A stretch of 64,000 nt of DNA from a virus. The stretch's first letter is position 1, and the number at the start of each line of letters is the position of its first letter. Of the stretch, positions 1-64,000 are shown one piece after another. The translations under genes were made by a program, and so were the position numbers. The stretch lies in IMG/VR virus record IMGVR_UViG_3300036985_009306, positions 62,001 through 126,000 of that record, one strand, 5' to 3'. Below the pieces are notes generated by a model. The model did no database searches and was not told where the DNA came from. It saw nothing but the letters and a program-made list of their open reading frames with translations.

Positions 1-7
1 GGTAAAC

Positions 8-3000
8 ATGGCCACTACTTCTAAGGAATATGTAAGTAAGCTTCAAATTCAGTCTAATATTGAAGAGGCTTTGGAGAATTTCCAGAAGCTATATATTAAG
101 TTTTCTGAGATGCCTAAAGCTGTTGAGGGTTTTAATAAAGCTCTCAAGAAGAGTGAGGGATTGGAAAAAGTTTATTATGACATGATGACAGCTATACATA
201 AGACTACTAAGAGAGTGTCTGAGTTGTCAAAAGTGGTGGCATTGCCTAAAAAACAGTTAGAGGGTATTTCAGATGTTGTGACTATGCTTGAAAGTGCTAT
301 GAAGGGTTTTTCTGCTAAGGATTTTCTTGATCCTACTGTGATAAAAGATGCTAAGAATACTTTAGATGGAGCTGTTTTGAGTTTGAAAGAGCTTGAAGCT
401 ACTAATCAAAAAGCTGTTGATAATTTTGATAAGCAAAGTATGCTTCTTAAAGATATTTCAAAACTTGAAGGAGTGATTGAAAGTAATTCAGATAGATATA
501 GAGATTCAACAAGAGCTGTTTTAGGTACATATGGGAGCATTGTAGGTAAAGTAAAGACAATTAAGGATATGTTGAAGGAAGCTGAAACTGAAGGGCTTAG
601 TGCAAGATCTATAGAGACTATAGAGAAAAAAATAAGAGAAGTTAAAAAAGATACTATTGGTCTTAATAATCTGACTGAAAATTATTCCAGAAAACTTGCT
701 GATGTAGATAAATTTTTGAAAGATTCAGCTACTGTTGCAAAGGATTTTACTAATGAAACAGCAAAGGCAAATTTTGATAATGTCGTAAAACGGGCAGAAG
801 AATTAAAAAGAAAATTAGAGGATTTAAAAAAGACAGGCGTAAAAGAAAGTTTTGAAGGATCAGAAGAAGAATTAAAAAAGATAAATGAAGATGCTAATAA
901 AACAGTAGATTTCATGCTACAAATAAAGAAATTAGAGGATCAATCTGTTGCAGGTATGGTGAAAAAAGCAAAACTTGAACATGAAGCAAATAAAGCCTAC
1001 ATAAAGCAAACGATGAAGAGAGGTGGAATTGGCGGTGTTGTTGATACTTTTTCAGCGGTCAAAAAAGCTATACCTACTGCCGCAGTGGCAAAGTTTGGTG
1101 AAACTGGTGTAGTTGCTATGAAGGGGATTACTACAGCTGCAACATCTTTAATGTCTATGTTTGCACCTTTAGCTATGTTTGGTGGTGTGTTAGCTGCTGT
1201 TAGTGGTATGTTTGAATTGGAAAAAAAGGTTAAAGCTGCAAGAAAACAGATGTTTATGATGGCAGCCGATTCTAATTTAGCAGGTAAAGGGATAGCTGAA
1301 GTGGATTCTACTGTAGGTGATATGTCAAAGAGATTAGATAGTTTTAATTTAGTAGGGTTGGGAATAAATTTTGAAAAGGCAACAGAAGCAGCACAAGGTT
1401 TTGTGAGGGAGGGTTTTAAAGCACAAGATGTTGTAAATGATTTGACAAGTTCAACAGGTGGCATGTTTGCTGAAGCTGTTTCTTTGGGTATGAGTATAGA
1501 AGAATTGACTGGGAGAGCAGGAGAATTGAGAAAGCAGTTTGGATTAAGTCTTAGTGGAATAGATGATGCTTTTGAGACATTGAGAAAAAGTGCAAAGAAT
1601 GCAGGAATTAACATTTCTATATTTTTTGATAAGGTTATTAATGCAGCTACTGGTTTAGCTTTGTGGGGTAAAAAAGTAGGTGATGTGAGTGTAGTTTATT
1701 CGAAACTTTTTAAAGCAATGAAGTTGCCAGAAGCAATAGGAACTGAGCTTGCTGCAAAAATGGTTAAAAGTTTTAGTGATATGTCGACAGAGATGCAGAT
1801 AGTTACATATCAGCAGGGTGGTGGAGCAAAAAGATACAAAAAACAATCAGAAGAACGTCTGGCATTAATTGATGCTGAAATTGATGCAGCAAGAAAGCAG
1901 AAAGATTTTGCAAAAGCTGATCAATTAGAAATGGAAAAAAGTCAGTATAAAGAACAAGAAAAAAAGGGCGGAAAAGATCTATCTGCTCAGATGCAACGTT
2001 CGAGGTTATTGAATGTAGGAAATCAGATAGGATCTATGATGCAATTAGCTGGGAGTAAATTTGTGGTTGATTTTGATCAAAATGTGGAAGATCTCAGTAA
2101 AAAAATGAGTGATCAACAATATTCGATGGAAAAATTAAGTGAAATAATGAATTGGGATAGAGAAATGACTGAAGGTATGACAAGAGCTTTACGAAATGTG
2201 AAGTTAACTATTGATAAACTTAATGCAGCTGCTCAAGGTATCGAGGGTAATACTGATGAAAATAAACGATTAGATGCAATTATTGATATTACAGGTGGTT
2301 CACAAAGAATAGCTGTTTATGCAAAAAGACTTTCAAAAAATACAAATAAGTTAGACAAAGCAGCATTAAAAGAGCTTGTAACTCAGTTCCCATTTTTAGC
2401 AGGTAAGATTGAAGAGGGTGAGATTAATTATGATAAGTTAGAAAAAGCTGTTAATGATGGTATAGGAACTCCTGAACAAAAATCTAAAGAAATTTTTAAT
2501 GATTTGTCAAAAATGTCTAAAAAACAGTTAGATGTTTTTGCCAAAGGTCTTGAGAGTATTCCTGGTTTAAGTGATGATCAAAGGAAAGCTTTGGCAATAG
2601 CAGAAGAAAACTCTAATTTACAAGAAAAGCAACAACAAATAGCTAATATTCTTTCTAAAGTAAATACAAGTTCTGATTTCTGGGGTAAGGCACAAGCCGA
2701 TATTGCTACAAAAGTTGAAGCTGATAAGCAAAAAGAGATCGGTGCCGAGACATTAAGGCAAACAAAATCAACTAAACAAGCAATAGAGGATGCAATTGGA
2801 ACAATACTTAGAGATGGATTTAGATGGCTTGAAAAATTGTATGGAGCTTTTGTACATGCATTTCCTTGGACAGGTGTAGTCACTGATGCTGCCACTGCAG
2901 AAGAAAATGCAAACAAACAAACTACAGAAATTAAAGGTCAAGCTGCAGGTATGATAGATAAGCCAGGAAGTAAAGCACGATCAAAAGAATTTCTAACAGA

Positions 3001-3538
3001 TAAATTAAATGAACTTCAAGATGCATATGATGAAAAATTAAAAGAATATCACAAACAAAAAACAATAAGTGATTTTGTACCTCTTGCTGATTTTGGATCA
3101 AAAAAAGCAGGTGCAAAATGGAATGAGTTACATGCTCTTGAGATAGCCATTGCTAATTTACAAAATGCATTAAATGAAATTCCAACAGAGGGCTCTACAG
3201 CTCCTCTAGTGGGCTCTAGAGCTCCATCTACAATATTGGATAAGTTAAAAGAAAAAAAGGCAAAAGGTGGTGTGGTAGGAGGTACTAGTTTTTCGGGAGA
3301 CAAAGTTCTTGCTGCACTTAATTCAGGGGAACTAGTTATACCTAAAGAGATATGGCAAAATGCTATTCCTGGATATGCTAGAGGTGGAATAACTCCTGAT
3401 GCAGGTATGGGAACAACAGGCTCTATGTCAAGTAAAACTATAAATGATAATAGAGTAATAAATTTGTATGTAAATCAAAATGACAGAAAACAAATTGAAC
3501 AAATAGTTTTGAATGCGATCTATACAGATAAAATGTAA
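8..3538 (+). CDS. tail tape measure protein
   Basis: At 1176 residues this is the likely tape measure protein, which sets tail length and sits inside the tail tube until DNA ejection. The first ~340 residues are charged and heptad-like (long coiled coil). Residues ~367-403 form a hydrophobic, Ala/Gly/Met-rich stretch as in many tape measures. Further helical segments follow, and near residue 1088 comes a Gly-rich tail containing ALNSGELVIP and a later GYARGGI, typical of tape measure C-termini. At about 1.5 A per residue it would span roughly 175 nm (family rule, inference). The ATG is 7 bases into the window, so its ribosome site is not fully visible. It is followed by a small ORF and the tagged-protein cassette, then tail genes, which fits the role. 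Confidence 0.85.
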   Translation: MATTSKEYVSKLQIQSNIEEALENFQKLYIKFSEMPKAVEGFNKALKKSEGLEKVYYDMMTAIHKTTKRVSELSKVVALPKKQLEGISDVVTMLESAMKGFSAKDFLDPTVIKDAKNTLDGAVLSLKELEATNQKAVDNFDKQSMLLKDISKLEGVIESNSDRYRDSTRAVLGTYGSIVGKVKTIKDMLKEAETEGLSARSIETIEKKIREVKKDTIGLNNLTENYSRKLADVDKFLKDSATVAKDFTNETAKANFDNVVKRAEELKRKLEDLKKTGVKESFEGSEEELKKINEDANKTVDFMLQIKKLEDQSVAGMVKKAKLEHEANKAYIKQTMKRGGIGGVVDTFSAVKKAIPTAAVAKFGETGVVAMKGITTAATSLMSMFAPLAMFGGVLAAVSGMFELEKKVKAARKQMFMMAADSNLAGKGIAEVDSTVGDMSKRLDSFNLVGLGINFEKATEAAQGFVREGFKAQDVVNDLTSSTGGMFAEAVSLGMSIEELTGRAGELRKQFGLSLSGIDDAFETLRKSAKNAGINISIFFDKVINAATGLALWGKKVGDVSVVYSKLFKAMKLPEAIGTELAAKMVKSFSDMSTEMQIVTYQQGGGAKRYKKQSEERLALIDAEIDAARKQKDFAKADQLEMEKSQYKEQEKKGGKDLSAQMQRSRLLNVGNQIGSMMQLAGSKFVVDFDQNVEDLSKKMSDQQYSMEKLSEIMNWDREMTEGMTRALRNVKLTIDKLNAAAQGIEGNTDENKRLDAIIDITGGSQRIAVYAKRLSKNTNKLDKAALKELVTQFPFLAGKIEEGEINYDKLEKAVNDGIGTPEQKSKEIFNDLSKMSKKQLDVFAKGLESIPGLSDDQRKALAIAEENSNLQEKQQQIANILSKVNTSSDFWGKAQADIATKVEADKQKEIGAETLRQTKSTKQAIEDAIGTILRDGFRWLEKLYGAFVHAFPWTGVVTDAATAEENANKQTTEIKGQAAGMIDKPGSKARSKEFLTDKLNELQDAYDEKLKEYHKQKTISDFVPLADFGSKKAGAKWNELHALEIAIANLQNALNEIPTEGSTAPLVGSRAPSTILDKLKEKKAKGGVVGGTSFSGDKVLAALNSGELVIPKEIWQNAIPGYARGGITPDAGMGTTGSMSSKTINDNRVINLYVNQNDRKQIEQIVLNAIYTDKM

Positions 3539-3570
3539 TTTTTTATAGTTTTTATAAAAAGAGTTTTATC

Positions 3571-3795
3571 ATGAAAAATATTTCTAAATTAGCTGAACAG
3601 ATTGTTTCAAAAACATTGACAAATTTACCTTCAATTAAGGTTGATTTTAGTACTGTTAAGAAAAAAATAGAAAAACTTGAAAAAGGGATTTCTACATTTA
3701 ATGGAGATGATTCTTCTTGGGAAACCATTGAAAACTGGAAACCATTAGCTGAAGAAATAATTCAAGATTTAGAAAGCATAATGGAGAAATTATAA
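3571..3795 (+). CDS. small acidic/lysine-rich protein, unknown function
   Basis: A 74-residue, mostly helical protein with predicted amphipathic segments (KKKIEKLEKG and a C-terminal EEIIQDLESIMEKL). It has no recognised domain. It lies between the tape measure gene and the first tagged protein, and its TAA stop shares bases with the next ATG (TAATG), so it is probably translated with the cassette. The 32-base gap before it holds an AT-rich sequence (TATAGTTTTTATAAAAAG) resembling other upstream regions in this window. It could be a tail-assembly helper or virion component; nothing decides this. Confidence 0.6.
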   Translation: MKNISKLAEQIVSKTLTNLPSIKVDFSTVKKKIEKLEKGISTFNGDDSSWETIENWKPLAEEIIQDLESIMEKL

Positions 3796-3833
3796 TGCAT
3801 AAATATTCTGACAATTGTCCGTTCTGCAAAATT
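3795..3833 (+). repeat. N-terminal tag copy (MHKYSDNCPFCKI)
   Basis: First copy of the tag shared by six genes. Upstream stop and ATG overlap as TAATG. Confidence 0.85.
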
Positions 3834-5171
3834 TTTAAAGCAGATGACAAAGATAAATCTAGTTATGATAAAGAAGTACATCCAAATAATAAAAAATTTT
3901 GGAAATCTTTACCGAGCAACTCAGAACATGCTCTTGGTCGTCATCCTGTTTTTACATTAAGTGGTGAAGAGCTTGATAGAGCTTCATACAAACATACTAA
4001 AGATTTATCTGAAAAACACAAAGTAAAAGATGAAGAATTAGGCATGCTATTCCAACAAATGATAAAAAAAGAACATGCTCATAAGAAAAAACTTGAAGAA
4101 CTTGCTGTAAGTGCTGTAGCAAAAATGATGAAAGTAGACAAGAGTGAACTTGTGGCAAAACTTACTAATGAAGTTGATATTAATGAAACTGAGCCTCTTA
4201 AACCAGAAGAAATGAAAGCCTTGCCAAAGAATCTTCTTGATGAAGCAAATAAACGTATAACGAGTAATGCATTTGCACAGGGCGCATCTGTGCATGCTTA
4301 TCTAACTGCACATTTTTTTGAAGAAATACAAGATGAGATAAAGAAGATAGACCCTAAACTTGTAGATATTTATTCTAAAATTACCACAGGTTCACATAAG
4401 TTATATTGGAAACTAGATATGTCGGTTATGGGTTTGGGAAATGCTGCTGTGGGATCTGTTAGACCAAAGCAAGATAATGATGGTGATATCAAAATGGAAG
4501 CAAAAGCACCAGTGTTTATTGTTTTAGTGCAAGAACTTGTTAAAGGAGTTTTAGAATTAAAGTATTTAAAACATTTGCAACAAAAATCATCAGAGGAACT
4601 TAGTGACGATGATATTAAAAAGATATTTCAATATGCAGATAAAATTGAAGATGAGCCAAGATTGATTCAAATTGGTCCTGAGTTATGGAGGAGATTTTTG
4701 AAAGTTCTTAATAGTTCTAAAGTTAAAGGCTCTAAGTCTCCTGTAGAAGTTTATGAGCATTTGATGAAGCTTCCACCTAAAGATTTGCATAAGTTTGTTC
4801 AATTAGTAGTAGATGAGCCTGATAAAGCTCCACATGAACTCGAGTTATTACTTGAAGATGATAATAAAGTCGATCTTGAGCAATTATTAAAAGAGCTAGA
4901 GAATCCAGAAGATATAAAATTTTCTGCTGCAGGACCAATGACAGCACCGATGCCAGTTAAAACTCCAACACCTACAAAGCAGCCTTATGAAGTTCCAGGG
5001 AAAAACCCAAGAGTAATTCCATTACCACAACCTAAGAATACAGCTCCTGTTAAGACACCTGTTAAAACACCTGTTAAAACTCCAGCACCAGCAAAAGAAG
5101 TTCCTGGGCAGAAACCTCGTGTTATTCCTTTACCACAGCCCAAAAATGATTTTATTAAAAAATCAAAATAA
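3795..5171 (+). CDS. tagged virion-type protein with Pro-rich C-terminal repeats
   Basis: This 458-residue protein begins with the MHKYSDNCPFCKI tag shared by six genes in the window. The middle (~60-380) is helical and charged with no family I recognise. The C-terminal ~60 residues are Pro/Lys/Thr-rich and hold two copies of a VPG-(K/Q)-x-PRVIPLPQPKN unit separated by a short KTPV tandem repeat. The start overlaps the previous stop as TAATG. Position between tape measure and baseplate genes suggests a structural or packaged protein (inference). The Cys-x2-Cys in the tag could bind metal, though one pair alone is usually insufficient unless shared between subunits. Confidence 0.7.
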   Translation: MHKYSDNCPFCKIFKADDKDKSSYDKEVHPNNKKFWKSLPSNSEHALGRHPVFTLSGEELDRASYKHTKDLSEKHKVKDEELGMLFQQMIKKEHAHKKKLEELAVSAVAKMMKVDKSELVAKLTNEVDINETEPLKPEEMKALPKNLLDEANKRITSNAFAQGASVHAYLTAHFFEEIQDEIKKIDPKLVDIYSKITTGSHKLYWKLDMSVMGLGNAAVGSVRPKQDNDGDIKMEAKAPVFIVLVQELVKGVLELKYLKHLQQKSSEELSDDDIKKIFQYADKIEDEPRLIQIGPELWRRFLKVLNSSKVKGSKSPVEVYEHLMKLPPKDLHKFVQLVVDEPDKAPHELELLLEDDNKVDLEQLLKELENPEDIKFSAAGPMTAPMPVKTPTPTKQPYEVPGKNPRVIPLPQPKNTAPVKTPVKTPVKTPAPAKEVPGQKPRVIPLPQPKNDFIKKSK

Positions 5172-5173
5172 TT

Positions 5174-5212
5174 ATGCATAAATATTCTGAAAATTGTCCA
5201 TTTTGTAAGATT
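5174..5212 (+). repeat. N-terminal tag copy (MHKYSENCPFCKI)
   Basis: Second copy, nearly identical in DNA to the copy at 6797; both Cys are kept. Confidence 0.85.
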
Positions 5213-5821
5213 TCTGGTATAGATATGTTTGAATTAACTCCAGAAGAGAAAATAGAACTAGAAGAAATTGATAGAGAATTGGTAAAAGAAATAGATGAAA
5301 GAAAAGATAAGTCAAGAAAATTAAGAAAAGAAAACCAAGAGATATTAAAAAAACAAAAAGAAATTTTATTGACACAAGGCATTGCATTAACTGCTGAAAA
5401 CAAAACTGACCATAAAATTAATAGTATTTATAGTTTTTCAATAGATTTAAAAAGCCCATTTGCAATAGAGATTTCTTATTTTAGAAGAATATATAATGTT
5501 GCGCATTATGATGAAATAAAAAGAGAATTTTTAGACAAATTAAATTTTAAAATGTTAGATGAATATGAGTATCTTGATACAAAAGCAAGATCTCAATGTA
5601 GACATGCTGAAATGATTAATGTAAGTTTTTTAAAAACTTGTAGAAAATTAGGTGAATTTTTAAAAAGATTTTTTAAAACCAAACAAGATACAAGATATAA
5701 GATTTATGAAGTACACATTCTTGATACAAGACTTGGTATGGTAAAAGAATATGTAAGTTTTGTTGAGCAAATAGAAAAGATTTTGGAAAAAATAAAACAG
5801 GACAAAAAACAAAATGCATAA
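5174..5821 (+). CDS. tagged paralogous protein, copy 1
   Basis: A 215-residue protein: MHKYSENCPFCKI tag, then a second conserved block (FELTPEEKIELEEIDREL), then a charged helical body. It is the first of four tandem relatives starting at 5174, 5814, 6755 and 9024. A third shared block, LDEYEYLDTKARSQ, recurs in the next two as LDEYDHLDTRTEAQ and LEEYEYLDARTRSR. It lacks the ~100-residue C-terminal domain seen in the 314- and 305-residue copies. There is no obvious ribosome site before ATG 5174, two bases after the previous stop, so reinitiation is likely. Function unknown. Confidence 0.65.
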   Translation: MHKYSENCPFCKISGIDMFELTPEEKIELEEIDRELVKEIDERKDKSRKLRKENQEILKKQKEILLTQGIALTAENKTDHKINSIYSFSIDLKSPFAIEISYFRRIYNVAHYDEIKREFLDKLNFKMLDEYEYLDTKARSQCRHAEMINVSFLKTCRKLGEFLKRFFKTKQDTRYKIYEVHILDTRLGMVKEYVSFVEQIEKILEKIKQDKKQNA

Positions 5822-5852
5822 ATATTCAGATAATTGTTTGTTATGTAAAGTG
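5814..5852 (+). repeat. N-terminal tag copy (MHKYSDNCLLCKV)
   Basis: Third copy. The TAA inside ATGCATAA terminates the upstream gene in another frame. Confidence 0.85.
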
Positions 5853-6758
5853 TATTCAAATATTGACACTTTTGAACTTACATCTGAAGATAAAGTCAAG
5901 TTAAAAGAAGCACTTAATGATCTTAAAAAACAAGAAGATGATGTATTAGAAGTATGGAAAAAAATTAAAAAACAAAATGATGAAGATTTGAAAAAAATGG
6001 AAGAGATTTTGTCTAAAGTAACTAAAAGAATTCCAGAAACAAGAGCAACTTATTTTGATGTTAAGTATTTTTATGAGAAACCTTCAAAAGAAGTTTTAGA
6101 CAAGTTAGAACCTAAAATGCTAGATGAATATGATCATCTTGATACAAGAACTGAAGCTCAAGTAAAAAAGATAAGCAAAACTGATCTTTTTAAAACAATG
6201 AATTTAGAAAAAATTAAAGATTTTTTAAAAGATTTATTTAAAACAAAAATTACTGTAACAAGAGATCAGCTACATAATGTAGAAAGTTTGAATTTTAAAC
6301 ATAAAGGCAGACTTTATAAAGTTTTTTTAACAGAAACAATTTTTGTAAAGTCCTGGATTGATTTTAAAACTTCGTTAAAAGATGAAGATGATGTTTTAGA
6401 TCAAATAGAAGAAATTTTAAAAACTATTAGATCAAGAGAAAAGGTTAAGACTCATTATGATATTTTTAAAGATCTTAAGTTTACAGAAATTATAAACAAA
6501 TATGATTTAAAAGTTGATAAGAAAAAAGAAGGAACTTTCATTTTAAGAATAAATGAGCGTTCAGGTGAAAGAATAACCCTATCAGATACAGGTAGATTAA
6601 GGTATTATAGAGATAAGTATGATGAATATGCAAGACTTCTTATGACTCTTACAAGAAGTGATGAAGAAAATTTTACAAAAAAAATGTATTATGAGTTTTT
6701 AGATAAAATTGATTCTTTTCTTACGAAACAAAAAAAGAACAAAGAAAAAACAAAATGA
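5814..6758 (+). CDS. tagged paralogous protein, copy 2
   Basis: A 314-residue member of the tandem family with tag MHKYSDNCLLCKV and the FELTSEDKVKLKEAL block. Its C-terminal domain (~215-300, containing KYDLKVDKKKEGTF, SGERITLSDTGRLRYY and a following helix) is shared with the copy at 6755 and absent from the 215-residue copy. The tag DNA ATGCATAA also supplies the TAA stop of the upstream gene, giving an 8-base overlap. Basic and lysine-rich, so nucleic-acid binding is possible but untested. Confidence 0.65.
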   Translation: MHKYSDNCLLCKVYSNIDTFELTSEDKVKLKEALNDLKKQEDDVLEVWKKIKKQNDEDLKKMEEILSKVTKRIPETRATYFDVKYFYEKPSKEVLDKLEPKMLDEYDHLDTRTEAQVKKISKTDLFKTMNLEKIKDFLKDLFKTKITVTRDQLHNVESLNFKHKGRLYKVFLTETIFVKSWIDFKTSLKDEDDVLDQIEEILKTIRSREKVKTHYDIFKDLKFTEIINKYDLKVDKKKEGTFILRINERSGERITLSDTGRLRYYRDKYDEYARLLMTLTRSDEENFTKKMYYEFLDKIDSFLTKQKKNKEKTK

Positions 6759-6784
6759 ACATACTTAATTTTGTTTTAAGAGAA
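6755..6784 (+). other. capsid-targeting-like leader, MNILNFVLRE before Ser
   Basis: Ten-residue leader ending L-R-E, followed by Ser. T4 internal proteins carry a short N-terminal capsid-targeting sequence (MKTYQEFIAEA) cut by gp21 after Glu in an (L/I)-x-E context. The pattern match is direct; the function is inferred. Confidence 0.5.
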
Positions 6785-7672
6785 AGCAAACCTTATATGC
6801 ATAAATATTCTGACAATTGTCCATTTTGTAAGATTTACTCAGGATTAGACACATTTGAACTTACACCAGAAGAGAAATCAAAATTATTAGAAATTGATAA
6901 AGATTTTAAAAAACAAGATGAAGAATATGTTTCTGTTATAGATAAATATAAAATTTCTAATGATGAAGATTTAAAAAGAATAAAAGAAATTTTGTTAGAA
7001 GTTACTGATAATTTACCTAAAATTGATTATTTAGTCACTTTAGGTAAAGATGGCAAGATAGAATATATTAATGAAGAGCTTAAAAAAGAAGTTTTAGATA
7101 AATTAGATCCTAAAAAACTTGAAGAATATGAATATCTTGATGCAAGAACCAGATCTAGATATAAAAAAGCTAAAGACATAACAATTGATTTTTCAAAAAC
7201 AATTAATTTTTTAAAAATTGTAAGCAAACTTGAATCATTTTTAAAAGATGATCTTAAGTTAAAAATTAATAAAAGTTTTGACAATTTTATTTATGATTAT
7301 GGAAATAAAACATATCATATATTTTTGGGTTTTAAACAAGATATTTATCAACAAGTGGAAAAAAATCTTAAGACTATGAAGAAAAAAAATGAAAAAAAGG
7401 TTACTAATAAAATTGTTGATGACCCTAAATTTAAACAAATTGTTGAAAAATATGATTTAAAAGTTCATTTTAAAACCAAGGGTGGATTTACTTTGACTGT
7501 AGATGAAGGAACGGGTGAAAAATATGATGTTTCAAGTACTGGAAATTTAAGATATTATAATGACAGATACTCTCAAGGAAGTCTTATTCTTAGTTCAAAT
7601 GACAATATTAAGATTTTAGATAAAATTGATGAAAATATAACTAAGAGAAGAAAAAAAATGGAGAAGAAATGA
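6755..7672 (+). CDS. paralogous protein, copy 3, with stacked capsid-targeting-like leader and tag
   Basis: A 305-residue member of the tandem family with a 14-residue N-terminal extension, MNILNFVLRESKPY, before the usual MHKYSDNCPFCKI tag. The extension matches the start of the next gene (MNILNFVLREA) and fits the T4 gp21 prohead protease pattern (L/I)-x-E followed by a small residue: L-R-E then S. The body has the FELTPEEKSKLLEID block and the shared C-terminal domain (KYDLKVHFKTKGGF). The start forms an ATGA overlap with the previous stop. An in-frame ATG at 6797 begins exactly at the tag, so a second, leaderless product is possible. Proposed role, an internal capsid protein, is inference. 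Confidence 0.7.
   Translation: MNILNFVLRESKPYMHKYSDNCPFCKIYSGLDTFELTPEEKSKLLEIDKDFKKQDEEYVSVIDKYKISNDEDLKRIKEILLEVTDNLPKIDYLVTLGKDGKIEYINEELKKEVLDKLDPKKLEEYEYLDARTRSRYKKAKDITIDFSKTINFLKIVSKLESFLKDDLKLKINKSFDNFIYDYGNKTYHIFLGFKQDIYQQVEKNLKTMKKKNEKKVTNKIVDDPKFKQIVEKYDLKVHFKTKGGFTLTVDEGTGEKYDVSSTGNLRYYNDRYSQGSLILSSNDNIKILDKIDENITKRRKKMEKK
6797..6835 (+). repeat. internal tag copy behind a capsid-targeting-like leader
   Basis: Fourth copy, MHKYSDNCPFCKI. It is preceded in frame by 14 residues that begin MNILNFVLRE, so here the tag is internal unless ATG 6797 is also used. Confidence 0.85.
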
Positions 7673-7698
7673 ATATACTTAATTTTGTCTTAAGAGAA
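7669..7698 (+). other. capsid-targeting-like leader, MNILNFVLRE before Ala
   Basis: The same ten residues as at 6755, here followed by Ala, the most common P1' residue in T4 head proteins. The protein that follows is otherwise unrelated to the gene at 6755, so only the leader is shared, as expected for a sorting signal. Confidence 0.55.
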
Positions 7699-9021
7699 GC
7701 ACATATTGAGAAATGGGCGCTGTTGCAACAGCAACAGTTAGACAATATGGTGCATCAAGTTTTTGCTAAATATAAAGAAAAATTGATAAACAAAAAACCT
7801 GATGACACGTATTTTCTACATCATTCTTATACAGATTATGTTAAAGAATTAAAGAAGCCTTATTTTGAATATGCTAAAAAGTTTAATGAACATGTAGTTA
7901 AGAAGTTAACAATTGATTTTAAAAACGAAAAATTGCTTTTAATTTGGTTATTAGAACAAGTTGTCACAAACCAAATAAAAGCTGTTTCAATTGATGAAGA
8001 TGTTGATGTAATTAAAAACAATTTACATCTTTATTTTGAAAATAAAGGAAAAATTCATAAAAACATATTTGATTCTACATATAATGACCTTAAAAAATGG
8101 GTTGTACCTTATCAACCTAAAGGTGAAGAAAGCAAGCATAAAAAATTTTTAAGCAAACCTTATATTGAGGGAAAAGAATACAAAATTTATAAAATAACAA
8201 AAGTTGATGAGTGTGTAAAGATAAGCAAAGGAACATCATGGTGTACTCAAGGCATAGCAAATGCTGAGTCTTATCTTAAAAAAGGTCCATTGTGGTTAGT
8301 GACAAAAAATGATAAAAGATTTGCTTTGATAAGTTTTGAGTCTGGTTCTTACATGGATGTTAATGATCAGAGGCTAAAACCTGAAGTTGTATTTGAAATT
8401 TTTGATATTTGGCCAGAAGCTGAAAAGAAATTGATTGAAAATTTGAAGGGTAATAGTTATTCAATAAAGTTTTTAAGAAATCTAAGTGAAGAACAACAAC
8501 TTGAGATGATGCCAAAGGAACCTGATGTTTTTCAACATTTATATAAACCAACTGAAAAAGTAATAAATAAAGCTGTTAAAGAAGATGGTTCTAATATTCA
8601 ATATGTCAAGAATCCTTCAAAAGAACTTCAAGAAGAAGCAATTAAGCAAGATGCAGATAACATTGAAAGAATAGATCATATAGATCCTGAAATTGAAAAA
8701 AGACTTATAGATATTAATCCAGATGCAATAAAACATATGAAAAATCCTTCTGAGGAAACTCAAGAAAAAGTTGTCAGGTTACATGGATTAGCAATTAAAC
8801 ATATCAAAGATCCATCTGAAAAGGTTAAATTATTAGCTGTAAAACAAAATGGTAAAGCAATTAGACATTTAAAAGATCCTTCTGTTGAAGTTCAAATGGC
8901 AGCTGTTAATAATAAATGGCATTCTCTTGCTTATATTAAAAATCCAGATAAAAAAGTAATAGAAAGAGCAATAGAGATTGATCCAAGAGCTGAAGAATTT
9001 GTTGACATGAAAGCAATTTAA
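7669..9021 (+). CDS. capsid-targeted-like protein with WCT domain and C-terminal helical repeats
   Basis: A 450-residue protein starting MNILNFVLREA, with L-R-E then A matching the T4-type prohead protease site. Around residues 160-240 is a compact domain with GTSWCTQG, a GPLWLVTK strand and FESGSYMDVND; I have the impression this arrangement recurs in hypothetical phage proteins but cannot name it. Residues ~285-445 are about seven ~22-residue helical repeats of the form I+(Y/H)(I/L/V)K(N/D)PS-x-(E/K)VQ-x-x-A(V/I)K, resembling DUF4116-like repeats. ATGA overlap with the upstream gene, plus a GGAG ribosome site. It is probably packaged in the capsid and could act in the newly infected cell, as T4 Alt and the internal proteins do (inference). 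Confidence 0.7.
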   Translation: MNILNFVLREAHIEKWALLQQQQLDNMVHQVFAKYKEKLINKKPDDTYFLHHSYTDYVKELKKPYFEYAKKFNEHVVKKLTIDFKNEKLLLIWLLEQVVTNQIKAVSIDEDVDVIKNNLHLYFENKGKIHKNIFDSTYNDLKKWVVPYQPKGEESKHKKFLSKPYIEGKEYKIYKITKVDECVKISKGTSWCTQGIANAESYLKKGPLWLVTKNDKRFALISFESGSYMDVNDQRLKPEVVFEIFDIWPEAEKKLIENLKGNSYSIKFLRNLSEEQQLEMMPKEPDVFQHLYKPTEKVINKAVKEDGSNIQYVKNPSKELQEEAIKQDADNIERIDHIDPEIEKRLIDINPDAIKHMKNPSEETQEKVVRLHGLAIKHIKDPSEKVKLLAVKQNGKAIRHLKDPSVEVQMAAVNNKWHSLAYIKNPDKKVIERAIEIDPRAEEFVDMKAI

Positions 9022-9023
9022 TT

Positions 9024-9062
9024 ATGCATAAATATTCAGACAATTGTTTACTTTGTAAGATA
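9024..9062 (+). repeat. N-terminal tag copy (MHKYSDNCLLCKI)
   Basis: Fifth copy, on the 60-residue truncated paralog. Confidence 0.85.
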
Positions 9063-9206
9063 TATTCAAGTGCTAATACATTTGAATTAACTCCAGAAGA
9101 AAAAATAGAGTTAGAAGAAAGTGATAAAGAATTAGAAAAAGAAATAACAGAAAGAAAAAATAAATTAACAAAATCTGAATTAAAAGAACTTCTTCAAATA
9201 GAATAA
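9024..9206 (+). CDS. tagged paralogous protein, copy 4, truncated
   Basis: Only 60 residues: tag MHKYSDNCLLCKI, the FELTPEEKIELEESDKEL block, a short charged helix, then a TAA stop. It matches the first ~60 residues of the copies at 5174-7672 and lacks everything after. It may be a remnant of a longer copy, or a minimal tag-plus-block protein kept on purpose; its conserved sequence and intact start context (taattATGCATAA, as at 5174) argue that it has not decayed freely. No clear ribosome site. The conserved RNA element starts 17 bases after its stop. Confidence 0.5.
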   Translation: MHKYSDNCLLCKIYSSANTFELTPEEKIELEESDKELEKEITERKNKLTKSELKELLQIE

Positions 9207-9222
9207 ATTCTATTTTTATCAA

Positions 9223-9272
9223 GACTACATCTTCAAGATGCTCATAGACCTGGTAGTCAAGGGAGAGCATCT
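9223..9272 (+). ncRNA. conserved pseudoknot RNA element, copy 1
   Basis: GACTAC (9223-9228) pairs with GTAGTC (9253-9258). AGATGCTC (9236-9243), inside that loop, pairs with GAGCATCT (9265-9272) outside it, making an H-type pseudoknot. A competing small hairpin (ATCTT with AAGAT, 9229-9239) overlaps the inner strand. The unpaired parts GACCT and AGGGA are shared with the copy at 24354, and three bases of each could pair. It lies between the truncated tagged gene and the baseplate gene at 9318 and is followed by a pyrimidine-rich stretch. I do not recognise it as a known riboswitch or ribozyme. Confidence 0.65.
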
Positions 9273-9317
9273 CAAATTCCTCTTTATTTCTAAAAAATTT
9301 ATAAAAAGTAATAAGTC

Positions 9318-9848
9318 ATGGCCACAACAGCTGTACAAAGTCCAGTACCCATTTCCTGGAGCATTAAAGGAGCTGCAAATGTTCCTCCTTTAACAATGCT
9401 TATTAACCCAGCAAATTTAGACATAACTTATACTCCCTTAATCACAGAAACTAGAACTCTTGGCGGTTTTGTCCATGAATACTGGGGTGAACAATTAACT
9501 TCTCTTTCAGCCTCAGGAAAAACTGCAATGTTTATAGATAGAACTCAAGGTCTAACAAATGATACAAGATCTACAGAATCATATCAATACTTCATGTCTT
9601 TATTAAATATCTATAAAAACAATGGGAAAGGATACACTACAGATTTTTCTACAGATACAATTCCTGCTTTTAGAGCAAATCCTACAAAAATAGCAAGTCT
9701 TGGTATTGTATCTATGGTATTTGACAAAAGACACTATGATGGTTACTTTGAATCTTTTTCATATACAGAAGAAGCTGCAATGCCATTTAATCTTGACTAC
9801 AATTTTGTATTTAGAGCAATGCGAATTATAGGACAATTAACTGTTTGA
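9318..9848 (+). CDS. baseplate/tail protein of the INP...LGG...WG type, copy 1
   Basis: A 176-residue beta-rich protein with MLINPANLDI, a TRTLGGFVHEYWG stretch and SASGKTAMF. This pattern (INP, then T-x-TLGG, WG, SG-x-T) is that of the N-terminal domain of many phage baseplate/tail proteins next to the hub, often joined to LysM in other phages; no LysM is seen here. It is paralogous to the next gene and sits just before the hub gene, so it probably belongs to the tail-tube/baseplate junction. The ATG at 9318 has only a weak purine tract upstream. Confidence 0.6.
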   Translation: MATTAVQSPVPISWSIKGAANVPPLTMLINPANLDITYTPLITETRTLGGFVHEYWGEQLTSLSASGKTAMFIDRTQGLTNDTRSTESYQYFMSLLNIYKNNGKGYTTDFSTDTIPAFRANPTKIASLGIVSMVFDKRHYDGYFESFSYTEEAAMPFNLDYNFVFRAMRIIGQLTV

Positions 9849-9855
9849 GGAGAAC

Positions 9856-10443
9856 ATGTCTCTTTACACCAATACAAGTTCTAGGAGATACAATAGCAAG
9901 CCTATGGTGTTTGATTTGAATATTGAGTCACCACCTCCTTCATTGACATTGCTTATTAATCCAGCAAATTTAGAAATTAAATATACACCTAAGTTAACTG
10001 AACAGAGAGTAAGATGGGCTGGAACAAGTCCAGGATACATATTTCATGTTCATCATGATGAACTAGATGTTTTGTCTGCTTCAGGAAAGTCTGCTATGTT
10101 TATGTCAGATCATGGTTTAACTAGAACTAATAGAACAGATACATTGGCATATGAGAATATAGAAACATTGGTTGCTTTTTATAGGAATAATGGCTCTAAT
10201 TTTAATCCAAAGTCAAATTCAACTACAAATCCTGCAATGATAAATTCCGTTGGAAGGGTTACGATAACATATAATGGATTTTTATACAAGGGTCATTTTA
10301 TAAGTTTTACATGTACAGAGAGTGATTCGAGTCCATTTAATGTTGATTTTTCTTTTGATTTTAAGGTAACAAGAACATTTGATGTCGGTCAAGTTGGTTC
10401 AAATTTCACAGCAAATTTTACACCTTTTTCGAGTCCATCATGA
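9856..10443 (+). CDS. baseplate/tail protein of the INP type, copy 2
   Basis: A 195-residue paralog of the preceding protein: LLINPANLEIKYTPKLTEQR aligns with the first copy's MLINPANLDITYTPLITETR, and LSASGKSAMFM with LSASGKTAMFI. The Trp-Gly before the SASG block is replaced by a longer His-rich insertion (FHVHHDE). A strong GAGGAGA ribosome site precedes the ATG; the stop overlaps the hub start as ATGA. Such pairs may form hetero-rings at the tube/baseplate junction (inference). Confidence 0.6.
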   Translation: MSLYTNTSSRRYNSKPMVFDLNIESPPPSLTLLINPANLEIKYTPKLTEQRVRWAGTSPGYIFHVHHDELDVLSASGKSAMFMSDHGLTRTNRTDTLAYENIETLVAFYRNNGSNFNPKSNSTTNPAMINSVGRVTITYNGFLYKGHFISFTCTESDSSPFNVDFSFDFKVTRTFDVGQVGSNFTANFTPFSSPS

Positions 10444-12677
10444 ATAATAGAGTTCTAGGTGACGGTCAGAATGTATTGAATCCGGGTTATAGACAACCTG
10501 AGACAGTTCAGTTGGCACCAGATGCATTAGTGTTTATTAATGGGTCAAATATGATGCAAGATCCTGAAGGTAAAGTATTTGACATCAGACAGGATATAAC
10601 AGATATAGAAACAAGTTTGTCAACAGAACAACAGGGAACAGCAGGTTTCACAATTTCTTATCCATCTACATCAGGAGGTAGAGAAGGTCAGTCTAAATAT
10701 AAGAATTTGTTGATAATGTCTGAAGTTATGATTTACTTTAGAGGTCGTTTTTTAAAGAAGAGTCAATCTACACAACAAAAGCAGTTTGTTGGGCCTCAAC
10801 TTCAAGTTGTTCCGCCAGAAGGACCTATAATATATCCATATTATCAGGCATTTTGGGGAATTATTACTTCTATAACAGAGAATTATAATGACGGGGTAAA
10901 TACAATTTCTGTTTCATGTGCAGATATTTTGAGATGGTGGCAAATTACAAATATTACAGTTAATCCTTCTCTTCTTTCTTCTGTAGATAGTCTTAAAAGA
11001 TTTTTGACAAAAAATTATGGTGTGAGTAAGACAGATTTTGCTTTGCTTGAAAAAGGTTTGAAATCAAAAGATGGTGCAGGAAGAGGGGTTTCTTTATTTT
11101 CTACAATTTTTTCAAATAAGACTATTCCAGAAATTTTTGAAGCATGTTGTAATCTTTCTTTACTTCAGATGTCTCCACTTAATGATTATCTTGTTACAGG
11201 ATCTGTTGCTGTTGAAATAGGACAAAAAATACGAGCTGAGATTGATAAAGGACAAATGAATTATTGGCGAGAACGACTTCAACAAGTAGGAAGAAATTTA
11301 AAAATTTATGGATTGAAAAAAGATACTAGAAAAGGTTCGGAAACATTAGGCAAATGGATTATTGATCCTACACAATTAATTACTTATCCTACATTAGAAA
11401 AGACTAAACAATTACAAGATATAGGGAATATAAATACTTTTTATCAGATGTTTCCAGCTGCTCCATCTATAGCAAAAAGCGATAGAAAGAGTCAGTATGA
11501 AATAGCAAATGAGGTAAAAGAAGGAATTGGTTTTGAATTTTTTATGGATGTTAACGGTGAAATTGTATTAAAAATGCCATTCTATAACTTAAATGTAAGT
11601 CAAAATATAAATTCGGTTATTCATGATATAGATATACTAAGTTGGAGTTTTGTTCAAAGTGAATCTGAAGTTGTAACAAGAATCGATGTAACAGGTGCGA
11701 TGGCTAATATATCTGATGGCGGGCATGGTGCTCCTACAGGAATTGCATATAGTCCTTTATTAACTCTTCAATATGGAGAACGAGAACAACAACGTCATAT
11801 GCCATGGCTACGCAATCCTAAACAATGTGAATTTTGGGGAAAAGTTGAATTAGCAAGAGCAAATGCTTTAGTCAGACAAGGAAGTATTTCTATTATAGGA
11901 AGACCGGAACTTAGACTCGGGTATCCAGTTTATATTCCATCAAGAGATGCTTTTTACTATGTCAAAGGAATTGAACATAGATTTAGTTTTGGTGGAAATT
12001 TTTCTACTACTTTAACTGTAGTAGCAGAAAGATCTAAAGGTAAATCTTTAACTCTTTTTAAGAATGTAGGCGGATTAACAGATGAACAAGTTACTACACC
12101 AGGAACATCTATTGCTGAATCTAATACGACAAATAATTTTGTGACACAGCTTTCTATGCCATCAGTTTGTACTCCAAGAGCAAAGGAGCATGTGTCTGTA
12201 GTCAAACCAAATTTTGCAATTGATTTATCTCAGATATCTTCAATGCCTTTTGGGGATTGGCAGCTGTCAACAGGACAGGAAGTAGATCCTACTTCTGCAA
12301 CAGGACAATTTCAAGTTACAGATGCCGATGGATATGAATTAATGGGACAAATGGGTGCTGAACCTTATATTAGTTATGGCTATGGTTTACGATTTTCGGC
12401 TAATAGCACTATTGATCAACCTCTTTCAAATGCGTTATCCTCAAAAGCAGCAATAGGTGCAGCACAAGCACTTAAGTTAAAAGTAGAAAACAATTCTCTT
12501 GTAATTAATCCGAACAATGTTGCTTGGACATTGGATTCTGAAGCAAGTCAGGGTGCCAAGATGATAGATTCTGGTGATACTGGTCCTGCAAATAATGCTG
12601 CAAAAGCACAAAAACTTTCACCTGATTCTGTTATTCCTGAAGGATTTACAGGTTCTTTGGGAGCAGCAATTCCTTAA
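10440..12677 (+). CDS. baseplate hub protein (gp27/XkdQ-like)
   Basis: A 745-residue protein placed between the INP-type pair and the spike, as in contractile tail modules. The N-terminal ~180 residues have the alternating strands of hub tube-like domains (FINGSNMMQD, DIRQDITDIETSLS, AFWGIITSITENYNDG, ISVSCADILRWW). A later domain includes GYPVYIPSRDAFYYVKGIEHRF, split over two strands, a GYPV..Y+KG+.H pattern typical of gpD/gp27/XkdQ hub proteins. The last ~170 residues are Ser/Ala-rich and poorly structured. The identification rests on pattern and position. Confidence 0.65.
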   Translation: MNNRVLGDGQNVLNPGYRQPETVQLAPDALVFINGSNMMQDPEGKVFDIRQDITDIETSLSTEQQGTAGFTISYPSTSGGREGQSKYKNLLIMSEVMIYFRGRFLKKSQSTQQKQFVGPQLQVVPPEGPIIYPYYQAFWGIITSITENYNDGVNTISVSCADILRWWQITNITVNPSLLSSVDSLKRFLTKNYGVSKTDFALLEKGLKSKDGAGRGVSLFSTIFSNKTIPEIFEACCNLSLLQMSPLNDYLVTGSVAVEIGQKIRAEIDKGQMNYWRERLQQVGRNLKIYGLKKDTRKGSETLGKWIIDPTQLITYPTLEKTKQLQDIGNINTFYQMFPAAPSIAKSDRKSQYEIANEVKEGIGFEFFMDVNGEIVLKMPFYNLNVSQNINSVIHDIDILSWSFVQSESEVVTRIDVTGAMANISDGGHGAPTGIAYSPLLTLQYGEREQQRHMPWLRNPKQCEFWGKVELARANALVRQGSISIIGRPELRLGYPVYIPSRDAFYYVKGIEHRFSFGGNFSTTLTVVAERSKGKSLTLFKNVGGLTDEQVTTPGTSIAESNTTNNFVTQLSMPSVCTPRAKEHVSVVKPNFAIDLSQISSMPFGDWQLSTGQEVDPTSATGQFQVTDADGYELMGQMGAEPYISYGYGLRFSANSTIDQPLSNALSSKAAIGAAQALKLKVENNSLVINPNNVAWTLDSEASQGAKMIDSGDTGPANNAAKAQKLSPDSVIPEGFTGSLGAAIP

Positions 12678-12695
12678 CTCACTTAGGAAAATTAA

Positions 12696-14789
12696 ATGCC
12701 TCATCAACTACCATTAAGATCTGGTGAAGATCCTTACAGAGGTAAAGAAGTTGATATAACTAAATACACAAGATTGGGTTATATCACTAGAGTTGACTAT
12801 GAGACTGGTTATGTTGACATCACTTGGTTAGAAGGTAGAGGTTTTACTCCTTTTGTTCGCTTGCCTCTATCACATGCTTCTTTAAGAAGCACTATCCGTG
12901 GAATGCCAGAAGTAGGAAGCGTTGTGATTTGCGGGTGGTCTCGTCAATCACAAACTTGGGAGGATCCTGTTATCCTTGGTTTCACAGATTTTAGTCTAGA
13001 GACCTTACTAGAATATAGGCTTCTTAGAAATGACAAAACTTCACAAGCATTAACAGACATAGCGACAATTCGAGAAAAAATAGGCTACAATGTAATCAGA
13101 GGAAAACGTAGAAAAATATATCCTGGTGAAATTCAAATAGAATCATCTCCAGGAGCTGAACTATATCTTGATGAAGATGTCTATCTCTCAGACAGCAAAC
13201 TTAATGAAATAGAAATAAGATCAGCTGATAAATCTATTCGTTTATCCTCTAATCAGATTTATACTCTTACTCAAGCTTCTCGTACTTGGAATGGATTAGT
13301 TGCTAGAGAACCTGGTGATTTAAAATTTAATTTTCAACCAACAACACTTCCTAATGGTCAAAAAGTACAATTTGTCACTGATTCAAATAATCCATTACAT
13401 GTCGGCGGTCAAGCATTTACAGAACATAGAATTGAAATGTATGAAACATCTAATGGCATAATGAAAGCTTCTGAAGTTAATGCCGGTTATGATGTAAATG
13501 CTCAACAGCCTTTTTTGACTTATGTTTTGGGAACATTAGTCGGTAATGATAAAACTGATATAGCAAAGTATGCTAAAGTATTAAGACCTCAAATTTTTGG
13601 GATACCTTTTGCATCTGAAGTTTCTTTAGATTATCTAGAATGTACTCCAGAAGAATATTCAAAACTTTCATCTGCTGTAAGTCTTAAATTGTTGTCTAGA
13701 GCAAGAATAGATATTGACAAAGAAGGGCATCTTTTTACTTTCTTTCCTGCATCATCTGGTGCACATTCTTTAGGAGCAGGAAGAAGTTGGGAAGGTGCAT
13801 TTGAAGGTGCAGTAAAACTTCTTTTGGGTGCTGACAATGTAGACAATAAATCTTTGTATTTAGACACTAAAGGTGGCATTAAAGCTACTTTGGGTTATGA
13901 TAGAGAAGGAAAAAGTAGCAATATTGTAGCACAAAAAGGAATGTATGTAGAAGTAATCGCTCCGGGTAATGATGGCAATTCTTATTATTTAAAAACAAAG
14001 GGTCCATATAAAGGTTTAATAGATGGACCTTATAATTTAGAAGTTACAGGTGATTATAATGTTGTAGTTCATGGAAAATATATTGTACAATCTTTGGGAA
14101 CAAGAGAAGAGAGTTTTGTCAATGACAAAAACAATATGTATGGTGGATCTTATAAAAAGATTGTTATAAAAGATAAACAAGAGCAAATAGGTTATAATAG
14201 AGATACACGAATAACAGGTAGTTTAGAAAGAGCTCCTGGAATTTTTACTCCAGCATTGCCTTCTCAAATTACAGATGGTTTGTTGTTGACCACAGGTACT
14301 AGAGATGAAAAGTATCTGAACGGGAATTTAAAGAGAACAATTCTTTTGGGAGATGAACATGATACGATTGTTAAAGGAAATATGGTTGAAGATCTTACAT
14401 TGGGTGACAAGACTACAAGTGTTAAGGTCGGAAATATTAATCAGAACATCATTAACGGATCTTCAACAGAAGCAATCGTAAATGGATCAAAAAAAATTTC
14501 TATTAAGAGTGGTTCATTTGTAGTAGAAATTGTTGCAGGTGATGTGCAAGTGAAGACAAGTTTGGGCGCAATTAAAATTAATTCAATAGCACAAACAGTT
14601 GATATAAATGGTGCGTTAGTAGTTACAATCAAGAGTGGGGTTAAATTAAATTTGTCAGGACCTCTTGTACAAATTGGGTCGCTTCCAGCTGTCGGCGGGG
14701 TCGTCACGGGCCTTCCGACACCTACACATCTCGATTTCGTCGTAGGATTGCCATTGCTTGCAAGCAAGACAGTAAGTGCATCTATGTAG
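12696..14789 (+). CDS. baseplate central spike protein (gp5/VgrG-like)
   Basis: A 697-residue protein. Residues ~20-115 look like the OB-fold domain of gp5/VgrG spikes (LGYITRVDYETGYVDITWLE, MPEVGSVVICGW, DPVILGF). After ~430 the sequence becomes a run of short strands with Gly, Asn and Lys (DLTLGDKTTSVKVGNIN, KKISIKSGSFVVEI), typical of the triangular beta-helix needle. The last ~40 residues (GGVVTGLPTPTHLDFVVG) resemble a tip or PAAR-adjacent sequence. No lysozyme domain is evident. The DNA of the tip is unusually GC-rich (48 of 80 bases at 14676-14755). Confidence 0.75.
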   Translation: MPHQLPLRSGEDPYRGKEVDITKYTRLGYITRVDYETGYVDITWLEGRGFTPFVRLPLSHASLRSTIRGMPEVGSVVICGWSRQSQTWEDPVILGFTDFSLETLLEYRLLRNDKTSQALTDIATIREKIGYNVIRGKRRKIYPGEIQIESSPGAELYLDEDVYLSDSKLNEIEIRSADKSIRLSSNQIYTLTQASRTWNGLVAREPGDLKFNFQPTTLPNGQKVQFVTDSNNPLHVGGQAFTEHRIEMYETSNGIMKASEVNAGYDVNAQQPFLTYVLGTLVGNDKTDIAKYAKVLRPQIFGIPFASEVSLDYLECTPEEYSKLSSAVSLKLLSRARIDIDKEGHLFTFFPASSGAHSLGAGRSWEGAFEGAVKLLLGADNVDNKSLYLDTKGGIKATLGYDREGKSSNIVAQKGMYVEVIAPGNDGNSYYLKTKGPYKGLIDGPYNLEVTGDYNVVVHGKYIVQSLGTREESFVNDKNNMYGGSYKKIVIKDKQEQIGYNRDTRITGSLERAPGIFTPALPSQITDGLLLTTGTRDEKYLNGNLKRTILLGDEHDTIVKGNMVEDLTLGDKTTSVKVGNINQNIINGSSTEAIVNGSKKISIKSGSFVVEIVAGDVQVKTSLGAIKINSIAQTVDINGALVVTIKSGVKLNLSGPLVQIGSLPAVGGVVTGLPTPTHLDFVVGLPLLASKTVSASM

Positions 14790-14841
14790 ATATTTTATGA
14801 AATTAGTATTTGTTTTGTAATAACAAAAATTGAGATTTATC

Positions 14842-15432
14842 ATGCCAATTTCAGGTCCAGTGTTCTCAGGGTTATTAATGGTTGAACTTGCTTCACAAGG
14901 ATTTACAGGAGCACAATTACTACAACTCTCAAATGGTATAGGTAATGGAGTTGCAAATTATTTGTTGACTTCTGCTATTTATCAAGGTGTAGGTATTGGA
15001 ACAACAGTTGGAGCAGGAGTAGGAACCGGTTTTGTTCAAGGAATAGTAGGACCTGTTGCAGGAATGAATATATTTCAAATGATGACTGCTGTTGGTTTTA
15101 CTGGTCCCAAGGCTATTCAAATGGCAATGGCAATAGGAAATGCTTTTTCATCTTTTATATCTTTGGGAATTGTTAATTCTGTTTGTATAGGTATGGCAAT
15201 AGGAACTGGAACTGGAACTCTTATAGTAGCAGGTCCTGCTATGGCGGCAAGTATTATGGGTATGTTGACAGCTGTTGGGTTTACTGGTTCTCAAACATTG
15301 CAATTAGCAATGGCAATAGGAAATGGAATATGTAACACAATTTTGTCATCAGGAATAGTAATGACTGTACTAGTTGGGGGAGGTTTTCCGCCAATTCCTA
15401 TGACAGGTGTAGATATAGGAATGTTATCTTAA
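14842..15432 (+). CDS. hydrophobic Gly-rich repeat protein following the spike
   Basis: A 196-residue protein, very rich in Gly, Ala, Ile and Met, made of three related units each holding GFTG-x3-(L/I)QL/M...AIGNG/A (beginning near residues 19, 85 and 150). Between repeats are glycine-zipper-like runs such as GIGTTVGAGVGTG. I chose ATG 14842 (MPISGP) over an upstream in-frame TTG at 14830 because GAG sits 8 bases before it. Its place right after the spike suggests a spike tip partner or a membrane-interacting virion component; I believe similar proteins occur next to spike genes in other large phages, but I cannot name the family. Confidence 0.65.
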   Translation: MPISGPVFSGLLMVELASQGFTGAQLLQLSNGIGNGVANYLLTSAIYQGVGIGTTVGAGVGTGFVQGIVGPVAGMNIFQMMTAVGFTGPKAIQMAMAIGNAFSSFISLGIVNSVCIGMAIGTGTGTLIVAGPAMAASIMGMLTAVGFTGSQTLQLAMAIGNGICNTILSSGIVMTVLVGGGFPPIPMTGVDIGMLS

Positions 15433-15442
15433 TAGGAGATGT

Positions 15443-18400
15443 ATGAGCACACTCTTAACACAATCTGATCAGAATATTCTTGAAGATTCTAAACAAAACA
15501 CACAAGATCAGAATCAGTCTATTCAACAATCATCTGTTACTATTACTACAGAGATAGCAAGTTTACTTTTAGTTGATGTACCTTTTAAGAAACAATTAGA
15601 TCCAATTCATGTCAATATTTTTGCATTTGAAGAAGAGTTAAGAAGATTAAATGGAACTTCTATAATTCAACCATTGCAAGAAAAAGGTTTTACAATTTCT
15701 GACACATCATCTAATTTTGCCCGTCTTTATATTAATAATGGAAGATTAATAATAACAGAAAATACAATTCTTCCAGTATCTGTTGTTCTTACTATAGATG
15801 TAGGTTTAAAAATTTTAAATGTTGGTCCAAGTTTATCATTATCTGTTGGACAATTTATTGTTATTGCTTATGATTTTTATAATCAAATGCAAGGTGAAAT
15901 TGTTGCTTATAATTCTTCTACAGGCTCACTTTCTGTAAATGTTATTACGATTACTGGATCGGGAACATATTCTACTTGGAGCATATACACGCAGATATTT
16001 AATGGACCATTGTTTCCTATGAGAGGATATAGTAGATCTCGATTTGCAGGAACTCAACAGACAGGAACAATCACAAATCTTAGTACAACTATTTCAGGAT
16101 TAACATCAACTGCAAAACTAAGATCAACAGGAATAATAAAGACAGCAGGAAGTTTTGTGATTGGAGCAAATTATATAATTGTGTTCATTGGATCTACAGA
16201 TTTTACTTTAATTGGTGCTAGTTCAAATGCTGTAGGAGTAACTTTTACAGCAACTGGAGTTGGTTCAGGTACAGGAACAGCAACTACAAATCCAGGTCAA
16301 TTTGTAAGTGGAACAGGAATCCCGAAAAATGCTTTTATTATGAGTATAGCTAGTTCTACAAGCATAATAATATCTCAACCGTGTACAACAAGTGGTTCTA
16401 TAACTATAACTTTTGGTTCAGATTTTGATATCTGGTCAAGAGATCGTTATGGTGCAACAACTTCATCAAAACAAACAGGTTCACCTTATATAATAGACAA
16501 ATATCATAAAAAACTTAAAGTAACATTTGATGGTGTAACTACTGTTGAAATAGATTTGTCTAATTTGATAAGCATTGATCAAGTAGATGAAGTGGTTATT
16601 TCAAATACATTAGGGACAGAGACCGCCGTTCAATTAAAATATTTTCCTGTAATTTCTTCTACTGATTCTATTTCTTTGTCTTTAAGTTCATTTGTACTTA
16701 TTGATAAAGCACAATATATGGTAGATTATAATACAGGAATTATTACGTTTTTGCAGGCTATTCGATCTGGTTTCAAGATGACCGCTGATTATGAGAATTT
16801 GGATGGAACTTATAGTGAAACAGTTTTTGAAAATACTACAGGTGCAGAAACTGTAGCTCAGTTAACACATATTCCTATGTTTGGATCTATAGTAACTCTT
16901 ACAACAACATTTATTACTATCAATTTAGTAAGAGGAACTGATTATAATATTGATTATTCTACGGGATATGTGACACTTCTTACACCAATAGTAGATAATG
17001 TCCAAATGTTAGCCTCATATGAAAATTCAGCGAATGTTTTACCTTCTTCATTGGCATCTTCAATTCAATTGTTGATTCAGAATTCTGATCCTTCATTAGA
17101 AAAGATTGCATGTGTTTTTAATATATCTATTAATACTTTTACAATAATATCTGGTTCTGGACCGTCTGCTTCTGTTCAGGTAGTTCCTTGTTCTGATTTA
17201 ATAGTTGGAGAGATTGATTTGATGAATTATTTGGGCTTTGATCAACAGTTTATGATTCAAGGAAAGTATCAAAACAATCTCTTAAATGTTGCAATAGATG
17301 CTACTCTTGCAGGAAATTTTGTTGTAGATGCTAAATATACAATTGTATCAATTGGAACAACAGATTTTACTTCAATAGGAGCAAGTTCAAATACAGTAGG
17401 TCTTATTTTTACGGCAACAGGAATGGGTTCGGGAACAGGTGTTGCTGCAACTTCAAGTCAAATAAGTGAGATCAAGATATCAGATTTCAGGAGATGTTTT
17501 CAAGATGCTAATCTAGGGTATGATAATGATGATCTCGGGTATGACTGGTCAGGTGGTTTAGATAAGCCTCTTGGTTATATAGGGGCAAATAAAGTAGGCC
17601 CTCTATTTTGTTCTGGCATATCAAACGGGAAGGATGTTGCAAAGTCAATAGAAGCACAACTTAGGATGGTAGGATCTGGTGGTTTTATAAATGCTAAAGT
17701 ATCTTATTTTACGAGAGATAATATTTTTATTATCTATAGTGGAACTATGGGTCCAAATTCATCTGTTCATGTTATTCCTGCATCTGATTCTGATAGAGAT
17801 GCAATGAATCTAGTTGGTTATGTGTTTCCTCCTGTTTTTCCAGAAGAAGAAAGAGGAAATGAACAATATTATAATACTTTAAGAGATCTTTATGATAAGC
17901 TAGCAACAGTATCTCATATTCAAGTTTCTGGTTTGAATAATCCATCGACATTGAGTCATTCAATTTTGTATCAACAACTTAATGGTGTTAATATTAGTTC
18001 TAGTTTTAATGATAATGTAGATCTTACTACGACTCTTATTTATGATTATGGATCAAGAGGTTTACCAAGGCTTTATCCTAATGGAAAACTAGTCATAGAT
18101 AGTAGTAATAATATGATTAATTTTTTTGAAACAACTGATATAGAACTTGCTGTAACTATAGCATCAGGTACATATACCAGTGAACATGATGTAGCAACTG
18201 TTATTCAGAGCGCCCTTGGTTCTGGGTATACTTGTACTTATAGTTCTCAACAGAAGAAGTTTACAATTGCAAAAAATACAGGAAGTTTTGGATTGTTGTT
18301 TCAAACAGGCGCAAATGCTTTAACAGGTATTGGTAATTATATAGGTTTTAACACAAGTGATAAGACACTAGCAACTTCATTTACATCTGATTTTCAAGTA

Positions 18401-21400
18401 ACTTTTCAGATGACAGATTATTTTAATCCTTTTTTGCCAAATCAATTTGATGGGGCTCCTAAAGCACCTGATTATACTGTTGATGAATATTCTGCATTAT
18501 TATATGAGCAATTAATTTTGGGATTAGAAAGTCCTATATTGGTTGCATTGCAAAATGAACTTACTCTTAACAATAATGAAGTTTTATTAGATGGATGGGA
18601 AAGTATTGCAAATATAGAATTTTTTAAGACACAACAAGAAGACACTGCTTTAAGATATCAAAAAGGTGCATATGTAAGTCATATTAGCGAAAATGATTCT
18701 GTTACAACAAATATAGATACAGCTTTAGCAAATTTAACCCCTAATTTTAATAATTTGACTTCATTAGAAACGCATATTTTATTGCACTCTCATGCGGCAA
18801 TATTAAATCTAACTCAATATTTACAATCATTTTCTGTTTCGCCTGTTACGATAGTTGCAGGAGCAGGTTCTAAGATTTACAACAATCCTCCTATATTAGT
18901 TTCTTATGAAAATGTTTTAAAACAAATTACTGGTAGATGGAATCTACCTTATCTATTTTGTTCATCTACAACTTTTACGCCCGATATTGTAATATCTACT
19001 CTTACAAATAATAGAGATGGTGTTGAAGGATATAGTTATTCAGGGCAAACACCAAGTGGATCATTTTTTATTACTGACGACACTAATGCTGTTGTGACAG
19101 GAACTACAACAGGACCATTTGATTTGTCTGTTTCTAATACTTTATTATTTGAAATTGATGGAGGAGGTGCTCAAACTGCAGAAGCTACTGCAACAGCAGG
19201 GTATACGCAAAGTAGATCTGCTGCTACATCAGGGTTTGTTATTAAAGCAAATACAAATGATTGGATAGATTTTAAAGAAGCTATAACAGAATTACATGCT
19301 CAAATTTCACCAGGAGTTTATGATGTTGCAAGTTTGACAACTGAAATACAAAACAAAATGAATGCAGCAGGAACTTATATATATTCTGTTTCTTATGCAG
19401 CAAATACTTTTGCTATAACAACAACATCTATTTTTCAATTGTTATTTCTTACTGGAGTTCATAATTCGACAAGTATTGCTTATACAATGGGGTACAGTAT
19501 TTTAGATCATTCTGGATCTTTAGTTTATATTGCAGAAGGTTTTTCAATATTTCCTGTCATTACTGGAGTAAATGATACTTTTATTACTTCGATTAATGGG
19601 AGTTCTAGTTCAATAGTCACAATTTCTCAGGGAAGATATAATTCATCTGGTTTGATAATTGAGATGACAAACAAAATTGGTTTACAAATTCCAGTCGGAC
19701 AATTTAACATAACATATTCTTCAGATTTGTTTGTAATTACTTCTACAATTCGAGGTACTGTATCTGTAGTGGAAGTTTATGAAGGGACAAATGATTTTCT
19801 TAGAACAATAAAATTGGATGCCGATGTTCCAGTTCATGGTACGGGTAATGTAGCAAATGTTGCTACAGTTTCTGTAGATGAATTTGTAAGTATTTTAAGC
19901 GTATTGTCTGGGTTTACTGTTTCAAATAGTTCTAATCATATAAAAATGCAAACAAATTCAATATTAGGTTCTTTAAGTTCGATTGAATTCACAGGTGGAT
20001 CGGCTATAGCTATTCTTGGATTTGTTGTAGGAACAACAACAGGTATAGATGCCAACAATAGATTGAAGGTTGATATAGATGGTGATTTGTCTAAACCGGA
20101 CATAATATTAACTACAGGTACTCTTACTGGTTCACAGATTGCGTCTGATATTCAGACAAAACTTCAGGTGATTGGTAGTGGAGGATATGCTGCATCTATA
20201 TGTACTTGGAATGAGACGACTGTATGGGCTAGTTTTACTAATGCTTTTAGAATTGTATCAGGAACAAGAGGAATTTCTTCTACAGTAAATGTAAGTAGTG
20301 GTTCAGCAATTCCGGTGTTGAAGTTTGATACTCAGACTATAGTGAATGGACAAATTGTTGTTGATATACAAGCAACTTTAGATAGTACAAGTTTTAAATC
20401 AGTTTTGTCATTAGGTAATTCAACGACTAGAATGGATTTGAATTTTAATATTGCTGTTGCTCCATATAATAAAGTTGTCAATTTAGTTGATGCAATTAAT
20501 ACATCACCTTTTTATTCTGATGCTACTTTGACTAAAGCAAATTTAATTTCTAGAATAGCTGAACCATATAGAATAGAAAATGTTGATACTTTAATTGTTA
20601 CTGCAAATGGTGAAGCACCGCAGACTTTAACTTTTCATGCAGTTCATGGAACATCTGTTTCAGGAAGTGGCGGTCATACAAGAATTTATAGTTCTAATAA
20701 TAGAATAGGGATTAGTTTAAATGGTTATACTAGAATTGAGATCACAATTGGAGCTCAACTTTCTGCTTATGATATTGCAATAAATATTCAATTACAGGTA
20801 AGATCAATTATAGTACCAAATGATAGTGAATTGCAAGCTGCATATTCTCAATTTACTTGTAGTTATGTAGGAACAAGGTATTATTTAACTTCTGGGACTG
20901 GAGGAACAGGATCATCTGTTGTAATTACAGATGCATTATCAAACAATGCTGCAGTAGATTTGAAACTTGGTGTTATGAATGGAGGATATGAAGATCCAGG
21001 TTCAGGTAATTTTGTAAATAGTTCTTTTGTTACTAAATCTGAGTTAGAATCCATAATATATGGATCAGGTTTTGAATGTGATTTGACAAGTGATGATTAT
21101 TTGAAGATTCAAAGTTCTACTACTGATGATACTTCTAGAATTCAGATAGCAGGTACAGCAAAATCTAAATTAGGTTTTGATTTAAATGATGATTCTTATC
21201 CTTCTTCAGATTTTAGCAATCTAGATACTTCACAACTTATGCAATTTGCAGATCAAAGCATTATGTCTCCCATAATGTATAAAGTTAGAATTGGATTTTT
21301 ATCTGGATTAGGTAGCATTAATGTCACTTATTATACTACAGATAATTCTCAAATTACTGCAAGATTACCTATAATTTCTAGTAGGTTACCTACAATTCCT

Positions 21401-21616
21401 GCAAGGTTAGCTCAGATAACTGCAAGGGCTAATACAATTGTCAGTGCATTGACTCCTACTCTTTATAATTCTAGAAAGAGTCCTGTGACTGTACGTTCAA
21501 ATAAAAAGACAGGAAGTTATGTGCAAGTAGGAAATAAACTTAATCAACAAGATAATAATCAGAGTGCAATAAGTACTAATAATGGTCTTATATCTACAAT
21601 AAACTCTATGTTGTAA
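15443..21616 (+). CDS. giant beta-rich baseplate/fibre protein
   Basis: A 2057-residue Ser/Thr/Ile-rich protein, nearly all predicted strand. It holds two copies of a ~46-residue module centred on TDFTLIGASSN-x-VG with a GSGTGTA end, one module of the MQGEIVAYNSSTGSLSVNV / GSGTYSTWSI type, and two or more 'DYN(I/T)DY-x-TG-x-(V/I)TLL' units. Middle regions contain repeated DI-x(2)-(A/Q)LR/ALG-like motifs typical of virion beta-domains. The final ~80 residues contain ARLP-type short repeats (ITARLPIISSRLPTIPARL) and a Gln/Asn-rich end. Strong AGGAGA ribosome site. No enzymatic motif seen. Confidence 0.6.
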   Translation: MSTLLTQSDQNILEDSKQNTQDQNQSIQQSSVTITTEIASLLLVDVPFKKQLDPIHVNIFAFEEELRRLNGTSIIQPLQEKGFTISDTSSNFARLYINNGRLIITENTILPVSVVLTIDVGLKILNVGPSLSLSVGQFIVIAYDFYNQMQGEIVAYNSSTGSLSVNVITITGSGTYSTWSIYTQIFNGPLFPMRGYSRSRFAGTQQTGTITNLSTTISGLTSTAKLRSTGIIKTAGSFVIGANYIIVFIGSTDFTLIGASSNAVGVTFTATGVGSGTGTATTNPGQFVSGTGIPKNAFIMSIASSTSIIISQPCTTSGSITITFGSDFDIWSRDRYGATTSSKQTGSPYIIDKYHKKLKVTFDGVTTVEIDLSNLISIDQVDEVVISNTLGTETAVQLKYFPVISSTDSISLSLSSFVLIDKAQYMVDYNTGIITFLQAIRSGFKMTADYENLDGTYSETVFENTTGAETVAQLTHIPMFGSIVTLTTTFITINLVRGTDYNIDYSTGYVTLLTPIVDNVQMLASYENSANVLPSSLASSIQLLIQNSDPSLEKIACVFNISINTFTIISGSGPSASVQVVPCSDLIVGEIDLMNYLGFDQQFMIQGKYQNNLLNVAIDATLAGNFVVDAKYTIVSIGTTDFTSIGASSNTVGLIFTATGMGSGTGVAATSSQISEIKISDFRRCFQDANLGYDNDDLGYDWSGGLDKPLGYIGANKVGPLFCSGISNGKDVAKSIEAQLRMVGSGGFINAKVSYFTRDNIFIIYSGTMGPNSSVHVIPASDSDRDAMNLVGYVFPPVFPEEERGNEQYYNTLRDLYDKLATVSHIQVSGLNNPSTLSHSILYQQLNGVNISSSFNDNVDLTTTLIYDYGSRGLPRLYPNGKLVIDSSNNMINFFETTDIELAVTIASGTYTSEHDVATVIQSALGSGYTCTYSSQQKKFTIAKNTGSFGLLFQTGANALTGIGNYIGFNTSDKTLATSFTSDFQVTFQMTDYFNPFLPNQFDGAPKAPDYTVDEYSALLYEQLILGLESPILVALQNELTLNNNEVLLDGWESIANIEFFKTQQEDTALRYQKGAYVSHISENDSVTTNIDTALANLTPNFNNLTSLETHILLHSHAAILNLTQYLQSFSVSPVTIVAGAGSKIYNNPPILVSYENVLKQITGRWNLPYLFCSSTTFTPDIVISTLTNNRDGVEGYSYSGQTPSGSFFITDDTNAVVTGTTTGPFDLSVSNTLLFEIDGGGAQTAEATATAGYTQSRSAATSGFVIKANTNDWIDFKEAITELHAQISPGVYDVASLTTEIQNKMNAAGTYIYSVSYAANTFAITTTSIFQLLFLTGVHNSTSIAYTMGYSILDHSGSLVYIAEGFSIFPVITGVNDTFITSINGSSSSIVTISQGRYNSSGLIIEMTNKIGLQIPVGQFNITYSSDLFVITSTIRGTVSVVEVYEGTNDFLRTIKLDADVPVHGTGNVANVATVSVDEFVSILSVLSGFTVSNSSNHIKMQTNSILGSLSSIEFTGGSAIAILGFVVGTTTGIDANNRLKVDIDGDLSKPDIILTTGTLTGSQIASDIQTKLQVIGSGGYAASICTWNETTVWASFTNAFRIVSGTRGISSTVNVSSGSAIPVLKFDTQTIVNGQIVVDIQATLDSTSFKSVLSLGNSTTRMDLNFNIAVAPYNKVVNLVDAINTSPFYSDATLTKANLISRIAEPYRIENVDTLIVTANGEAPQTLTFHAVHGTSVSGSGGHTRIYSSNNRIGISLNGYTRIEITIGAQLSAYDIAINIQLQVRSIIVPNDSELQAAYSQFTCSYVGTRYYLTSGTGGTGSSVVITDALSNNAAVDLKLGVMNGGYEDPGSGNFVNSSFVTKSELESIIYGSGFECDLTSDDYLKIQSSTTDDTSRIQIAGTAKSKLGFDLNDDSYPSSDFSNLDTSQLMQFADQSIMSPIMYKVRIGFLSGLGSINVTYYTTDNSQITARLPIISSRLPTIPARLAQITARANTIVSALTPTLYNSRKSPVTVRSNKKTGSYVQVGNKLNQQDNNQSAISTNNGLISTINSML
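16145..16282 (+). repeat. TDFTLIGASSN fibre module, copy 1
   Basis: ~46-codon unit from AGSFVIGANYIIVFIG to GSGTGTA; also at 17309, 33772 and 33991. Confidence 0.85.
17309..17449 (+). repeat. TDFTLIGASSN fibre module, copy 2
   Basis: Second copy in the same gene, beginning AGNFVVDAKYTIVSIG and reading TDFTSIGASSNTVG. Confidence 0.85.
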
Positions 21617-21623
21617 GGAAATC

Positions 21624-21845
21624 ATGACTGAAGAATTAAGTTGGAAAAAGAGGACATCAGCCAGATCTGAATTTGTGGATAATTTAGAAAGATTGGTGAA
21701 AAGTGTTGTAATGATAGAAATTAATCAAATTAATTCAAAGATTGAAAGTTTGTGTGCTATGGGAGTTATAAAAGATGATGTTCAAGTACGAGAATTAAGA
21801 GAAAAAATAAAACAACTACAGACAGGAATGCAACATGGCAAATAA
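21624..21845 (+). CDS. small coiled-coil protein, unknown function
   Basis: A 73-residue helical protein starting MTEELSWKKRT with a charged C-terminal helix (VRELREKIKQLQTGM). AAGGAAATC lies before the ATG; its end overlaps the next gene by 11 bases. The next protein starts in a similar way (MANNLTWSKID), which may reflect a shared docking sequence. Likely a virion assembly component by context only. Confidence 0.6.
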   Translation: MTEELSWKKRTSARSEFVDNLERLVKSVVMIEINQINSKIESLCAMGVIKDDVQVRELREKIKQLQTGMQHGK

Positions 21846-24309
21846 TTTGACATGGAGTAAGATTGATACATCTCAGTGGATACCCAATGAAGTAAAAGCA
21901 TTAGCAAAATCTGTAGGACAAGTTCTACCTCCTTTGATTACTGCTTTAAATTTTACAACACAGATATTGAACATCATAAAGATTTTTATTGTCAATATTG
22001 ATGATGCAATGAAAATCTTACTTAACCAGATTAAAGCACTTATTGACAATTTTATAGCAAGTTTAGAAGCAACAGGTATTTATGTTCTGTATGTGCTACC
22101 TAAAGCAGGGGTAAACCCTCAGTCCAATCCTGAATATTTTTTAGATTTGCCCAAAGAGAATTTCAACATTTTTGATCCTAATAAACCAACTTGGTTTGAT
22201 GGTGTTAAAGGAGGATATTCTTCATTTGTTGCTAAAGTCGTAAATTCATTTGACGATCCAGGAGATAGTAACAGGCCTCAATTTCCTTCTAGTGCAATGT
22301 TAGGTGGCTATGTAATGATGTTTGATTCAGGAACTATAGGACCAGATGACATAGCTAATTTTGTTGCTTCAATACAAAAATTGATGAGATTGTTTAGATC
22401 GCCATTTAGAATTGCTTTTGAGCCACCATCTAATGTCACAACTTTTGCAGCAAATTCATCTGTGAGAGTAACATTTACTCCAAGTGATTCTATTATACCA
22501 AAAGAATATTTTATTTTTAGAAGTGAGATTCAAGGCGGCTATACTGTAACAGATAGTTCTGGAAATGGATATAGAGATGAATCGGGTAGACCTATTCGTT
22601 CTTGGAAATTAGTAGGAATTACAAATGTTGCATTGCAATTAGCCGAAATTATGAAAGTTAGTACAAGTCAGGCAACAACATGGTTGCAGCAAGCAACTTT
22701 TTCAGCTCAAGCATTGTCAACAGCAGTTTTGGGAGGTGACCCATTAAGGTTTGTTTTTGAAGATGATAATGTTCAGAATGATACTTCTTATTTTTATGTT
22801 ATTGCAGGTGGCTATACATCTTTAACAGTACATTCTCCTTCTGATTATCAATCTATAATAACTCAGGATAGAACAAAACTAATCAATTTAAAAGATGCAG
22901 GTACTGATTCAATGGGCGTTTATACTTCAGATTTTGATAAGAAGATAAATATTTTAGGTGTTGAAGAAGACATAATTCCTATTTCAAAGACAAAAATAGT
23001 AGCTGTAGGTAGTTTAAGTTCTGAAGTTTCTGCAAAACCAACAAATATTACTTTAGAAGTTAATGGGGGATTGGCAAGATGTAGAAATTACAGATGCGGA
23101 TTTGACATCGAACAAACAGAAGTTTTTACTATAACTCAAGTCATAAGTGATTCAAATCCATTACTTTATACTTTACTAGACAAACCTATAGCAGGTTCTG
23201 TTAGTATTAAGAAAAAAAGAGACAATGTAACTACGTCAGTAGATTCTACAGAGTATAGAGTTGATTATTCTTCTAATATTATTTATGTGAAGTCTATCTA
23301 TTATTTTCAATTGAATGATGTATTGACAATAACTTATTTAACTAAACATGAATTGAATGAAAAACAAGCTTCTGAGTCTGGTGCTCTTGGAAGTGATTTA
23401 ACATATTTGACTCAAAATAAACCTATAGATGCAGGATCAGTTCAAGTTTTTTTTGCTTCACCTGGATTGCAACCTGTTTCGTCTTCAAAAGTGACTGTGT
23501 TGAATGATAAGGATGGAAAGATAAAGGTGTCAGGTTATAGTTCAGGAACAATATTGACATTTAAGTATCAATATTTTACAGATTTTGCTAATAAGAACTT
23601 TTTTTCATGTATTAGACCAGAATTTAGTAGATATTTCTTTGATATAAAAAAGTGTGATGCAGGTTCTACTTTGTGTACTGGTTATGATAATGTTAATTGT
23701 GTTTATAATACAGGGGCGGCATGTACGAATTCTGGTAAGTCTCAGAGATTAGTATTTGGATCGGATAATTATTTTGATCCAGAGGATATTCCTTTTAGTG
23801 AGTTTTGGGATCCAATTTCATGTCAAAATGGAATAATGCAACAGAGATGTGATGGGTATAATAAATTTTCTAAAATACATCCACGATATCCTAAAAAAAC
23901 ATGGCCTGATTGGTCTGCTTATAAACTTGGTGTTTTGGAAATGTTTCCTAAAATTAAAGAAACTGTAGACATAATGAATACTTTGATTGATTCTTTGTTA
24001 AAAGGTACGGATAAAATGGATTCTGCAATATTGACTTTTATTAATTTATTGCAAAAAAAGGTTGATAGTTTGAAGCTGTTTATTGAACTTATAGATTCAT
24101 ATATAAAAATACTTGAAAATGATTTTTCTCTTCCAAATCTTTATTTTTTACAAATACCGTTTGCTGAAGGTGGAAATGAATATATTAAAACTAGTATAAA
24201 AAATGCTATAAATGGACCTATTCCTGACTCTACTTCTTATACTGCGGGAATAGTTTTAGTGTATGGAACTCCAGGCATAGGAGATGCTCTGAAAATCTTT
24301 TTTAGATAG
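21835..24309 (+). CDS. baseplate-type structural protein with FN3-like and Cys-rich regions
   Basis: An 824-residue protein. After a hydrophobic/helical N-terminal ~80 residues comes an FN3-like domain (~200-330: PPSNVTTFAANSSVRVTFTP, then EYFIFRSE, SYFYVIAGG). Two regions near residues 440-590 contain the D-Y-R-V-D-Y-S...L-x-Y strand-loop unit also found in neighbours. Residues ~595-650 are Cys-rich (KKCDAGSTLC, NCVYNTGAAC, later CQNG and RCDG), suggesting disulfides or metal. The C-terminal 170 residues are helical. Probably a baseplate wedge/arm component; function inferred from context. Confidence 0.55.
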   Translation: MANNLTWSKIDTSQWIPNEVKALAKSVGQVLPPLITALNFTTQILNIIKIFIVNIDDAMKILLNQIKALIDNFIASLEATGIYVLYVLPKAGVNPQSNPEYFLDLPKENFNIFDPNKPTWFDGVKGGYSSFVAKVVNSFDDPGDSNRPQFPSSAMLGGYVMMFDSGTIGPDDIANFVASIQKLMRLFRSPFRIAFEPPSNVTTFAANSSVRVTFTPSDSIIPKEYFIFRSEIQGGYTVTDSSGNGYRDESGRPIRSWKLVGITNVALQLAEIMKVSTSQATTWLQQATFSAQALSTAVLGGDPLRFVFEDDNVQNDTSYFYVIAGGYTSLTVHSPSDYQSIITQDRTKLINLKDAGTDSMGVYTSDFDKKINILGVEEDIIPISKTKIVAVGSLSSEVSAKPTNITLEVNGGLARCRNYRCGFDIEQTEVFTITQVISDSNPLLYTLLDKPIAGSVSIKKKRDNVTTSVDSTEYRVDYSSNIIYVKSIYYFQLNDVLTITYLTKHELNEKQASESGALGSDLTYLTQNKPIDAGSVQVFFASPGLQPVSSSKVTVLNDKDGKIKVSGYSSGTILTFKYQYFTDFANKNFFSCIRPEFSRYFFDIKKCDAGSTLCTGYDNVNCVYNTGAACTNSGKSQRLVFGSDNYFDPEDIPFSEFWDPISCQNGIMQQRCDGYNKFSKIHPRYPKKTWPDWSAYKLGVLEMFPKIKETVDIMNTLIDSLLKGTDKMDSAILTFINLLQKKVDSLKLFIELIDSYIKILENDFSLPNLYFLQIPFAEGGNEYIKTSIKNAINGPIPDSTSYTAGIVLVYGTPGIGDALKIFFR

Positions 24310-24353
24310 CTTTTTCTATAGTTTTTATTTATTTCTAAATTATACACCATTAA

Positions 24354-24408
24354 GACTACATATCTTCAAAGATATTCATTGACCTTTTGTAGTCGAGGGA
24401 GAATATCT
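24354..24408 (+). ncRNA. conserved pseudoknot RNA element, copy 2
   Basis: GACTAC (24354-24359) pairs with GTAGTC (24389-24394); AGATATTC (24370-24377) pairs with GAATATCT (24401-24408). Relative to copy 1 the inner helix differs at two positions on each strand and both changes keep pairing (GC to AT pairs). The competing hairpin is also kept and is longer (ATATCTT with AAGATAT). GACCT and GAGGGA are conserved in the linkers. A T-rich tract and then a TATAAATA box (24442) follow, so the element is probably at the 3' end of the upstream transcript. Confidence 0.65.
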
Positions 24409-24441
24409 AGCTTCCTTTTTTCTATAATTTTTATAGTTATG

Positions 24442-24450
24442 TATAAATAG
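24442..24450 (+). promoter_or_regulatory. T4-type late promoter-like TATAAATAG
   Basis: TATAAATA is the T4 late -10 consensus recognised with a gp55-type sigma. It lies 51 bases before the TTG start of the gene at 24501 and downstream of the pseudoknot. The window also encodes a divergent sigma factor (53392). Confidence 0.45.
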
Positions 24451-24500
24451 ACACAATCCCATTAATTGTTAATCAATTATAAACAAAAGGATTTGTTAAC

Positions 24501-25022
24501 TTGGCTTTCAATTTTTTAGGAACATTAAGTTCACCTCAACTTCAAGATTTAAGAAGTTTTCTTGAAGAGCAAATAGTAGATATTAATGAAGAGATTAACT
24601 ATCTATATGTAGAAATGAATAATCTAAGACAGACGTTGTCATATTTTTCTACAGCAGATAATTTTTTTGGAGGAAGTGCTTCTAATGTTCTTTATGAAAC
24701 ACAACTTCATGATTTAGTTAAAGTTACAAAACAAGATGATAGTGTTTCAGCAGATTTAATGTCGCAAGTAAAACAGCCATTTATATCTACAATAAAGTAT
24801 AAAAGAGAGAGAAATGAATATAAAATGAAGAAATTGCTTGATGCAATAGAACAATCTAAAGAAATGATAGATAGAAAATCTGCTGCAAAAACAGAAACAA
24901 AATCATTTTTAGATCAAATAGAGCGTATGATTGCAGATGATAATAATAATATTTTGTTTCCTTCTGAACAAGCCAGAAAAGATTTTGCTAAAGGTGTCGT
25001 TAAAACAGAGTCTAAAACATAA
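24501..25022 (+). CDS. helical structural protein with TTG start
   Basis: A 173-residue, strongly helical, charged protein (FLEEQIVDINEEINYLYVEM, then LLDAIEQSKEMIDRKSAAK). It starts with TTG preceded by AAAGGA about 10 bases upstream; the first in-frame ATG is 38 codons in and would delete a well-formed helix, so TTG is preferred. The stop overlaps the next ATG as TAATG. It is the first gene after the second pseudoknot and the late-promoter-like box. Perhaps a chaperone or a helical baseplate component (inference). Confidence 0.6.
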   Translation: MAFNFLGTLSSPQLQDLRSFLEEQIVDINEEINYLYVEMNNLRQTLSYFSTADNFFGGSASNVLYETQLHDLVKVTKQDDSVSADLMSQVKQPFISTIKYKRERNEYKMKKLLDAIEQSKEMIDRKSAAKTETKSFLDQIERMIADDNNNILFPSEQARKDFAKGVVKTESKT

Positions 25023-26944
25023 TGTCATATGAATTTTTATTGAAAAAAGTTTGTGATAACAAAGTTATTTGGGATGATCATATTGTCGAAGACGATAACA
25101 AAACTGTTGTTATCAATGTGCCTCTTATTAATCAAGATGTTGTTGTTAGAATTAATGATTTTGAGAGACCTAGAGATTTTCTAAATGAAATTTTATTAAG
25201 AGAGGATATTTCTTCTCAAGTAACAGGGAGCAATAGAACTTTTTTTGTTTCTCAAGGTCCAATTTATAATGGTCTAAAATTAGGTCAGTTAGCAACTCGA
25301 TTTCAAGATGTGGTTGTTAAAGTAAAAGTTACAAATGAAGATGTGTCAGAACAATTTACAGGTGTTGAGAATTATTTCTTTACTCAAAGTCGACCTTTGA
25401 TGAAATCTAATAGTTATGATTTTAATAGTTTTATAGATGTAAATGATTTTCAGATAACTAAAAATGGTCGACCTTATTCTCCTGGTTTTGCTACTTCTCC
25501 TAAAAGTTGTACTGATATTGAAGTGTTAATTGAAACTTATAGTCTTATTGCAGGAGATTATTTTTATATAGATGGTAGTGATACAACAAATCAAACACTT
25601 GAACTTATAAAAGGGAATACTCTTGCAAATTATGATTCATTTCAAGTAGATAGTAGTCAGAAACAACTTGGACTTTCTATTATTCCTTCTACTTATGCTT
25701 CTATTTCTTCTCTTATTTCAATTAATAATCTTAATGTAGGTGACAAATTTTATACTTCGGATGATTCGGATACTGCAATTCCTTCTCTTGCTATAGCAAA
25801 AGCTTTTTTAACTACTATTCCACTTGCTACTAATGATTCATTCGAAGTTGGAATGGGAAATACGATAATTTATTTGGCACAGACAGTAAGATATAGCGCA
25901 ACAAGAATAGAAAGTTTTGATGCTATAACAGGTAGAATTAGTTTCAAAGAAAAGCCAATAATAAGTGATGTTATTACAATCACATATTTTTATCAAGCAC
26001 AGATAACTAATGTTAATGCTTTACAAAGCAATGTAACTATAAAGCAACTTGTTCAAGTAGGACAAGATGTCAAAATTTCTTATTTTAGTCAACAAAGTGA
26101 TGGATGGTATTTAAAAAATTCTACAAAAGCTGTAATTCCAGGATCACAAGATGTTGTTTTTCGGTCTAATAAGAAAACTAATAGAAAGTTTGTTGAGAAT
26201 GAAGTTGTTCAAGGTTCGCTTGGAACAACTAACTTTACAGGATCAGAGAGAACATTTTTTACAAAATATTTTCCTTTATTACCATTATTTCAGACATTTG
26301 AGTCTACATCAAATAATACACTTAATAATGCTGTTATAGTAACTATTAATGGAGCAATATATCCTGTAGCAGGAGTGAATTCTGCTACAGGTGAGATTAC
26401 TTTGTATCAATATCCAAAACCTACTGATATTATTTTGATTTCGTATTATTATCAAACTGATTTGATATCAGATAGAATTTCTTTAGATTACTATGTTAAT
26501 TCTACTTATTGTGATAAATGTTCAGATTATACAGATCTCATTGATTATACAATAGATCAACTTGGACAGTATAAAACTATAAAAGATTCAGACAAACTTA
26601 TTCAAGATCTTAAAAAGATAATAATAACAGTTTTGGGAAGTGATCCAGTAGCAACATGGTATGGAACAGATTTTGCAGCAATGATAGGTACTAAGATTTT
26701 CCCGGAAATAACTAAGACAAAAATTTTAAATGAGATTGTAACTGTATTATCTAAATTAAAATCAGCTCAAATACAACAAGAAGAGTATCAAACAGTGACA
26801 AATCTAGAATTCTTGAACACTATTAAGAGTACAAGTATTACACAGAGTACATCGGATCCTTCTTATTTTACTGTTAATGTTAATATTACTACACAAGCGA
26901 ATACAGTAGTTCCAGTATCAAATGTACCTATTCAGATATCATGA
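25022..26944 (+). CDS. baseplate-type structural protein
   Basis: A 640-residue beta-rich protein with repeats of the strand-loop unit that ends in (I/V)-T-(I/L)-x-Y-x-Y-Q (for example VITITYFYQAQI and IILISYYYQTDL), each preceded by a G-(R/E)-I-(S/T) turn. A CDKC pair occurs near residue 497. The C-terminal 140 residues are helical. Two copies of an AGDYFYIDGSDT / VGDKFYTSDDSD motif lie near residues 175-255. TAATG coupled to the previous gene. It lies directly upstream of baseplate J, so a wedge component is likely. Confidence 0.55.
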   Translation: MSYEFLLKKVCDNKVIWDDHIVEDDNKTVVINVPLINQDVVVRINDFERPRDFLNEILLREDISSQVTGSNRTFFVSQGPIYNGLKLGQLATRFQDVVVKVKVTNEDVSEQFTGVENYFFTQSRPLMKSNSYDFNSFIDVNDFQITKNGRPYSPGFATSPKSCTDIEVLIETYSLIAGDYFYIDGSDTTNQTLELIKGNTLANYDSFQVDSSQKQLGLSIIPSTYASISSLISINNLNVGDKFYTSDDSDTAIPSLAIAKAFLTTIPLATNDSFEVGMGNTIIYLAQTVRYSATRIESFDAITGRISFKEKPIISDVITITYFYQAQITNVNALQSNVTIKQLVQVGQDVKISYFSQQSDGWYLKNSTKAVIPGSQDVVFRSNKKTNRKFVENEVVQGSLGTTNFTGSERTFFTKYFPLLPLFQTFESTSNNTLNNAVIVTINGAIYPVAGVNSATGEITLYQYPKPTDIILISYYYQTDLISDRISLDYYVNSTYCDKCSDYTDLIDYTIDQLGQYKTIKDSDKLIQDLKKIIITVLGSDPVATWYGTDFAAMIGTKIFPEITKTKILNEIVTVLSKLKSAQIQQEEYQTVTNLEFLNTIKSTSITQSTSDPSYFTVNVNITTQANTVVPVSNVPIQIS

Positions 26945-26963
26945 TAATGAAAAGGATAATTAA

Positions 26964-29900
26964 ATGCTACCTACTCCACCTACTGGGTTATACGTTGTTG
27001 CTTTTAGTAGTCAAGTTCAGATAAATTGGGTTCAAAATCTTGAGACTGATATTCAAGGTTATAATGTCTATAATTCTACTACTTCAGGAGGCGGGCTTAG
27101 TGGGTACATAAAACTTAATAATACTTTAGTAGAAGCAATTTCTAAAGTTCAACAAAATCTTTTGAGCACACAAGAAATTGTTCAACAAACAGGTGATGTA
27201 AAAACTACAACAGTAGTACAAAATTTTGAACAGGTAAATGTCTTTAGTTTTTTACATCAAAATATAACTGAAAATACGACACAGTATTATGTCGTCACAG
27301 CAGTTAATACATCTGGGGAAGAAAGTGTAACTTCAATTGAACTTCAAGCAATTCCTTTGACTATATCTACAGAAGTTGCAACTATTCCTACAAGAACACA
27401 GAATGATATAAGTCTAGATTATATTACAGAACTGCTTGAAAGAAGTCCTCTTTTAGATGTCAAGCCTGGCTCAGTAATTCGTCAATTGCATGTAGATCCA
27501 AACAGTTTGGAAATGTATTGGGCATTTGTTAGAGAAAATTTTGCAATGAAGTCTCAATCATTTTTAAATCTTAGACAATTAGATGATTCAAATGGTGATA
27601 GAATATCTGATCCAGTTTCTAGTTCATCATACAAACAATTATTGAAGTTAGCATTTTTCTTTACTTCTGATGATCAAGTTCAAACTCTTATAGATCAATC
27701 ATTTGATGCATTAGCTTCTAATTATGGAAAAACAAGATTGGGTGCAACATTTTCGACTACAGATGTGACTTATTATACTACAACGATTCCTTCTACAGAC
27801 TTATCTGTAGCTTTGGGAGATCCGGTAAGCACAACACCGACAGAGACACAATCTTCTATAACATTTAATACGCTTTCTAGCGGTATAATGCAAGTTTCTC
27901 AAATCAACAATTATTATAATGCTGTAACTAAAAGATATGAACTTGTAATTCCTGTTCAAGCTGCTATTGCAGGATTAAATGGAAATGTTAATGCAAATAC
28001 AATTATAAATACAAAAACTACAGGATTTTCTGTTATTAATCCTAAATCAGCATTTGGAGGTATTGATGAAGAATCAAATGCAGATTTAGCTGATAGAGTT
28101 CAACTTTCATTTGTAGGGTTAGATGTAGGAACAGTATATGGGTATAAAAGGACATGTACTCAAATATCAGGTGTTAGAGATGTGATTGTAGTTACTGCAG
28201 GTGACTCTCTAATGCAACGAGATTATGACGAAGTTAGGAAGAAACATGTCTATGGTAAGGTGGATATATACATAAGGGGTGGGGAAAATGCACAAACGCA
28301 GGATAACGTAGGGTTTTTATATGATCAATCTAATGACGAACAATTTACTATTTTAGTACCTTTGTCTACTTCACCTTCTCCTAATTATGCAATTATAGAA
28401 ACACAAAACATTAATGTCACAACATCATCTCCGATTTACATGGTTTCTAGAATATTTAAAGATACAGCAGGTCAAGATTATGATATTCTTGGCAACTGGA
28501 CTGTCTATAAAAATTCTATTTCTTTAGATAAAAGTACAGAGGTTGATGTGGATTTGACAACAGGTCAAATTACACTTTTAAACCCATTAACTGCAGGTGA
28601 TTTTGTAACTGCTGATTATCAATACAAAGTTTCAATAAGCTCAGAAGCAATACCGGGTAGTGTAGGACAAACTAATTTTACTTTATTACATTCACCTGTT
28701 GTTAAAAGATCATATACTATATTTAAAAATAGCATTGCATTAGTGGAAAATGTCGATTATACTTTGAACACATTAAATGGACAACTTGTATTAGTTGTGC
28801 CTCTATTGTTAGGAAACATATTAACTGCAACTTATCAATATATAATAACTGTGACAACAGAAGTTGTTATTGCAAGTGCTGTAGGAGGAGAGACATCAGC
28901 AAATCTTGCACATTTTCCAATTGTAGAAAGTATGTTAATAGGTGTTGAGGGTACTACTTTAGAACTGGATCCAAGTAATGCAACAAATCATTCAATAGGT
29001 ATGGATTTTTTGGATGAAATTTTTGTTACTTACAGATATAGAGCAAGCAATCCTATTCTTTTGCAGACTCAACCTGCAGAAAGTATTATTTCTATTGTTG
29101 GAAGCGTAAGTGGTCCTTTGCAAGCAGATGTGAATTATTCACTTAATAAAATAGATGATGTTCTTTTAGAAGGAAATTCTAGTAAGGCAAATAGAACTGT
29201 ACAAATAATGTATGCTAACGGTGTACCAGTAGGAACTTTGACAGTTTCATCTGAGACTGTAGTTTTAGTTAATAGTGAATATAGACAATTAAGTCAATAT
29301 GCAATTGATATTCCATCTATTGTAGTTAGTCTGGGTGCTATAGTCTATTCTATAAATTCTGACTATACATTATTACCAGAATCTAGTGGAAATAAGGTAC
29401 AAATTGCACGTTCTAGAAATTCTACTATACCTAATGGTAGTCAGATTACAGTCGGCTATGATTATGGAGAAATTTTAACTATTACATATAATGCCAATCA
29501 ATTAGTCAATGTAGTTCAAGATACTATAGATGTGACAAGACATGTTACTGCAGATGTTTTAATTAAAGATGTTTTAGAGACATTAGTAGATTTAGAGATT
29601 TCTGTCGTATTAGTTCCTGGAGCAAATTCAATAACCGTAAAAAGCGATGTTGCTACTGCACTTTCAAATCAATTTGATTCATTGAAATTGGGAATAGGAA
29701 TAGCTCAAAGTGACGTCATAAGTGCAGTTGAGGCTGTTACTAATGTAAAGTCTGTTGTGGTACCTTTGACAAAAATGGTAAAAGCAAATGGTACTCAAAT
29801 AAATAGAGAAGTCATTGGTGCATCTTTTGAACCATTATTGGGTTCTATTAGATCATATTCGACTGGACCAGGAGCTCTGTTGAATTCAACTCTAGGACCA

Positions 29901-30167
29901 TCTGTAGAAGATGGTTTTTATGCAATTTTTGAGGATGATAGACCTTTAATTTTAGTATTAAATTCAATTCTTGTCGATTTGGCTGCAGGACAAGGATATA
30001 TAGGTACTAATGGTGAGATCGTCATTTCGACAATAAATGGTGATTCACCAACATTGCATAGATATACAGTTTCATATGTTGTTTATGGGAATACAGGTTC
30101 AGGGGACATAAATATAACTAGTCTTGAATATCTTTCATTAGGCGAACTTTTAATCAGTACAACATAG
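26964..30167 (+). CDS. baseplate J-like wedge protein (gp6-like) with N-terminal FN3 domain
   Basis: A 1067-residue protein. Residues 1-125 form an FN3-like domain (PPTGLYVVAFSSQVQINWVQ, DIQGYNVYNS, YYVVTAVNTSGEES). Then comes a baseplate J-like core: DVKPGSVIRQLHVDP, the marker GGIDEESNADLADRV near residue 370, ISGVRDVIVV and a VYGKVDIYIRGG strand. The middle carries two strand-loop units (DVDLTTGQITLLNP, NVDYTLNTLNGQLVLV). The C-terminal segment with QSDVISAVEAVTNVKSVVVPL again looks like baseplate J/gp47. In contractile phages this protein forms the wedge ring around the hub. AAGGATAA ribosome site. Confidence 0.75.
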   Translation: MLPTPPTGLYVVAFSSQVQINWVQNLETDIQGYNVYNSTTSGGGLSGYIKLNNTLVEAISKVQQNLLSTQEIVQQTGDVKTTTVVQNFEQVNVFSFLHQNITENTTQYYVVTAVNTSGEESVTSIELQAIPLTISTEVATIPTRTQNDISLDYITELLERSPLLDVKPGSVIRQLHVDPNSLEMYWAFVRENFAMKSQSFLNLRQLDDSNGDRISDPVSSSSYKQLLKLAFFFTSDDQVQTLIDQSFDALASNYGKTRLGATFSTTDVTYYTTTIPSTDLSVALGDPVSTTPTETQSSITFNTLSSGIMQVSQINNYYNAVTKRYELVIPVQAAIAGLNGNVNANTIINTKTTGFSVINPKSAFGGIDEESNADLADRVQLSFVGLDVGTVYGYKRTCTQISGVRDVIVVTAGDSLMQRDYDEVRKKHVYGKVDIYIRGGENAQTQDNVGFLYDQSNDEQFTILVPLSTSPSPNYAIIETQNINVTTSSPIYMVSRIFKDTAGQDYDILGNWTVYKNSISLDKSTEVDVDLTTGQITLLNPLTAGDFVTADYQYKVSISSEAIPGSVGQTNFTLLHSPVVKRSYTIFKNSIALVENVDYTLNTLNGQLVLVVPLLLGNILTATYQYIITVTTEVVIASAVGGETSANLAHFPIVESMLIGVEGTTLELDPSNATNHSIGMDFLDEIFVTYRYRASNPILLQTQPAESIISIVGSVSGPLQADVNYSLNKIDDVLLEGNSSKANRTVQIMYANGVPVGTLTVSSETVVLVNSEYRQLSQYAIDIPSIVVSLGAIVYSINSDYTLLPESSGNKVQIARSRNSTIPNGSQITVGYDYGEILTITYNANQLVNVVQDTIDVTRHVTADVLIKDVLETLVDLEISVVLVPGANSITVKSDVATALSNQFDSLKLGIGIAQSDVISAVEAVTNVKSVVVPLTKMVKANGTQINREVIGASFEPLLGSIRSYSTGPGALLNSTLGPSVEDGFYAIFEDDRPLILVLNSILVDLAAGQGYIGTNGEIVISTINGDSPTLHRYTVSYVVYGNTGSGDINITSLEYLSLGELLISTT

Positions 30168-30186
30168 GTAAAAGAAGTCATAAATT

Positions 30187-33100
30187 ATGTCAAATGACCG
30201 CACATCTCCAGTCACCACAAGCAATATACCATTTGGTTGGAATAAAGTTGATTCATTTGAAGTCAAATTGACCGCTGTTGATTATGGTGACACGATTTAT
30301 GATGCTCCTTCAGGAGTTCTTAAGACATATTATACTACTGATGGTTCTGATCCTTCAACTTCTTCTTCAAGTGGACCTGTGGGTGGAGGAGCTCAATTTT
30401 CTGTTGCTGATCAGGGAATTACTACTGTAAAATATTTTTCTATTGACAATAATGGAAATGCAGAACAGATAAGAACAAATCTTTTAAGATTAAATAACAT
30501 AGGACCGGTAACTGTTTATTCTACAGTTCCTTCTTCTCCAGATGGAACAAATGGGTGGTTTAAAACAAATTCAACAATAACGTTATCTGTTTTTCCAACA
30601 AGTTGTGTGACTTATTACAAATGGGATTCAGGTTCTTTTCAAACGTATTCTTCTCCATTTCATATTCCTTCTGTTGAAGGTATTCATTCACTTGAATTTT
30701 ATTCTAAAGATGAATTAGGAAATATAGAGGATATTCAAACTGCTTTTTTTAAGTTTGATGATACTGCACCTGTTTCTCAAGATGATGCACCTTTTGGACT
30801 TCAAACTCAGCCTCTTACAGTAAATCTTTTTTCATCTGATAATGCTTCAGGTGTAGAAAATATTTATTACACTACTGATGGAACAGATCCAACAACTAGT
30901 TCTCAATCAGGAACATCTGTTGTGATTGCTGCATCAGGTAGCCCTGCACCTCTTTATCCCATTTTCTTAAAATACTTTTCTGTAGATTTTGCAGGAAATC
31001 AAGAACCAATTAATACAGCTATAGTTAATCTTTTCTTGAATACAGAGATTCCTCAAATCTATATTTCTGAAAATTTTGCAATTAATGGCAAACATGGTTG
31101 GTATACATCTTCTCCTTTAATTACATTGGCTGCTGTTGGTCCTCAAGGAATTAAAGAAATTCTTTATAAACTTTATCCTGTAAATAACGCTACAACAGCA
31201 AAATATACAAGTACCGTTGATATTTCTTCAACAGTTGATTTGTCACAAAATTATTTGATTAATATAGAAATTGATCAAGTTACTACATTACAAATAAATG
31301 TGAGAGGTGCAATTTCTTCTCAAACGACAATAATTGAAATCATTAATGCAATTAATAATACTTTTGGAAGCGTCATTGCAACTCAAACAGATAAATATGG
31401 TAGTTCTACAGGTGCAGGTTATATAACTTTAACTTCACCTACAGGGGGAACAGGAAGTGCAACATCAGAGATAAATTTTTTACAACCCACAAGTAATGAT
31501 GCAACTTTAGCTGTTTTTGGTCTTGATTCTGCTTATCCTCATACTTTCACAGAAACTGTAGTATTTATTCCATATACTTCTCCTGTTAGCTTGTCTCATG
31601 ATGGAATATGGCAAATAGATTTTTATGCTGTATCAATAAATAACACAATGACAGGCACCATTACTTCTTATGATTCAGGTACCGGTGCATTAGTTGTTGA
31701 AATCACCAGTATGTCAGGTTATGGTACTTATAGTGCATGGTCTATAACTTCAGGAATTAATACTACATTTTCCACAACTTCATTGACAATTAGTAAGGGA
31801 ACTCAAAATCTTACTGTTGGTTTGGGCCTTGCTTTGACTGCAGGTCAAGAAGTTGTTATAAGAAATACAAGCGGAGTAGGCTCAAAACAATATAAATTAG
31901 ATTCAGTTTTACCAGTAACTTATGTAATTAATAGTTTTAGACCTGATGCGAATAATAATTGGTATAAAACAAGTCCTCTAATTGGGTTTAATCCTACAGA
32001 TAGTCTTTCAGGTATTTTTAAGACATTTTTCCAATGGGATAATGGAATAGTTTCTGAGCTACAAAATGGTGCAATGTCAGGAGTTGTTGCGTCTTACAAT
32101 TCTGGTACAGGTGCTTTAAGTGTTGATATTACTAATACAACAGGTTCAGGTACATTTAATTCTTGGTTAGTTTCTGATAATATAACATTTTCTAATACAT
32201 CTTTGACTATCAGTACAGGACTTAAGACTTTAACTGTAGGTCTTAATCTCAATTTACAATCAGATCAACAAATTATTGTTTGTTTTGATAATGATAATTT
32301 AATGACAGGAACTGTTGTTTCTTATAATTCTGGTTCTGGGGTATTAGAAGTAAATGTTACAAGTATAATAGGTTCAGGTACTTACGATATATGGACTGTA
32401 TTATTAGTAGATTGTACTATAACATCATCAATTACTTTATTATCAATTAATACTGGTGTTCAAGATTTGATTGTAGGTACAGGTCTTAGTTTTTCTGTTG
32501 GTCAACAGATTATTATTACGCCTCAATTTACTCAAATTCCAAAAGAAGGAATTCATCTACTAAAAGTTTATTCTGAAGATATGGCAGGTAATGTAGGAGA
32601 AATTCAATCTTTTACTTATAAATTAAGTCAAACAGGTCCAGCAACTACAGATAATACAATTTTTTACCAAGGAATAATATACACAGCAATAGGCACAGGT
32701 TATCAGGACATAATTCAAGAAAATTCAATAGTTTTGGGAACATATCAGATTCAAACGGTAAATCCAAATGTTGTTTCTGTTATTAGTATATATAATGTTA
32801 CTCAAAGTAGATATTATCATCTTGAATCAATAACCGGAATAAATCGAAACATAATTTATCTTATTGATAATGGTTTTCCACTTTCTGTAAGTGATCATTT
32901 GGAAGTTACTTATTTTTATGTCATTTCTCATGATCCTCCTGTTTTAAATACTAATGAATTTTGTCTGACTGTACCTCCATTTCAGCCTTATACTATAGAT
33001 TATGATGCAAATATAAGACTTTATCCTACTGATGAATCTACTAATGAAATTGAAGTAACTTATTATACAATAGATGGTTCAATTCCTACAATAAATTCTT

Positions 33101-36100
33101 TGGTTTATGATCCTACAATAGGAATAAATCTTACAACTTCTGGAACATATGTTATAAAATATTTTTCAATTAATATTGCTGGAAATGTTGAAAGTCCTAA
33201 AACAGCACAGTATAGAGTAATTATAGATAAAGACATTCCAGTATTGGATGTGAATCTTATATCTGATCCCAGTTTAAATGGTTGGTATGGAATTAAAAAT
33301 AGTTCTTCAACAACACCTTTAACAATTTCTGTAGGAACTAAAACTTTATTTATAGATTCTGGACTTACCATACTGCAGGGTCAACAAGTTGTTATTACAT
33401 ATGATACAAATAATGTGATGACAGGTGTTGTTTCTTCTTATGATTCTATTATTGGTCAGTTAGTTGCTAACATAACAAATATAATAGGCATAGGTACAGG
33501 ATTATTTCCTTGGGTTGTTTCAATACAAGCATTTGCCATTGGAGTAGAGACATGGACTTCTGATAGAATTTTTCGTTATAATGAAACAGCAACAGTCATT
33601 GATTCTATAACACTCGAACTTTCAAATTATTTTGTTAAATCTATAGAATTAATTGAAACTTCAGTTACACATCAAGTAGTCCCATTATCTGGAATTACTA
33701 TTATTCCAGGCCCTACAGGTTTTTATAACAGAATTCAAGTAGCTACTACTTTACCTATAATATCTACAACAGCTGGATATTTTGTTATAGGTGGTATTTA
33801 TACAATTGTTTCTATAGGATCTACAAATTTTACATTAATTGGAGCAAGTTCAAATACAGTTGGAGTTACTTTTACGGCAACTGGAGTAGGTTCTGGAACA
33901 GGAACTGTAAAAGAAGCTATTTTAGTTGATTATTCTCATTATATAGGACTTGATAGAGTTGATTTTAATTTAGATTCAGATCTGGTTACTGCAGGTAATT
34001 TTGTTGTAGGACAATCTTATATTATTACTTTTGTAGGAACTACAGATTTTACTTTGATTGGAGCAAGTTCAAATACAATAGGAGTTGCATTTACTGCAAC
34101 AGGAACAGGATCAGGTACTGGAACAGCAATATTTTCAGTAGATTTAAAACCTGTTTATGCTAATCTTTCAAAATTTTTAGGAATAAAATCCTCTTTTTCA
34201 GAACAATTGACTCTTCAAGGAACCATAGGCTTCTATTATAGTGTTATAACTCGTATTCCTATAGTAGAAGGTAGTTTAATTGTCACTAAAAATTCAACAC
34301 CATTGACATTAAATACCGATTATACATTTGATTCAGCAACAGGAAAAATTAGTTATTTGACATCTGTTTTAATAACTGATGTTCTAGCAACTTCTTATTA
34401 TCAAGATGGTGTAAAGTTTGGATTTACGCTTCTAGCAACTCCTGGTCAATTCTTTTTAAATGAAGGCATTCACACTATTTATTCTAAATCATATGATCGT
34501 AATTCTGTTCTTTATAGTGATGAGCCTCAAAAATTTGGTACTCAAAGTACTCAGTTCAAACTTGATCGTGTAATACCTGTAACTACAGATAATGTTCTTA
34601 ATGTTGGTTGGCAAATATCTCCTGTTACAGTTAGATTATTCCCTTATGATATAGGTTCAGGGATAGATAAAACTTATTATACTACAAATGGTTCTGATCC
34701 TACAACTAGTTCTTCAATTTATGATGTTTCAACAGGAATAATTCTTACAGCAACAGGTGTTTACACTATAAAATATTTTTCAACAGATAAAGCAGGAAAT
34801 ACAGAAAATATAAAGTCTGCTGCTTATCAGGTTTGGGTTGATGCTTCGTTGCCTGTTTCGAATTATACAATTTCTCCTTCATCTCCCGATGGAAATGATG
34901 GATGGTATATAACAGATCCTACAATACATATTACTGCTTCTGATCCTGATTCCGGAATTGCAGCAATTTATTACAGAGTAAATTCTGGACCCCTTTCAAA
35001 CTATGATCCAAGTGGTATCTTAGTACCATTTCAGGGTTTAAATACGATAGAATTCTATAGTGTAGATAACGTAGGAAACATAGAATACCCTCATCATCAA
35101 ATAGACGTTAAATGGGACAATGTTCCACCTTCTACTACAACAGATATTACAAGTAATTATACTTCTAGTTCAATAATACGTTTTATTTCAAATGATGCTT
35201 CATCTGGATATGATACAACTTATTATACTACTGATGGTTCAACTCCTACAACAAGTTCGTCAAATGGTAGTTTTGTATTAACAGGTACATTTCTTCTAAA
35301 ATTCTTTTCTACAGACAAAGCAGGAAATCAAGAAGCAGTTCAATCACATCAATTTTATTTTGATTTTACTCCTCCTCAAATAACTAATTTTCAGCCTATA
35401 GGTTGTATAATTACTGACTCAACAACTGAGATTACTTTTGACATTACTGACGATCTTTCAGGAGTTGACATAGAATCTGTTTATTTGAATGTTGATGGTA
35501 TCATATATTCTACAACAAAAAATTCAAGCAAATTTAGTTATGTAGAACATTCTCCTCTTTCATATTCAATTACTCTTGTATTAGATTCTCAAGATGATCT
35601 AAATTTCCAAAACATCGATATTCTGATAGTAAATGCAAAAGACAATGTAGAAAATGCAACAAGTTTAGAATTTAATTTTGTTCATGAAGATACTATTCCA
35701 CCTTGGGTGTGTCAAGTATGGCCAGCACCAAATGTGCAGGATGTGTCTCTAAATTCAAATATAGCAGCTCTTATTGATGATGATCTATCAGGTGTGGATA
35801 TTAAATCTGTTAGAATATCTGTCAATGCTGTCGATTTTAATCTTAATTATAGAGATGTTCTAAACGTTCAATATACTGGTACTGCAAGTTCAGCAATTCT
35901 TAAAGTTTATAATTATACGTTTACTACTTATATTGATGGTCAAACTGATATTACTTTTAGTTTGTATGAAGGCGGTTATAATACAATTCAAAAGATTTTG
36001 CTTTATTTTAATAGTTTGGCAAATTATTCAGCATCGATTATAGACTCTAAGCTTGCTCAACAACCAAGTATTTTCCTTTTGAATTCTCATAATTTGGACA

Positions 36101-37440
36101 TATTACATCAAGATAACATACTTCATCTTTCTATACCTAATGAAAATAGCAATTTTTCTTTTATTGAAAGGGCAAATGGTTATTTAGTTTTTGCAGATCC
36201 TAGTTTTAATTTTCAACATTTGTCACCTGTTAATGTGATCATTAATGCTTCAGATAATTCTGGAAATTCAATGGTCCCTTTTTCATATGTGTTTATACCT
36301 CATGTTTATGCAACACCTTCCATTCAAGACAGAAATTATGTCAATCAAATTGCTTTGCAATATATTCAAAATCTTCAAGCTAATATTGCAAGTAACTATG
36401 TTCATTCTAAATCTACAGAATTCTATGGTCATAATAAAGCAATTTGTCTTGAATTAGGTAGACATCAACAACAAATAGATCTTCTTAATAAAGATAGAAG
36501 CTATTCTACATTAACAGAAGCCTATCTTTACGACAAATTGGGATATTTGCTTTATACAATGCCTACGATTGGAATGTCACATGATGATTATAGAGCATTG
36601 TTACAATCTCTTATATTAATTTTGTTTCAGGGTTCTCTCAAATCTTCTCTTGAACAAGGCATCTCATTATTAACAGATCTGACTGTTAATATTACAGAGT
36701 TAGTTTTTGCTCCTGGTTCTGATATATCAGAACAATTCATGATTTATGTGGATCTTTTATTGGACAGTGCACCATTAGCAGGTGTTGATCTCATTGTACT
36801 TAGTAATAATTTAGCCCATATATTTGAATTAGTGAAACCAGCACATATATTTATAGTCCAACGTTTTGTCTGGACTGAACCTGAAGTATTTCATTTACAA
36901 GATGAATTTTACTCTATAACATTTAGTGGAAGATTTACTGAAGAACAATTAGGAATTTATAAAGATACAGATAATAAAACTGTTGACCATGAATATTCTC
37001 AATTTTTACATACTATTAGTAGTACTGAAGATTTTAATTTTCATTTTGGGATGCAATTTGATGAAGATGCTCATAGTCAACTTATGCCCAGTCTCTTGAT
37101 TTTGAATGACAGGAATACATATTTAACTGAAAATTATATACTAATACCAAATCGATTTATATCGGACTATGTCAATGTGACATTAACTATTACAACATTT
37201 TCAAGTTCTTCTTTGACGATTAGTTCAGGCATTCAAAATTTGACAGCAATTACAGGTCTTATTCACTTACCCACAGGTTTGGAAATTATTATTAAATATG
37301 ATGACAGTAATTTGATGTCAGGTACTATTATTTCTTATAATTCTAGTACTGGAGATTTAAGCGTAAATATTACAGCAATAGTAGGTTCAGGAACATATAG
37401 TTCTTGGTCAGGAGAAATTTTTTATTTTAATGAAATTTAA
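30187..37440 (+). CDS. giant tail fibre/baseplate protein with chitobiase-type and Ig-like repeats
   Basis: 2417 residues. At least five copies of a chitobiase/hexosaminidase C-terminal-type unit (TYYTTDGSDP...T-S-S...(I/L)KYFS-x-D-x-AGN-x-E) alternate with Ig-like units ending in SKDELGN or SVDNVGN. There are also several MTGT(I/V)-x-SY-x-SGTGAL units with LTIS-x-G-x-QNLTVG strands, and two TDFTLIGASSN modules near residues 1196 and 1269. Residues ~2045-2240 change to helical (YIQNLQANIASNY, HQQQIDLLNKD, YDKLGYLL), probably the virion attachment part. The C-terminus ends in another SGTIISYNSSTGDLS unit. The chitobiase-type domain is associated with carbohydrate-binding proteins, so surface adhesion is plausible. 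Confidence 0.65.
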   Translation: MSNDRTSPVTTSNIPFGWNKVDSFEVKLTAVDYGDTIYDAPSGVLKTYYTTDGSDPSTSSSSGPVGGGAQFSVADQGITTVKYFSIDNNGNAEQIRTNLLRLNNIGPVTVYSTVPSSPDGTNGWFKTNSTITLSVFPTSCVTYYKWDSGSFQTYSSPFHIPSVEGIHSLEFYSKDELGNIEDIQTAFFKFDDTAPVSQDDAPFGLQTQPLTVNLFSSDNASGVENIYYTTDGTDPTTSSQSGTSVVIAASGSPAPLYPIFLKYFSVDFAGNQEPINTAIVNLFLNTEIPQIYISENFAINGKHGWYTSSPLITLAAVGPQGIKEILYKLYPVNNATTAKYTSTVDISSTVDLSQNYLINIEIDQVTTLQINVRGAISSQTTIIEIINAINNTFGSVIATQTDKYGSSTGAGYITLTSPTGGTGSATSEINFLQPTSNDATLAVFGLDSAYPHTFTETVVFIPYTSPVSLSHDGIWQIDFYAVSINNTMTGTITSYDSGTGALVVEITSMSGYGTYSAWSITSGINTTFSTTSLTISKGTQNLTVGLGLALTAGQEVVIRNTSGVGSKQYKLDSVLPVTYVINSFRPDANNNWYKTSPLIGFNPTDSLSGIFKTFFQWDNGIVSELQNGAMSGVVASYNSGTGALSVDITNTTGSGTFNSWLVSDNITFSNTSLTISTGLKTLTVGLNLNLQSDQQIIVCFDNDNLMTGTVVSYNSGSGVLEVNVTSIIGSGTYDIWTVLLVDCTITSSITLLSINTGVQDLIVGTGLSFSVGQQIIITPQFTQIPKEGIHLLKVYSEDMAGNVGEIQSFTYKLSQTGPATTDNTIFYQGIIYTAIGTGYQDIIQENSIVLGTYQIQTVNPNVVSVISIYNVTQSRYYHLESITGINRNIIYLIDNGFPLSVSDHLEVTYFYVISHDPPVLNTNEFCLTVPPFQPYTIDYDANIRLYPTDESTNEIEVTYYTIDGSIPTINSLVYDPTIGINLTTSGTYVIKYFSINIAGNVESPKTAQYRVIIDKDIPVLDVNLISDPSLNGWYGIKNSSSTTPLTISVGTKTLFIDSGLTILQGQQVVITYDTNNVMTGVVSSYDSIIGQLVANITNIIGIGTGLFPWVVSIQAFAIGVETWTSDRIFRYNETATVIDSITLELSNYFVKSIELIETSVTHQVVPLSGITIIPGPTGFYNRIQVATTLPIISTTAGYFVIGGIYTIVSIGSTNFTLIGASSNTVGVTFTATGVGSGTGTVKEAILVDYSHYIGLDRVDFNLDSDLVTAGNFVVGQSYIITFVGTTDFTLIGASSNTIGVAFTATGTGSGTGTAIFSVDLKPVYANLSKFLGIKSSFSEQLTLQGTIGFYYSVITRIPIVEGSLIVTKNSTPLTLNTDYTFDSATGKISYLTSVLITDVLATSYYQDGVKFGFTLLATPGQFFLNEGIHTIYSKSYDRNSVLYSDEPQKFGTQSTQFKLDRVIPVTTDNVLNVGWQISPVTVRLFPYDIGSGIDKTYYTTNGSDPTTSSSIYDVSTGIILTATGVYTIKYFSTDKAGNTENIKSAAYQVWVDASLPVSNYTISPSSPDGNDGWYITDPTIHITASDPDSGIAAIYYRVNSGPLSNYDPSGILVPFQGLNTIEFYSVDNVGNIEYPHHQIDVKWDNVPPSTTTDITSNYTSSSIIRFISNDASSGYDTTYYTTDGSTPTTSSSNGSFVLTGTFLLKFFSTDKAGNQEAVQSHQFYFDFTPPQITNFQPIGCIITDSTTEITFDITDDLSGVDIESVYLNVDGIIYSTTKNSSKFSYVEHSPLSYSITLVLDSQDDLNFQNIDILIVNAKDNVENATSLEFNFVHEDTIPPWVCQVWPAPNVQDVSLNSNIAALIDDDLSGVDIKSVRISVNAVDFNLNYRDVLNVQYTGTASSAILKVYNYTFTTYIDGQTDITFSLYEGGYNTIQKILLYFNSLANYSASIIDSKLAQQPSIFLLNSHNLDILHQDNILHLSIPNENSNFSFIERANGYLVFADPSFNFQHLSPVNVIINASDNSGNSMVPFSYVFIPHVYATPSIQDRNYVNQIALQYIQNLQANIASNYVHSKSTEFYGHNKAICLELGRHQQQIDLLNKDRSYSTLTEAYLYDKLGYLLYTMPTIGMSHDDYRALLQSLILILFQGSLKSSLEQGISLLTDLTVNITELVFAPGSDISEQFMIYVDLLLDSAPLAGVDLIVLSNNLAHIFELVKPAHIFIVQRFVWTEPEVFHLQDEFYSITFSGRFTEEQLGIYKDTDNKTVDHEYSQFLHTISSTEDFNFHFGMQFDEDAHSQLMPSLLILNDRNTYLTENYILIPNRFISDYVNVTLTITTFSSSSLTISSGIQNLTAITGLIHLPTGLEIIIKYDDSNLMSGTIISYNSSTGDLSVNITAIVGSGTYSSWSGEIFYFNEI
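33772..33909 (+). repeat. TDFTLIGASSN fibre module, copy 3
   Basis: Begins AGYFVIGGIYTIVSIG and reads TNFTLIGASSNTVG; located in the 2417-residue protein. Confidence 0.85.
33991..34128 (+). repeat. TDFTLIGASSN fibre module, copy 4
   Basis: Begins AGNFVVGQSYIITFVG and reads TDFTLIGASSNTIG; 81 bases after copy 3. Confidence 0.85.
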
Positions 37441-37472
37441 GTTGTTCAACTAATATTAAAGGAGAGATATAA

Positions 37473-37604
37473 ATGAATAAACAAGAGACAATAAGTAGAG
37501 TCGAGAAAAAACCTATAGTAGAGAAATTTAAAAAATTGAGAGAAGAATCTGCAAGTGTTATTCTAATAGATAAAGACGGAAAACAAACTAAAATCAAAAT
37601 ATAG
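37473..37604 (+). CDS. 43-residue lysine-rich small protein
   Basis: A short ORF starting MNKQETISRVEKKP and ending GKQTKIKI, with a strong AAAGGAGA ribosome site 8 bases upstream, placed between the giant fibre gene and the gene at 37614. Basic and charged, with an IDKDGKQTKIKI hairpin-like end. Unknown function. The ribosome site and snug spacing make it likely real. Confidence 0.6.
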   Translation: MNKQETISRVEKKPIVEKFKKLREESASVILIDKDGKQTKIKI

Positions 37605-37613
37605 GAGAAAAGT

Positions 37614-38429
37614 ATGTATCAATTTATTGAACGTGCAAAATTTCAAATTAAGGGTGAAGTATGGATAAAGATTGGAGACAATCTTACTAGAGAACAGATT
37701 TTAACTAAACCAGACAGACATATTGAAAATTTGATTGTTGATGTGGCAAGTGATTTGATTGCTCAATGGGCTCTAGTAAATGTTGATAATGCTGTTTCAG
37801 GTGATGTTTCAGACACTTCTATACACATACCGGGAATCTTAACTTTAGCTGTTGGAACTGGTGGTACAGGTTGGGATATTCAAAATCCACCTGTAGAAAC
37901 AGCTGATCTTACTGTGCTTTTTACAGAACTTGGTAGAAAAGCATTCATAAGTAAAAAGTATGTTGATAGTTATGGTAATGATCTTTCATCACCTTCTAAT
38001 CCGGCAACTGTTAGTACAAGTACAAGTCAATTTACCGTGGGTGTAAATATACCTACAGGGACCCTTATAATGCTTACAGCAACTTCACTCCCTAATCCGC
38101 TTCAAGCAAATTATGTATATTTTGCAATTAATGTAGATGCAACGAATATACGTCTTGCAACATCTTATTCTAATGCATTGTTAGGTGTTTTTATTACTTT
38201 GACTACTGCTGGAACAGGAGTAAATGTAGTTGCTATAACTAACATTATAGATTTATTAACTACGTTTACTAGCAGTGAAGTTGTTGGACCTTTAGTAGAA
38301 ATGGGGTTGTTTGGTGGAGTAGGTGCTTTGAGTGCTAACGGCGGGATACGTGTTAATGCGAAGCATTTTCCAGTAATTAATAAACCACCCTCGTCGCAAA
38401 TGTCAGTTCTCTACCGTCTAATATTTTGA
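37614..38429 (+). CDS. tail/fibre-associated protein with inserted beta module
   Basis: A 271-residue protein. The N-terminal ~120 residues (FQIKGEVWIKIGDN, DVASDLIAQWAL, LAVGTGGTGWD) and the C-terminal ~50 (VVGPLVEMGLFGG, GIRVNAKHFPVINKP) read as one domain, interrupted by an inserted ~70-residue beta module (STSQFTVGVNIPTGTLIMLT, YVYFAINVDATNIRLATSY, TLTTAGTG). I recall this insert type from other phage tail proteins. AGGAGAAAAGT ribosome site. It is the last gene of the structural block, right before a strong terminator. Confidence 0.6.
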   Translation: MYQFIERAKFQIKGEVWIKIGDNLTREQILTKPDRHIENLIVDVASDLIAQWALVNVDNAVSGDVSDTSIHIPGILTLAVGTGGTGWDIQNPPVETADLTVLFTELGRKAFISKKYVDSYGNDLSSPSNPATVSTSTSQFTVGVNIPTGTLIMLTATSLPNPLQANYVYFAINVDATNIRLATSYSNALLGVFITLTTAGTGVNVVAITNIIDLLTTFTSSEVVGPLVEMGLFGGVGALSANGGIRVNAKHFPVINKPPSSQMSVLYRLIF

Positions 38430-38456
38430 TTTTAAACAAATTATACTCTCATTTGT

Positions 38457-38494
38457 AAATTGCCTTTGATGAAAATTAAAGGCAATTTTTGTTT
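38457..38494 (+). terminator. rho-independent terminator after structural operon
   Basis: AAATTGCCTTT (38457-38467) pairs with AAAGGCAATTT (38478-38488) around a 10-base loop, followed by a T run. It closes the tail/baseplate block and separates it from the accessory gene at 38554. Confidence 0.85.
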
Positions 38495-38540
38495 ATTAAA
38501 AAAATAGTAAAATATTATTACTTTTTCCTTACTTTTTGTG

Positions 38541-38546
38541 TATATT
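38541..38546 (+). promoter_or_regulatory. -10-like box, possibly giving a leaderless mRNA
   Basis: TGTGTATATT sits 7 bases before ATG 38554, with no Shine-Dalgarno sequence between. If used, transcription would start at or next to the ATG. No good -35 hexamer is visible. Confidence 0.35.
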
Positions 38547-38553
38547 ATGAAAT

Positions 38554-40383
38554 ATGACAAGAAAATGTAAAGATTGTGGAAGAGATGTTGAAGTACTTTC
38601 TAAATTAGCTACTAAAGTCTTATGCAAAGAATGTAAAAGCAAAAAAAATAATGATTATCCACAAATTCTTAATGTTGATACAGATGATTTCATTTATTGT
38701 AGATTTTGTGGTTTAGTAAGAAAATCATTATCTCATCATATTAAAAAGTTTCATAAAATTACTGAAGAACAATATTTACAGCAGTTTGGTGATGTTCCAA
38801 TACAATCTAAAAATCTTTTTGAAAAAAGAAAGAATCGTTCTCAAGAATCAAGAGATAGAGTAAGTTTAACTTCAAAACAAGCATGGCAAGATTCTGAGTA
38901 TAGAAAAAAACAGATAGAAAGATTAAGAAATCAACATAGAGAACCATGGAAGATGTCAAAAGAAGGTGTTGAGCATATTAAAGAGGGACAGAATAAGTCT
39001 GTTAAAATGCAAGCAAGAAGAGAAAGAAAAAAGCAAAATGAGTTTAAAAGAAAAGAAGAGATAAGAACAGGAAAAGAAAGTTTAAAAGAATTTGTTCTTT
39101 GTCCTTTATGTTTAAGAGAAGGAAAAGATGAGATAGGCTCTAGATTTGAATGTTTAACATTTAAGCATTTAAAAAGTCATAATTATAGTTCAGAACAGTT
39201 TAAGAATGAATTTAAAGATTTTAAGTTTAAGATAGATAGATTGAGAAAAGAACATTCTGAGTGTTTATCTGGTGAGAACCATTTTAATTATGGAAAGAAA
39301 TATAGTGATGAACTTAAGCAAAATATTTCTAAAGGGGTCATAGAAACTTGGGATGAACATAATCCAAAAAAAATTTGTCCTCAGTGTGGAACAAGAATGT
39401 TAGAGAGAAATGAAAAAGAAGTTTGTAAGAATTGTATGTTTAAAATTTATGGTTTTGAAGATACTAATGAATATGTGTATTGTAGAATTTGTTTTAGAAT
39501 AAATGGAAATTTGACACAACATATTGTTAATGATCATCATATAACAACTGAAGCGTACAAAGAAACGTATCAATGTGAGATTTATTCAAAAAACAATAGA
39601 GATGCAATTGGAAAACATTTAATAAGTATTCCAATTACTGAACATCATAGAAATGCAATTAAACAATTTAATATAAGAAAAAATATTGAGAAAATTAGAT
39701 TAGAAGACGACTTTAAAAACGAAAATTATACTTTTTTATTAGAAAGAAAAATTCCATTTGATTTAGAAGATACATATGATTTTGTTTATTGTAGATATTG
39801 TTTAAGACAGATGAAGTTTGTGTCATCAGAACATTTATTTAATCATAATCTTACTGTATGGATGTATCATCAATTATTTCCTGACGTACCTTTATTTGCT
39901 AGATCAGTCATTAATAGAGTAGTAAGTAAAGGAGTAGCAACTAAGATAAGATTAGGTACGTTAAATCTTGGTTGTTATGGATATTCAGGGTATAGAAAAG
40001 ATATTGGACATTTTACAAGAAGTATGGTAGAAGCAAATTTTTGTAGAATTTTGATTTATAATAATGTAAAATATGAATATGAACCCAAAACATTTCCTCT
40101 TGAGCATGAAATTTATTCAAGTTATACACCTGATATATTGTTATTACAAGATTTTTATGCATGGAAAGAAGGAACGTTTTTGGAGTTAAAAAATAGAGGA
40201 ATGGATGAAGATAATGAAAAGAAGATGAATGTGTTTTTTGAAAAGTTTCCTGAGGTTGTATTAGTTGTATTAGATAAGTCATCACAAGAAGTAGTAAATT
40301 TAGAAAGATTGTATAGACATAAGATTGATTTATGGGAGACTAGTGAAAGAAATATCGAGACAACACCTGAGTTATATGTTTAG
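38554..40383 (+). CDS. homing-endonuclease-like protein: zinc fingers, NUMOD3, PD-(D/E)XK domain
   Basis: A 609-residue protein with several Cys2-x-His2-type zinc modules: an N-terminal CKDCGRD/CKECKSK pair, then YCRFCGLVRKSLSHHIKKFH, CPLCLREG...HLKSH, CPQCGTR...CKNC, YCRICFRINGNLTQH, and YCRYCLRQ. Near residue 245 is a NUMOD3-like motif (ENHFNYGKKYSDELKQNIS). The last ~120 residues fit a PD-(D/E)XK/Vsr-like nuclease: E in SMVEANF, PD in YTPDILL, and E-x-K in FLELKN. This layout is that of free-standing phage homing endonucleases. It sits alone behind a terminator. No intron or split gene was seen beside it. Confidence 0.75.
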   Translation: MTRKCKDCGRDVEVLSKLATKVLCKECKSKKNNDYPQILNVDTDDFIYCRFCGLVRKSLSHHIKKFHKITEEQYLQQFGDVPIQSKNLFEKRKNRSQESRDRVSLTSKQAWQDSEYRKKQIERLRNQHREPWKMSKEGVEHIKEGQNKSVKMQARRERKKQNEFKRKEEIRTGKESLKEFVLCPLCLREGKDEIGSRFECLTFKHLKSHNYSSEQFKNEFKDFKFKIDRLRKEHSECLSGENHFNYGKKYSDELKQNISKGVIETWDEHNPKKICPQCGTRMLERNEKEVCKNCMFKIYGFEDTNEYVYCRICFRINGNLTQHIVNDHHITTEAYKETYQCEIYSKNNRDAIGKHLISIPITEHHRNAIKQFNIRKNIEKIRLEDDFKNENYTFLLERKIPFDLEDTYDFVYCRYCLRQMKFVSSEHLFNHNLTVWMYHQLFPDVPLFARSVINRVVSKGVATKIRLGTLNLGCYGYSGYRKDIGHFTRSMVEANFCRILIYNNVKYEYEPKTFPLEHEIYSSYTPDILLLQDFYAWKEGTFLELKNRGMDEDNEKKMNVFFEKFPEVVLVVLDKSSQEVVNLERLYRHKIDLWETSERNIETTPELYV

Positions 40384-40418
40384 AAACTATTAAATCAAAC
40401 TTTTTGTTATGATAGATA

Positions 40419-40862
40419 TTAAGCGAGTAATGTTCTTTTAAATTCTCGTAGGCAGACAAAACCATATACATTTGCTTGGGCTTGAGTGTTTCTACCCTCT
40501 ATTTGTCTACTGTGTCGTAAAAAATGATATAATTCATGGCCTAAAAGACAAGTCATGTCTTCTTCGATATTAGCTATTGGTTCTGAGTCAATATTGGTAG
40601 ACATTATTGTGATTCTATTTTTTAATAAAATCAGGTCTAACAAAATCTTTTAGGATTGCTGGGTAAATTCTTACACAACATAAATGACATAGAATTTTAT
40701 AAAATTTTGTTTTTTTGTAGGATAATGACAAATACCACCGTAAGATTTTGTTATTGATAGATGAATGTGGTTAATTTGGGATGTGTCAATTGTTTTTAAT
40801 TTCTCGTTGAAGAAATCTATAGTTTTGGGAAACTTTTCTATCTGACCTGTGAAGTTAATCAT
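40419..40862 (-). pseudogene. broken zincin (HExxH) metalloprotease-like gene
   Basis: The only credible minus-strand gene. The upstream part starts MINFTGQIEKFP (ATG at 40862) and stops at 40671; the downstream part, from 40643 to 40419, is in the same frame and contains HELYH (HExxH zinc-peptidase motif) then RQIEGRNTQAQAN. Between them the frame has two TAA codons, but another frame reads through as ILCHLCCVRIYPAILKDF and on to PDFIKK. Two compensating frameshifts, at an A7 run near 40710-40720 and an A6 run near 40618-40624, would restore one ~147-residue protein. It resembles short zincins, perhaps SprT-like. Either a decayed gene, homopolymer sequencing errors, or frameshifting. Confidence 0.55.
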
Positions 40863-40867
40863 GTTTG

Positions 40868-40873
40868 ATTATA
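40868..40873 (-). promoter_or_regulatory. TATAAT -10 box for the minus-strand gene
   Basis: On the minus strand TATGATATAATC ends 5 bases before the ATG at 40862. This is a perfect TATAAT with an extended-like TG, so the transcript would be nearly leaderless. The -35 match is weak. Confidence 0.45.
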
Positions 40874-40929
40874 TCATATTTTTTTGAAGTTCTGCCATTT
40901 TTTAATGTTTTTATGGAGTCTGCTAAATT

Positions 40930-41175
40930 ATGCTTTTAATTCAATATTTCTCTGATGGGACTATGTCTTTCAATTGGGATCAACTTCCTGAGCCATTGAA
41001 GAGTGAGACAGAGATAAGAGACAAAATTTTTAATGAGCTTCAAGAAAAAATGAGAATTAATGAGAATGTAACAACAAGAAAATTGTTTGACCTCAATAGA
41101 TATGCAATAGAGAGAATAAGAACTGAACTTAGGGCTAAAGGCAAAAAAATACAGATTAATAATATTAAAAATTAA
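40930..41175 (+). CDS. small protein, unknown function
   Basis: An 81-residue, charged, mostly helical protein (SETEIRDKIFNELQEKMRIN, YAIERIRTELRAKGKKIQ). GGAG occurs about 12 bases before ATG 40930; an alternative in-frame ATG at 40963 (MSFNWDQLPEP) is possible. It is followed after 17 bases by the sugar-nucleotide enzyme gene. No recognised domain. Confidence 0.5.
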   Translation: MLLIQYFSDGTMSFNWDQLPEPLKSETEIRDKIFNELQEKMRINENVTTRKLFDLNRYAIERIRTELRAKGKKIQINNIKN

Positions 41176-41192
41176 ATTTATTGGAGATTAAA

Positions 41193-42083
41193 ATGGATTT
41201 ACTTGTGATAGGGGGTAATGGGTTTGTAGGTGCAAATTTTATTCAATATATTTTAGAAAAGTATCATGATTACAATGTTATATGTATAGATAAACATACA
41301 AATGAGAATATAGAAAAAACTGAAAAATTTCATTTTTATCAAGTAGATTTTTGTAATATAGAAGAAGTATTGAAAGTTTTTAAGTTTTGGTATAGTTTTG
41401 ATATAATAGTAAATTTTGCTGAAGAAAATAATGAAAATATTATAGATTCAAATATTTATGGTGTGTACAAGATTTTTGAAATAATTAAGAAATATAAGGT
41501 TAAACATTTTTTACAAGTTTCTACAACAGATGTTTATGATATATTAAATGATGAACAAAGATTTGCCGAAACTTCTAATACAAGTCTTTATTCTGCTTCT
41601 AAAGCTTCAGCTGATTTAATTGCATTATCATATTTTCACAGTTTTAAGATACCTGTAGTAGTTTCAAGATGTTCAAATAATTTTGGGATTTATCAAAATA
41701 CTAATGAATTTATTCCCTCTTTGATAATAAATGCTTTGACTAAGAAGAAGCTTATAGTTTACGAGGATGATATTAGAAATTGGATTAATGTTTTGGATCA
41801 TTGTAGAGCTTTAGATACTTTGATGCATTATGGCAAATTTGGTGAGATTTATAATATAAAAGGAAATCGACATAGTAGTTTAGAAATAGCAAGATTAATA
41901 ATGAATTATTTGAATTTACCTTTAGATATGTTGGAAGTGAGATCTAGAGAATATAGTTTTAAAAGCGAAATAGATTATTCAAAAATAGGTGATGAATTTG
42001 GGTGGAAACCTGTCTTAGATTTCAAAGAGAGTTTGATTGATACAATTGAATCATATAGGACAAATTTTGTAAAGATTTTATAA
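41193..42083 (+). CDS. RmlB-like NAD-dependent epimerase/dehydratase with altered active site
   Basis: A 296-residue extended short-chain dehydrogenase. It has the GGNGFVG nucleotide motif (residues 7-13), VDF for the adenosine acid, YSASK (Tyr-x3-Lys), and strong RmlB-type blocks RCSNNFGIYQ and RNWINVLDHCRALD. In dTDP-glucose 4,6-dehydratases the catalytic segment reads STDEVYG; here it reads STTDVYD, so the Asp-Glu pair is changed. It may be an epimerase-like or non-dehydratase variant, possibly for virion or host-surface sugars. ATG 41193 is preferred over TTG 41181 because TTGGAG forms the ribosome site. Confidence 0.75.
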   Translation: MDLLVIGGNGFVGANFIQYILEKYHDYNVICIDKHTNENIEKTEKFHFYQVDFCNIEEVLKVFKFWYSFDIIVNFAEENNENIIDSNIYGVYKIFEIIKKYKVKHFLQVSTTDVYDILNDEQRFAETSNTSLYSASKASADLIALSYFHSFKIPVVVSRCSNNFGIYQNTNEFIPSLIINALTKKKLIVYEDDIRNWINVLDHCRALDTLMHYGKFGEIYNIKGNRHSSLEIARLIMNYLNLPLDMLEVRSREYSFKSEIDYSKIGDEFGWKPVLDFKESLIDTIESYRTNFVKIL

Positions 42084-42132
42084 TATTCAAATACATGCAA
42101 TTTATTCCATTGAAACATTAATAGGAGGTGTT

Positions 42133-42171
42133 ATGCATAAATATTCAGAGAATTGTCAAATTTGTAACATA
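42133..42171 (+). repeat. distant N-terminal tag copy (MHKYSENCQICNI)
   Basis: Sixth copy, 33 kb from the others, on a protein whose body is unrelated to the tandem family. The Cys-x2-Cys is kept. This one has a strong ribosome site (AGGAGG). Confidence 0.85.
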
Positions 42172-42768
42172 GTTGGTGATTTTTCAGCTAAAACAAGTTC
42201 TAATATGAGCATTGGGGAAGCTAAGAGGAAAGTTGAAGAGCTTTTAAAAAATCCAGAACTTTTAAAACAAGTAGGAGATGCTCTTAAGAGTGCTTCATTG
42301 AACAAGGAAGCTGCTATTTCTCCTTTAATAAGAACATTTGTTCTTGCTCTAATGACATTAGCCCCTTCTATTTTTGCTGTTCCAAGTATTCAAAGTGATC
42401 TTGAGATGAAGCTTAAACATGGTGATAATATTACAATGGAACAAGTAAATACAATGGAAGATAGAGCCAAGAAAGAAATGCAGACAATGACAGAGACTTC
42501 TGTCAATAAAGTTAATGATGCAATTAAAGATGATAAAGGTAAAGAAAAACAGGTTGATTTTGGAATTCAAGTAGGCAAAGAAAAGTTAATGGCAGCAAAT
42601 GCATATGAGGCCAATATTCTAAAAAATATGGCACAATTGCATAAAATTCTTTTTGCACAGATGAAATCAGGAATTATGGATCAAGCAAGTTATGATAAAG
42701 CTTGTCAAATATTGATAAGTTCTTTTAATAAAGCTATAGCAGGACAGGCTCAAGAGGTTGTTCTTTAG
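42133..42768 (+). CDS. tagged protein with a membrane-like segment
   Basis: A 211-residue protein beginning with MHKYSENCQICNI, the same tag as the cassette at 3.8-9.2 kb but with an unrelated body. Residues ~60-82 are hydrophobic (TFVLALMTLAPSIFAV); the rest is helical and rich in Met, Lys and Gln. It has a strong AGGAGG ribosome site and is followed by a terminator, so it ends its own transcript. That only the tag is shared supports a sorting or docking role for the tag. Confidence 0.7.
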   Translation: MHKYSENCQICNIVGDFSAKTSSNMSIGEAKRKVEELLKNPELLKQVGDALKSASLNKEAAISPLIRTFVLALMTLAPSIFAVPSIQSDLEMKLKHGDNITMEQVNTMEDRAKKEMQTMTETSVNKVNDAIKDDKGKEKQVDFGIQVGKEKLMAANAYEANILKNMAQLHKILFAQMKSGIMDQASYDKACQILISSFNKAIAGQAQEVVL

Positions 42769-42805
42769 CAATTTATAAGTTAAAAAAACTGAAAATTATG
42801 ATAGA

Positions 42806-42840
42806 AATGTAACAGGGCGTATGCTCTGTTACATTTTTTG
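42806..42840 (+). terminator. rho-independent terminator
   Basis: AATGTAACAG pairs with CTGTTACATT (42806-42815 with 42826-42835); the helix extends inward by G-T, G-C and C-G pairs to a GTAT loop, followed by six T. It separates the tagged gene from the UvsW-like gene. Confidence 0.85.
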
Positions 42841-42856
42841 TTTTTAGAGAGTAAAG

Positions 42857-44329
42857 ATGTCTGACTTTCGAATTGAAATAGATAATACTTGGACTTATAT
42901 AAAACCTAATGTCGAAGTGAATAAGAGTGTTATTAGACGTATAGAATCAGAGATGTCTTATACTGTTGAAGAATATAATCGTTTTACAAAAAAAACTGTA
43001 GATCATGATATTTCATTGTTTGAGAGAGATCTGCTCCGTTATCCTACAGGGCTTTATTCTGTTCTTGATAGAATTCTTACAGAATGTGGATATACTTTTG
43101 ATGTAATTGACAAAAGAAATATACCTCAAGTCAATCAACCTTTACAATTTTATTCTAAAAAGTTAAGAGATTATCAAGAAGAAGCTACTGAGGCTGCTAT
43201 TAAAGCACAGAGAGGTGTCATTAAAGTAGCAACAGGTGGAGGAAAAACTGTAATTGCTGCAGCTATAGTTGCAAGATTGAATATGAAGACAATTTTTATT
43301 GTTTATTCTATTGATTTGCTTGAGCAAACAGCTGATGAATTTGAGACTATGTTTAGATTGAAAGTAGGAAAAATAGGTGGAGGATATTGTGATATTCAGC
43401 AAATAAATATTTGTACAGTTCAGACTTTACATTGCGCATTTGATCTGAAATATATAGTAGAGAGTGAATTGTTTATTAAAGAAAAAATATCTCAAGAAAT
43501 ACTTAATAGGAAAGAAGAAGTTAGAAAAGTTGTCCAAGAATCAGAAGTTGTGATTGTTGATGAGTGTCATAAACAATCTGCTCAAAGTTATATTGATATT
43601 ATGAGGTCTATGTCTAATTCATTTTTCCGTTTTTCACTTTCTGCGACACCCTACCGTGATGAATCTATAGACAAAGTTCTTGATGCATATTCTGGAAAAT
43701 TGATTTGCAATATTAATGCTTCATATTTGATAGAGAGAGGTTTTTTAGTACCTCCTAAGATATACATGTTGGATCCAAATGAGATTAATTATAAATTTGT
43801 AAGAAAATCATTTAAAAGTGTGTATGATAAATGGATAGTTAATAATGCTGATAGAAATCAGATGATTGTTGATAGTACTCAAAGATTGATAGAATTGAAT
43901 AAGTCTGTGTTAATAACAGTTACTCAGATAGTTCATGGTGAGATTTTGTGTGAACAACTTGATAAAGTTGGAGTTAAATCTGTTGCATTTATACGTGGTG
44001 AAGTAGATAAAATTGAGAGGAAAAGATTACTTAATGAAATAAGAGAAAAGAAACTACAAGTCCTTGTCGGAAGTGTTGTTGCAGATGAAGGGATAAATTT
44101 ACCCGCTTTAGGTTCAGCAATTATGGCAGGTGGTGGAAAATCACTTATAAAATCGCTTCAAAGAGTTGGTAGGACTTTGAGACCTTATCCGTCTGCAGAA
44201 AATAATGAAAAGAAAGAAGCAATAATTGTAGATTTTTATGATAGAATTAGATATTTAACAGGACATTCAAGGAAGAGAATTAAGATTTATGAGTCAGAGC
44301 CGAAATTTCAAATTTTTAAACATTTTTAA
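42857..44329 (+). CDS. uvsW: UvsW-like SF2 DNA helicase
   Basis: At 490 residues this is close to T4 UvsW (about 500). It shows SF2 motifs: LRDYQEEAT (Q-like), ATGGGKT (Walker A, residues ~125-131), VIVDECH (DECH box, ~233-239), SATPYRD (motif III region), VLVGSVVADEGINLP (motif V) and SLQRVGRTLRP (motif VI). UvsW unwinds branched DNA and R-loops and drives the switch from origin- to recombination-dependent replication in T4. The start lies just after a terminator, with GAGAGTAAAG before the ATG. Confidence 0.85.
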   Translation: MSDFRIEIDNTWTYIKPNVEVNKSVIRRIESEMSYTVEEYNRFTKKTVDHDISLFERDLLRYPTGLYSVLDRILTECGYTFDVIDKRNIPQVNQPLQFYSKKLRDYQEEATEAAIKAQRGVIKVATGGGKTVIAAAIVARLNMKTIFIVYSIDLLEQTADEFETMFRLKVGKIGGGYCDIQQINICTVQTLHCAFDLKYIVESELFIKEKISQEILNRKEEVRKVVQESEVVIVDECHKQSAQSYIDIMRSMSNSFFRFSLSATPYRDESIDKVLDAYSGKLICNINASYLIERGFLVPPKIYMLDPNEINYKFVRKSFKSVYDKWIVNNADRNQMIVDSTQRLIELNKSVLITVTQIVHGEILCEQLDKVGVKSVAFIRGEVDKIERKRLLNEIREKKLQVLVGSVVADEGINLPALGSAIMAGGGKSLIKSLQRVGRTLRPYPSAENNEKKEAIIVDFYDRIRYLTGHSRKRIKIYESEPKFQIFKHF

Positions 44330-44343
44330 AAAAGGAGAAATTT

Positions 44344-44625
44344 ATGCGTTCTTTTATCATTATTTTAGCAGCATTATCATTAGTATGTGCTCAAGGAAGG
44401 ATTTATGATTTGCATATTCGTCCTGCAGGTGTTGTTGAGGAATTAAAAGTATTAAATAGCGGTTGTGAAATTTGGGTTAAAACTTCTATGCATGAATATA
44501 TTTTAAATGGATGTTATGAATTAAATGTTAGTGACACTTTATTTGTTTATTGGGTAAATGGAAAAAGTGAATATGTGGGTAGAAAAATGGATAAAAATTT
44601 ATTTAGAATTTTGTCGTCAAAATGA
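44344..44625 (+). CDS. small exported protein with Sec signal peptide
   Basis: A 93-residue protein with a short basic start, the hydrophobic core FIIILAALSLVCA and an Ala-Gln boundary near residue 17, so it is probably exported. The mature part is ~75 residues with two Cys (SGCEIW and NGCYE) that could form a disulfide in the periplasm, and a beta-rich pattern. AAAGGAG ribosome site. It is the first gene of a tightly coupled chain (ATGA into 44622, ATGA into 44798). Perhaps a periplasmic exclusion or inhibitor factor; untested. Confidence 0.65.
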   Translation: MRSFIIILAALSLVCAQGRIYDLHIRPAGVVEELKVLNSGCEIWVKTSMHEYILNGCYELNVSDTLFVYWVNGKSEYVGRKMDKNLFRILSSK

Positions 44626-44801
44626 TTTTTAAAACTCATAAAGAATGGTGTGAATTCTCTCCATGTAGTGTTAGAAGCAAAGAAGTATGTGAAATTTGTT
44701 GTTTATCATGGAAAGTTGCTAAACAAGAAGATAAACGAGATAGAGAAGATTGTGAAAATAAAAAAGCAAAAATCAAATTTATAGTAAGTAATCAAATATG
44801 A
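44622..44801 (+). CDS. 59-residue Cys-rich small protein
   Basis: Starts MIFKTHKEWCEF and ends IVSNQI. It has six Cys, with a C-x4-C then C-x2-CC arrangement (WCEFSPC, VCEICC) that could bind zinc. It overlaps the previous stop and the next start by ATGA on both sides, which strongly supports translation. No recognised family. Confidence 0.65.
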   Translation: MIFKTHKEWCEFSPCSVRSKEVCEICCLSWKVAKQEDKRDREDCENKKAKIKFIVSNQI

Positions 44802-45082
44802 TTTATGTTGATGAACTAACAACATATTTATCATGTCAAGTATCCAGTCAAGCAAAAAAATACGGTTTGCAATGGTGTCACATATTTGCAGATTCTGTAG
44901 ATGAACTTCATAAGATGGCAGATTTGATTGGACTTAAAAGAAAATGGTTTCAAAATAAGAAAAATTTCCCTCATTATGATATAATTGCTTCAAAAAGACA
45001 ACAAGCATTATGGTATGGAGCTCAAGAAGTTAAGTTAAAAGAATTTCTTAAAAAGAAAATGTTGGAAAAAACAAATATATAA
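44798..45082 (+). CDS. DUF4031 family protein
   Basis: A 94-residue protein with the family's hallmark pattern: a YVDEL start, QWCHIFADSVDELHKMA, a W then PHYDI, and SKRQQAL...GA. DUF4031 proteins are small and common in phages and bacteria; their biochemical role is unknown to me. ATGA overlap with the upstream Cys-rich gene. Confidence 0.8.
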   Translation: MIYVDELTTYLSCQVSSQAKKYGLQWCHIFADSVDELHKMADLIGLKRKWFQNKKNFPHYDIIASKRQQALWYGAQEVKLKEFLKKKMLEKTNI

Positions 45083-45088
45083 ATTAAT

Positions 45089-45967
45089 ATGCAAACTTTT
45101 GAAGAACTCAAAAAATTTCTTGATGATTATTTAAAATTATTAAGTCCAGATAGTTTTTGTACTCTTCTTCGATTTTTCTTCTTTTATTTAGAAAACAAAG
45201 AAAAAGGCCTTGACATTTCAATTCCTTCATCAGTTTTTCAAAAGCATATTTTAGTATCTGATGATAAAAATAGAGTGGAATTTGCTTGGGGTGAATTAAA
45301 CTATTGGAATTTAGTCAAACGGACATACATTCAGAATGCTTATGAGTTAAATATTGGAAAAATATTGAGCACTAATGACAAATTTAGAGTAACTTTAAAA
45401 GATGATGGGATAAAAATTAGAAGGAAAAGAAGTGTTTCAGATTATCTAGAAAAATATATTGAAAGAGTAGTTTCAGGTTTTTCCACTCAAAGATTGATAG
45501 AAAAGGTGACTGAATTAATTTCAGGTCATATTAAATATTTACTTGCTGAAAAGGGCAAGGTAGAGCTTCAAGATATTAAGAATCTTACAGATCCTTTTTT
45601 TGATGTACCTCAAATAATTGTTGAAAAAACTTGCGACATTTATATAAAGAGTTATTATGCAAAGAAGCCCGCAGTTTATATACATGGTATTTTAAAAAAA
45701 ATAAATGAAGAGAAAGATAGTAATGAGAAAGAAGACGTCAAAACATTAAGTCTTAGGCAATATAGGCAAGAATTTGATGAAAGTAATAAGCAATTAGCAC
45801 TTAAAATAGCATTGGGTCAGGTAGAAGACAACAGAGCATATCTAGCATATATCAAGATTAAAGATTTTAAGGGACTTAATAGACTATATGCTTTTGGGTG
45901 CAAGTTATTACTAGAGCAAAAGCGTGAGAATGAGATAAAAAAAGATTATGATTGGATAACAGTTTGA
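45089..45967 (+). CDS. unknown protein, possible replication-initiation partner
   Basis: A 292-residue protein. The N-terminal ~110 residues look like a winged-helix-type helical domain (SFCTLLRFFFFYLENKEKG, AWGELNYWNLVKRTYI). The C-terminal half is helical (LSLRQYRQEFDESNKQ, LNRLYAFGCKLLL). Position two genes before a DnaC-like loader suggests a DnaD/primosome-type role, but I see no diagnostic motif. No ribosome site is apparent; it begins 6 bases after the previous stop. Confidence 0.45.
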   Translation: MQTFEELKKFLDDYLKLLSPDSFCTLLRFFFFYLENKEKGLDISIPSSVFQKHILVSDDKNRVEFAWGELNYWNLVKRTYIQNAYELNIGKILSTNDKFRVTLKDDGIKIRRKRSVSDYLEKYIERVVSGFSTQRLIEKVTELISGHIKYLLAEKGKVELQDIKNLTDPFFDVPQIIVEKTCDIYIKSYYAKKPAVYIHGILKKINEEKDSNEKEDVKTLSLRQYRQEFDESNKQLALKIALGQVEDNRAYLAYIKIKDFKGLNRLYAFGCKLLLEQKRENEIKKDYDWITV

Positions 45968-45981
45968 AAATTGGAGGAATT

Positions 45982-46176
45982 ATGAAGAAATGCATGTTTG
46001 AACTTGGAAGTATTGTAAAATTAAAAAGTGGTGGTCCACAAATGACTGTAACTGAGTTGCCTTATAGTAAAAGTGATACAACTGTTGAATGTCAATGGTT
46101 TTCTGTTAGTAATGATCAAGAATGTTGTAGTGAAACTTTCGAAATTCAAAGTTTAGAATTAGTAAAAGAAAAATGA
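45982..46176 (+). CDS. YodC-like (DUF2158) small protein
   Basis: 64 residues with F-x-LGSIVKLKSGGPQMTVTEL and ECQWF, the signature of YodC/DUF2158 proteins. ATG 45982 is preferred over the in-frame ATG at 45952 because TTGGAGGAATT is an ideal ribosome site. Function unknown in bacteria. Stop/start ATGA overlap with the loader gene. Confidence 0.8.
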   Translation: MKKCMFELGSIVKLKSGGPQMTVTELPYSKSDTTVECQWFSVSNDQECCSETFEIQSLELVKEK

Positions 46177-46910
46177 TCAGTAAAAAAAATTCATTGAAAC
46201 ATGATTTTTGGTCCCATTTTCATCAAATGCTAGAGATTTCTAGATTTGGTAATGAGAAAATTTTTGAAAGATTGAACAACTATAGTTCAATTGACAACTT
46301 TTTTGAAAAAAACTATCTTCTAGCAAATATTCCAGAAAAGTATTTTGATTTTGAATTAAACTCTATAAGAGACAAAATTGAAACAATAGAGTCTAATGTG
46401 GACCAAATAAAGAGGGTTGAAAAGTATATCAATTCCTTAGAAAGTGCAATGAAAAAGGGAACTGGTCTTTATATTTCAGGTTCTCATGGGGTAGGAAAAA
46501 CTGCAATAGCTATTATTATTTTAAAAACAGCAATACAACATTATTACCCCTCATTTTTTAGTCGTTCTACTGAAATTATTCAATTAGTGAGAGATGGATG
46601 GAAAAATGAAGATAAAAAAGCTTATTTATCTTATGTTGTTAATAATTGTTTGTTTTTTGTGATCGATGATATCGGGAGGTTATTTAGTGAAATAAGCGAA
46701 GCCGAGAGATTCAATATTGATGATATTTTCTTAAAAAGAGATGATGCAAATCTTTGTACAATTATTACTGCAAATCATCCTCTTGATACAAATAAAGATT
46801 TGTTAGGTGATGCTTTATATTCAAATTTTAAGGAAAGATTGATAGAAATTAAGTTATTAGGAGAAGATTATAGAAATATTATTAGTGAAACATTGTTAGA
46901 TAAGTTATAG
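46173..46910 (+). CDS. DnaC/IstB-type AAA+ helicase loader
   Basis: 245 residues with Walker A GSHGVGKT (~103-110), Walker B LFFVIDDIG (~160-167), sensor IITANHPLD and an arginine-finger-like NFKERLIEI, as in DnaC/DnaI loaders. It would load the DnaB-like helicase encoded just downstream onto DNA. T4 uses the unrelated gp59, so this pairing is more like bacterial or P2/lambda-like initiation. ATGA coupled to the YodC-like gene. Confidence 0.8.
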   Translation: MISKKNSLKHDFWSHFHQMLEISRFGNEKIFERLNNYSSIDNFFEKNYLLANIPEKYFDFELNSIRDKIETIESNVDQIKRVEKYINSLESAMKKGTGLYISGSHGVGKTAIAIIILKTAIQHYYPSFFSRSTEIIQLVRDGWKNEDKKAYLSYVVNNCLFFVIDDIGRLFSEISEAERFNIDDIFLKRDDANLCTIITANHPLDTNKDLLGDALYSNFKERLIEIKLLGEDYRNIISETLLDKL

Positions 46911-46919
46911 GAGAGAAAT

Positions 46920-47315
46920 ATGATTGAACAAGAATTATTATTTGATTTAGAAAAAAGTTTTAAAGACAAATTTAAAGATGTTCAAGTTATATCTCTTGGA
47001 AGTGCATATTTGTTTGATACTCCTCTTTTTAGATTACATTTAGGTAATGATTTAGATGTCAATGATTCAGATTATTGGGAATATTGTAATAAAAGAAATA
47101 ATTTTTTAAATGTAAAAACTTATGTTACGTGTGATAGAGCTTTTCTCAATATTTATTTCTTGAGTGATAAAACAATAAAAAGAGCAAAACTTCTTATAGA
47201 AAAATTTAATATGATTGATCCCAAGACATCTACGCTTGTAATACCATTTACAATAGGATGTGATCCAATGACTAGTGGCTCATATTCAATAGTTAGTTTT
47301 ATGGTTTGCGAATGA
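46920..47315 (+). CDS. unknown protein between loader and helicase
   Basis: A 131-residue alpha/beta protein (VQVISLGSAYLFDTPLFRLH, KTYVTCDRAFLNIYFLSD, IKRAKLLIEKF). AGGAGAGAAAT ribosome site and ATGA overlap with the helicase gene. Unknown function; context suggests replication. Confidence 0.55.
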   Translation: MIEQELLFDLEKSFKDKFKDVQVISLGSAYLFDTPLFRLHLGNDLDVNDSDYWEYCNKRNNFLNVKTYVTCDRAFLNIYFLSDKTIKRAKLLIEKFNMIDPKTSTLVIPFTIGCDPMTSGSYSIVSFMVCE

Positions 47316-48787
47316 TAACCAGAAAAAAAGACATAGATCTAGTAACAACACCTCCAACAGATAATGCTCAAAAACCATTTGTTGATGTAATCTTAGAGTG
47401 TAAAGTTCTAAGACTAATGGTATTCGATAATGAATTTGACAATAAATCAGACACAGATGAGATAACTTCAAATATTTCTTATTTAATTTTTCTTGGTCTA
47501 TCAAGAGAAGTTTTTACATCAGATTTAAAACAATGGATCTTTGAAAAAATAATGGAGAATTTTATTACATTCTCTGAATGTATTTCTAAAAGTTTTTTAT
47601 TTGACGAACTCAAAAGTAAATACAAACAACAAGAAGAATATGAACAAAAGAAAGTTGCACTAGAGAAAATATTTTCTTATAGGTTTGAATCAAAATCATT
47701 CAAACCTATGATGGAGAAACTTAAAGAAAAGTACTTCTATAGAAATATTTTAGATATCAATCTTAAAATAAATGAGCAACTAAAACAAGATTTTGTAGAT
47801 GAAAAACATGATGCTTTAGGTTTAGCACAGAATATACAAGATTCTATAAATAAGGTTCTTATAAATACGGGCAAGTTTAGAGTAATAGAAGAAGATATTA
47901 TACAAGATATTCCCAGAGATATTGCAGCATTAAAAGAAAAACGAGAGAATCCTGCAAAATATCAAGGAATACCTACAGGATATAAGAAAATTGATTTAGC
48001 AACAGGAGGTTGGCAGCCTGGAGAATTTTCTTTAATTTTAGGTAGACCAGGAATGGGAAAATCTATTTTGCTTCTTAATTTTGGATATTATGCATATAAG
48101 TTGAATTATAATGTTGTTTATGTAACAATTGAAATGCCATTAACACAACAACGATCTCGATTCACTTCATTAATAACTAGAGTTTCTTATAATAAGGTTA
48201 AATTGCCTCATTTGATGAGTGATGAAGAATTGATTTTAATAGAAAAAAAGTTGTTGAAATTAAAAGAAGAACACAAGAATTATTATTGGTTGATTGATGC
48301 ACCTCAAAATTGTAGTGCACAGTTTATAGATTCTAGAATTACAGCATTTGAAAATGTGACAAACAAAAAGGCACATCTTTTGATTGTAGATCCAATTTAT
48401 TTAATGACTGCAAGTGATAGAAAAGCTGAGGATCCTGTTGGTGCTATTTCATGGGATCTGAAACTTTTAGCTAGAGGTAGAGATATTCCAATTCTTGCAG
48501 CCAGTCAGTTTAATAGAGAATCACATAAGAGACATCAACATGGAAAAGATGTTGATACAATAGATGCTGCATTTACGGATAAATTAGGGCATAACACAGA
48601 TAATATGATTGGAATTACAGGTGATGATGAAACAGCATGTTTGTATTTTCCAAAAACTAGAGATTCAAAAATATCTAAAATGTTTTTCGTTAAAAAATTT
48701 GACGTAATGAGATTTGAATATGACGAAAGAGTTGATGAAGAAAAAAGACCTGCAACATCTGCAGTAGAGAAGGACAAGGATGAGTAG
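47312..48787 (+). CDS. DnaB-like replicative helicase
   Basis: 491 residues. The N-terminal ~190 residues are helical. The RecA-like domain has PTGYKKIDLATGGWQPGE, Walker A GRPGMGKS (~244-251), VVYVTIEMP, LLIVDPIYLM (Walker B) and AASQFNRE (sensor). It unwinds the fork ahead of the polymerase. ATG 47312 overlaps the previous stop (ATGA) and is preferred to TTG 47306. The loader is two genes upstream and the primase about 3 kb downstream. Confidence 0.85.
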   Translation: MITRKKDIDLVTTPPTDNAQKPFVDVILECKVLRLMVFDNEFDNKSDTDEITSNISYLIFLGLSREVFTSDLKQWIFEKIMENFITFSECISKSFLFDELKSKYKQQEEYEQKKVALEKIFSYRFESKSFKPMMEKLKEKYFYRNILDINLKINEQLKQDFVDEKHDALGLAQNIQDSINKVLINTGKFRVIEEDIIQDIPRDIAALKEKRENPAKYQGIPTGYKKIDLATGGWQPGEFSLILGRPGMGKSILLLNFGYYAYKLNYNVVYVTIEMPLTQQRSRFTSLITRVSYNKVKLPHLMSDEELILIEKKLLKLKEEHKNYYWLIDAPQNCSAQFIDSRITAFENVTNKKAHLLIVDPIYLMTASDRKAEDPVGAISWDLKLLARGRDIPILAASQFNRESHKRHQHGKDVDTIDAAFTDKLGHNTDNMIGITGDDETACLYFPKTRDSKISKMFFVKKFDVMRFEYDERVDEEKRPATSAVEKDKDE

Positions 48788-49034
48788 GTATATTGTGTTG
48801 CCAATTCCAGTTGATGATAGTGTTCCAGAGGGTTATGAATTAATTCTAGCATATGCAAAAGACGACCATGTTGTGATTCCTATGGACTCTAGAGGTTTGC
48901 CAGAAGATGATCATAATTGTGATTGGGAAGGATGTTGTACATTGAGTCATGTTTTAAGTATTAGTCCTCAACAGAAATATGGGTTAGAAAGAACTATTCA
49001 AAAATTAGAAGAATCGGCAAGAAACAAATTATGA
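48780..49034 (+). CDS. small protein, unknown function
   Basis: 84 residues starting MSRYIVLPIPVDDSVP, with PEDDHNCDWEGCCTLSHVL, a His/Cys-rich stretch that could bind metal. It overlaps the helicase end by 8 bases with AAGGAC upstream, and the next gene by ATGA. Unknown family. Confidence 0.6.
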   Translation: MSRYIVLPIPVDDSVPEGYELILAYAKDDHVVIPMDSRGLPEDDHNCDWEGCCTLSHVLSISPQQKYGLERTIQKLEESARNKL

Positions 49035-49369
49035 ATAAGCCAACAAAAAAGATGTTACAAGTTTCCATGAAAAAAGAAATACTATTTCTTATGAAATCAA
49101 CCGAATATGAAAAAATAAATTCTGTTTTGGGATATATATCTTATATAAGAAAAAACGGAAACCCATGTTTTAGACAAGTTTCAGTTTCTCGGTCTATAAA
49201 ACATATGTGTTGTAATGCTAAAGAGTTTTTGGAAAATATTAAAGAACATAAAAAACGAGAAGATTTTAGAAAATGTTGTGATTCTTATAATAGATTATTT
49301 GGATTTGTTTCAAACAAAACATGGTTTTATATACCCGTAACGCAAGCAAAATCTTATTTTGGAATATAA
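49031..49369 (+). CDS. small protein, unknown function
   Basis: 112 residues, basic, with scattered Cys (NPCFRQV, MCCNAKEF, RKCCDSYNR). ATGA overlap with the gene before. No recognised domain. Confidence 0.55.
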   Translation: MNKPTKKMLQVSMKKEILFLMKSTEYEKINSVLGYISYIRKNGNPCFRQVSVSRSIKHMCCNAKEFLENIKEHKKREDFRKCCDSYNRLFGFVSNKTWFYIPVTQAKSYFGI

Positions 49370-49400
49370 CAAAATCATTCTTTAAGGATAAAGGAGAAAT

Positions 49401-50693
49401 ATGCAAATCAAGACAGAAGTTATGCCAACACCCATTAAGTATGTTATTATACTTGATGAAAATGAAATTACTGAAAAAAAAGAAAAAACTTATGAGAAAA
49501 TTAAACCTTCAATAACTGTCAATGGTTTTCGTAAAGGTACTGTTCCACAAGATGTCGCTGAAGATAGATTGGGTGTCGAAAAACTTTATAAATCAATAAT
49601 TGATGAAGTATATGTAGAAGTTGCTTCTAATGAACCCATTGTGTCTTCAAAAGATTTTAAGTTTTATGGTGACTTAAAAAAGAAAGTACCATTTACTATA
49701 GAGTTCATTGCTGATGTAAAACCTAAAGTTGTTTTAGCTTCTTTTGATAAGATTGATGTCAAAATGCAATCTGTGAATATTACTGAAGAAGATTTGAAAG
49801 ACGAAATAAATGTAGAATTAAAGAAGAAACAGAAAATTGAAGATTCAACAAAAGAAATTTTAGATAATTTGGATGTTGCTATTATTGATTTTGAAGGAAA
49901 ACTTGAAGGGGAATGTGTTGCATTTAAAGGTGGTGTTGCTAAAGATTATCAAATTACTGTTAATGAGATTGTTAATGGTAGAAAGCAATTTGTAGGTAAT
50001 TTTGAAGATCAATTGGTAGGGATGAAAGTTGGTGAGTCTAAAGAAGTGAAAGTAAAGTTCCCAGAAGATTATAAACAAGAACTAGCAAACAAAAATGCAA
50101 TATTTAATGTTACTTTGAAGGCTATAAAATCTAAAATTATACCACTATATAATGAGTATTTTGTTAAAGAAAAGGGATTCAAATCGATCAAAGAATATGA
50201 AGAAAATTTAAAGAAAACTCTTTTAGAAAATGGAAAAAAGAGAGTATTAGATGATTTTAAAAAAGATGTTATTGTGCAAATTGTGAAATCTTCAGAGATT
50301 TCACCTATACCTGAAGAGATGGTAACAAGAGAAAATGAAAAAGAGTGGAATTCGTTTTTAAAAAGAATGAATAAGTCTGAAGAACAGATGTCTAAAGATC
50401 ATAAACTCACTAAACAGCATTTTTTTCATTCTAATACTTCGAGATCTTTAGACGTGATTAAGATGAGTTTAGTTATAGAGTCTATTTCTAATACTTATAA
50501 TATTGAAGCAACCGAACAAGATATGATACAATATGCTATAAAGAACAATATTTTAAGAGGTAAGACTGAAGAAGAGGTTAGAAAAGAACTTAATGAAAGT
50601 AAACAACGATATGATTTAGTTAAAACAGCAACAAAAAATGAAAAAACTCTTGAGTTTGTGTATGAACATTTTTTGGAATTGTATTGCCAATAG
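49401..50693 (+). CDS. tig: trigger factor (ribosome-associated chaperone)
   Basis: At 430 residues this is the full length of bacterial trigger factors. The N-terminal ribosome-binding domain contains NGFRKGTVP at residues 41-49, matching the GFRxGxxP signature that docks on ribosomal protein L23. Residues ~145-240 are an FKBP-type prolyl isomerase domain (AIIDFEGKLEGE, FVGNFEDQLVGMKVGE, FPEDYK, IFNVTLKAI). The C-terminal helical domain has NEYFVKEKGFKSIKEYEENL and IPEEMV, both family-typical. AAAGGAGAAAT ribosome site. It sits in a replication cluster, with codon use like its neighbours, so it is long resident. Confidence 0.9.
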   Translation: MQIKTEVMPTPIKYVIILDENEITEKKEKTYEKIKPSITVNGFRKGTVPQDVAEDRLGVEKLYKSIIDEVYVEVASNEPIVSSKDFKFYGDLKKKVPFTIEFIADVKPKVVLASFDKIDVKMQSVNITEEDLKDEINVELKKKQKIEDSTKEILDNLDVAIIDFEGKLEGECVAFKGGVAKDYQITVNEIVNGRKQFVGNFEDQLVGMKVGESKEVKVKFPEDYKQELANKNAIFNVTLKAIKSKIIPLYNEYFVKEKGFKSIKEYEENLKKTLLENGKKRVLDDFKKDVIVQIVKSSEISPIPEEMVTRENEKEWNSFLKRMNKSEEQMSKDHKLTKQHFFHSNTSRSLDVIKMSLVIESISNTYNIEATEQDMIQYAIKNNILRGKTEEEVRKELNESKQRYDLVKTATKNEKTLEFVYEHFLELYCQ

Positions 50694-50703
50694 ATGTTGA
50701 AAA

Positions 50704-51483
50704 ATGAGAAATTATCTGACAGTTTCTGCTTCTTCATTATCTACATTTTTTAGATGTTCTCAACAGTATAAGTGGCAATATGTAGATGAACTTGAACCTG
50801 ACGAAGGGGTAATTTCATTACCTACTGTTTTTGGGAAAACTTTTCATAAGGCATTAGAATTACATTTTAAGTTTGGTATCAAATTACCTCAAATTATATC
50901 TTCTTGGAAAATTTTGTTTCTTTCTTTTTGTACGGAAACTGGTTTGATCTTACCTGGCGAATATGAGCTGCAAACATTTATAGATAAAGGATGTAAATAT
51001 CTTGATGATTTTTTTGGAATTGAGAAAAGATGGTCAGACTACAAAATATTAGATATTGAAAAATATTTTAAAATACCTTATAAAAATTCCATTCTTAAAA
51101 ATGTTTTTCTGACAGGAAGAATAGATTTGATTTTGAATAAATTTGTAGAAAAAACTGTTGTATGTCTTGATTGGAAAACTTCAAAATACAAAGAAGCTGA
51201 TGTAGACAAGAACATACAGTTGACTTTTTACATCTATTTTATGCATGAGATATATAGATATAATCTTGATTCTGTTTATGCTGCATTAGTGTACCCTTTT
51301 GATCAAGACATTCTTTTTACTCAACGAACAAAAAAAGATTTGGAAGATTTGTTTGCAAAGATCGATATCATGTTAGAAAGAATAGTGAAATCTGATTTTA
51401 GAAAAGAGCCAAAGCTTAATTTTTCACCTGATGATTGTTTTTTTTGTCAATATCAAAGTACTTGCAAAAAAAGGATGATGTGA
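50704..51483 (+). CDS. Cas4/RecB-like PD-(D/E)XK nuclease with probable Fe-S cluster
   Basis: 259 residues: SASSLSTFFRC with Cys18, a FGKTFHKALELH (His) block, TGRIDLILN (the acidic D near residue 140), LDWKTSK (E/D-x-K site near 156-160) and a C-terminal cluster Cys245, Cys248, Cys254. The 1+3 Cys layout is that of Cas4/AddB-type nucleases holding a 4Fe-4S cluster. Probably a 5'-3' DNA exonuclease in recombination or DNA processing. No CRISPR array or other cas gene is present, so this is not a CRISPR locus. Confidence 0.8.
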   Translation: MRNYLTVSASSLSTFFRCSQQYKWQYVDELEPDEGVISLPTVFGKTFHKALELHFKFGIKLPQIISSWKILFLSFCTETGLILPGEYELQTFIDKGCKYLDDFFGIEKRWSDYKILDIEKYFKIPYKNSILKNVFLTGRIDLILNKFVEKTVVCLDWKTSKYKEADVDKNIQLTFYIYFMHEIYRYNLDSVYAALVYPFDQDILFTQRTKKDLEDLFAKIDIMLERIVKSDFRKEPKLNFSPDDCFFCQYQSTCKKRMM

Positions 51484-51485
51484 CG

Positions 51486-51764
51486 ATGAAAGTTCTTGAT
51501 GTAAAGAAATGTCCTGAGTGTGGAGTTGTTGTGTGCTTAGAAGATGATTATTACTCTTGTGCCAATTGCAATTGGATAGTGCACAAAGATGTTGCAACAA
51601 AAGTGTGTTTTACTAAATTGGACATGCTTAATTTTGCAAAATTCTATGAAGAAAAATGTTATGCAAATAAAAGTAATAGTGTTACTGAAGAGTTTAATAG
51701 TTGGTTAAAGGGAGCTCAGAAGAAGCAAGAACAGTGCGACGACAAACAGGTATCTAAATCATAA
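51486..51764 (+). CDS. zinc-ribbon protein
   Basis: 92 residues starting MKVLDVKKCPECGVVVCLED, with CPECG and SCANC forming a four-Cys zinc ribbon, and a helical C-terminus. An in-frame ATG at 51435 lies inside the nuclease gene; ATG 51486, just after the nuclease stop, gives a compact protein and is preferred. Could be a nucleic-acid-binding cofactor. Confidence 0.6.
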   Translation: MKVLDVKKCPECGVVVCLEDDYYSCANCNWIVHKDVATKVCFTKLDMLNFAKFYEEKCYANKSNSVTEEFNSWLKGAQKKQEQCDDKQVSKS

Positions 51765-51779
51765 AATAAAGGATAAGAT

Positions 51780-52046
51780 ATGGATGTTACAACAAGGAAC
51801 AGTTTGATTGATGTTGATGGGTTGTGCAGGTATCTAAATGCTGATTTAGAAGAAGGAAAAACAGCGAAATTTATTGATAGACCAGAAAATGGTATGGGAT
51901 TTTGTTGTTGGCCTAGTTTAACATTTTGTATGCATGAGGGAAAATTATATCAATTATACACTATAGGTGGAATAGTTGGGTACGATTCTAGAAGGCCAGC
52001 TAATGAAGATCCAAATAAAATATGGGTTAAGGTAAGAGAGATATGA
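51780..52046 (+). CDS. small protein, unknown function
   Basis: 88 residues starting MDVTTRNSLIDVDGLCRYL, with FCCWPSLTFCMHEGK and YQLYTIGGIVGYD strands. AAAGGATAAGAT ribosome site; ATGA overlap with the primase. Unknown. Confidence 0.55.
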   Translation: MDVTTRNSLIDVDGLCRYLNADLEEGKTAKFIDRPENGMGFCCWPSLTFCMHEGKLYQLYTIGGIVGYDSRRPANEDPNKIWVKVREI

Positions 52047-53158
52047 TAGATGATTACAAAAAACTTTATGATCGGATTTATGCTAAAATAAATTTGGAGA
52101 AAGTCCTTCTCCATTATAACATAGATCATAAATCTTACCATGGTAGAAAAGGTAAGGAATATCTATGTGCCTGTCCATTTCATGATGACTCTACCCCCTC
52201 GTTTTCAATTATAGATAACAATGGAGTATTTAACTGTTTTGTTTGTGGAGGAGGAGATTTCATAAAGTTTATTAAGAATCTAGAAAAATTTAGTTCAACA
52301 AAAGAGACTTTAGAATTTTTAAAGAAACAAGTAGGTTTAGAAGAAACTGTAGACATTTTTTCTATAGTTAAAAATTCGACAAATGTATTTGTTCAAAATA
52401 ATAAAGAAGAAGTAAAAAATGAAGACGAAGAATTTAAAGAAATAGCATTGCCAAAGAGTGAACCAGCAGAAAATTACTTTGATATTGTTAAAAAAAGGGT
52501 GACTTTGGAGGATATTAAAAAATATGGAATGAGATATTGTATTGATGATCGTATTTTTCATGATAGATTGATTATTCCTGTTTATATTCATGGAAAGTTA
52601 GTCACATTTGCAGCTCGTGATATGTCAGGAAAGGCTGAAATATGGTCAAAAGTTAAGAACATACTTAAACAAAAGAAGTTATCAAAACTAGATAAACAAA
52701 AGTTTATAGACAAATTTTTGTATAAAAAAATATTATATCCTTATGGTACACCAATGTCAAAATTGTTTTTTAATTGGGATGAAGCTATTAAACAAAAGGA
52801 AGTAGTAATTTGTGAGGGTATTTTTGATGCATTAAGGATAATGCAATTTGGTTATAATGCACTGGCTTTATTAAGTTGTCATTTAAATCTTTATAAATCT
52901 AAAGTCCTTATGCAAAATTTTGAAAAAATATATATAGCTTTGGATAATGATGATAAAATAGATATAGATGGAAAAAGGATAAATCCAGGTCAGGATGCCG
53001 CACAAAAGATCATGAAAGAATTTTTGACAGACATACAGGTTTTTAATCTTGTTTTACCTTTTGGTAACGATCCAGATGATTGCTCTAAAAATGAGTTTGA
53101 TCAAGCATTTAATGATTCAAAAAAAATGCAAAATATATTTACATTAGCATTGCAATGA
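52043..53158 (+). CDS. DnaG-type DNA primase
   Basis: 371 residues. The CHC2 zinc domain uses Cys44, His47, Cys65 and Cys68 (CACPFHDDSTPSF, FNCFVCGGG). A middle RNA-polymerase-like domain includes KYGMRYCIDDRIFHDRLIIP and VTFAARD. The toprim site is VVICEGIFDAL (catalytic Glu) with ALDNDDK (Asp pair). Makes RNA primers for lagging-strand synthesis; shorter than E. coli DnaG (581) and lacking a clear C-terminal helicase-binding domain. ATGA coupled. Confidence 0.85.
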   Translation: MIDDYKKLYDRIYAKINLEKVLLHYNIDHKSYHGRKGKEYLCACPFHDDSTPSFSIIDNNGVFNCFVCGGGDFIKFIKNLEKFSSTKETLEFLKKQVGLEETVDIFSIVKNSTNVFVQNNKEEVKNEDEEFKEIALPKSEPAENYFDIVKKRVTLEDIKKYGMRYCIDDRIFHDRLIIPVYIHGKLVTFAARDMSGKAEIWSKVKNILKQKKLSKLDKQKFIDKFLYKKILYPYGTPMSKLFFNWDEAIKQKEVVICEGIFDALRIMQFGYNALALLSCHLNLYKSKVLMQNFEKIYIALDNDDKIDIDGKRINPGQDAAQKIMKEFLTDIQVFNLVLPFGNDPDDCSKNEFDQAFNDSKKMQNIFTLALQ

Positions 53159-53219
53159 TATATTATTAAATTCATAGTATTTAAAAAACATATGAGAATG
53201 TTATGAAATGGAGCATTGT

Positions 53220-53312
53220 ATGAAACATCAGTATTTCTTTTTTAAAACACATAAGTCCAACATCAATCCTCTATTGTACCATATTTACTATTCCTATATG
53301 ATGTTGTTGTAG
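53220..53312 (+). CDS. possible 30-residue ORF
   Basis: Begins MKHQYFFFKTHK with GGAG 7 bases upstream, in the 233-base gap before the sigma gene. Very short and without homology I recognise, so it may be chance. Confidence 0.25.
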   Translation: MKHQYFFFKTHKSNINPLLYHIYYSYMMLL

Positions 53313-53348
53313 TCCTCATTCTTGGTAAAAAATAATTTACTGAGAATT

Positions 53349-53376
53349 ACTAGTTCTGTTTATTTAATCACTAGTT
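53349..53376 (+). promoter_or_regulatory. operator-like ACTAGTT repeats upstream of sigma gene
   Basis: Two exact copies of ACTAGTT (53349-53355, 53370-53376), 21 bases apart, about two helical turns; each contains the palindrome ACTAGT. The second is next to the sigma gene's AGGAGG site. Candidate binding site for a regulator, possibly autoregulatory (inference). Confidence 0.35.
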
Positions 53377-53391
53377 ATTTAGGAGGACATT

Positions 53392-54582
53392 ATGAAGCTT
53401 TCGGAAAAATTTTTTTCATTATTACCTTCCAATATATCTCATCAAACAACAAAGTTTTTTACTGTTTTTTCTGATCCTTCAGATAAGAAGGCTTATTTTT
53501 CAGGTAAACGTGTCCAATTACTTGAATATGATGAAGCTTTTGGTGAAGGTTTTATGCGGATAACTGAAGAAGAAGCAAGAAAAAAACATGTCGGTAAAAT
53601 AAGGTGTTTGGGTATAGTATCTGATGAATATAGATTGTTAGTTGCTTTTTCAAAGTATTTTAAGTTTGATACTCCTCTTGCTTATGCACTTCCTCAATCT
53701 ATAAAAGTTAAAAAGAGTAGAATTGTTTTAAAAGTTCATAGATTAGAATTGAAGATAGATCAACAACCTTCTGATAGAGATGAAAAAGATTTGATTATAG
53801 CTTATAGAAAAACTGAAGATCAGAAAGAAAAAAATAGATTGTTTAATGTTATTCTTTTTCAAAGAGGAGTAAATGGAAAAACTTGGCATCAAATAATCAA
53901 AAATTATGTTTCCTATAATAGACATAAATTTGTCAATCTTCTGGATAGAACTGAGGACGATTTTTATCAGGATATAGTGATAGCGGTTCAAAAGCAAATT
54001 GCTAAATGGTTTGATCCTAATAAACATTGTTGTTTTTCTACTTATGCTTGGTATGTTATTAATTGTGCATTTCATAGAGTCTTGCAACAACTTTCTACAC
54101 AAAAACGAAAAGTTTCTTCTAATAATGTTGATTTAGATGACCAAGATTCAACCTGGAATGAAACAATTTCTGCTGAAAAAACTTTAATGCCTCAACAAAC
54201 AAGTTTTGAAAATGAGTTTGAACAAAAGAATTTGTGTTCTCAAATTATGAAAATGTTTGAACTTAAAGAAATCAATGCACCTGACAGTTTAAAACAGGAT
54301 TTGTTGAAGATAATTAAAGAAAAATCTACAATGCAAAATTCTTTATATACTTTAGCCAAAAAATACAACATGGAATCTAATGAGATTTTTAAGATTGAAA
54401 TGACTCTTAGAGAAAATTTGAAAAATGCTATGTATAATGATATAATTTTAAATATGCAATATGATATAAATGCTGATGAAGAAATTGCAAAAAAATATAG
54501 AAGATCAAAAGGTCATGTCATAAAGATGAAGAGACAATTAAGTACTATTGTAAAGAAAAAATTGAAAGGTGTTGAAGCATAA
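53392..54582 (+). CDS. phage sigma factor (sigma-70 family, divergent)
   Basis: 396 residues. Residues ~186-242 look like sigma region 2: DDFYQDIVIAVQKQIAKWFD, then FSTYAWYVINCAFHRVL (the aromatic/-10 segment) and a basic end. The C-terminal ~35 residues (DEEIAKKYRRSKGHVIKMKR) form a region-4-like helix-turn-helix. The N-terminal ~180 residues match nothing I know. Longer than T4 gp55 (185). It would redirect host RNA polymerase to phage promoters such as TATAAATA (inference). AGGAGGACATT ribosome site; coupled to a NusG-like gene by TAATG. Confidence 0.75.
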   Translation: MKLSEKFFSLLPSNISHQTTKFFTVFSDPSDKKAYFSGKRVQLLEYDEAFGEGFMRITEEEARKKHVGKIRCLGIVSDEYRLLVAFSKYFKFDTPLAYALPQSIKVKKSRIVLKVHRLELKIDQQPSDRDEKDLIIAYRKTEDQKEKNRLFNVILFQRGVNGKTWHQIIKNYVSYNRHKFVNLLDRTEDDFYQDIVIAVQKQIAKWFDPNKHCCFSTYAWYVINCAFHRVLQQLSTQKRKVSSNNVDLDDQDSTWNETISAEKTLMPQQTSFENEFEQKNLCSQIMKMFELKEINAPDSLKQDLLKIIKEKSTMQNSLYTLAKKYNMESNEIFKIEMTLRENLKNAMYNDIILNMQYDINADEEIAKKYRRSKGHVIKMKRQLSTIVKKKLKGVEA

Positions 54583-55043
54583 TGAAAAGATTAGGTTGGT
54601 ACATTTTATTAGCAAAACAAGGTTTTGAGAATTCAATAAAAGAAGATATTCATATTTGTAAAGAAGAATTTTCAATTGAGGACATTTTAGTTTCTGAAGA
54701 ACTTTCAGGTTATGTTTTTATTCGTTCTATTGAAATTTCTAATGATTGTCTTCATTTTTTATTGAGTATCAATGGTGTTGTAAAATTTCTTGGCAAAAAA
54801 CATGAGAATGGAAAAACTTTACTTCAAAAATTTAGCAATAGTGAAATAGACAAACTAAGACTTCAACCCAAAAAGAATATGAGAGAAGTTTTTCAAATTG
54901 GAGATCAAATAATCATCAAACGAGGAGATTTAGCTGATATTGAAGGCAGGATTATCGAAATAAAAAAGAGAATAGTCAAAATTCAACCTACAATATTTCA
55001 TAAAGTCGTAAGAGCAAGAATCCAAGATATAGAGTTCATATGA
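54582..55043 (+). CDS. NusG-like transcription factor
   Basis: 153 residues. The N-terminal ~100 resemble an NGN domain (GWYILLAKQGFENSIKEDI, GYVFIRS, VVKFLGKK); residues ~106-135 are a KOW motif (FQIGDQIIIKRGDLADIEG). NusG/Spt5 proteins bind the RNA polymerase clamp and affect pausing and termination. Shorter than bacterial NusG (~180). Coupled to the sigma gene upstream, so both probably act together on late transcription; specialised NusG paralogs such as RfaH are antiterminators. Confidence 0.75.
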   Translation: MKRLGWYILLAKQGFENSIKEDIHICKEEFSIEDILVSEELSGYVFIRSIEISNDCLHFLLSINGVVKFLGKKHENGKTLLQKFSNSEIDKLRLQPKKNMREVFQIGDQIIIKRGDLADIEGRIIEIKKRIVKIQPTIFHKVVRARIQDIEFI

Positions 55044-56593
55044 ATATTTTGGACGCATTCTTGCATAAATCTTTCAGGCCTTATCAAAAAGAAACAATTC
55101 TAGACATCCAACAGAGTTTTGATAATGGAATAGAAAATGTAGTTCTAGAAAGTCCTACGGGTTCAGGAAAAAGTGCAATTGCTATTTGTTTAGGATTATA
55201 TTATCAATCTTCATTTTTATTGACATCTCAAAAAATACTTCAAGATCAATATATACAAGACTATAGTTCAAATAGAGTATGTGTTCTTAAAGGAAGGAAC
55301 AATTATCCTTGTAAACTTATTCCTGATTTTACTTGTGAAGATTCTTATTGTTCTACAAAACAATGTCCTATTAAACTGGAATGTTGTTATGAAATTGCCA
55401 AACAAAAAGCTGTTGAAGCTTATGTTGCATTAATGAATTATAAATACTTTTTGTGTATTACAAACTATACAGGAACTTTTTCTCCAAGGAAGTTATTAAT
55501 CTGTGATGAAGGACATAGTCTAGATGATGAAATTTTGTCATTTGTCGAGTTTAGTTTTTCTTCTTTTTATTTGTCGAAATTGGGAGTTACATCTAAAATT
55601 CCAGTTTATGAAAAATTAGAGGACTATATAGTTTGGTTAGAAATGCTTTGTCAAAAAATTAAGCATAGAAAACAGATTGTACAAGAAAAATTAAAGAATA
55701 AATTTTTAGATGTAACAGTTATATCAGATTTGCAAAGAGAATTAGAGAGTTTGATAACACAAGAGGAAAGAGTTAAAGAATTTTTACAAAGCAATAAGAG
55801 CGTAGAATGGATTTTTGATATAACTATAAATGAAAAATTGAAGTCAAAGTCCATTATTTTTAAGCCTCTAACAGTAGGTTATTTTGCACAAAAATTGATT
55901 TTCAAACATGCTGAAAATAAACTGTTTATGTCTGCTACTATTCTTGATAATGAAAATTTTTGTAAGAATTTGGGAATAGATCTGACAAAAACAAAGTTCA
56001 TAAGAGTTCCTTCAACTTTTTCTAAAGACATACGTCCTATAATATTGACTCGATCAGGTAATCTTGGAAAGAATGATTTAGATGCAAGTTTACCAAATAT
56101 TGTTAAAGATGTAGGCAGAATATTAGATTTTCATGAAGGACAGAAGGGGCTGATTCATTGTCATACTTACCGAATAGCAAATTATATTCAAGACAACATA
56201 GATCCAAAATTTAAGGATAGAATCCTTCTTCATAATAGTGATACAAGAGAAGAGATTCTTAAGTTATTTATTTCTTCTATAGAACCCAAAGTTTTAGTAA
56301 CACCTTCGATGACAGAGGGAATAGATCTTAAAGATGATTTAGCTCGGTTCGTCGTTATAGTGAAATTGCCATTCTTGTTTTTGGGTGATAAACAAATTAA
56401 GAAAAGAATGGAAATGGACCAAGAATGGTATAGATGGAAAACAGCACTTACATTAGTTCAAGCCGCAGGACGTGGTGTGAGACATGACAAGGATTTTTGT
56501 ACTATTTATGTAATGGACAGCCAATTTAATTTTTTCTTGAAGAATAATATGAAATTTTTTCCTAATTACTTTGTTGATGCGATTAAAAATTAA
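55040..56593 (+). CDS. DinG/XPD-type SF2 helicase with Fe-S Cys cluster
   Basis: 517 residues: FRPYQKETILDIQ, Walker A ESPTGSGKSAIA (~36-47), a Cys-rich insert between motifs I and II (YPCKL, DFTCEDSYCS, KQCPIKLECC), LICDEGHSLDDE (DEAH-like, ~154), SATILD (motif III), and QAAGRGVRHDKDF (motif VI). The Cys insert is where XPD/DinG enzymes hold a 4Fe-4S cluster. A 5'-3' DNA helicase role in R-loop or fork repair is likely. ATGA coupled to the NusG-like gene. Confidence 0.8.
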   Translation: MNILDAFLHKSFRPYQKETILDIQQSFDNGIENVVLESPTGSGKSAIAICLGLYYQSSFLLTSQKILQDQYIQDYSSNRVCVLKGRNNYPCKLIPDFTCEDSYCSTKQCPIKLECCYEIAKQKAVEAYVALMNYKYFLCITNYTGTFSPRKLLICDEGHSLDDEILSFVEFSFSSFYLSKLGVTSKIPVYEKLEDYIVWLEMLCQKIKHRKQIVQEKLKNKFLDVTVISDLQRELESLITQEERVKEFLQSNKSVEWIFDITINEKLKSKSIIFKPLTVGYFAQKLIFKHAENKLFMSATILDNENFCKNLGIDLTKTKFIRVPSTFSKDIRPIILTRSGNLGKNDLDASLPNIVKDVGRILDFHEGQKGLIHCHTYRIANYIQDNIDPKFKDRILLHNSDTREEILKLFISSIEPKVLVTPSMTEGIDLKDDLARFVVIVKLPFLFLGDKQIKKRMEMDQEWYRWKTALTLVQAAGRGVRHDKDFCTIYVMDSQFNFFLKNNMKFFPNYFVDAIKN

Positions 56594-56722
56594 TATAGAA
56601 ATTAGACATGGACATTAAAGAAATAGAAGATCATGAAAACAGAAGAAAACTAGTAAATTAGGATCAGCATTTGAATCCGTAAACCAACCATCCGGTCGGC
56701 GCTCTATGGCAATTATTCATTA

Positions 56723-56836
56723 ATGTGGTTTGCTCTTGGTTTGATGCTTGGTGGAATTTACGAGAAGCGCCGTTGTAAGAAATTCGCCCGTTTTTGGAGA
56801 GAGCACAATACTGAAAAAGGTTTTATGAAAGATTAA
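56723..56836 (+). CDS. 37-residue possible membrane peptide
   Basis: MWFALGLMLGGIYEKRR followed by a basic segment and KGFMKD; the first ~13 residues could span or anchor in a membrane. No clear ribosome site. Codons include CGC and CGT, and the surrounding 100 bases are GC-richer than the neighbours, hinting at a different origin. The rest of the gap 56594-56841 shows only a 17-codon ORF at 56609 (MDIKEIEDHENRRKLVN). Confidence 0.4.
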   Translation: MWFALGLMLGGIYEKRRCKKFARFWREHNTEKGFMKD

Positions 56837-56841
56837 GAAAG

Positions 56842-57765
56842 ATGGTAGTAATTATAGATGGAAATCAACTTGCTTGTAGATGTTATTTTTCGATAATTAC
56901 GAAAAATGGTCATAGAAATATTTTAACATCAAAAACAGGGCAAAGAACTGAAACAATTTATAGTTTTTTGGCTTCTTTTAGGAAAATTATTAGAACATAC
57001 AAAGAGCAAGACACTACATTCTTTCTTACTTGGGATGGAGGAAATGATAGAAGAAAATCTATCTATCCTCAATATAAAGCCGGAAGAAAACCATTTGAAG
57101 ATGAGTTTTATGAACAATTAGAACAAATTAGAGGTATAGTAAAACTTCTTGGAATAAAACAGTATCATTTTCTAGCTGTTGAAGCTGACGATCTAATAGG
57201 TACTCTTACATATAAGTCAAGAAAAAAAGGCAAGAAAGTTTTAATAATTAGTTCTGATCATGATTTTGAACAACTTATATCAAGACATGTAAAAGTTCTT
57301 CACCCATTAGCAAATGACTTAATAAAAGATGAAAAATTTGTTTTAGATAATTATGGAGTAAGGCCTGATAGGTTGATAGAGGTGATGGCTCTTACAGGTG
57401 ACACGACAGATAATATTCCAGGAATTGACGGTGTAGGTGATAAAACAGCTTCAAAATTGATTTTAGCAAATGGTTCGCTTGCTTACTTATTAAATAATAC
57501 AGATAATATTTGCATTTTAAATAGAAAAGGACAATCTGTTCTTGTAAAGCCTGAATTACAACAAAAAATAAAGAATAATATAGAAAACATAAAAATTGCG
57601 TATCAATTAGTGAAAATTAATTGTGACTTGGATATAGAGCCAGATTTTTCAAAGCAGCCTGTAGATTTGAATTCAGTATTGGAAAAATTTAAAGAATTAG
57701 ATTTTGAGCAGTTTAAAGATGATTTCAAAAAGTGGGAAGACTGTTTTAGCGATTGCTCAAGATGA
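56842..57765 (+). CDS. 5'-3' exonuclease/flap endonuclease (T4 RNase H-like)
   Basis: 307 residues. FEN-family residues: IIDGNQLAC (D6), FFLTWDGG, YKAGRK, EADDLIGTL, SSDHDFEQL and a helix-3-turn-helix TGDTTDNIPGIDGVGDKTA. Removes RNA primers and 5' flaps during lagging-strand maturation. Same length class as T4 RNase H (305). AAGAAAG forms a modest ribosome site. Confidence 0.9.
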   Translation: MVVIIDGNQLACRCYFSIITKNGHRNILTSKTGQRTETIYSFLASFRKIIRTYKEQDTTFFLTWDGGNDRRKSIYPQYKAGRKPFEDEFYEQLEQIRGIVKLLGIKQYHFLAVEADDLIGTLTYKSRKKGKKVLIISSDHDFEQLISRHVKVLHPLANDLIKDEKFVLDNYGVRPDRLIEVMALTGDTTDNIPGIDGVGDKTASKLILANGSLAYLLNNTDNICILNRKGQSVLVKPELQQKIKNNIENIKIAYQLVKINCDLDIEPDFSKQPVDLNSVLEKFKELDFEQFKDDFKKWEDCFSDCSR

Positions 57766-58465
57766 AGCTGTTCTTTTTATGCATGAAAAGACAGGTTTGG
57801 GAAATAGATTTTTACGTTTAATTATTGAGATTTTTATTATTATAATTAAAAGAATTTTAATAGAACAAGGTGAACTTTATATTTTGGGTTTTGGAAAATT
57901 TAGATTAAAGATTTACAGATATAAAGAAAGAATTGATAGTTACAATGTATTTTTTTCAGCTTGTGATGATTTTAAAGAAATAATGAAGGGACAAAGAAAA
58001 ATAAAAATGATACCAAAACAAGCTTTTATTTTGAAAAAAAAATTCATTGAAGTTGCCAGAATGTTGGGTGTCAGTTATGAAGATGTGAAATACTTGTTTT
58101 CTTTATATATTTATTGCATAATAGTTTACTTGCTGAAGTACAATGAATATAAATTACCTAAGTTTGGGTGGTTTAAAATAATTGACAAGCCTTATCTTAA
58201 ACTTTCAGGACTTTCAAAGAAATTTAATAGTGAAGTCAATACAAGGCAAGTTGTTTTTAAATTAACACCTTTGGGTGTTAGAGAAATAAACAGATGGAAA
58301 AGATCTATAAGTGCTTGTAAAAGATTAAAGAGAATGTTTTATTTTTCAAAAATTGATAGAACTATTAAATCTAGACCACGTTTAATAAAAGATAATGATG
58401 TGCCTAAAGCAAAATTTTTTTATGATTATTATTATTCACAAATAAATAAAAATTCGACAATATGA
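57704..58465 (+). CDS. tandem HU/IHF-like DNA-binding protein
   Basis: Up to 253 residues. Two HU-like units are visible: the first has IIEIFIIIIKRILIEQGELY, then LGFGKFRLKIY; the second has YIYCIIVYLLKYNEYKLPKF then GWFKI, and a VVFKLTPLGVREINRW end. In HU, two such subunits form a DNA-bending dimer, so this may be a covalent pseudo-dimer. The start is uncertain: TTG 57704, ATG 57719 (after AAAG) or ATG 57779 just past the upstream stop, which begins exactly at the first HU unit. The C-terminus is basic. Confidence 0.55.
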   Translation: MSSLKMISKSGKTVLAIAQDEAVLFMHEKTGLGNRFLRLIIEIFIIIIKRILIEQGELYILGFGKFRLKIYRYKERIDSYNVFFSACDDFKEIMKGQRKIKMIPKQAFILKKKFIEVARMLGVSYEDVKYLFSLYIYCIIVYLLKYNEYKLPKFGWFKIIDKPYLKLSGLSKKFNSEVNTRQVVFKLTPLGVREINRWKRSISACKRLKRMFYFSKIDRTIKSRPRLIKDNDVPKAKFFYDYYYSQINKNSTI

Positions 58466-59052
58466 TTACAAGAAAACAAAATGATGAAAAAGAGTTTTTC
58501 ATCAAAGTTTCTATAAAGATAGGTGACAAATTAATTGAACAAGATTTAGAAGAATCATTTTCTATACCTACTTCGGACAAATTGACTCTTCCATTAGTTC
58601 TTAAAATGTTAGCAGAGAACCCTGTTCTTCATGCAAGATGGAATATATTGTATAATGAATCTGTGTATGAATTTGATATTCTAAAAACGAGATTTGAAGT
58701 TTGGCTTTCAAAAAAATCAACTGAATATAGAAAGGAGATAGAAAAAGTTTCAAAAGGTAGAGTTACAGATAAAATGGTAGAAGAAATGTTAAAAATGGAT
58801 CCAGAATATGAGAAAATTTCTAATGAGCTTTCTTTAGCAAAGAAAAATATGAAACATATATTTGTTTTATCAAATGGTTTTGGAGAAAAAGGTGATAAAA
58901 TTGTAAATATTGCTTCATTATTAAAGTGGGAAGCTGAAAATCTTGGAGGTAAGGGATTTATTGAAAAGAAACAATATCATCATATTCAAAGAAATTTTGA
59001 AGATAAAAAAACAGCTTCAGATCCAAACGTAAATGATGGGTGGCCATCTTGA
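58462..59052 (+). CDS. unknown protein next to the ssDNA-binding gene
   Basis: 196 residues, charged, alpha/beta N-terminus (FFIKVSIKIGDKLIEQDLEE) and helical centre (YRKEIEKVSKGRVTDKMVEE), ending GWPS. ATGA coupled to the HU-like gene. Its place before the gp32-like gene invites comparison with recombination mediators (UvsY-type), but no motif proves this. Confidence 0.5.
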   Translation: MITRKQNDEKEFFIKVSIKIGDKLIEQDLEESFSIPTSDKLTLPLVLKMLAENPVLHARWNILYNESVYEFDILKTRFEVWLSKKSTEYRKEIEKVSKGRVTDKMVEEMLKMDPEYEKISNELSLAKKNMKHIFVLSNGFGEKGDKIVNIASLLKWEAENLGGKGFIEKKQYHHIQRNFEDKKTASDPNVNDGWPS

Positions 59053-59081
59053 TATAAATGACAAGTAAGAAACATTAAAGT

Positions 59082-59090
59082 ATATAAATA
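59082..59090 (+). promoter_or_regulatory. T4-type late promoter-like ATATAAATA
   Basis: TATAAATA in the 80-base gap before the gp32-like gene (start 59133); a similar TATAAATG is at 59053. Could be a late or middle promoter for SSB expression. Confidence 0.4.
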
Positions 59091-59132
59091 AAATAATAGA
59101 TTTACTAAAACTTTAAAAAAATGGAGGATGAC

Positions 59133-60293
59133 ATGGCTGACAAGACGAATCCTTGGTTAGATGAAGGTCAAAAATATGATCAGGAGAACAAACAAAAAGA
59201 AGTTAGAGAATTGAAATTTCAAGACAACAAGACACATACAGTTAGAGTTGTACAGAAAAAAGAAGGAGATATTCCATTTTGTGGTTATAAACAACATTGG
59301 ATACCACAAAATGGTTCAACAACTGGTAAACCAATTACACATGGGATTGATGAGAGATGTGGAGTATGCAATTGGGTTTCAACACAATGGGATGAAATCC
59401 ATCGTTTAAAAGAAGAAGAAGATATGACAGATAAAAGTCCTGAGGTAGTTGCTGTTTTTGAAAAACAACAAAAAGTGGCAGCAAAAACAAAATATGATAT
59501 GAATGTTCTCCATCGTGAGGATCTTTATGTTATAAATAAAGAAACAGGGGAAAAGATATTAGCTCCAAAAAGAATGTGTGCAGGATCAACTGTTTATAAA
59601 GAAATATTTGGATATGCAAAAAAATGGGGAAGTCCTTCTAATGCTAAATCAGGTTATGATCTTGAAATAAAAACAACAGGAGCTAAAGAGAGAAGAGAAT
59701 ATAGTGTCATTCCAGATCGTAATGCTTCTCCTTTGACTGAAGAAGAAATTAAATCTTTGGACAAATGCTTTACTTTAGATCAGTATAGAAAAACAACATC
59801 TATATCTGATATTAAAAAGATTTTAGAAAATGCAAAGTCACCTTATAATGAAATTTTGAGTTTTATTAAAGAAGATGGTATAGCTTCTATACAAACAGTT
59901 TCTTCAAAATCTCAAGACAATCCAGTTGAGGTTGAGAAGGAAATTAATCAGGCTATAAAATCTGAGCCAAAAAAAGAAGAGAAAAAGTCAGAACCTGTTA
60001 AAGAAGAACCTAAGAAGGAAGAGCCCAAAAAAGAAGAAGTAAAACCAGCACCTGTTGATGATGAACATAATATTGAAGTTTATGAGTGCAAGGGTGATCA
60101 TGATGAGAATGATCAGATGTGTGTTGATTGTCCTGTAAAAACTGATTGTGAAGAGATTCATCCGATTTATGTGAAGGCAAAACAATTGGGAGTAAATATC
60201 GACCCTCATAGACGAATAGCAGAGATAAAAGAGGATGTCAAAAAATTGGAAGAACCTGCAAAACCTGTAAGAGGTAAAAAGATACCCTTTTAA
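59133..60293 (+). CDS. gp32-like ssDNA-binding protein with zinc motifs
   Basis: 386 residues from ATG 59133, chosen over ATG 59121 because GGAGGATGAC is the ribosome site. A basic start (MADKTNPWLDEGQKYDQENK), an OB-type core with HWIPQNGSTTGK...HGIDERCGVCNW (a His/Cys zinc site as in T4 gp32), then YDMNVLHREDLY and YSVIPDRNASPL. A Lys/Glu/Pro linker (~280-320) leads to a second Cys cluster (YECKGDHDE, CVDCPVKTDC) and a C-terminal helix. The acidic tail of gp32 is replaced by this linker and Cys domain. Protects ssDNA at the fork and works with UvsX next door. Confidence 0.7.
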   Translation: MADKTNPWLDEGQKYDQENKQKEVRELKFQDNKTHTVRVVQKKEGDIPFCGYKQHWIPQNGSTTGKPITHGIDERCGVCNWVSTQWDEIHRLKEEEDMTDKSPEVVAVFEKQQKVAAKTKYDMNVLHREDLYVINKETGEKILAPKRMCAGSTVYKEIFGYAKKWGSPSNAKSGYDLEIKTTGAKERREYSVIPDRNASPLTEEEIKSLDKCFTLDQYRKTTSISDIKKILENAKSPYNEILSFIKEDGIASIQTVSSKSQDNPVEVEKEINQAIKSEPKKEEKKSEPVKEEPKKEEPKKEEVKPAPVDDEHNIEVYECKGDHDENDQMCVDCPVKTDCEEIHPIYVKAKQLGVNIDPHRRIAEIKEDVKKLEEPAKPVRGKKIPF

Positions 60294-60372
60294 ACAGATA
60301 GGAAACAAAAATGAGGTTGTGATAGTGAGGGAAAATATTTTGAATTAAAGGTTGTTTAAAATTGGAGAAACA

Positions 60373-61635
60373 ATGAACACACTTTCTGCAGCAGAAAGAA
60401 TTGAGAAAAAGTTTGGTGGAAAATGGGAAAAAGCTGGAAGCGGAATTTTGAAGCCTCCAGCTTCTATTTCTACTGGTTCAATCTTAATGGATCAAGCAAT
60501 TGGAGATTGCAAAGGTTATCCTGAAGGAAGTATAATTGAGATTTATGGTCCTCAACATTCAGGTAAGACCTTAATGGGATATCTTGCAATTGCTTCTTCT
60601 CAAAGAAAAAATGCAAAAAAAGATCATCTTATAATTGATGCTGAGAATCAATTTAGATTTCAGTCTAGATGGGCTAAGCAAGTAGGTGTAGATGTACCCA
60701 ATCTTTATGTCAAACCTGTTACTTCAGGAGAAGAAGCTTTTGATATTATTGAAATGGCTATTTTGGGAGACGTAAAAATTAATACAGATGGAGAAGTTGC
60801 TGGAGTGGTCGAACCAGGTAATTTTGGAATTATTATGGTTGATTCTGTTACTCAATTAGTTCCTTTGGAAATGATTCATAAGGGAATGGATGAGTCTCAG
60901 AGAATGGCTTCAGTTGCAGCAATGATGTCAAGAGGTTTGAAGAAAATTTTGTCTGCAATGGTTATCTCTAATTCAAAGACAATAATAATATTTATTAATC
61001 AAGTCAGAATGAATCCTCAACCAAAATATGGGGCAAATCCGGAGAATAGAACAGGAGGAATGGCTCTTCCTTTTTATAATACTATTTCTTTTAGAGTTTC
61101 AAAAGTTAGAAAATCTGAAGAAAGAGATGAAAGAGGAATGATATTTGCTCATCAAGCTAAAGTAAAGTTTGATAAAAATAAAGCAGGTGGTCTACCTGCT
61201 GATCCTATTATAATTAGAATTTGTTATGATGGTACCGGTATAGATCAAGATGCTGAATTAGCATCTGTAGCAGAATTGAATGGAATTATAAAAGAAGTTA
61301 AGAAGGGTAAGTTTAATTTCTTCAAACCTGGTACTGATGATCTTCTTGATAATAATATAGAAAATTTTAAGAGAGATGATTTTAGAATAGTTTTAGATCA
61401 ACATAAAGAGATAAAAGATTTGATTTATAAGTTCATTCAAGAAGGAAAATTTTATTCTACTAGTGAAGTAGAAGAAGATAACCCTGAAGTAGAAGAACTT
61501 TCTGATGCAAAAAAAGTAATGACTGAAACAGTTGGAACAGAAAATTTGAATGAAAAAACAAATAATGAAACTGTATCAGTAAGTGTATCTGAACTTGAAG
61601 AACAAACAACTAGAAAAAGACGAAAAGTTTCATGA
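60373..61635 (+). CDS. uvsX: UvsX/RecA-like recombinase
   Basis: 420 residues from ATG 60373 (TTGGAGAAAC ribosome site). Walker A GPQHSGKT (~59-66), LIIDAENQFRFQSRW, IIMVDSVTQLVP (Walker B), IIIFINQVRM (the RecA L2-adjacent NQ), and a C-terminal region rich in Glu/Thr. Forms filaments on gp32-coated ssDNA for strand exchange. The stop overlaps ruvC as ATGA. The extra Ser/Glu/Thr tail (~370-420) could be a protein contact. Confidence 0.9.
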   Translation: MNTLSAAERIEKKFGGKWEKAGSGILKPPASISTGSILMDQAIGDCKGYPEGSIIEIYGPQHSGKTLMGYLAIASSQRKNAKKDHLIIDAENQFRFQSRWAKQVGVDVPNLYVKPVTSGEEAFDIIEMAILGDVKINTDGEVAGVVEPGNFGIIMVDSVTQLVPLEMIHKGMDESQRMASVAAMMSRGLKKILSAMVISNSKTIIIFINQVRMNPQPKYGANPENRTGGMALPFYNTISFRVSKVRKSEERDERGMIFAHQAKVKFDKNKAGGLPADPIIIRICYDGTGIDQDAELASVAELNGIIKEVKKGKFNFFKPGTDDLLDNNIENFKRDDFRIVLDQHKEIKDLIYKFIQEGKFYSTSEVEEDNPEVEELSDAKKVMTETVGTENLNEKTNNETVSVSVSELEEQTTRKRRKVS

Positions 61636-62273
61636 AAATACTTGGTTTAGACGTCTCGTCACATTCGACAGGTTGGGGAATAATTGATTCTGACAAAATT
61701 AATACGAAATTGATTGGATATGGTTTGATCAGGAACGACAATTCAATGGGTCAGACTCAAAGACTTTATTTTCAGGGAAATGAACTTAAGAAAATTATAG
61801 AAAAGTTTTGTCCTGATCATATTGGAATTGAAGAAACTATTTTGGTTCGTGGTCCAAAAATAATGAGAACTTTGGCTAGATTTTCAGGTGTTGCTCTTTT
61901 TCAATCATATAGTTATCAAAAGAAAGAAATATTTTGTTTTGAACCATCGGCTTGGAAAAAAACATTAGGAGTTGGAGGTAATGCAACTAAGGCTGAAGTT
62001 CAAACTGAAATATGTTCTAGATTTAATCTATTAACACCCAAACAAATTGACGACTATAAGAAGATTTTCAGTACAATTGAACAAGCAGTTAGTACTATGA
62101 GATTATTATGTAAAGGACAAAAATTAAAGAGAAAAGATGTTAACAAGAAAATTAAAGAAATAGAAAAACAGTATGAAACAGTGAGTACAAACATTTATAG
62201 TGATTGTGGAATAAATAGTGATATTGCAGATTCTATTGCTGTTGCACTTGCAGTGTTAAATGAAATTAGATAG
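61632..62273 (+). CDS. RuvC-like Holliday junction resolvase
   Basis: 213 residues with the RuvC acidic sites: GLDVSSHSTGWG (Asp), HIGIEETI (Glu), SAWKKTLG-GG-NATK, and a final IADSIAVALAV (Asp). A ~60-residue helical insertion lies before the last motif. Cleaves four-way junctions, fitting recombination-dependent phage replication; replaces T4 gp49 endonuclease VII. Coupled to uvsX. Confidence 0.8.
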   Translation: MKILGLDVSSHSTGWGIIDSDKINTKLIGYGLIRNDNSMGQTQRLYFQGNELKKIIEKFCPDHIGIEETILVRGPKIMRTLARFSGVALFQSYSYQKKEIFCFEPSAWKKTLGVGGNATKAEVQTEICSRFNLLTPKQIDDYKKIFSTIEQAVSTMRLLCKGQKLKRKDVNKKIKEIEKQYETVSTNIYSDCGINSDIADSIAVALAVLNEIR

Positions 62274-62691
62274 AAATTACCATTACGATGAACAACAAGG
62301 TATTTTTGTTTTTGATGATGAATTGTCAATTAATTGGCTTCTTTCACAAGTTCTCAACAAATCTAATCTGCAAATCACAAAAATATCTAATGAGGAACTC
62401 AATCTTTTTCTCACCTTGCTTAATGATTCAGATCTCAGGATGCCAAATGGGCAACATAGTCTTTTTTGGTTGCGTGAACAGTTAAAAGAAAAAATGCAAT
62501 TAGCTGACTCTAAAACAGGAGAGTCATGGCATCATACAACAATAAGATTTAGATTCATAATAGAACAAGTAGACCATATTCTTGCAAGTTCAAAAGATCT
62601 CAAAGAGAAACAAGAAATAAAGAAAGAAGAACAACTTAAACAGATCAAAAGAGATCCCAATAACATGGAGGCTCATTTTGAACCAATCTGA
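62260..62691 (+). CDS. unknown protein overlapping the RuvC gene end
   Basis: 143 residues (MKLDRNYHYDEQQGIF, SLFWLREQLKEKMQLAD, ESWHHTTIRFRFIIEQVDHIL), charged and helical. The ATG lies inside the RuvC gene (14-base overlap), so it is coupled. Unknown family. Confidence 0.55.
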   Translation: MKLDRNYHYDEQQGIFVFDDELSINWLLSQVLNKSNLQITKISNEELNLFLTLLNDSDLRMPNGQHSLFWLREQLKEKMQLADSKTGESWHHTTIRFRFIIEQVDHILASSKDLKEKQEIKKEEQLKQIKRDPNNMEAHFEPI

Positions 62692-62730
62692 TAAAATACA
62701 TGTTCCTTATAACACTAAAGGAGACTCTTT

Positions 62731-63492
62731 ATGAAACACATTCTCTATTCTATCTTCGTTCTATTGTTCTTGCACATAACATTAGCTCAGGAATATGCAC
62801 AAAAAGTTTCTCTCACACCTCTCGTGTCTCTGACATGTCCACAACACGATTTCAACGACAACTACAAAAATGCGTTTGGGTCCGGATTTGAACTCGGTAT
62901 TAACAAAGATTATACAGACATCGGCTTAAATACATTCGTCGCCTGGTATATTGATTATTTCAAAATCTCTGACTATAATAATTACGGCACTATAAACAGT
63001 ATCCACATAGGTTATAACTGGTATGTGTATTTCCTTTCTACAGGCTACAGCGTCGGTTGCTCTCGATTTTATGTTCCTGACAGCATATACCAACACCTTG
63101 GTAATAATACAGGTACAGAACTACTTAGTGAAAATAATTATAACCAACTCTCATTCTCAAACGACATCGGACTACGCTTTCCAATACGTCCATTATCTTC
63201 TTCACTATCATTTTACTATCACTTAGTTACAGTTGAACGTGCTTGGATGTTCTGGCATCAATCACTATCACAAGTAATCTCATCATTTGTCCCAGTATTA
63301 TTCGAAGATTGGGCATTAGATGCTGTAAAACACAATAATATGGCAGGTGCAATTTTTTTCAAATTAGTCAGTTCAGGTATAACATATGTTTGGTATGATT
63401 ACAATTACAAACATCATAATTGGCCCTGGCATGATAGTAAAGCTCTAAATTACCAGAGAGCTGTTTTCAAGATTTCATTTTACCTTAACTAG
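62731..63492 (+). CDS. secreted outer-membrane-like protein, atypical composition
   Basis: 253 residues with a signal peptide (MKHILYSIFVLLFLHITLAQ, cut near Ala-Gln) and a beta-barrel-like body with alternating aromatics (IHIGYNWYVYFLSTGYS, LSFYYHLVTV, GITYVWYDYNYKHH) and an aromatic C-terminal strand (FKISFYLN). Codons end in C much more often than in neighbours (AAC, TAC, CTC), which suggests recent acquisition, perhaps from a host. AAAGGAGACTC ribosome site. May alter the host envelope or block superinfection (inference). Confidence 0.55.
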   Translation: MKHILYSIFVLLFLHITLAQEYAQKVSLTPLVSLTCPQHDFNDNYKNAFGSGFELGINKDYTDIGLNTFVAWYIDYFKISDYNNYGTINSIHIGYNWYVYFLSTGYSVGCSRFYVPDSIYQHLGNNTGTELLSENNYNQLSFSNDIGLRFPIRPLSSSLSFYYHLVTVERAWMFWHQSLSQVISSFVPVLFEDWALDAVKHNNMAGAIFFKLVSSGITYVWYDYNYKHHNWPWHDSKALNYQRAVFKISFYLN

Positions 63493-63529
63493 AAGTGACG
63501 GAGAATAGGCTAGAATTAAAGGAAATACT

Positions 63530-64000
63530 ATGCAAATGGTAATATTATCTGACATACATTTGGGTAGATACAAATACGGTCGAATGAACTCAGATGGATT
63601 TGATTCTAGAACACAAGATATTCTAGATAATGTCCAACAAGCATTCGACTATGCATTAAAAAACAAAATAAACAATGTTCTCATACTTGGTGATTTTTAT
63701 CACACTAAACATCCTGCTCAAATATTTAGAAGATTAATGTCTGTCAAACTTGGTTGGGCTTTATCAAAAGGTATTAATTTATTTCTTTTATTAGGTAACC
63801 ATGATCAAGGAAAAAGTCATGGTCATGATCTAGTAGAAGCTGTAGAATTGAGTCAACAAATAGACAATCTTGGTGTTATAGAGAAACCTACATCCATAGA
63901 ATTAGAAGATTCTATTCTTTGTTTTATGCCTCATGTTAATATATTTGACATGAACATTCCTGTTGATGAATTTTATGGATATGTTATCACGAACATTAAT
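63530..64000 (+). CDS. SbcD/gp47-like metallophosphoesterase nuclease (partial, runs off the end)
   Basis: The first 157 codons are in the window. Calcineurin-type motifs: SDIHLG (Asp, His), LILGDFYHT (GD, in place of the usual GDLFH) and LLGNHDQGKSHG (GNHD), then PHVNIFD. This matches the Mre11/SbcD/T4 gp47 nuclease subunit, normally paired with an SMC-like gp46/SbcC. AAAGGAAATACT ribosome site. Confidence 0.8.
   Translation, partial: MQMVILSDIHLGRYKYGRMNSDGFDSRTQDILDNVQQAFDYALKNKINNVLILGDFYHTKHPAQIFRRLMSVKLGWALSKGINLFLLLGNHDQGKSHGHDLVEAVELSQQIDNLGVIEKPTSIELEDSILCFMPHVNIFDMNIPVDEFYGYVITNIN

What the first reader, a model, noticed from the sequence alone, without database searches (positions are those of the whole stretch)
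9223..9272. Undescribed-looking conserved pseudoknot RNA, copy 1
Two intergenic regions 15 kb apart share the same H-type pseudoknot: GACTAC/GTAGTC outer helix, an 8-bp inner helix crossing it, constant linkers GACCT and AGGGA, and an overlapping small hairpin that competes with the inner helix. The inner helix differs between copies but keeps all pairs. Overlapping alternative folds are a hallmark of switches, antiterminator RNAs or processing signals. The phage also encodes sigma and NusG-like proteins, so a put-like antitermination RNA is one option (inference).
Basis: partly seen in the sequence, partly recalled or inferred. Interest (0 to 1): 0.8.

Follow-up and report, generated by a model that had tools for sequence, protein, structure and literature searches.

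The report
Kink-turn pseudoknot RNA in phage operons
Large phages related to this one carry a small, previously uncatalogued folded RNA between their virion genes; it is built on a sharp RNA bend (kink-turn) of the type that usually needs a protein to fold, so it probably marks where the phage controls its late messages.

Summary
Both window copies form the described H-type pseudoknot, and the virus record holds a third copy 2.1 kb before the window. Related phages give 16 distinct elements. All three helices covary: P1 47/47 cells paired, P2 134/135, the new helix P3 52/52. P1 has at least three unrelated sequences.

The "constant linkers" GACCT and AGGGA are a standard kink-turn: a 3-nt bulge AUN, tandem GA/GA, and a short helix CCU/AGG that covaries. 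It is present in 16/16, whereas P1 occurs in only 8/16; the others close with a 4-8 nt loop. The first C-G pair after the GA pairs is invariant, a sequence that by published rules cannot fold in Mg2+ alone. This points to a protein-bound RNA.

Elements always sit between late virion genes. Four short-loop copies look like intrinsic terminators, and relatives without the element can have plain terminators there.

There was no Rfam match. The competing hairpin is not conserved (2/8). A put- or LoaP-like antitermination role is possible but unproven. Best reading: a new phage RNA family, a protein-dependent kink-turn switch acting on late transcripts. The partner protein is unknown.

The parts
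9223..9272 (+). Element copy 1 (site b), whole pseudoknotted kink-turn RNA
9223..9228 (+). P1 5' strand GACTAC, pairs with 9253-9258 GTAGTC
   Evidence: P1 covaries among 8 elements, 47/47 cells paired
9236..9243 (+). P2 (C helix) 5' strand AGATGCTC, pairs with 9265-9272 GAGCATCT
   Evidence: 134/135 cells paired, 28 double changes over 16 elements
9244..9248 (+). Kink-turn bulge ATA plus GA (tandem G.A pairs with GA 9263-9264)
   Evidence: AUN + GA / GA invariant in 16/16 elements
9249..9251 (+). P3 (NC helix) CCT, pairs with AGG 9260-9262
   Evidence: 52/52 cells paired, 16 double changes; first pair C-G in 16/16
9253..9258 (+). P1 3' strand GTAGTC inside the terminal loop
9260..9264 (+). 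P3 3' strand AGG and kink-turn GA
9265..9272 (+). P2 3' strand GAGCATCT
24354..24408 (+). Element copy 2 (site c): P1 24354-24359/24389-24394, P2 24370-24377/24401-24408, bulge ATT 24378-24380, GA 24381-24382 / 24399-24400, P3 24383-24385/24396-24398
   Evidence: the same site is occupied in G001, G003 and G007
24313..24329 (+). Promoter-like motif TTTCTATAGTTTTTATT just upstream of copy 2 (inferred)
   Evidence: strand-specific and intergenic in the virus record, 5 of 5 sites with 0-1 mismatch
24419..24435 (+). Second promoter-like motif TTTCTATAATTTTTATA, just downstream of copy 2 (inferred)
9318..9848 (+). ORF downstream of copy 1 (176 aa, virion-region protein, no family hit)
   Evidence: homologs in most compared phages
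24501..25022 (+). ORF downstream of copy 2 (173 aa)
54582..55043 (+). NusG-like protein, candidate but unproven partner
   Evidence: PF02357 2.8e-7; phrog_6386 transcription antiterminator 5.4e-10

Best explanation
What it is (shown by sequence comparison): a cis-acting RNA element of about 35-60 nt in the intergenic gaps of the one-strand late (virion gene) region of a group of large tailed phages. Its core is a hairpin broken by a standard kink-turn (P2, AUN bulge, GA/GA, P3). In one subgroup, including both window copies, the terminal loop pairs back to a strand just 5' of the hairpin (P1), giving an H-type pseudoknot. How it works (inferred): the invariant C-G pair next to the GA pairs means the kink should not form in Mg2+ alone. 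The RNA should therefore stay extended until a kink-turn-binding protein, of host or phage, folds it; in the P1 subgroup the loop-to-5'-strand pairing may do part of that work, as the long-range loop contact does in the SAM-I riboswitch. The folded ribonucleoprotein then most likely acts on the transcript at the junction between two virion gene blocks, by setting 3'-end formation, termination or read-through between the upstream and downstream genes, rather than by covering a ribosome binding site.
For: All helices covary, beating every one of 5000 column shuffles: P1 14, P2 28 and P3 16 double-change cells; A4 structure test. CCT/AGG changes to CTC/GAG, CCC/GGG, CCA/TGG, CCG/CGG and CTATG/CATAG. 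The covariance models find 3 copies in this virus record, 2 in G001, 2 in G007 and 1 in most other relatives. Location: between virion genes in every case. 3b.3n = C-G in 16/16; such kink-turns do not fold in Mg2+ alone (PMC4382518), and tertiary contacts can rescue folding (PMC3651934). Short-loop copies in L245, L248, L249 and L252 run straight into 6-7 T in 8 nt. Several element-less relatives have plain terminator-like hairpins at the same place (Tunturi_5).
Against: No partner protein was found: L7Ae-family searches were negative, and no clear RNA-binding protein follows the element's distribution. None of the 8 P1-type copies has a terminator U-tract, and three of them (G000 first site, G001 first site, L243) sit directly behind a separate terminator-like hairpin, so they are not themselves terminators. 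Sites b and c have no clear terminator in front. No transcript data exist.
Confidence: 0.45

Rival explanations
1. Processive antitermination site (nut/put/LoaP-like): the phage NusG-like protein binds the kink-turn hairpin in the nascent RNA and rides with RNA polymerase through the late gene blocks.
For: NusG-like gene beside a sigma-like gene; NusG homologs in G003, G007 and G020, which carry the element; several copies in one operon region; LoaP precedent (PMC12691694).
Against: Not found in G001 (210 kb, 2 copies); present in the element-less G011, G012 and G017. Terminator-like sites are no more frequent than in shuffles at 8900-25100. LoaP recognises a UNCG hairpin, which is absent here.
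Confidence: 0.2
2. Leader switch for translation: a kink-turn-binding protein folds the 5' leader and changes ribosome access to the next gene, as archaeal L7Ae does for its own mRNA.
For: In the 5' UTR of the next gene in all copies; kink-turn sequence of the type that needs protein (PMC6298567).
Against: Start codons lie well outside the structure, typically 35-120 nt downstream; the downstream genes differ between sites; no L7Ae-family gene.
Confidence: 0.15
3. RNA processing or stability element: the folded knot protects or exposes a 5' or 3' mRNA end, or is a nuclease site that separates gene blocks.
For: Position between two genes, sometimes directly behind a terminator-like hairpin, where only read-through transcripts hold it.
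Against: No nuclease signature or known stabilising RNA family found.
Confidence: 0.15
4. Two-state switch in which the purine strand RRGGAGA pairs with flanking CU-rich tracts instead of forming the kink-turn.
For: The best nested fold of copy 2 is P1 as a plain hairpin plus GAGGGAG/CUUCCUU; CU-rich tracts flank most copies.
Against: Pairing with the flanks beats shuffles clearly in only some copies and is weak downstream in G001 and G003; copy 1 folds to the kink-turn hairpin.
Confidence: 0.15

Closest known systems
Standard kink-turn (Kt-7, U4 snRNA, box C/D, archaeal l7ae leader)
   Same: 3-nt bulge, tandem G.A/A.G, C and NC helices; Watson-Crick 3b.3n as in U4 and l7ae leaders
   Different: Found in phage late intergenic RNA, no L7Ae gene in these phages, and in half of the copies the loop forms a pseudoknot
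SAM-I riboswitch P2 arm
   Same: A kink-turned hairpin whose terminal loop makes a long-range pairing
   Different: No four-way junction or ligand core, no Rfam match; SAM-I kink-turns are biased to sequences that fold in Mg2+, unlike this one
LoaP/dfn hairpin (NusG-paralog antitermination)
   Same: Hairpin in untranslated RNA ahead of long gene blocks; phage encodes a NusG-like protein
   Different: No UNCG tetraloop; NusG does not follow the element's distribution; no downstream terminator excess
put RNA of phage HK022
   Same: Phage RNA structure in an untranslated stretch ahead of genes
   Different: put (from memory) is a pair of stem-loops without a kink-turn or pseudoknot; no direct sequence or structure comparison was run
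Intrinsic terminators after virion genes
   Same: Position after the upstream stop codon; four short-loop copies have a U-rich tail
   Different: Kink-turn inside the stem; pseudoknotted copies lack a U-tract

Membership tests
Standard kink-turn | 3-nt bulge followed by G.A and A.G pairs | tested here: met
   AUN + GA / GA in 16/16 elements; note that the descriptor used requires GA/GA
Standard kink-turn | C and NC helices on both sides, supported by covariation | tested here: met
   P2 134/135 and P3 52/52 cells paired, many double changes
Standard kink-turn | Axial kink of about 50 degrees included angle | not testable with these tools
   needs FRET or a structure
H-type pseudoknot | Two crossing helices supported by covariation | tested here: met
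   P1 47/47 with at least three unrelated sequences in 8 elements; absent in 8 others
Any Rfam 15 family | Score above gathering or a credible E-value | tested here: not met
LoaP-type antitermination element | UNCG-type tetraloop hairpin | tested here: not met
   loops are GAAA, ACAT, ATTA, TAAAT or long P1 loops
LoaP-type antitermination element | NusG paralog that binds the RNA | tested here: inconclusive
   gene present in some element-bearing records, not found in G001; binding not testable
put antitermination RNA | Stem-loops acting on RNA polymerase without protein | not tested
   no put model was run apart from the Rfam scan
Intrinsic terminator | Stem followed directly by a U-tract | tested here: inconclusive
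   at least 6 T in the next 8 nt in 4 of 16, all short-loop copies
SAM-I riboswitch | SAM-binding four-way junction core | tested here: not met
   no Rfam SAM hit; element is one hairpin plus P1

The most novel reading that the evidence does not exclude
A new class of phage gene-expression device: a kink-turn ribonucleoprotein switch, optionally locked by a pseudoknot, that a phage or host protein folds to set transcription read-through between virion gene blocks, with all copies within a phage recognised by the same factor.
Probability: 0.3. Interest if true: 0.8.

Novelty: new variant of a known kind. Interest (0 to 1): 0.62.

Why it matters
Kink-turns are central to ribosomes, box C/D RNPs and riboswitches. 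Here one forms the conserved core of a phage RNA, with strong three-helix covariation and a sequence signature that predicts protein-dependent folding. It gives a direct way to look for a kink-turn-binding protein used by phages or their hosts, and a testable control point for the ratio of late virion proteins.

Tried and rejected
Competing hairpin as a switch: not conserved (2 of 8). Alternative pairing with CU-rich flanks: only partly better than shuffles, left as a rival. tRNA or tmRNA: none. Known Rfam RNA: none. Pattern scans without structure gave mostly chance matches, many probably in coding DNA. A scan with CTCATTGACC...GGGAGAG added no new phage. L7Ae-family protein in the phages: none. 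Proteins found in element-bearing G001, G007 and G020 but not in G012, G014 or G017: a PD-(D/E)XK-like protein, a 207-aa protein and a ResIII/UvsW-like helicase, none a clear kink-turn binder; G007 pieces were incomplete. No bacterial genome contig encoded a relative of the 824-aa protein, so the host is unknown.

Full report
1. Observation. The window is bases 62001-126000 of a 192 kb virus record whose genes are almost all on the + strand. Copy 1 is at 9223-9272 between ORFs ending at 9206 and starting at 9318. Copy 2 is at 24354-24408 between ORFs ending at 24309 and starting at 24501. GACTAC...GTAGTC is found twice against 0.03 expected. Both copies have the crossing 8-bp inner helix, and two of its pairs differ by compensatory double changes.

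2. Finding relatives. A sequence pattern in the viral collection gave one true relative among 45 hits: L030/G001, with a third copy in front of a 61%-identical homolog of the 24501 gene. Homologs of that gene showed the same place occupied in L051/G003 and L054/L055/G007. L051 changed CCT/AGG to CTC/GAG, which revealed the third helix. A covariance model built on five copies and run over 18 whole records found further copies: a third in this record (59835-59891), a second in G001 and in G007, and one each in G002, G004 and G008. Homologs of the ~205-aa virion protein upstream of that site (alignment A5; a distant homolog in phage Tunturi_5 is annotated virion structural protein) gave 80 loci. 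The element sits behind this gene in L241-L252, all at least 48% identical, and was not found in L253-L320. A second model confirmed 3 copies in this record, 2 in G001, 2 in G007 and 1 in most others.

3. Structure. Over 16 distinct elements the core reads P2 5' strand - AUN - GA - P3 - loop - P3' - GA - P2 3' strand. P2 is paired in 134/135 cells with 28 double-change cells; P3 in 52/52 with 16; P1, in the 8 long-loop elements, in 47/47 with 14. None of 5000 column shuffles reached these values. Column shuffling ignores relatedness, and the helices were aligned by hand, so these counts are not probabilities; but P1 sequences as different as GACTAC/GTAGTC, AACTGC/GCAGTT and GGATTG/CAATCC need independent paired change. 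The first five-sequence alignment, made by MAFFT, agrees and beats slid controls. Copy 1's best nested fold is exactly the kink-turn hairpin.

4. Folding prediction. The pair after the GA pairs (3b.3n) is C-G in 16/16, although the neighbouring pairs vary. McPhee et al. show that Watson-Crick 3b.3n, C-G and G-C especially, does not fold in Mg2+ alone, while L7Ae can fold such a kink-turn (PMC4382518). In SAM-I, tertiary contact of the kinked arm's loop can stabilise a kink-turn that does not fold in isolation (PMC3651934); P1 may do the same here (inference). This makes a protein-bound element more likely than a metabolite sensor.

5. Context. Each element follows the upstream stop by about 10-90 nt and usually precedes the next start by 35-120 nt. 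Three sites are used: (a) after the ~205-aa virion gene, before a ~470-aa gene and long downstream genes; (b) before ORF 9318 (only this phage); (c) before the 24501 gene. At site a, G000, G001 and L243 have a separate terminator-like hairpin directly 5' of the element (fold z -3.3). In the short-loop relatives L245, L248, L249 and L252 the kink-turn hairpin itself is followed by a U-tract, and several more distant relatives have plain terminator-like hairpins there. A motif TTTCTATAnTTTTTATT, strand-specific and intergenic in this record, flanks copy 2 on both sides and may be a promoter.

6. Partners. The NusG-like protein (54582-55043) and a sigma-like protein are present. NusG homologs occur in G003, G007 and G020, were not found in G001, and occur in element-less G011, G012 and G017. 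Records may be fragments, so the co-occurrence test is inconclusive. No L7Ae-family gene was found.

7. Known or new. No Rfam family matches. Literature searches in the open-access library found no phage kink-turn pseudoknot element. Its parts (kink-turn, H-type pseudoknot) are known; the combination, place and family appear new.

8. Verdict. Structure: shown by covariation, high confidence (about 0.95 for the P2/P3 kink-turn, about 0.9 for P1 in its subgroup). Function: inferred, moderate to low confidence.

Noticed in passing
G000:C1:59835-59891 (2.1 kb before the window; L209): Third copy of the element in the same virus record, with a different P1 (ACTGCA/TGCAGT), directly behind a terminator-like hairpin.
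   Followed up: yes
window 24313-24329 and 24419-24435; also G000:C1:15962 and 28818: Strand-specific intergenic motif TTTCTATAnTTTTTATT, a candidate phage promoter; similar sequence at the same locus in G001.
   Followed up: partly
window 3795, 5174, 5814, 6797, 9024, 42133: Six ORFs share the start MHKYS(D/E)NC..C, a small zinc-finger-like N-terminus on otherwise different proteins.
   Followed up: no
window 53392-55043: Sigma-like (weak Pfam region 2) and NusG-like genes side by side.
   Followed up: partly
window 49401-50693: Phage-encoded complete trigger factor (N-terminal, FKBP and C-terminal domains).
   Followed up: no
L065, about 9.6-10.0 kb: Repeats resembling a short CRISPR array (TTCCCCGCACACGCGGGGAT) beside a homolog of the 24501 gene in a viral contig.
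   Followed up: no
window 24354-24420: Best nested fold of copy 2 is an alternative: P1 as a simple hairpin plus GAGGGAG/CUUCCUU, which would remove the kink-turn.
   Followed up: partly
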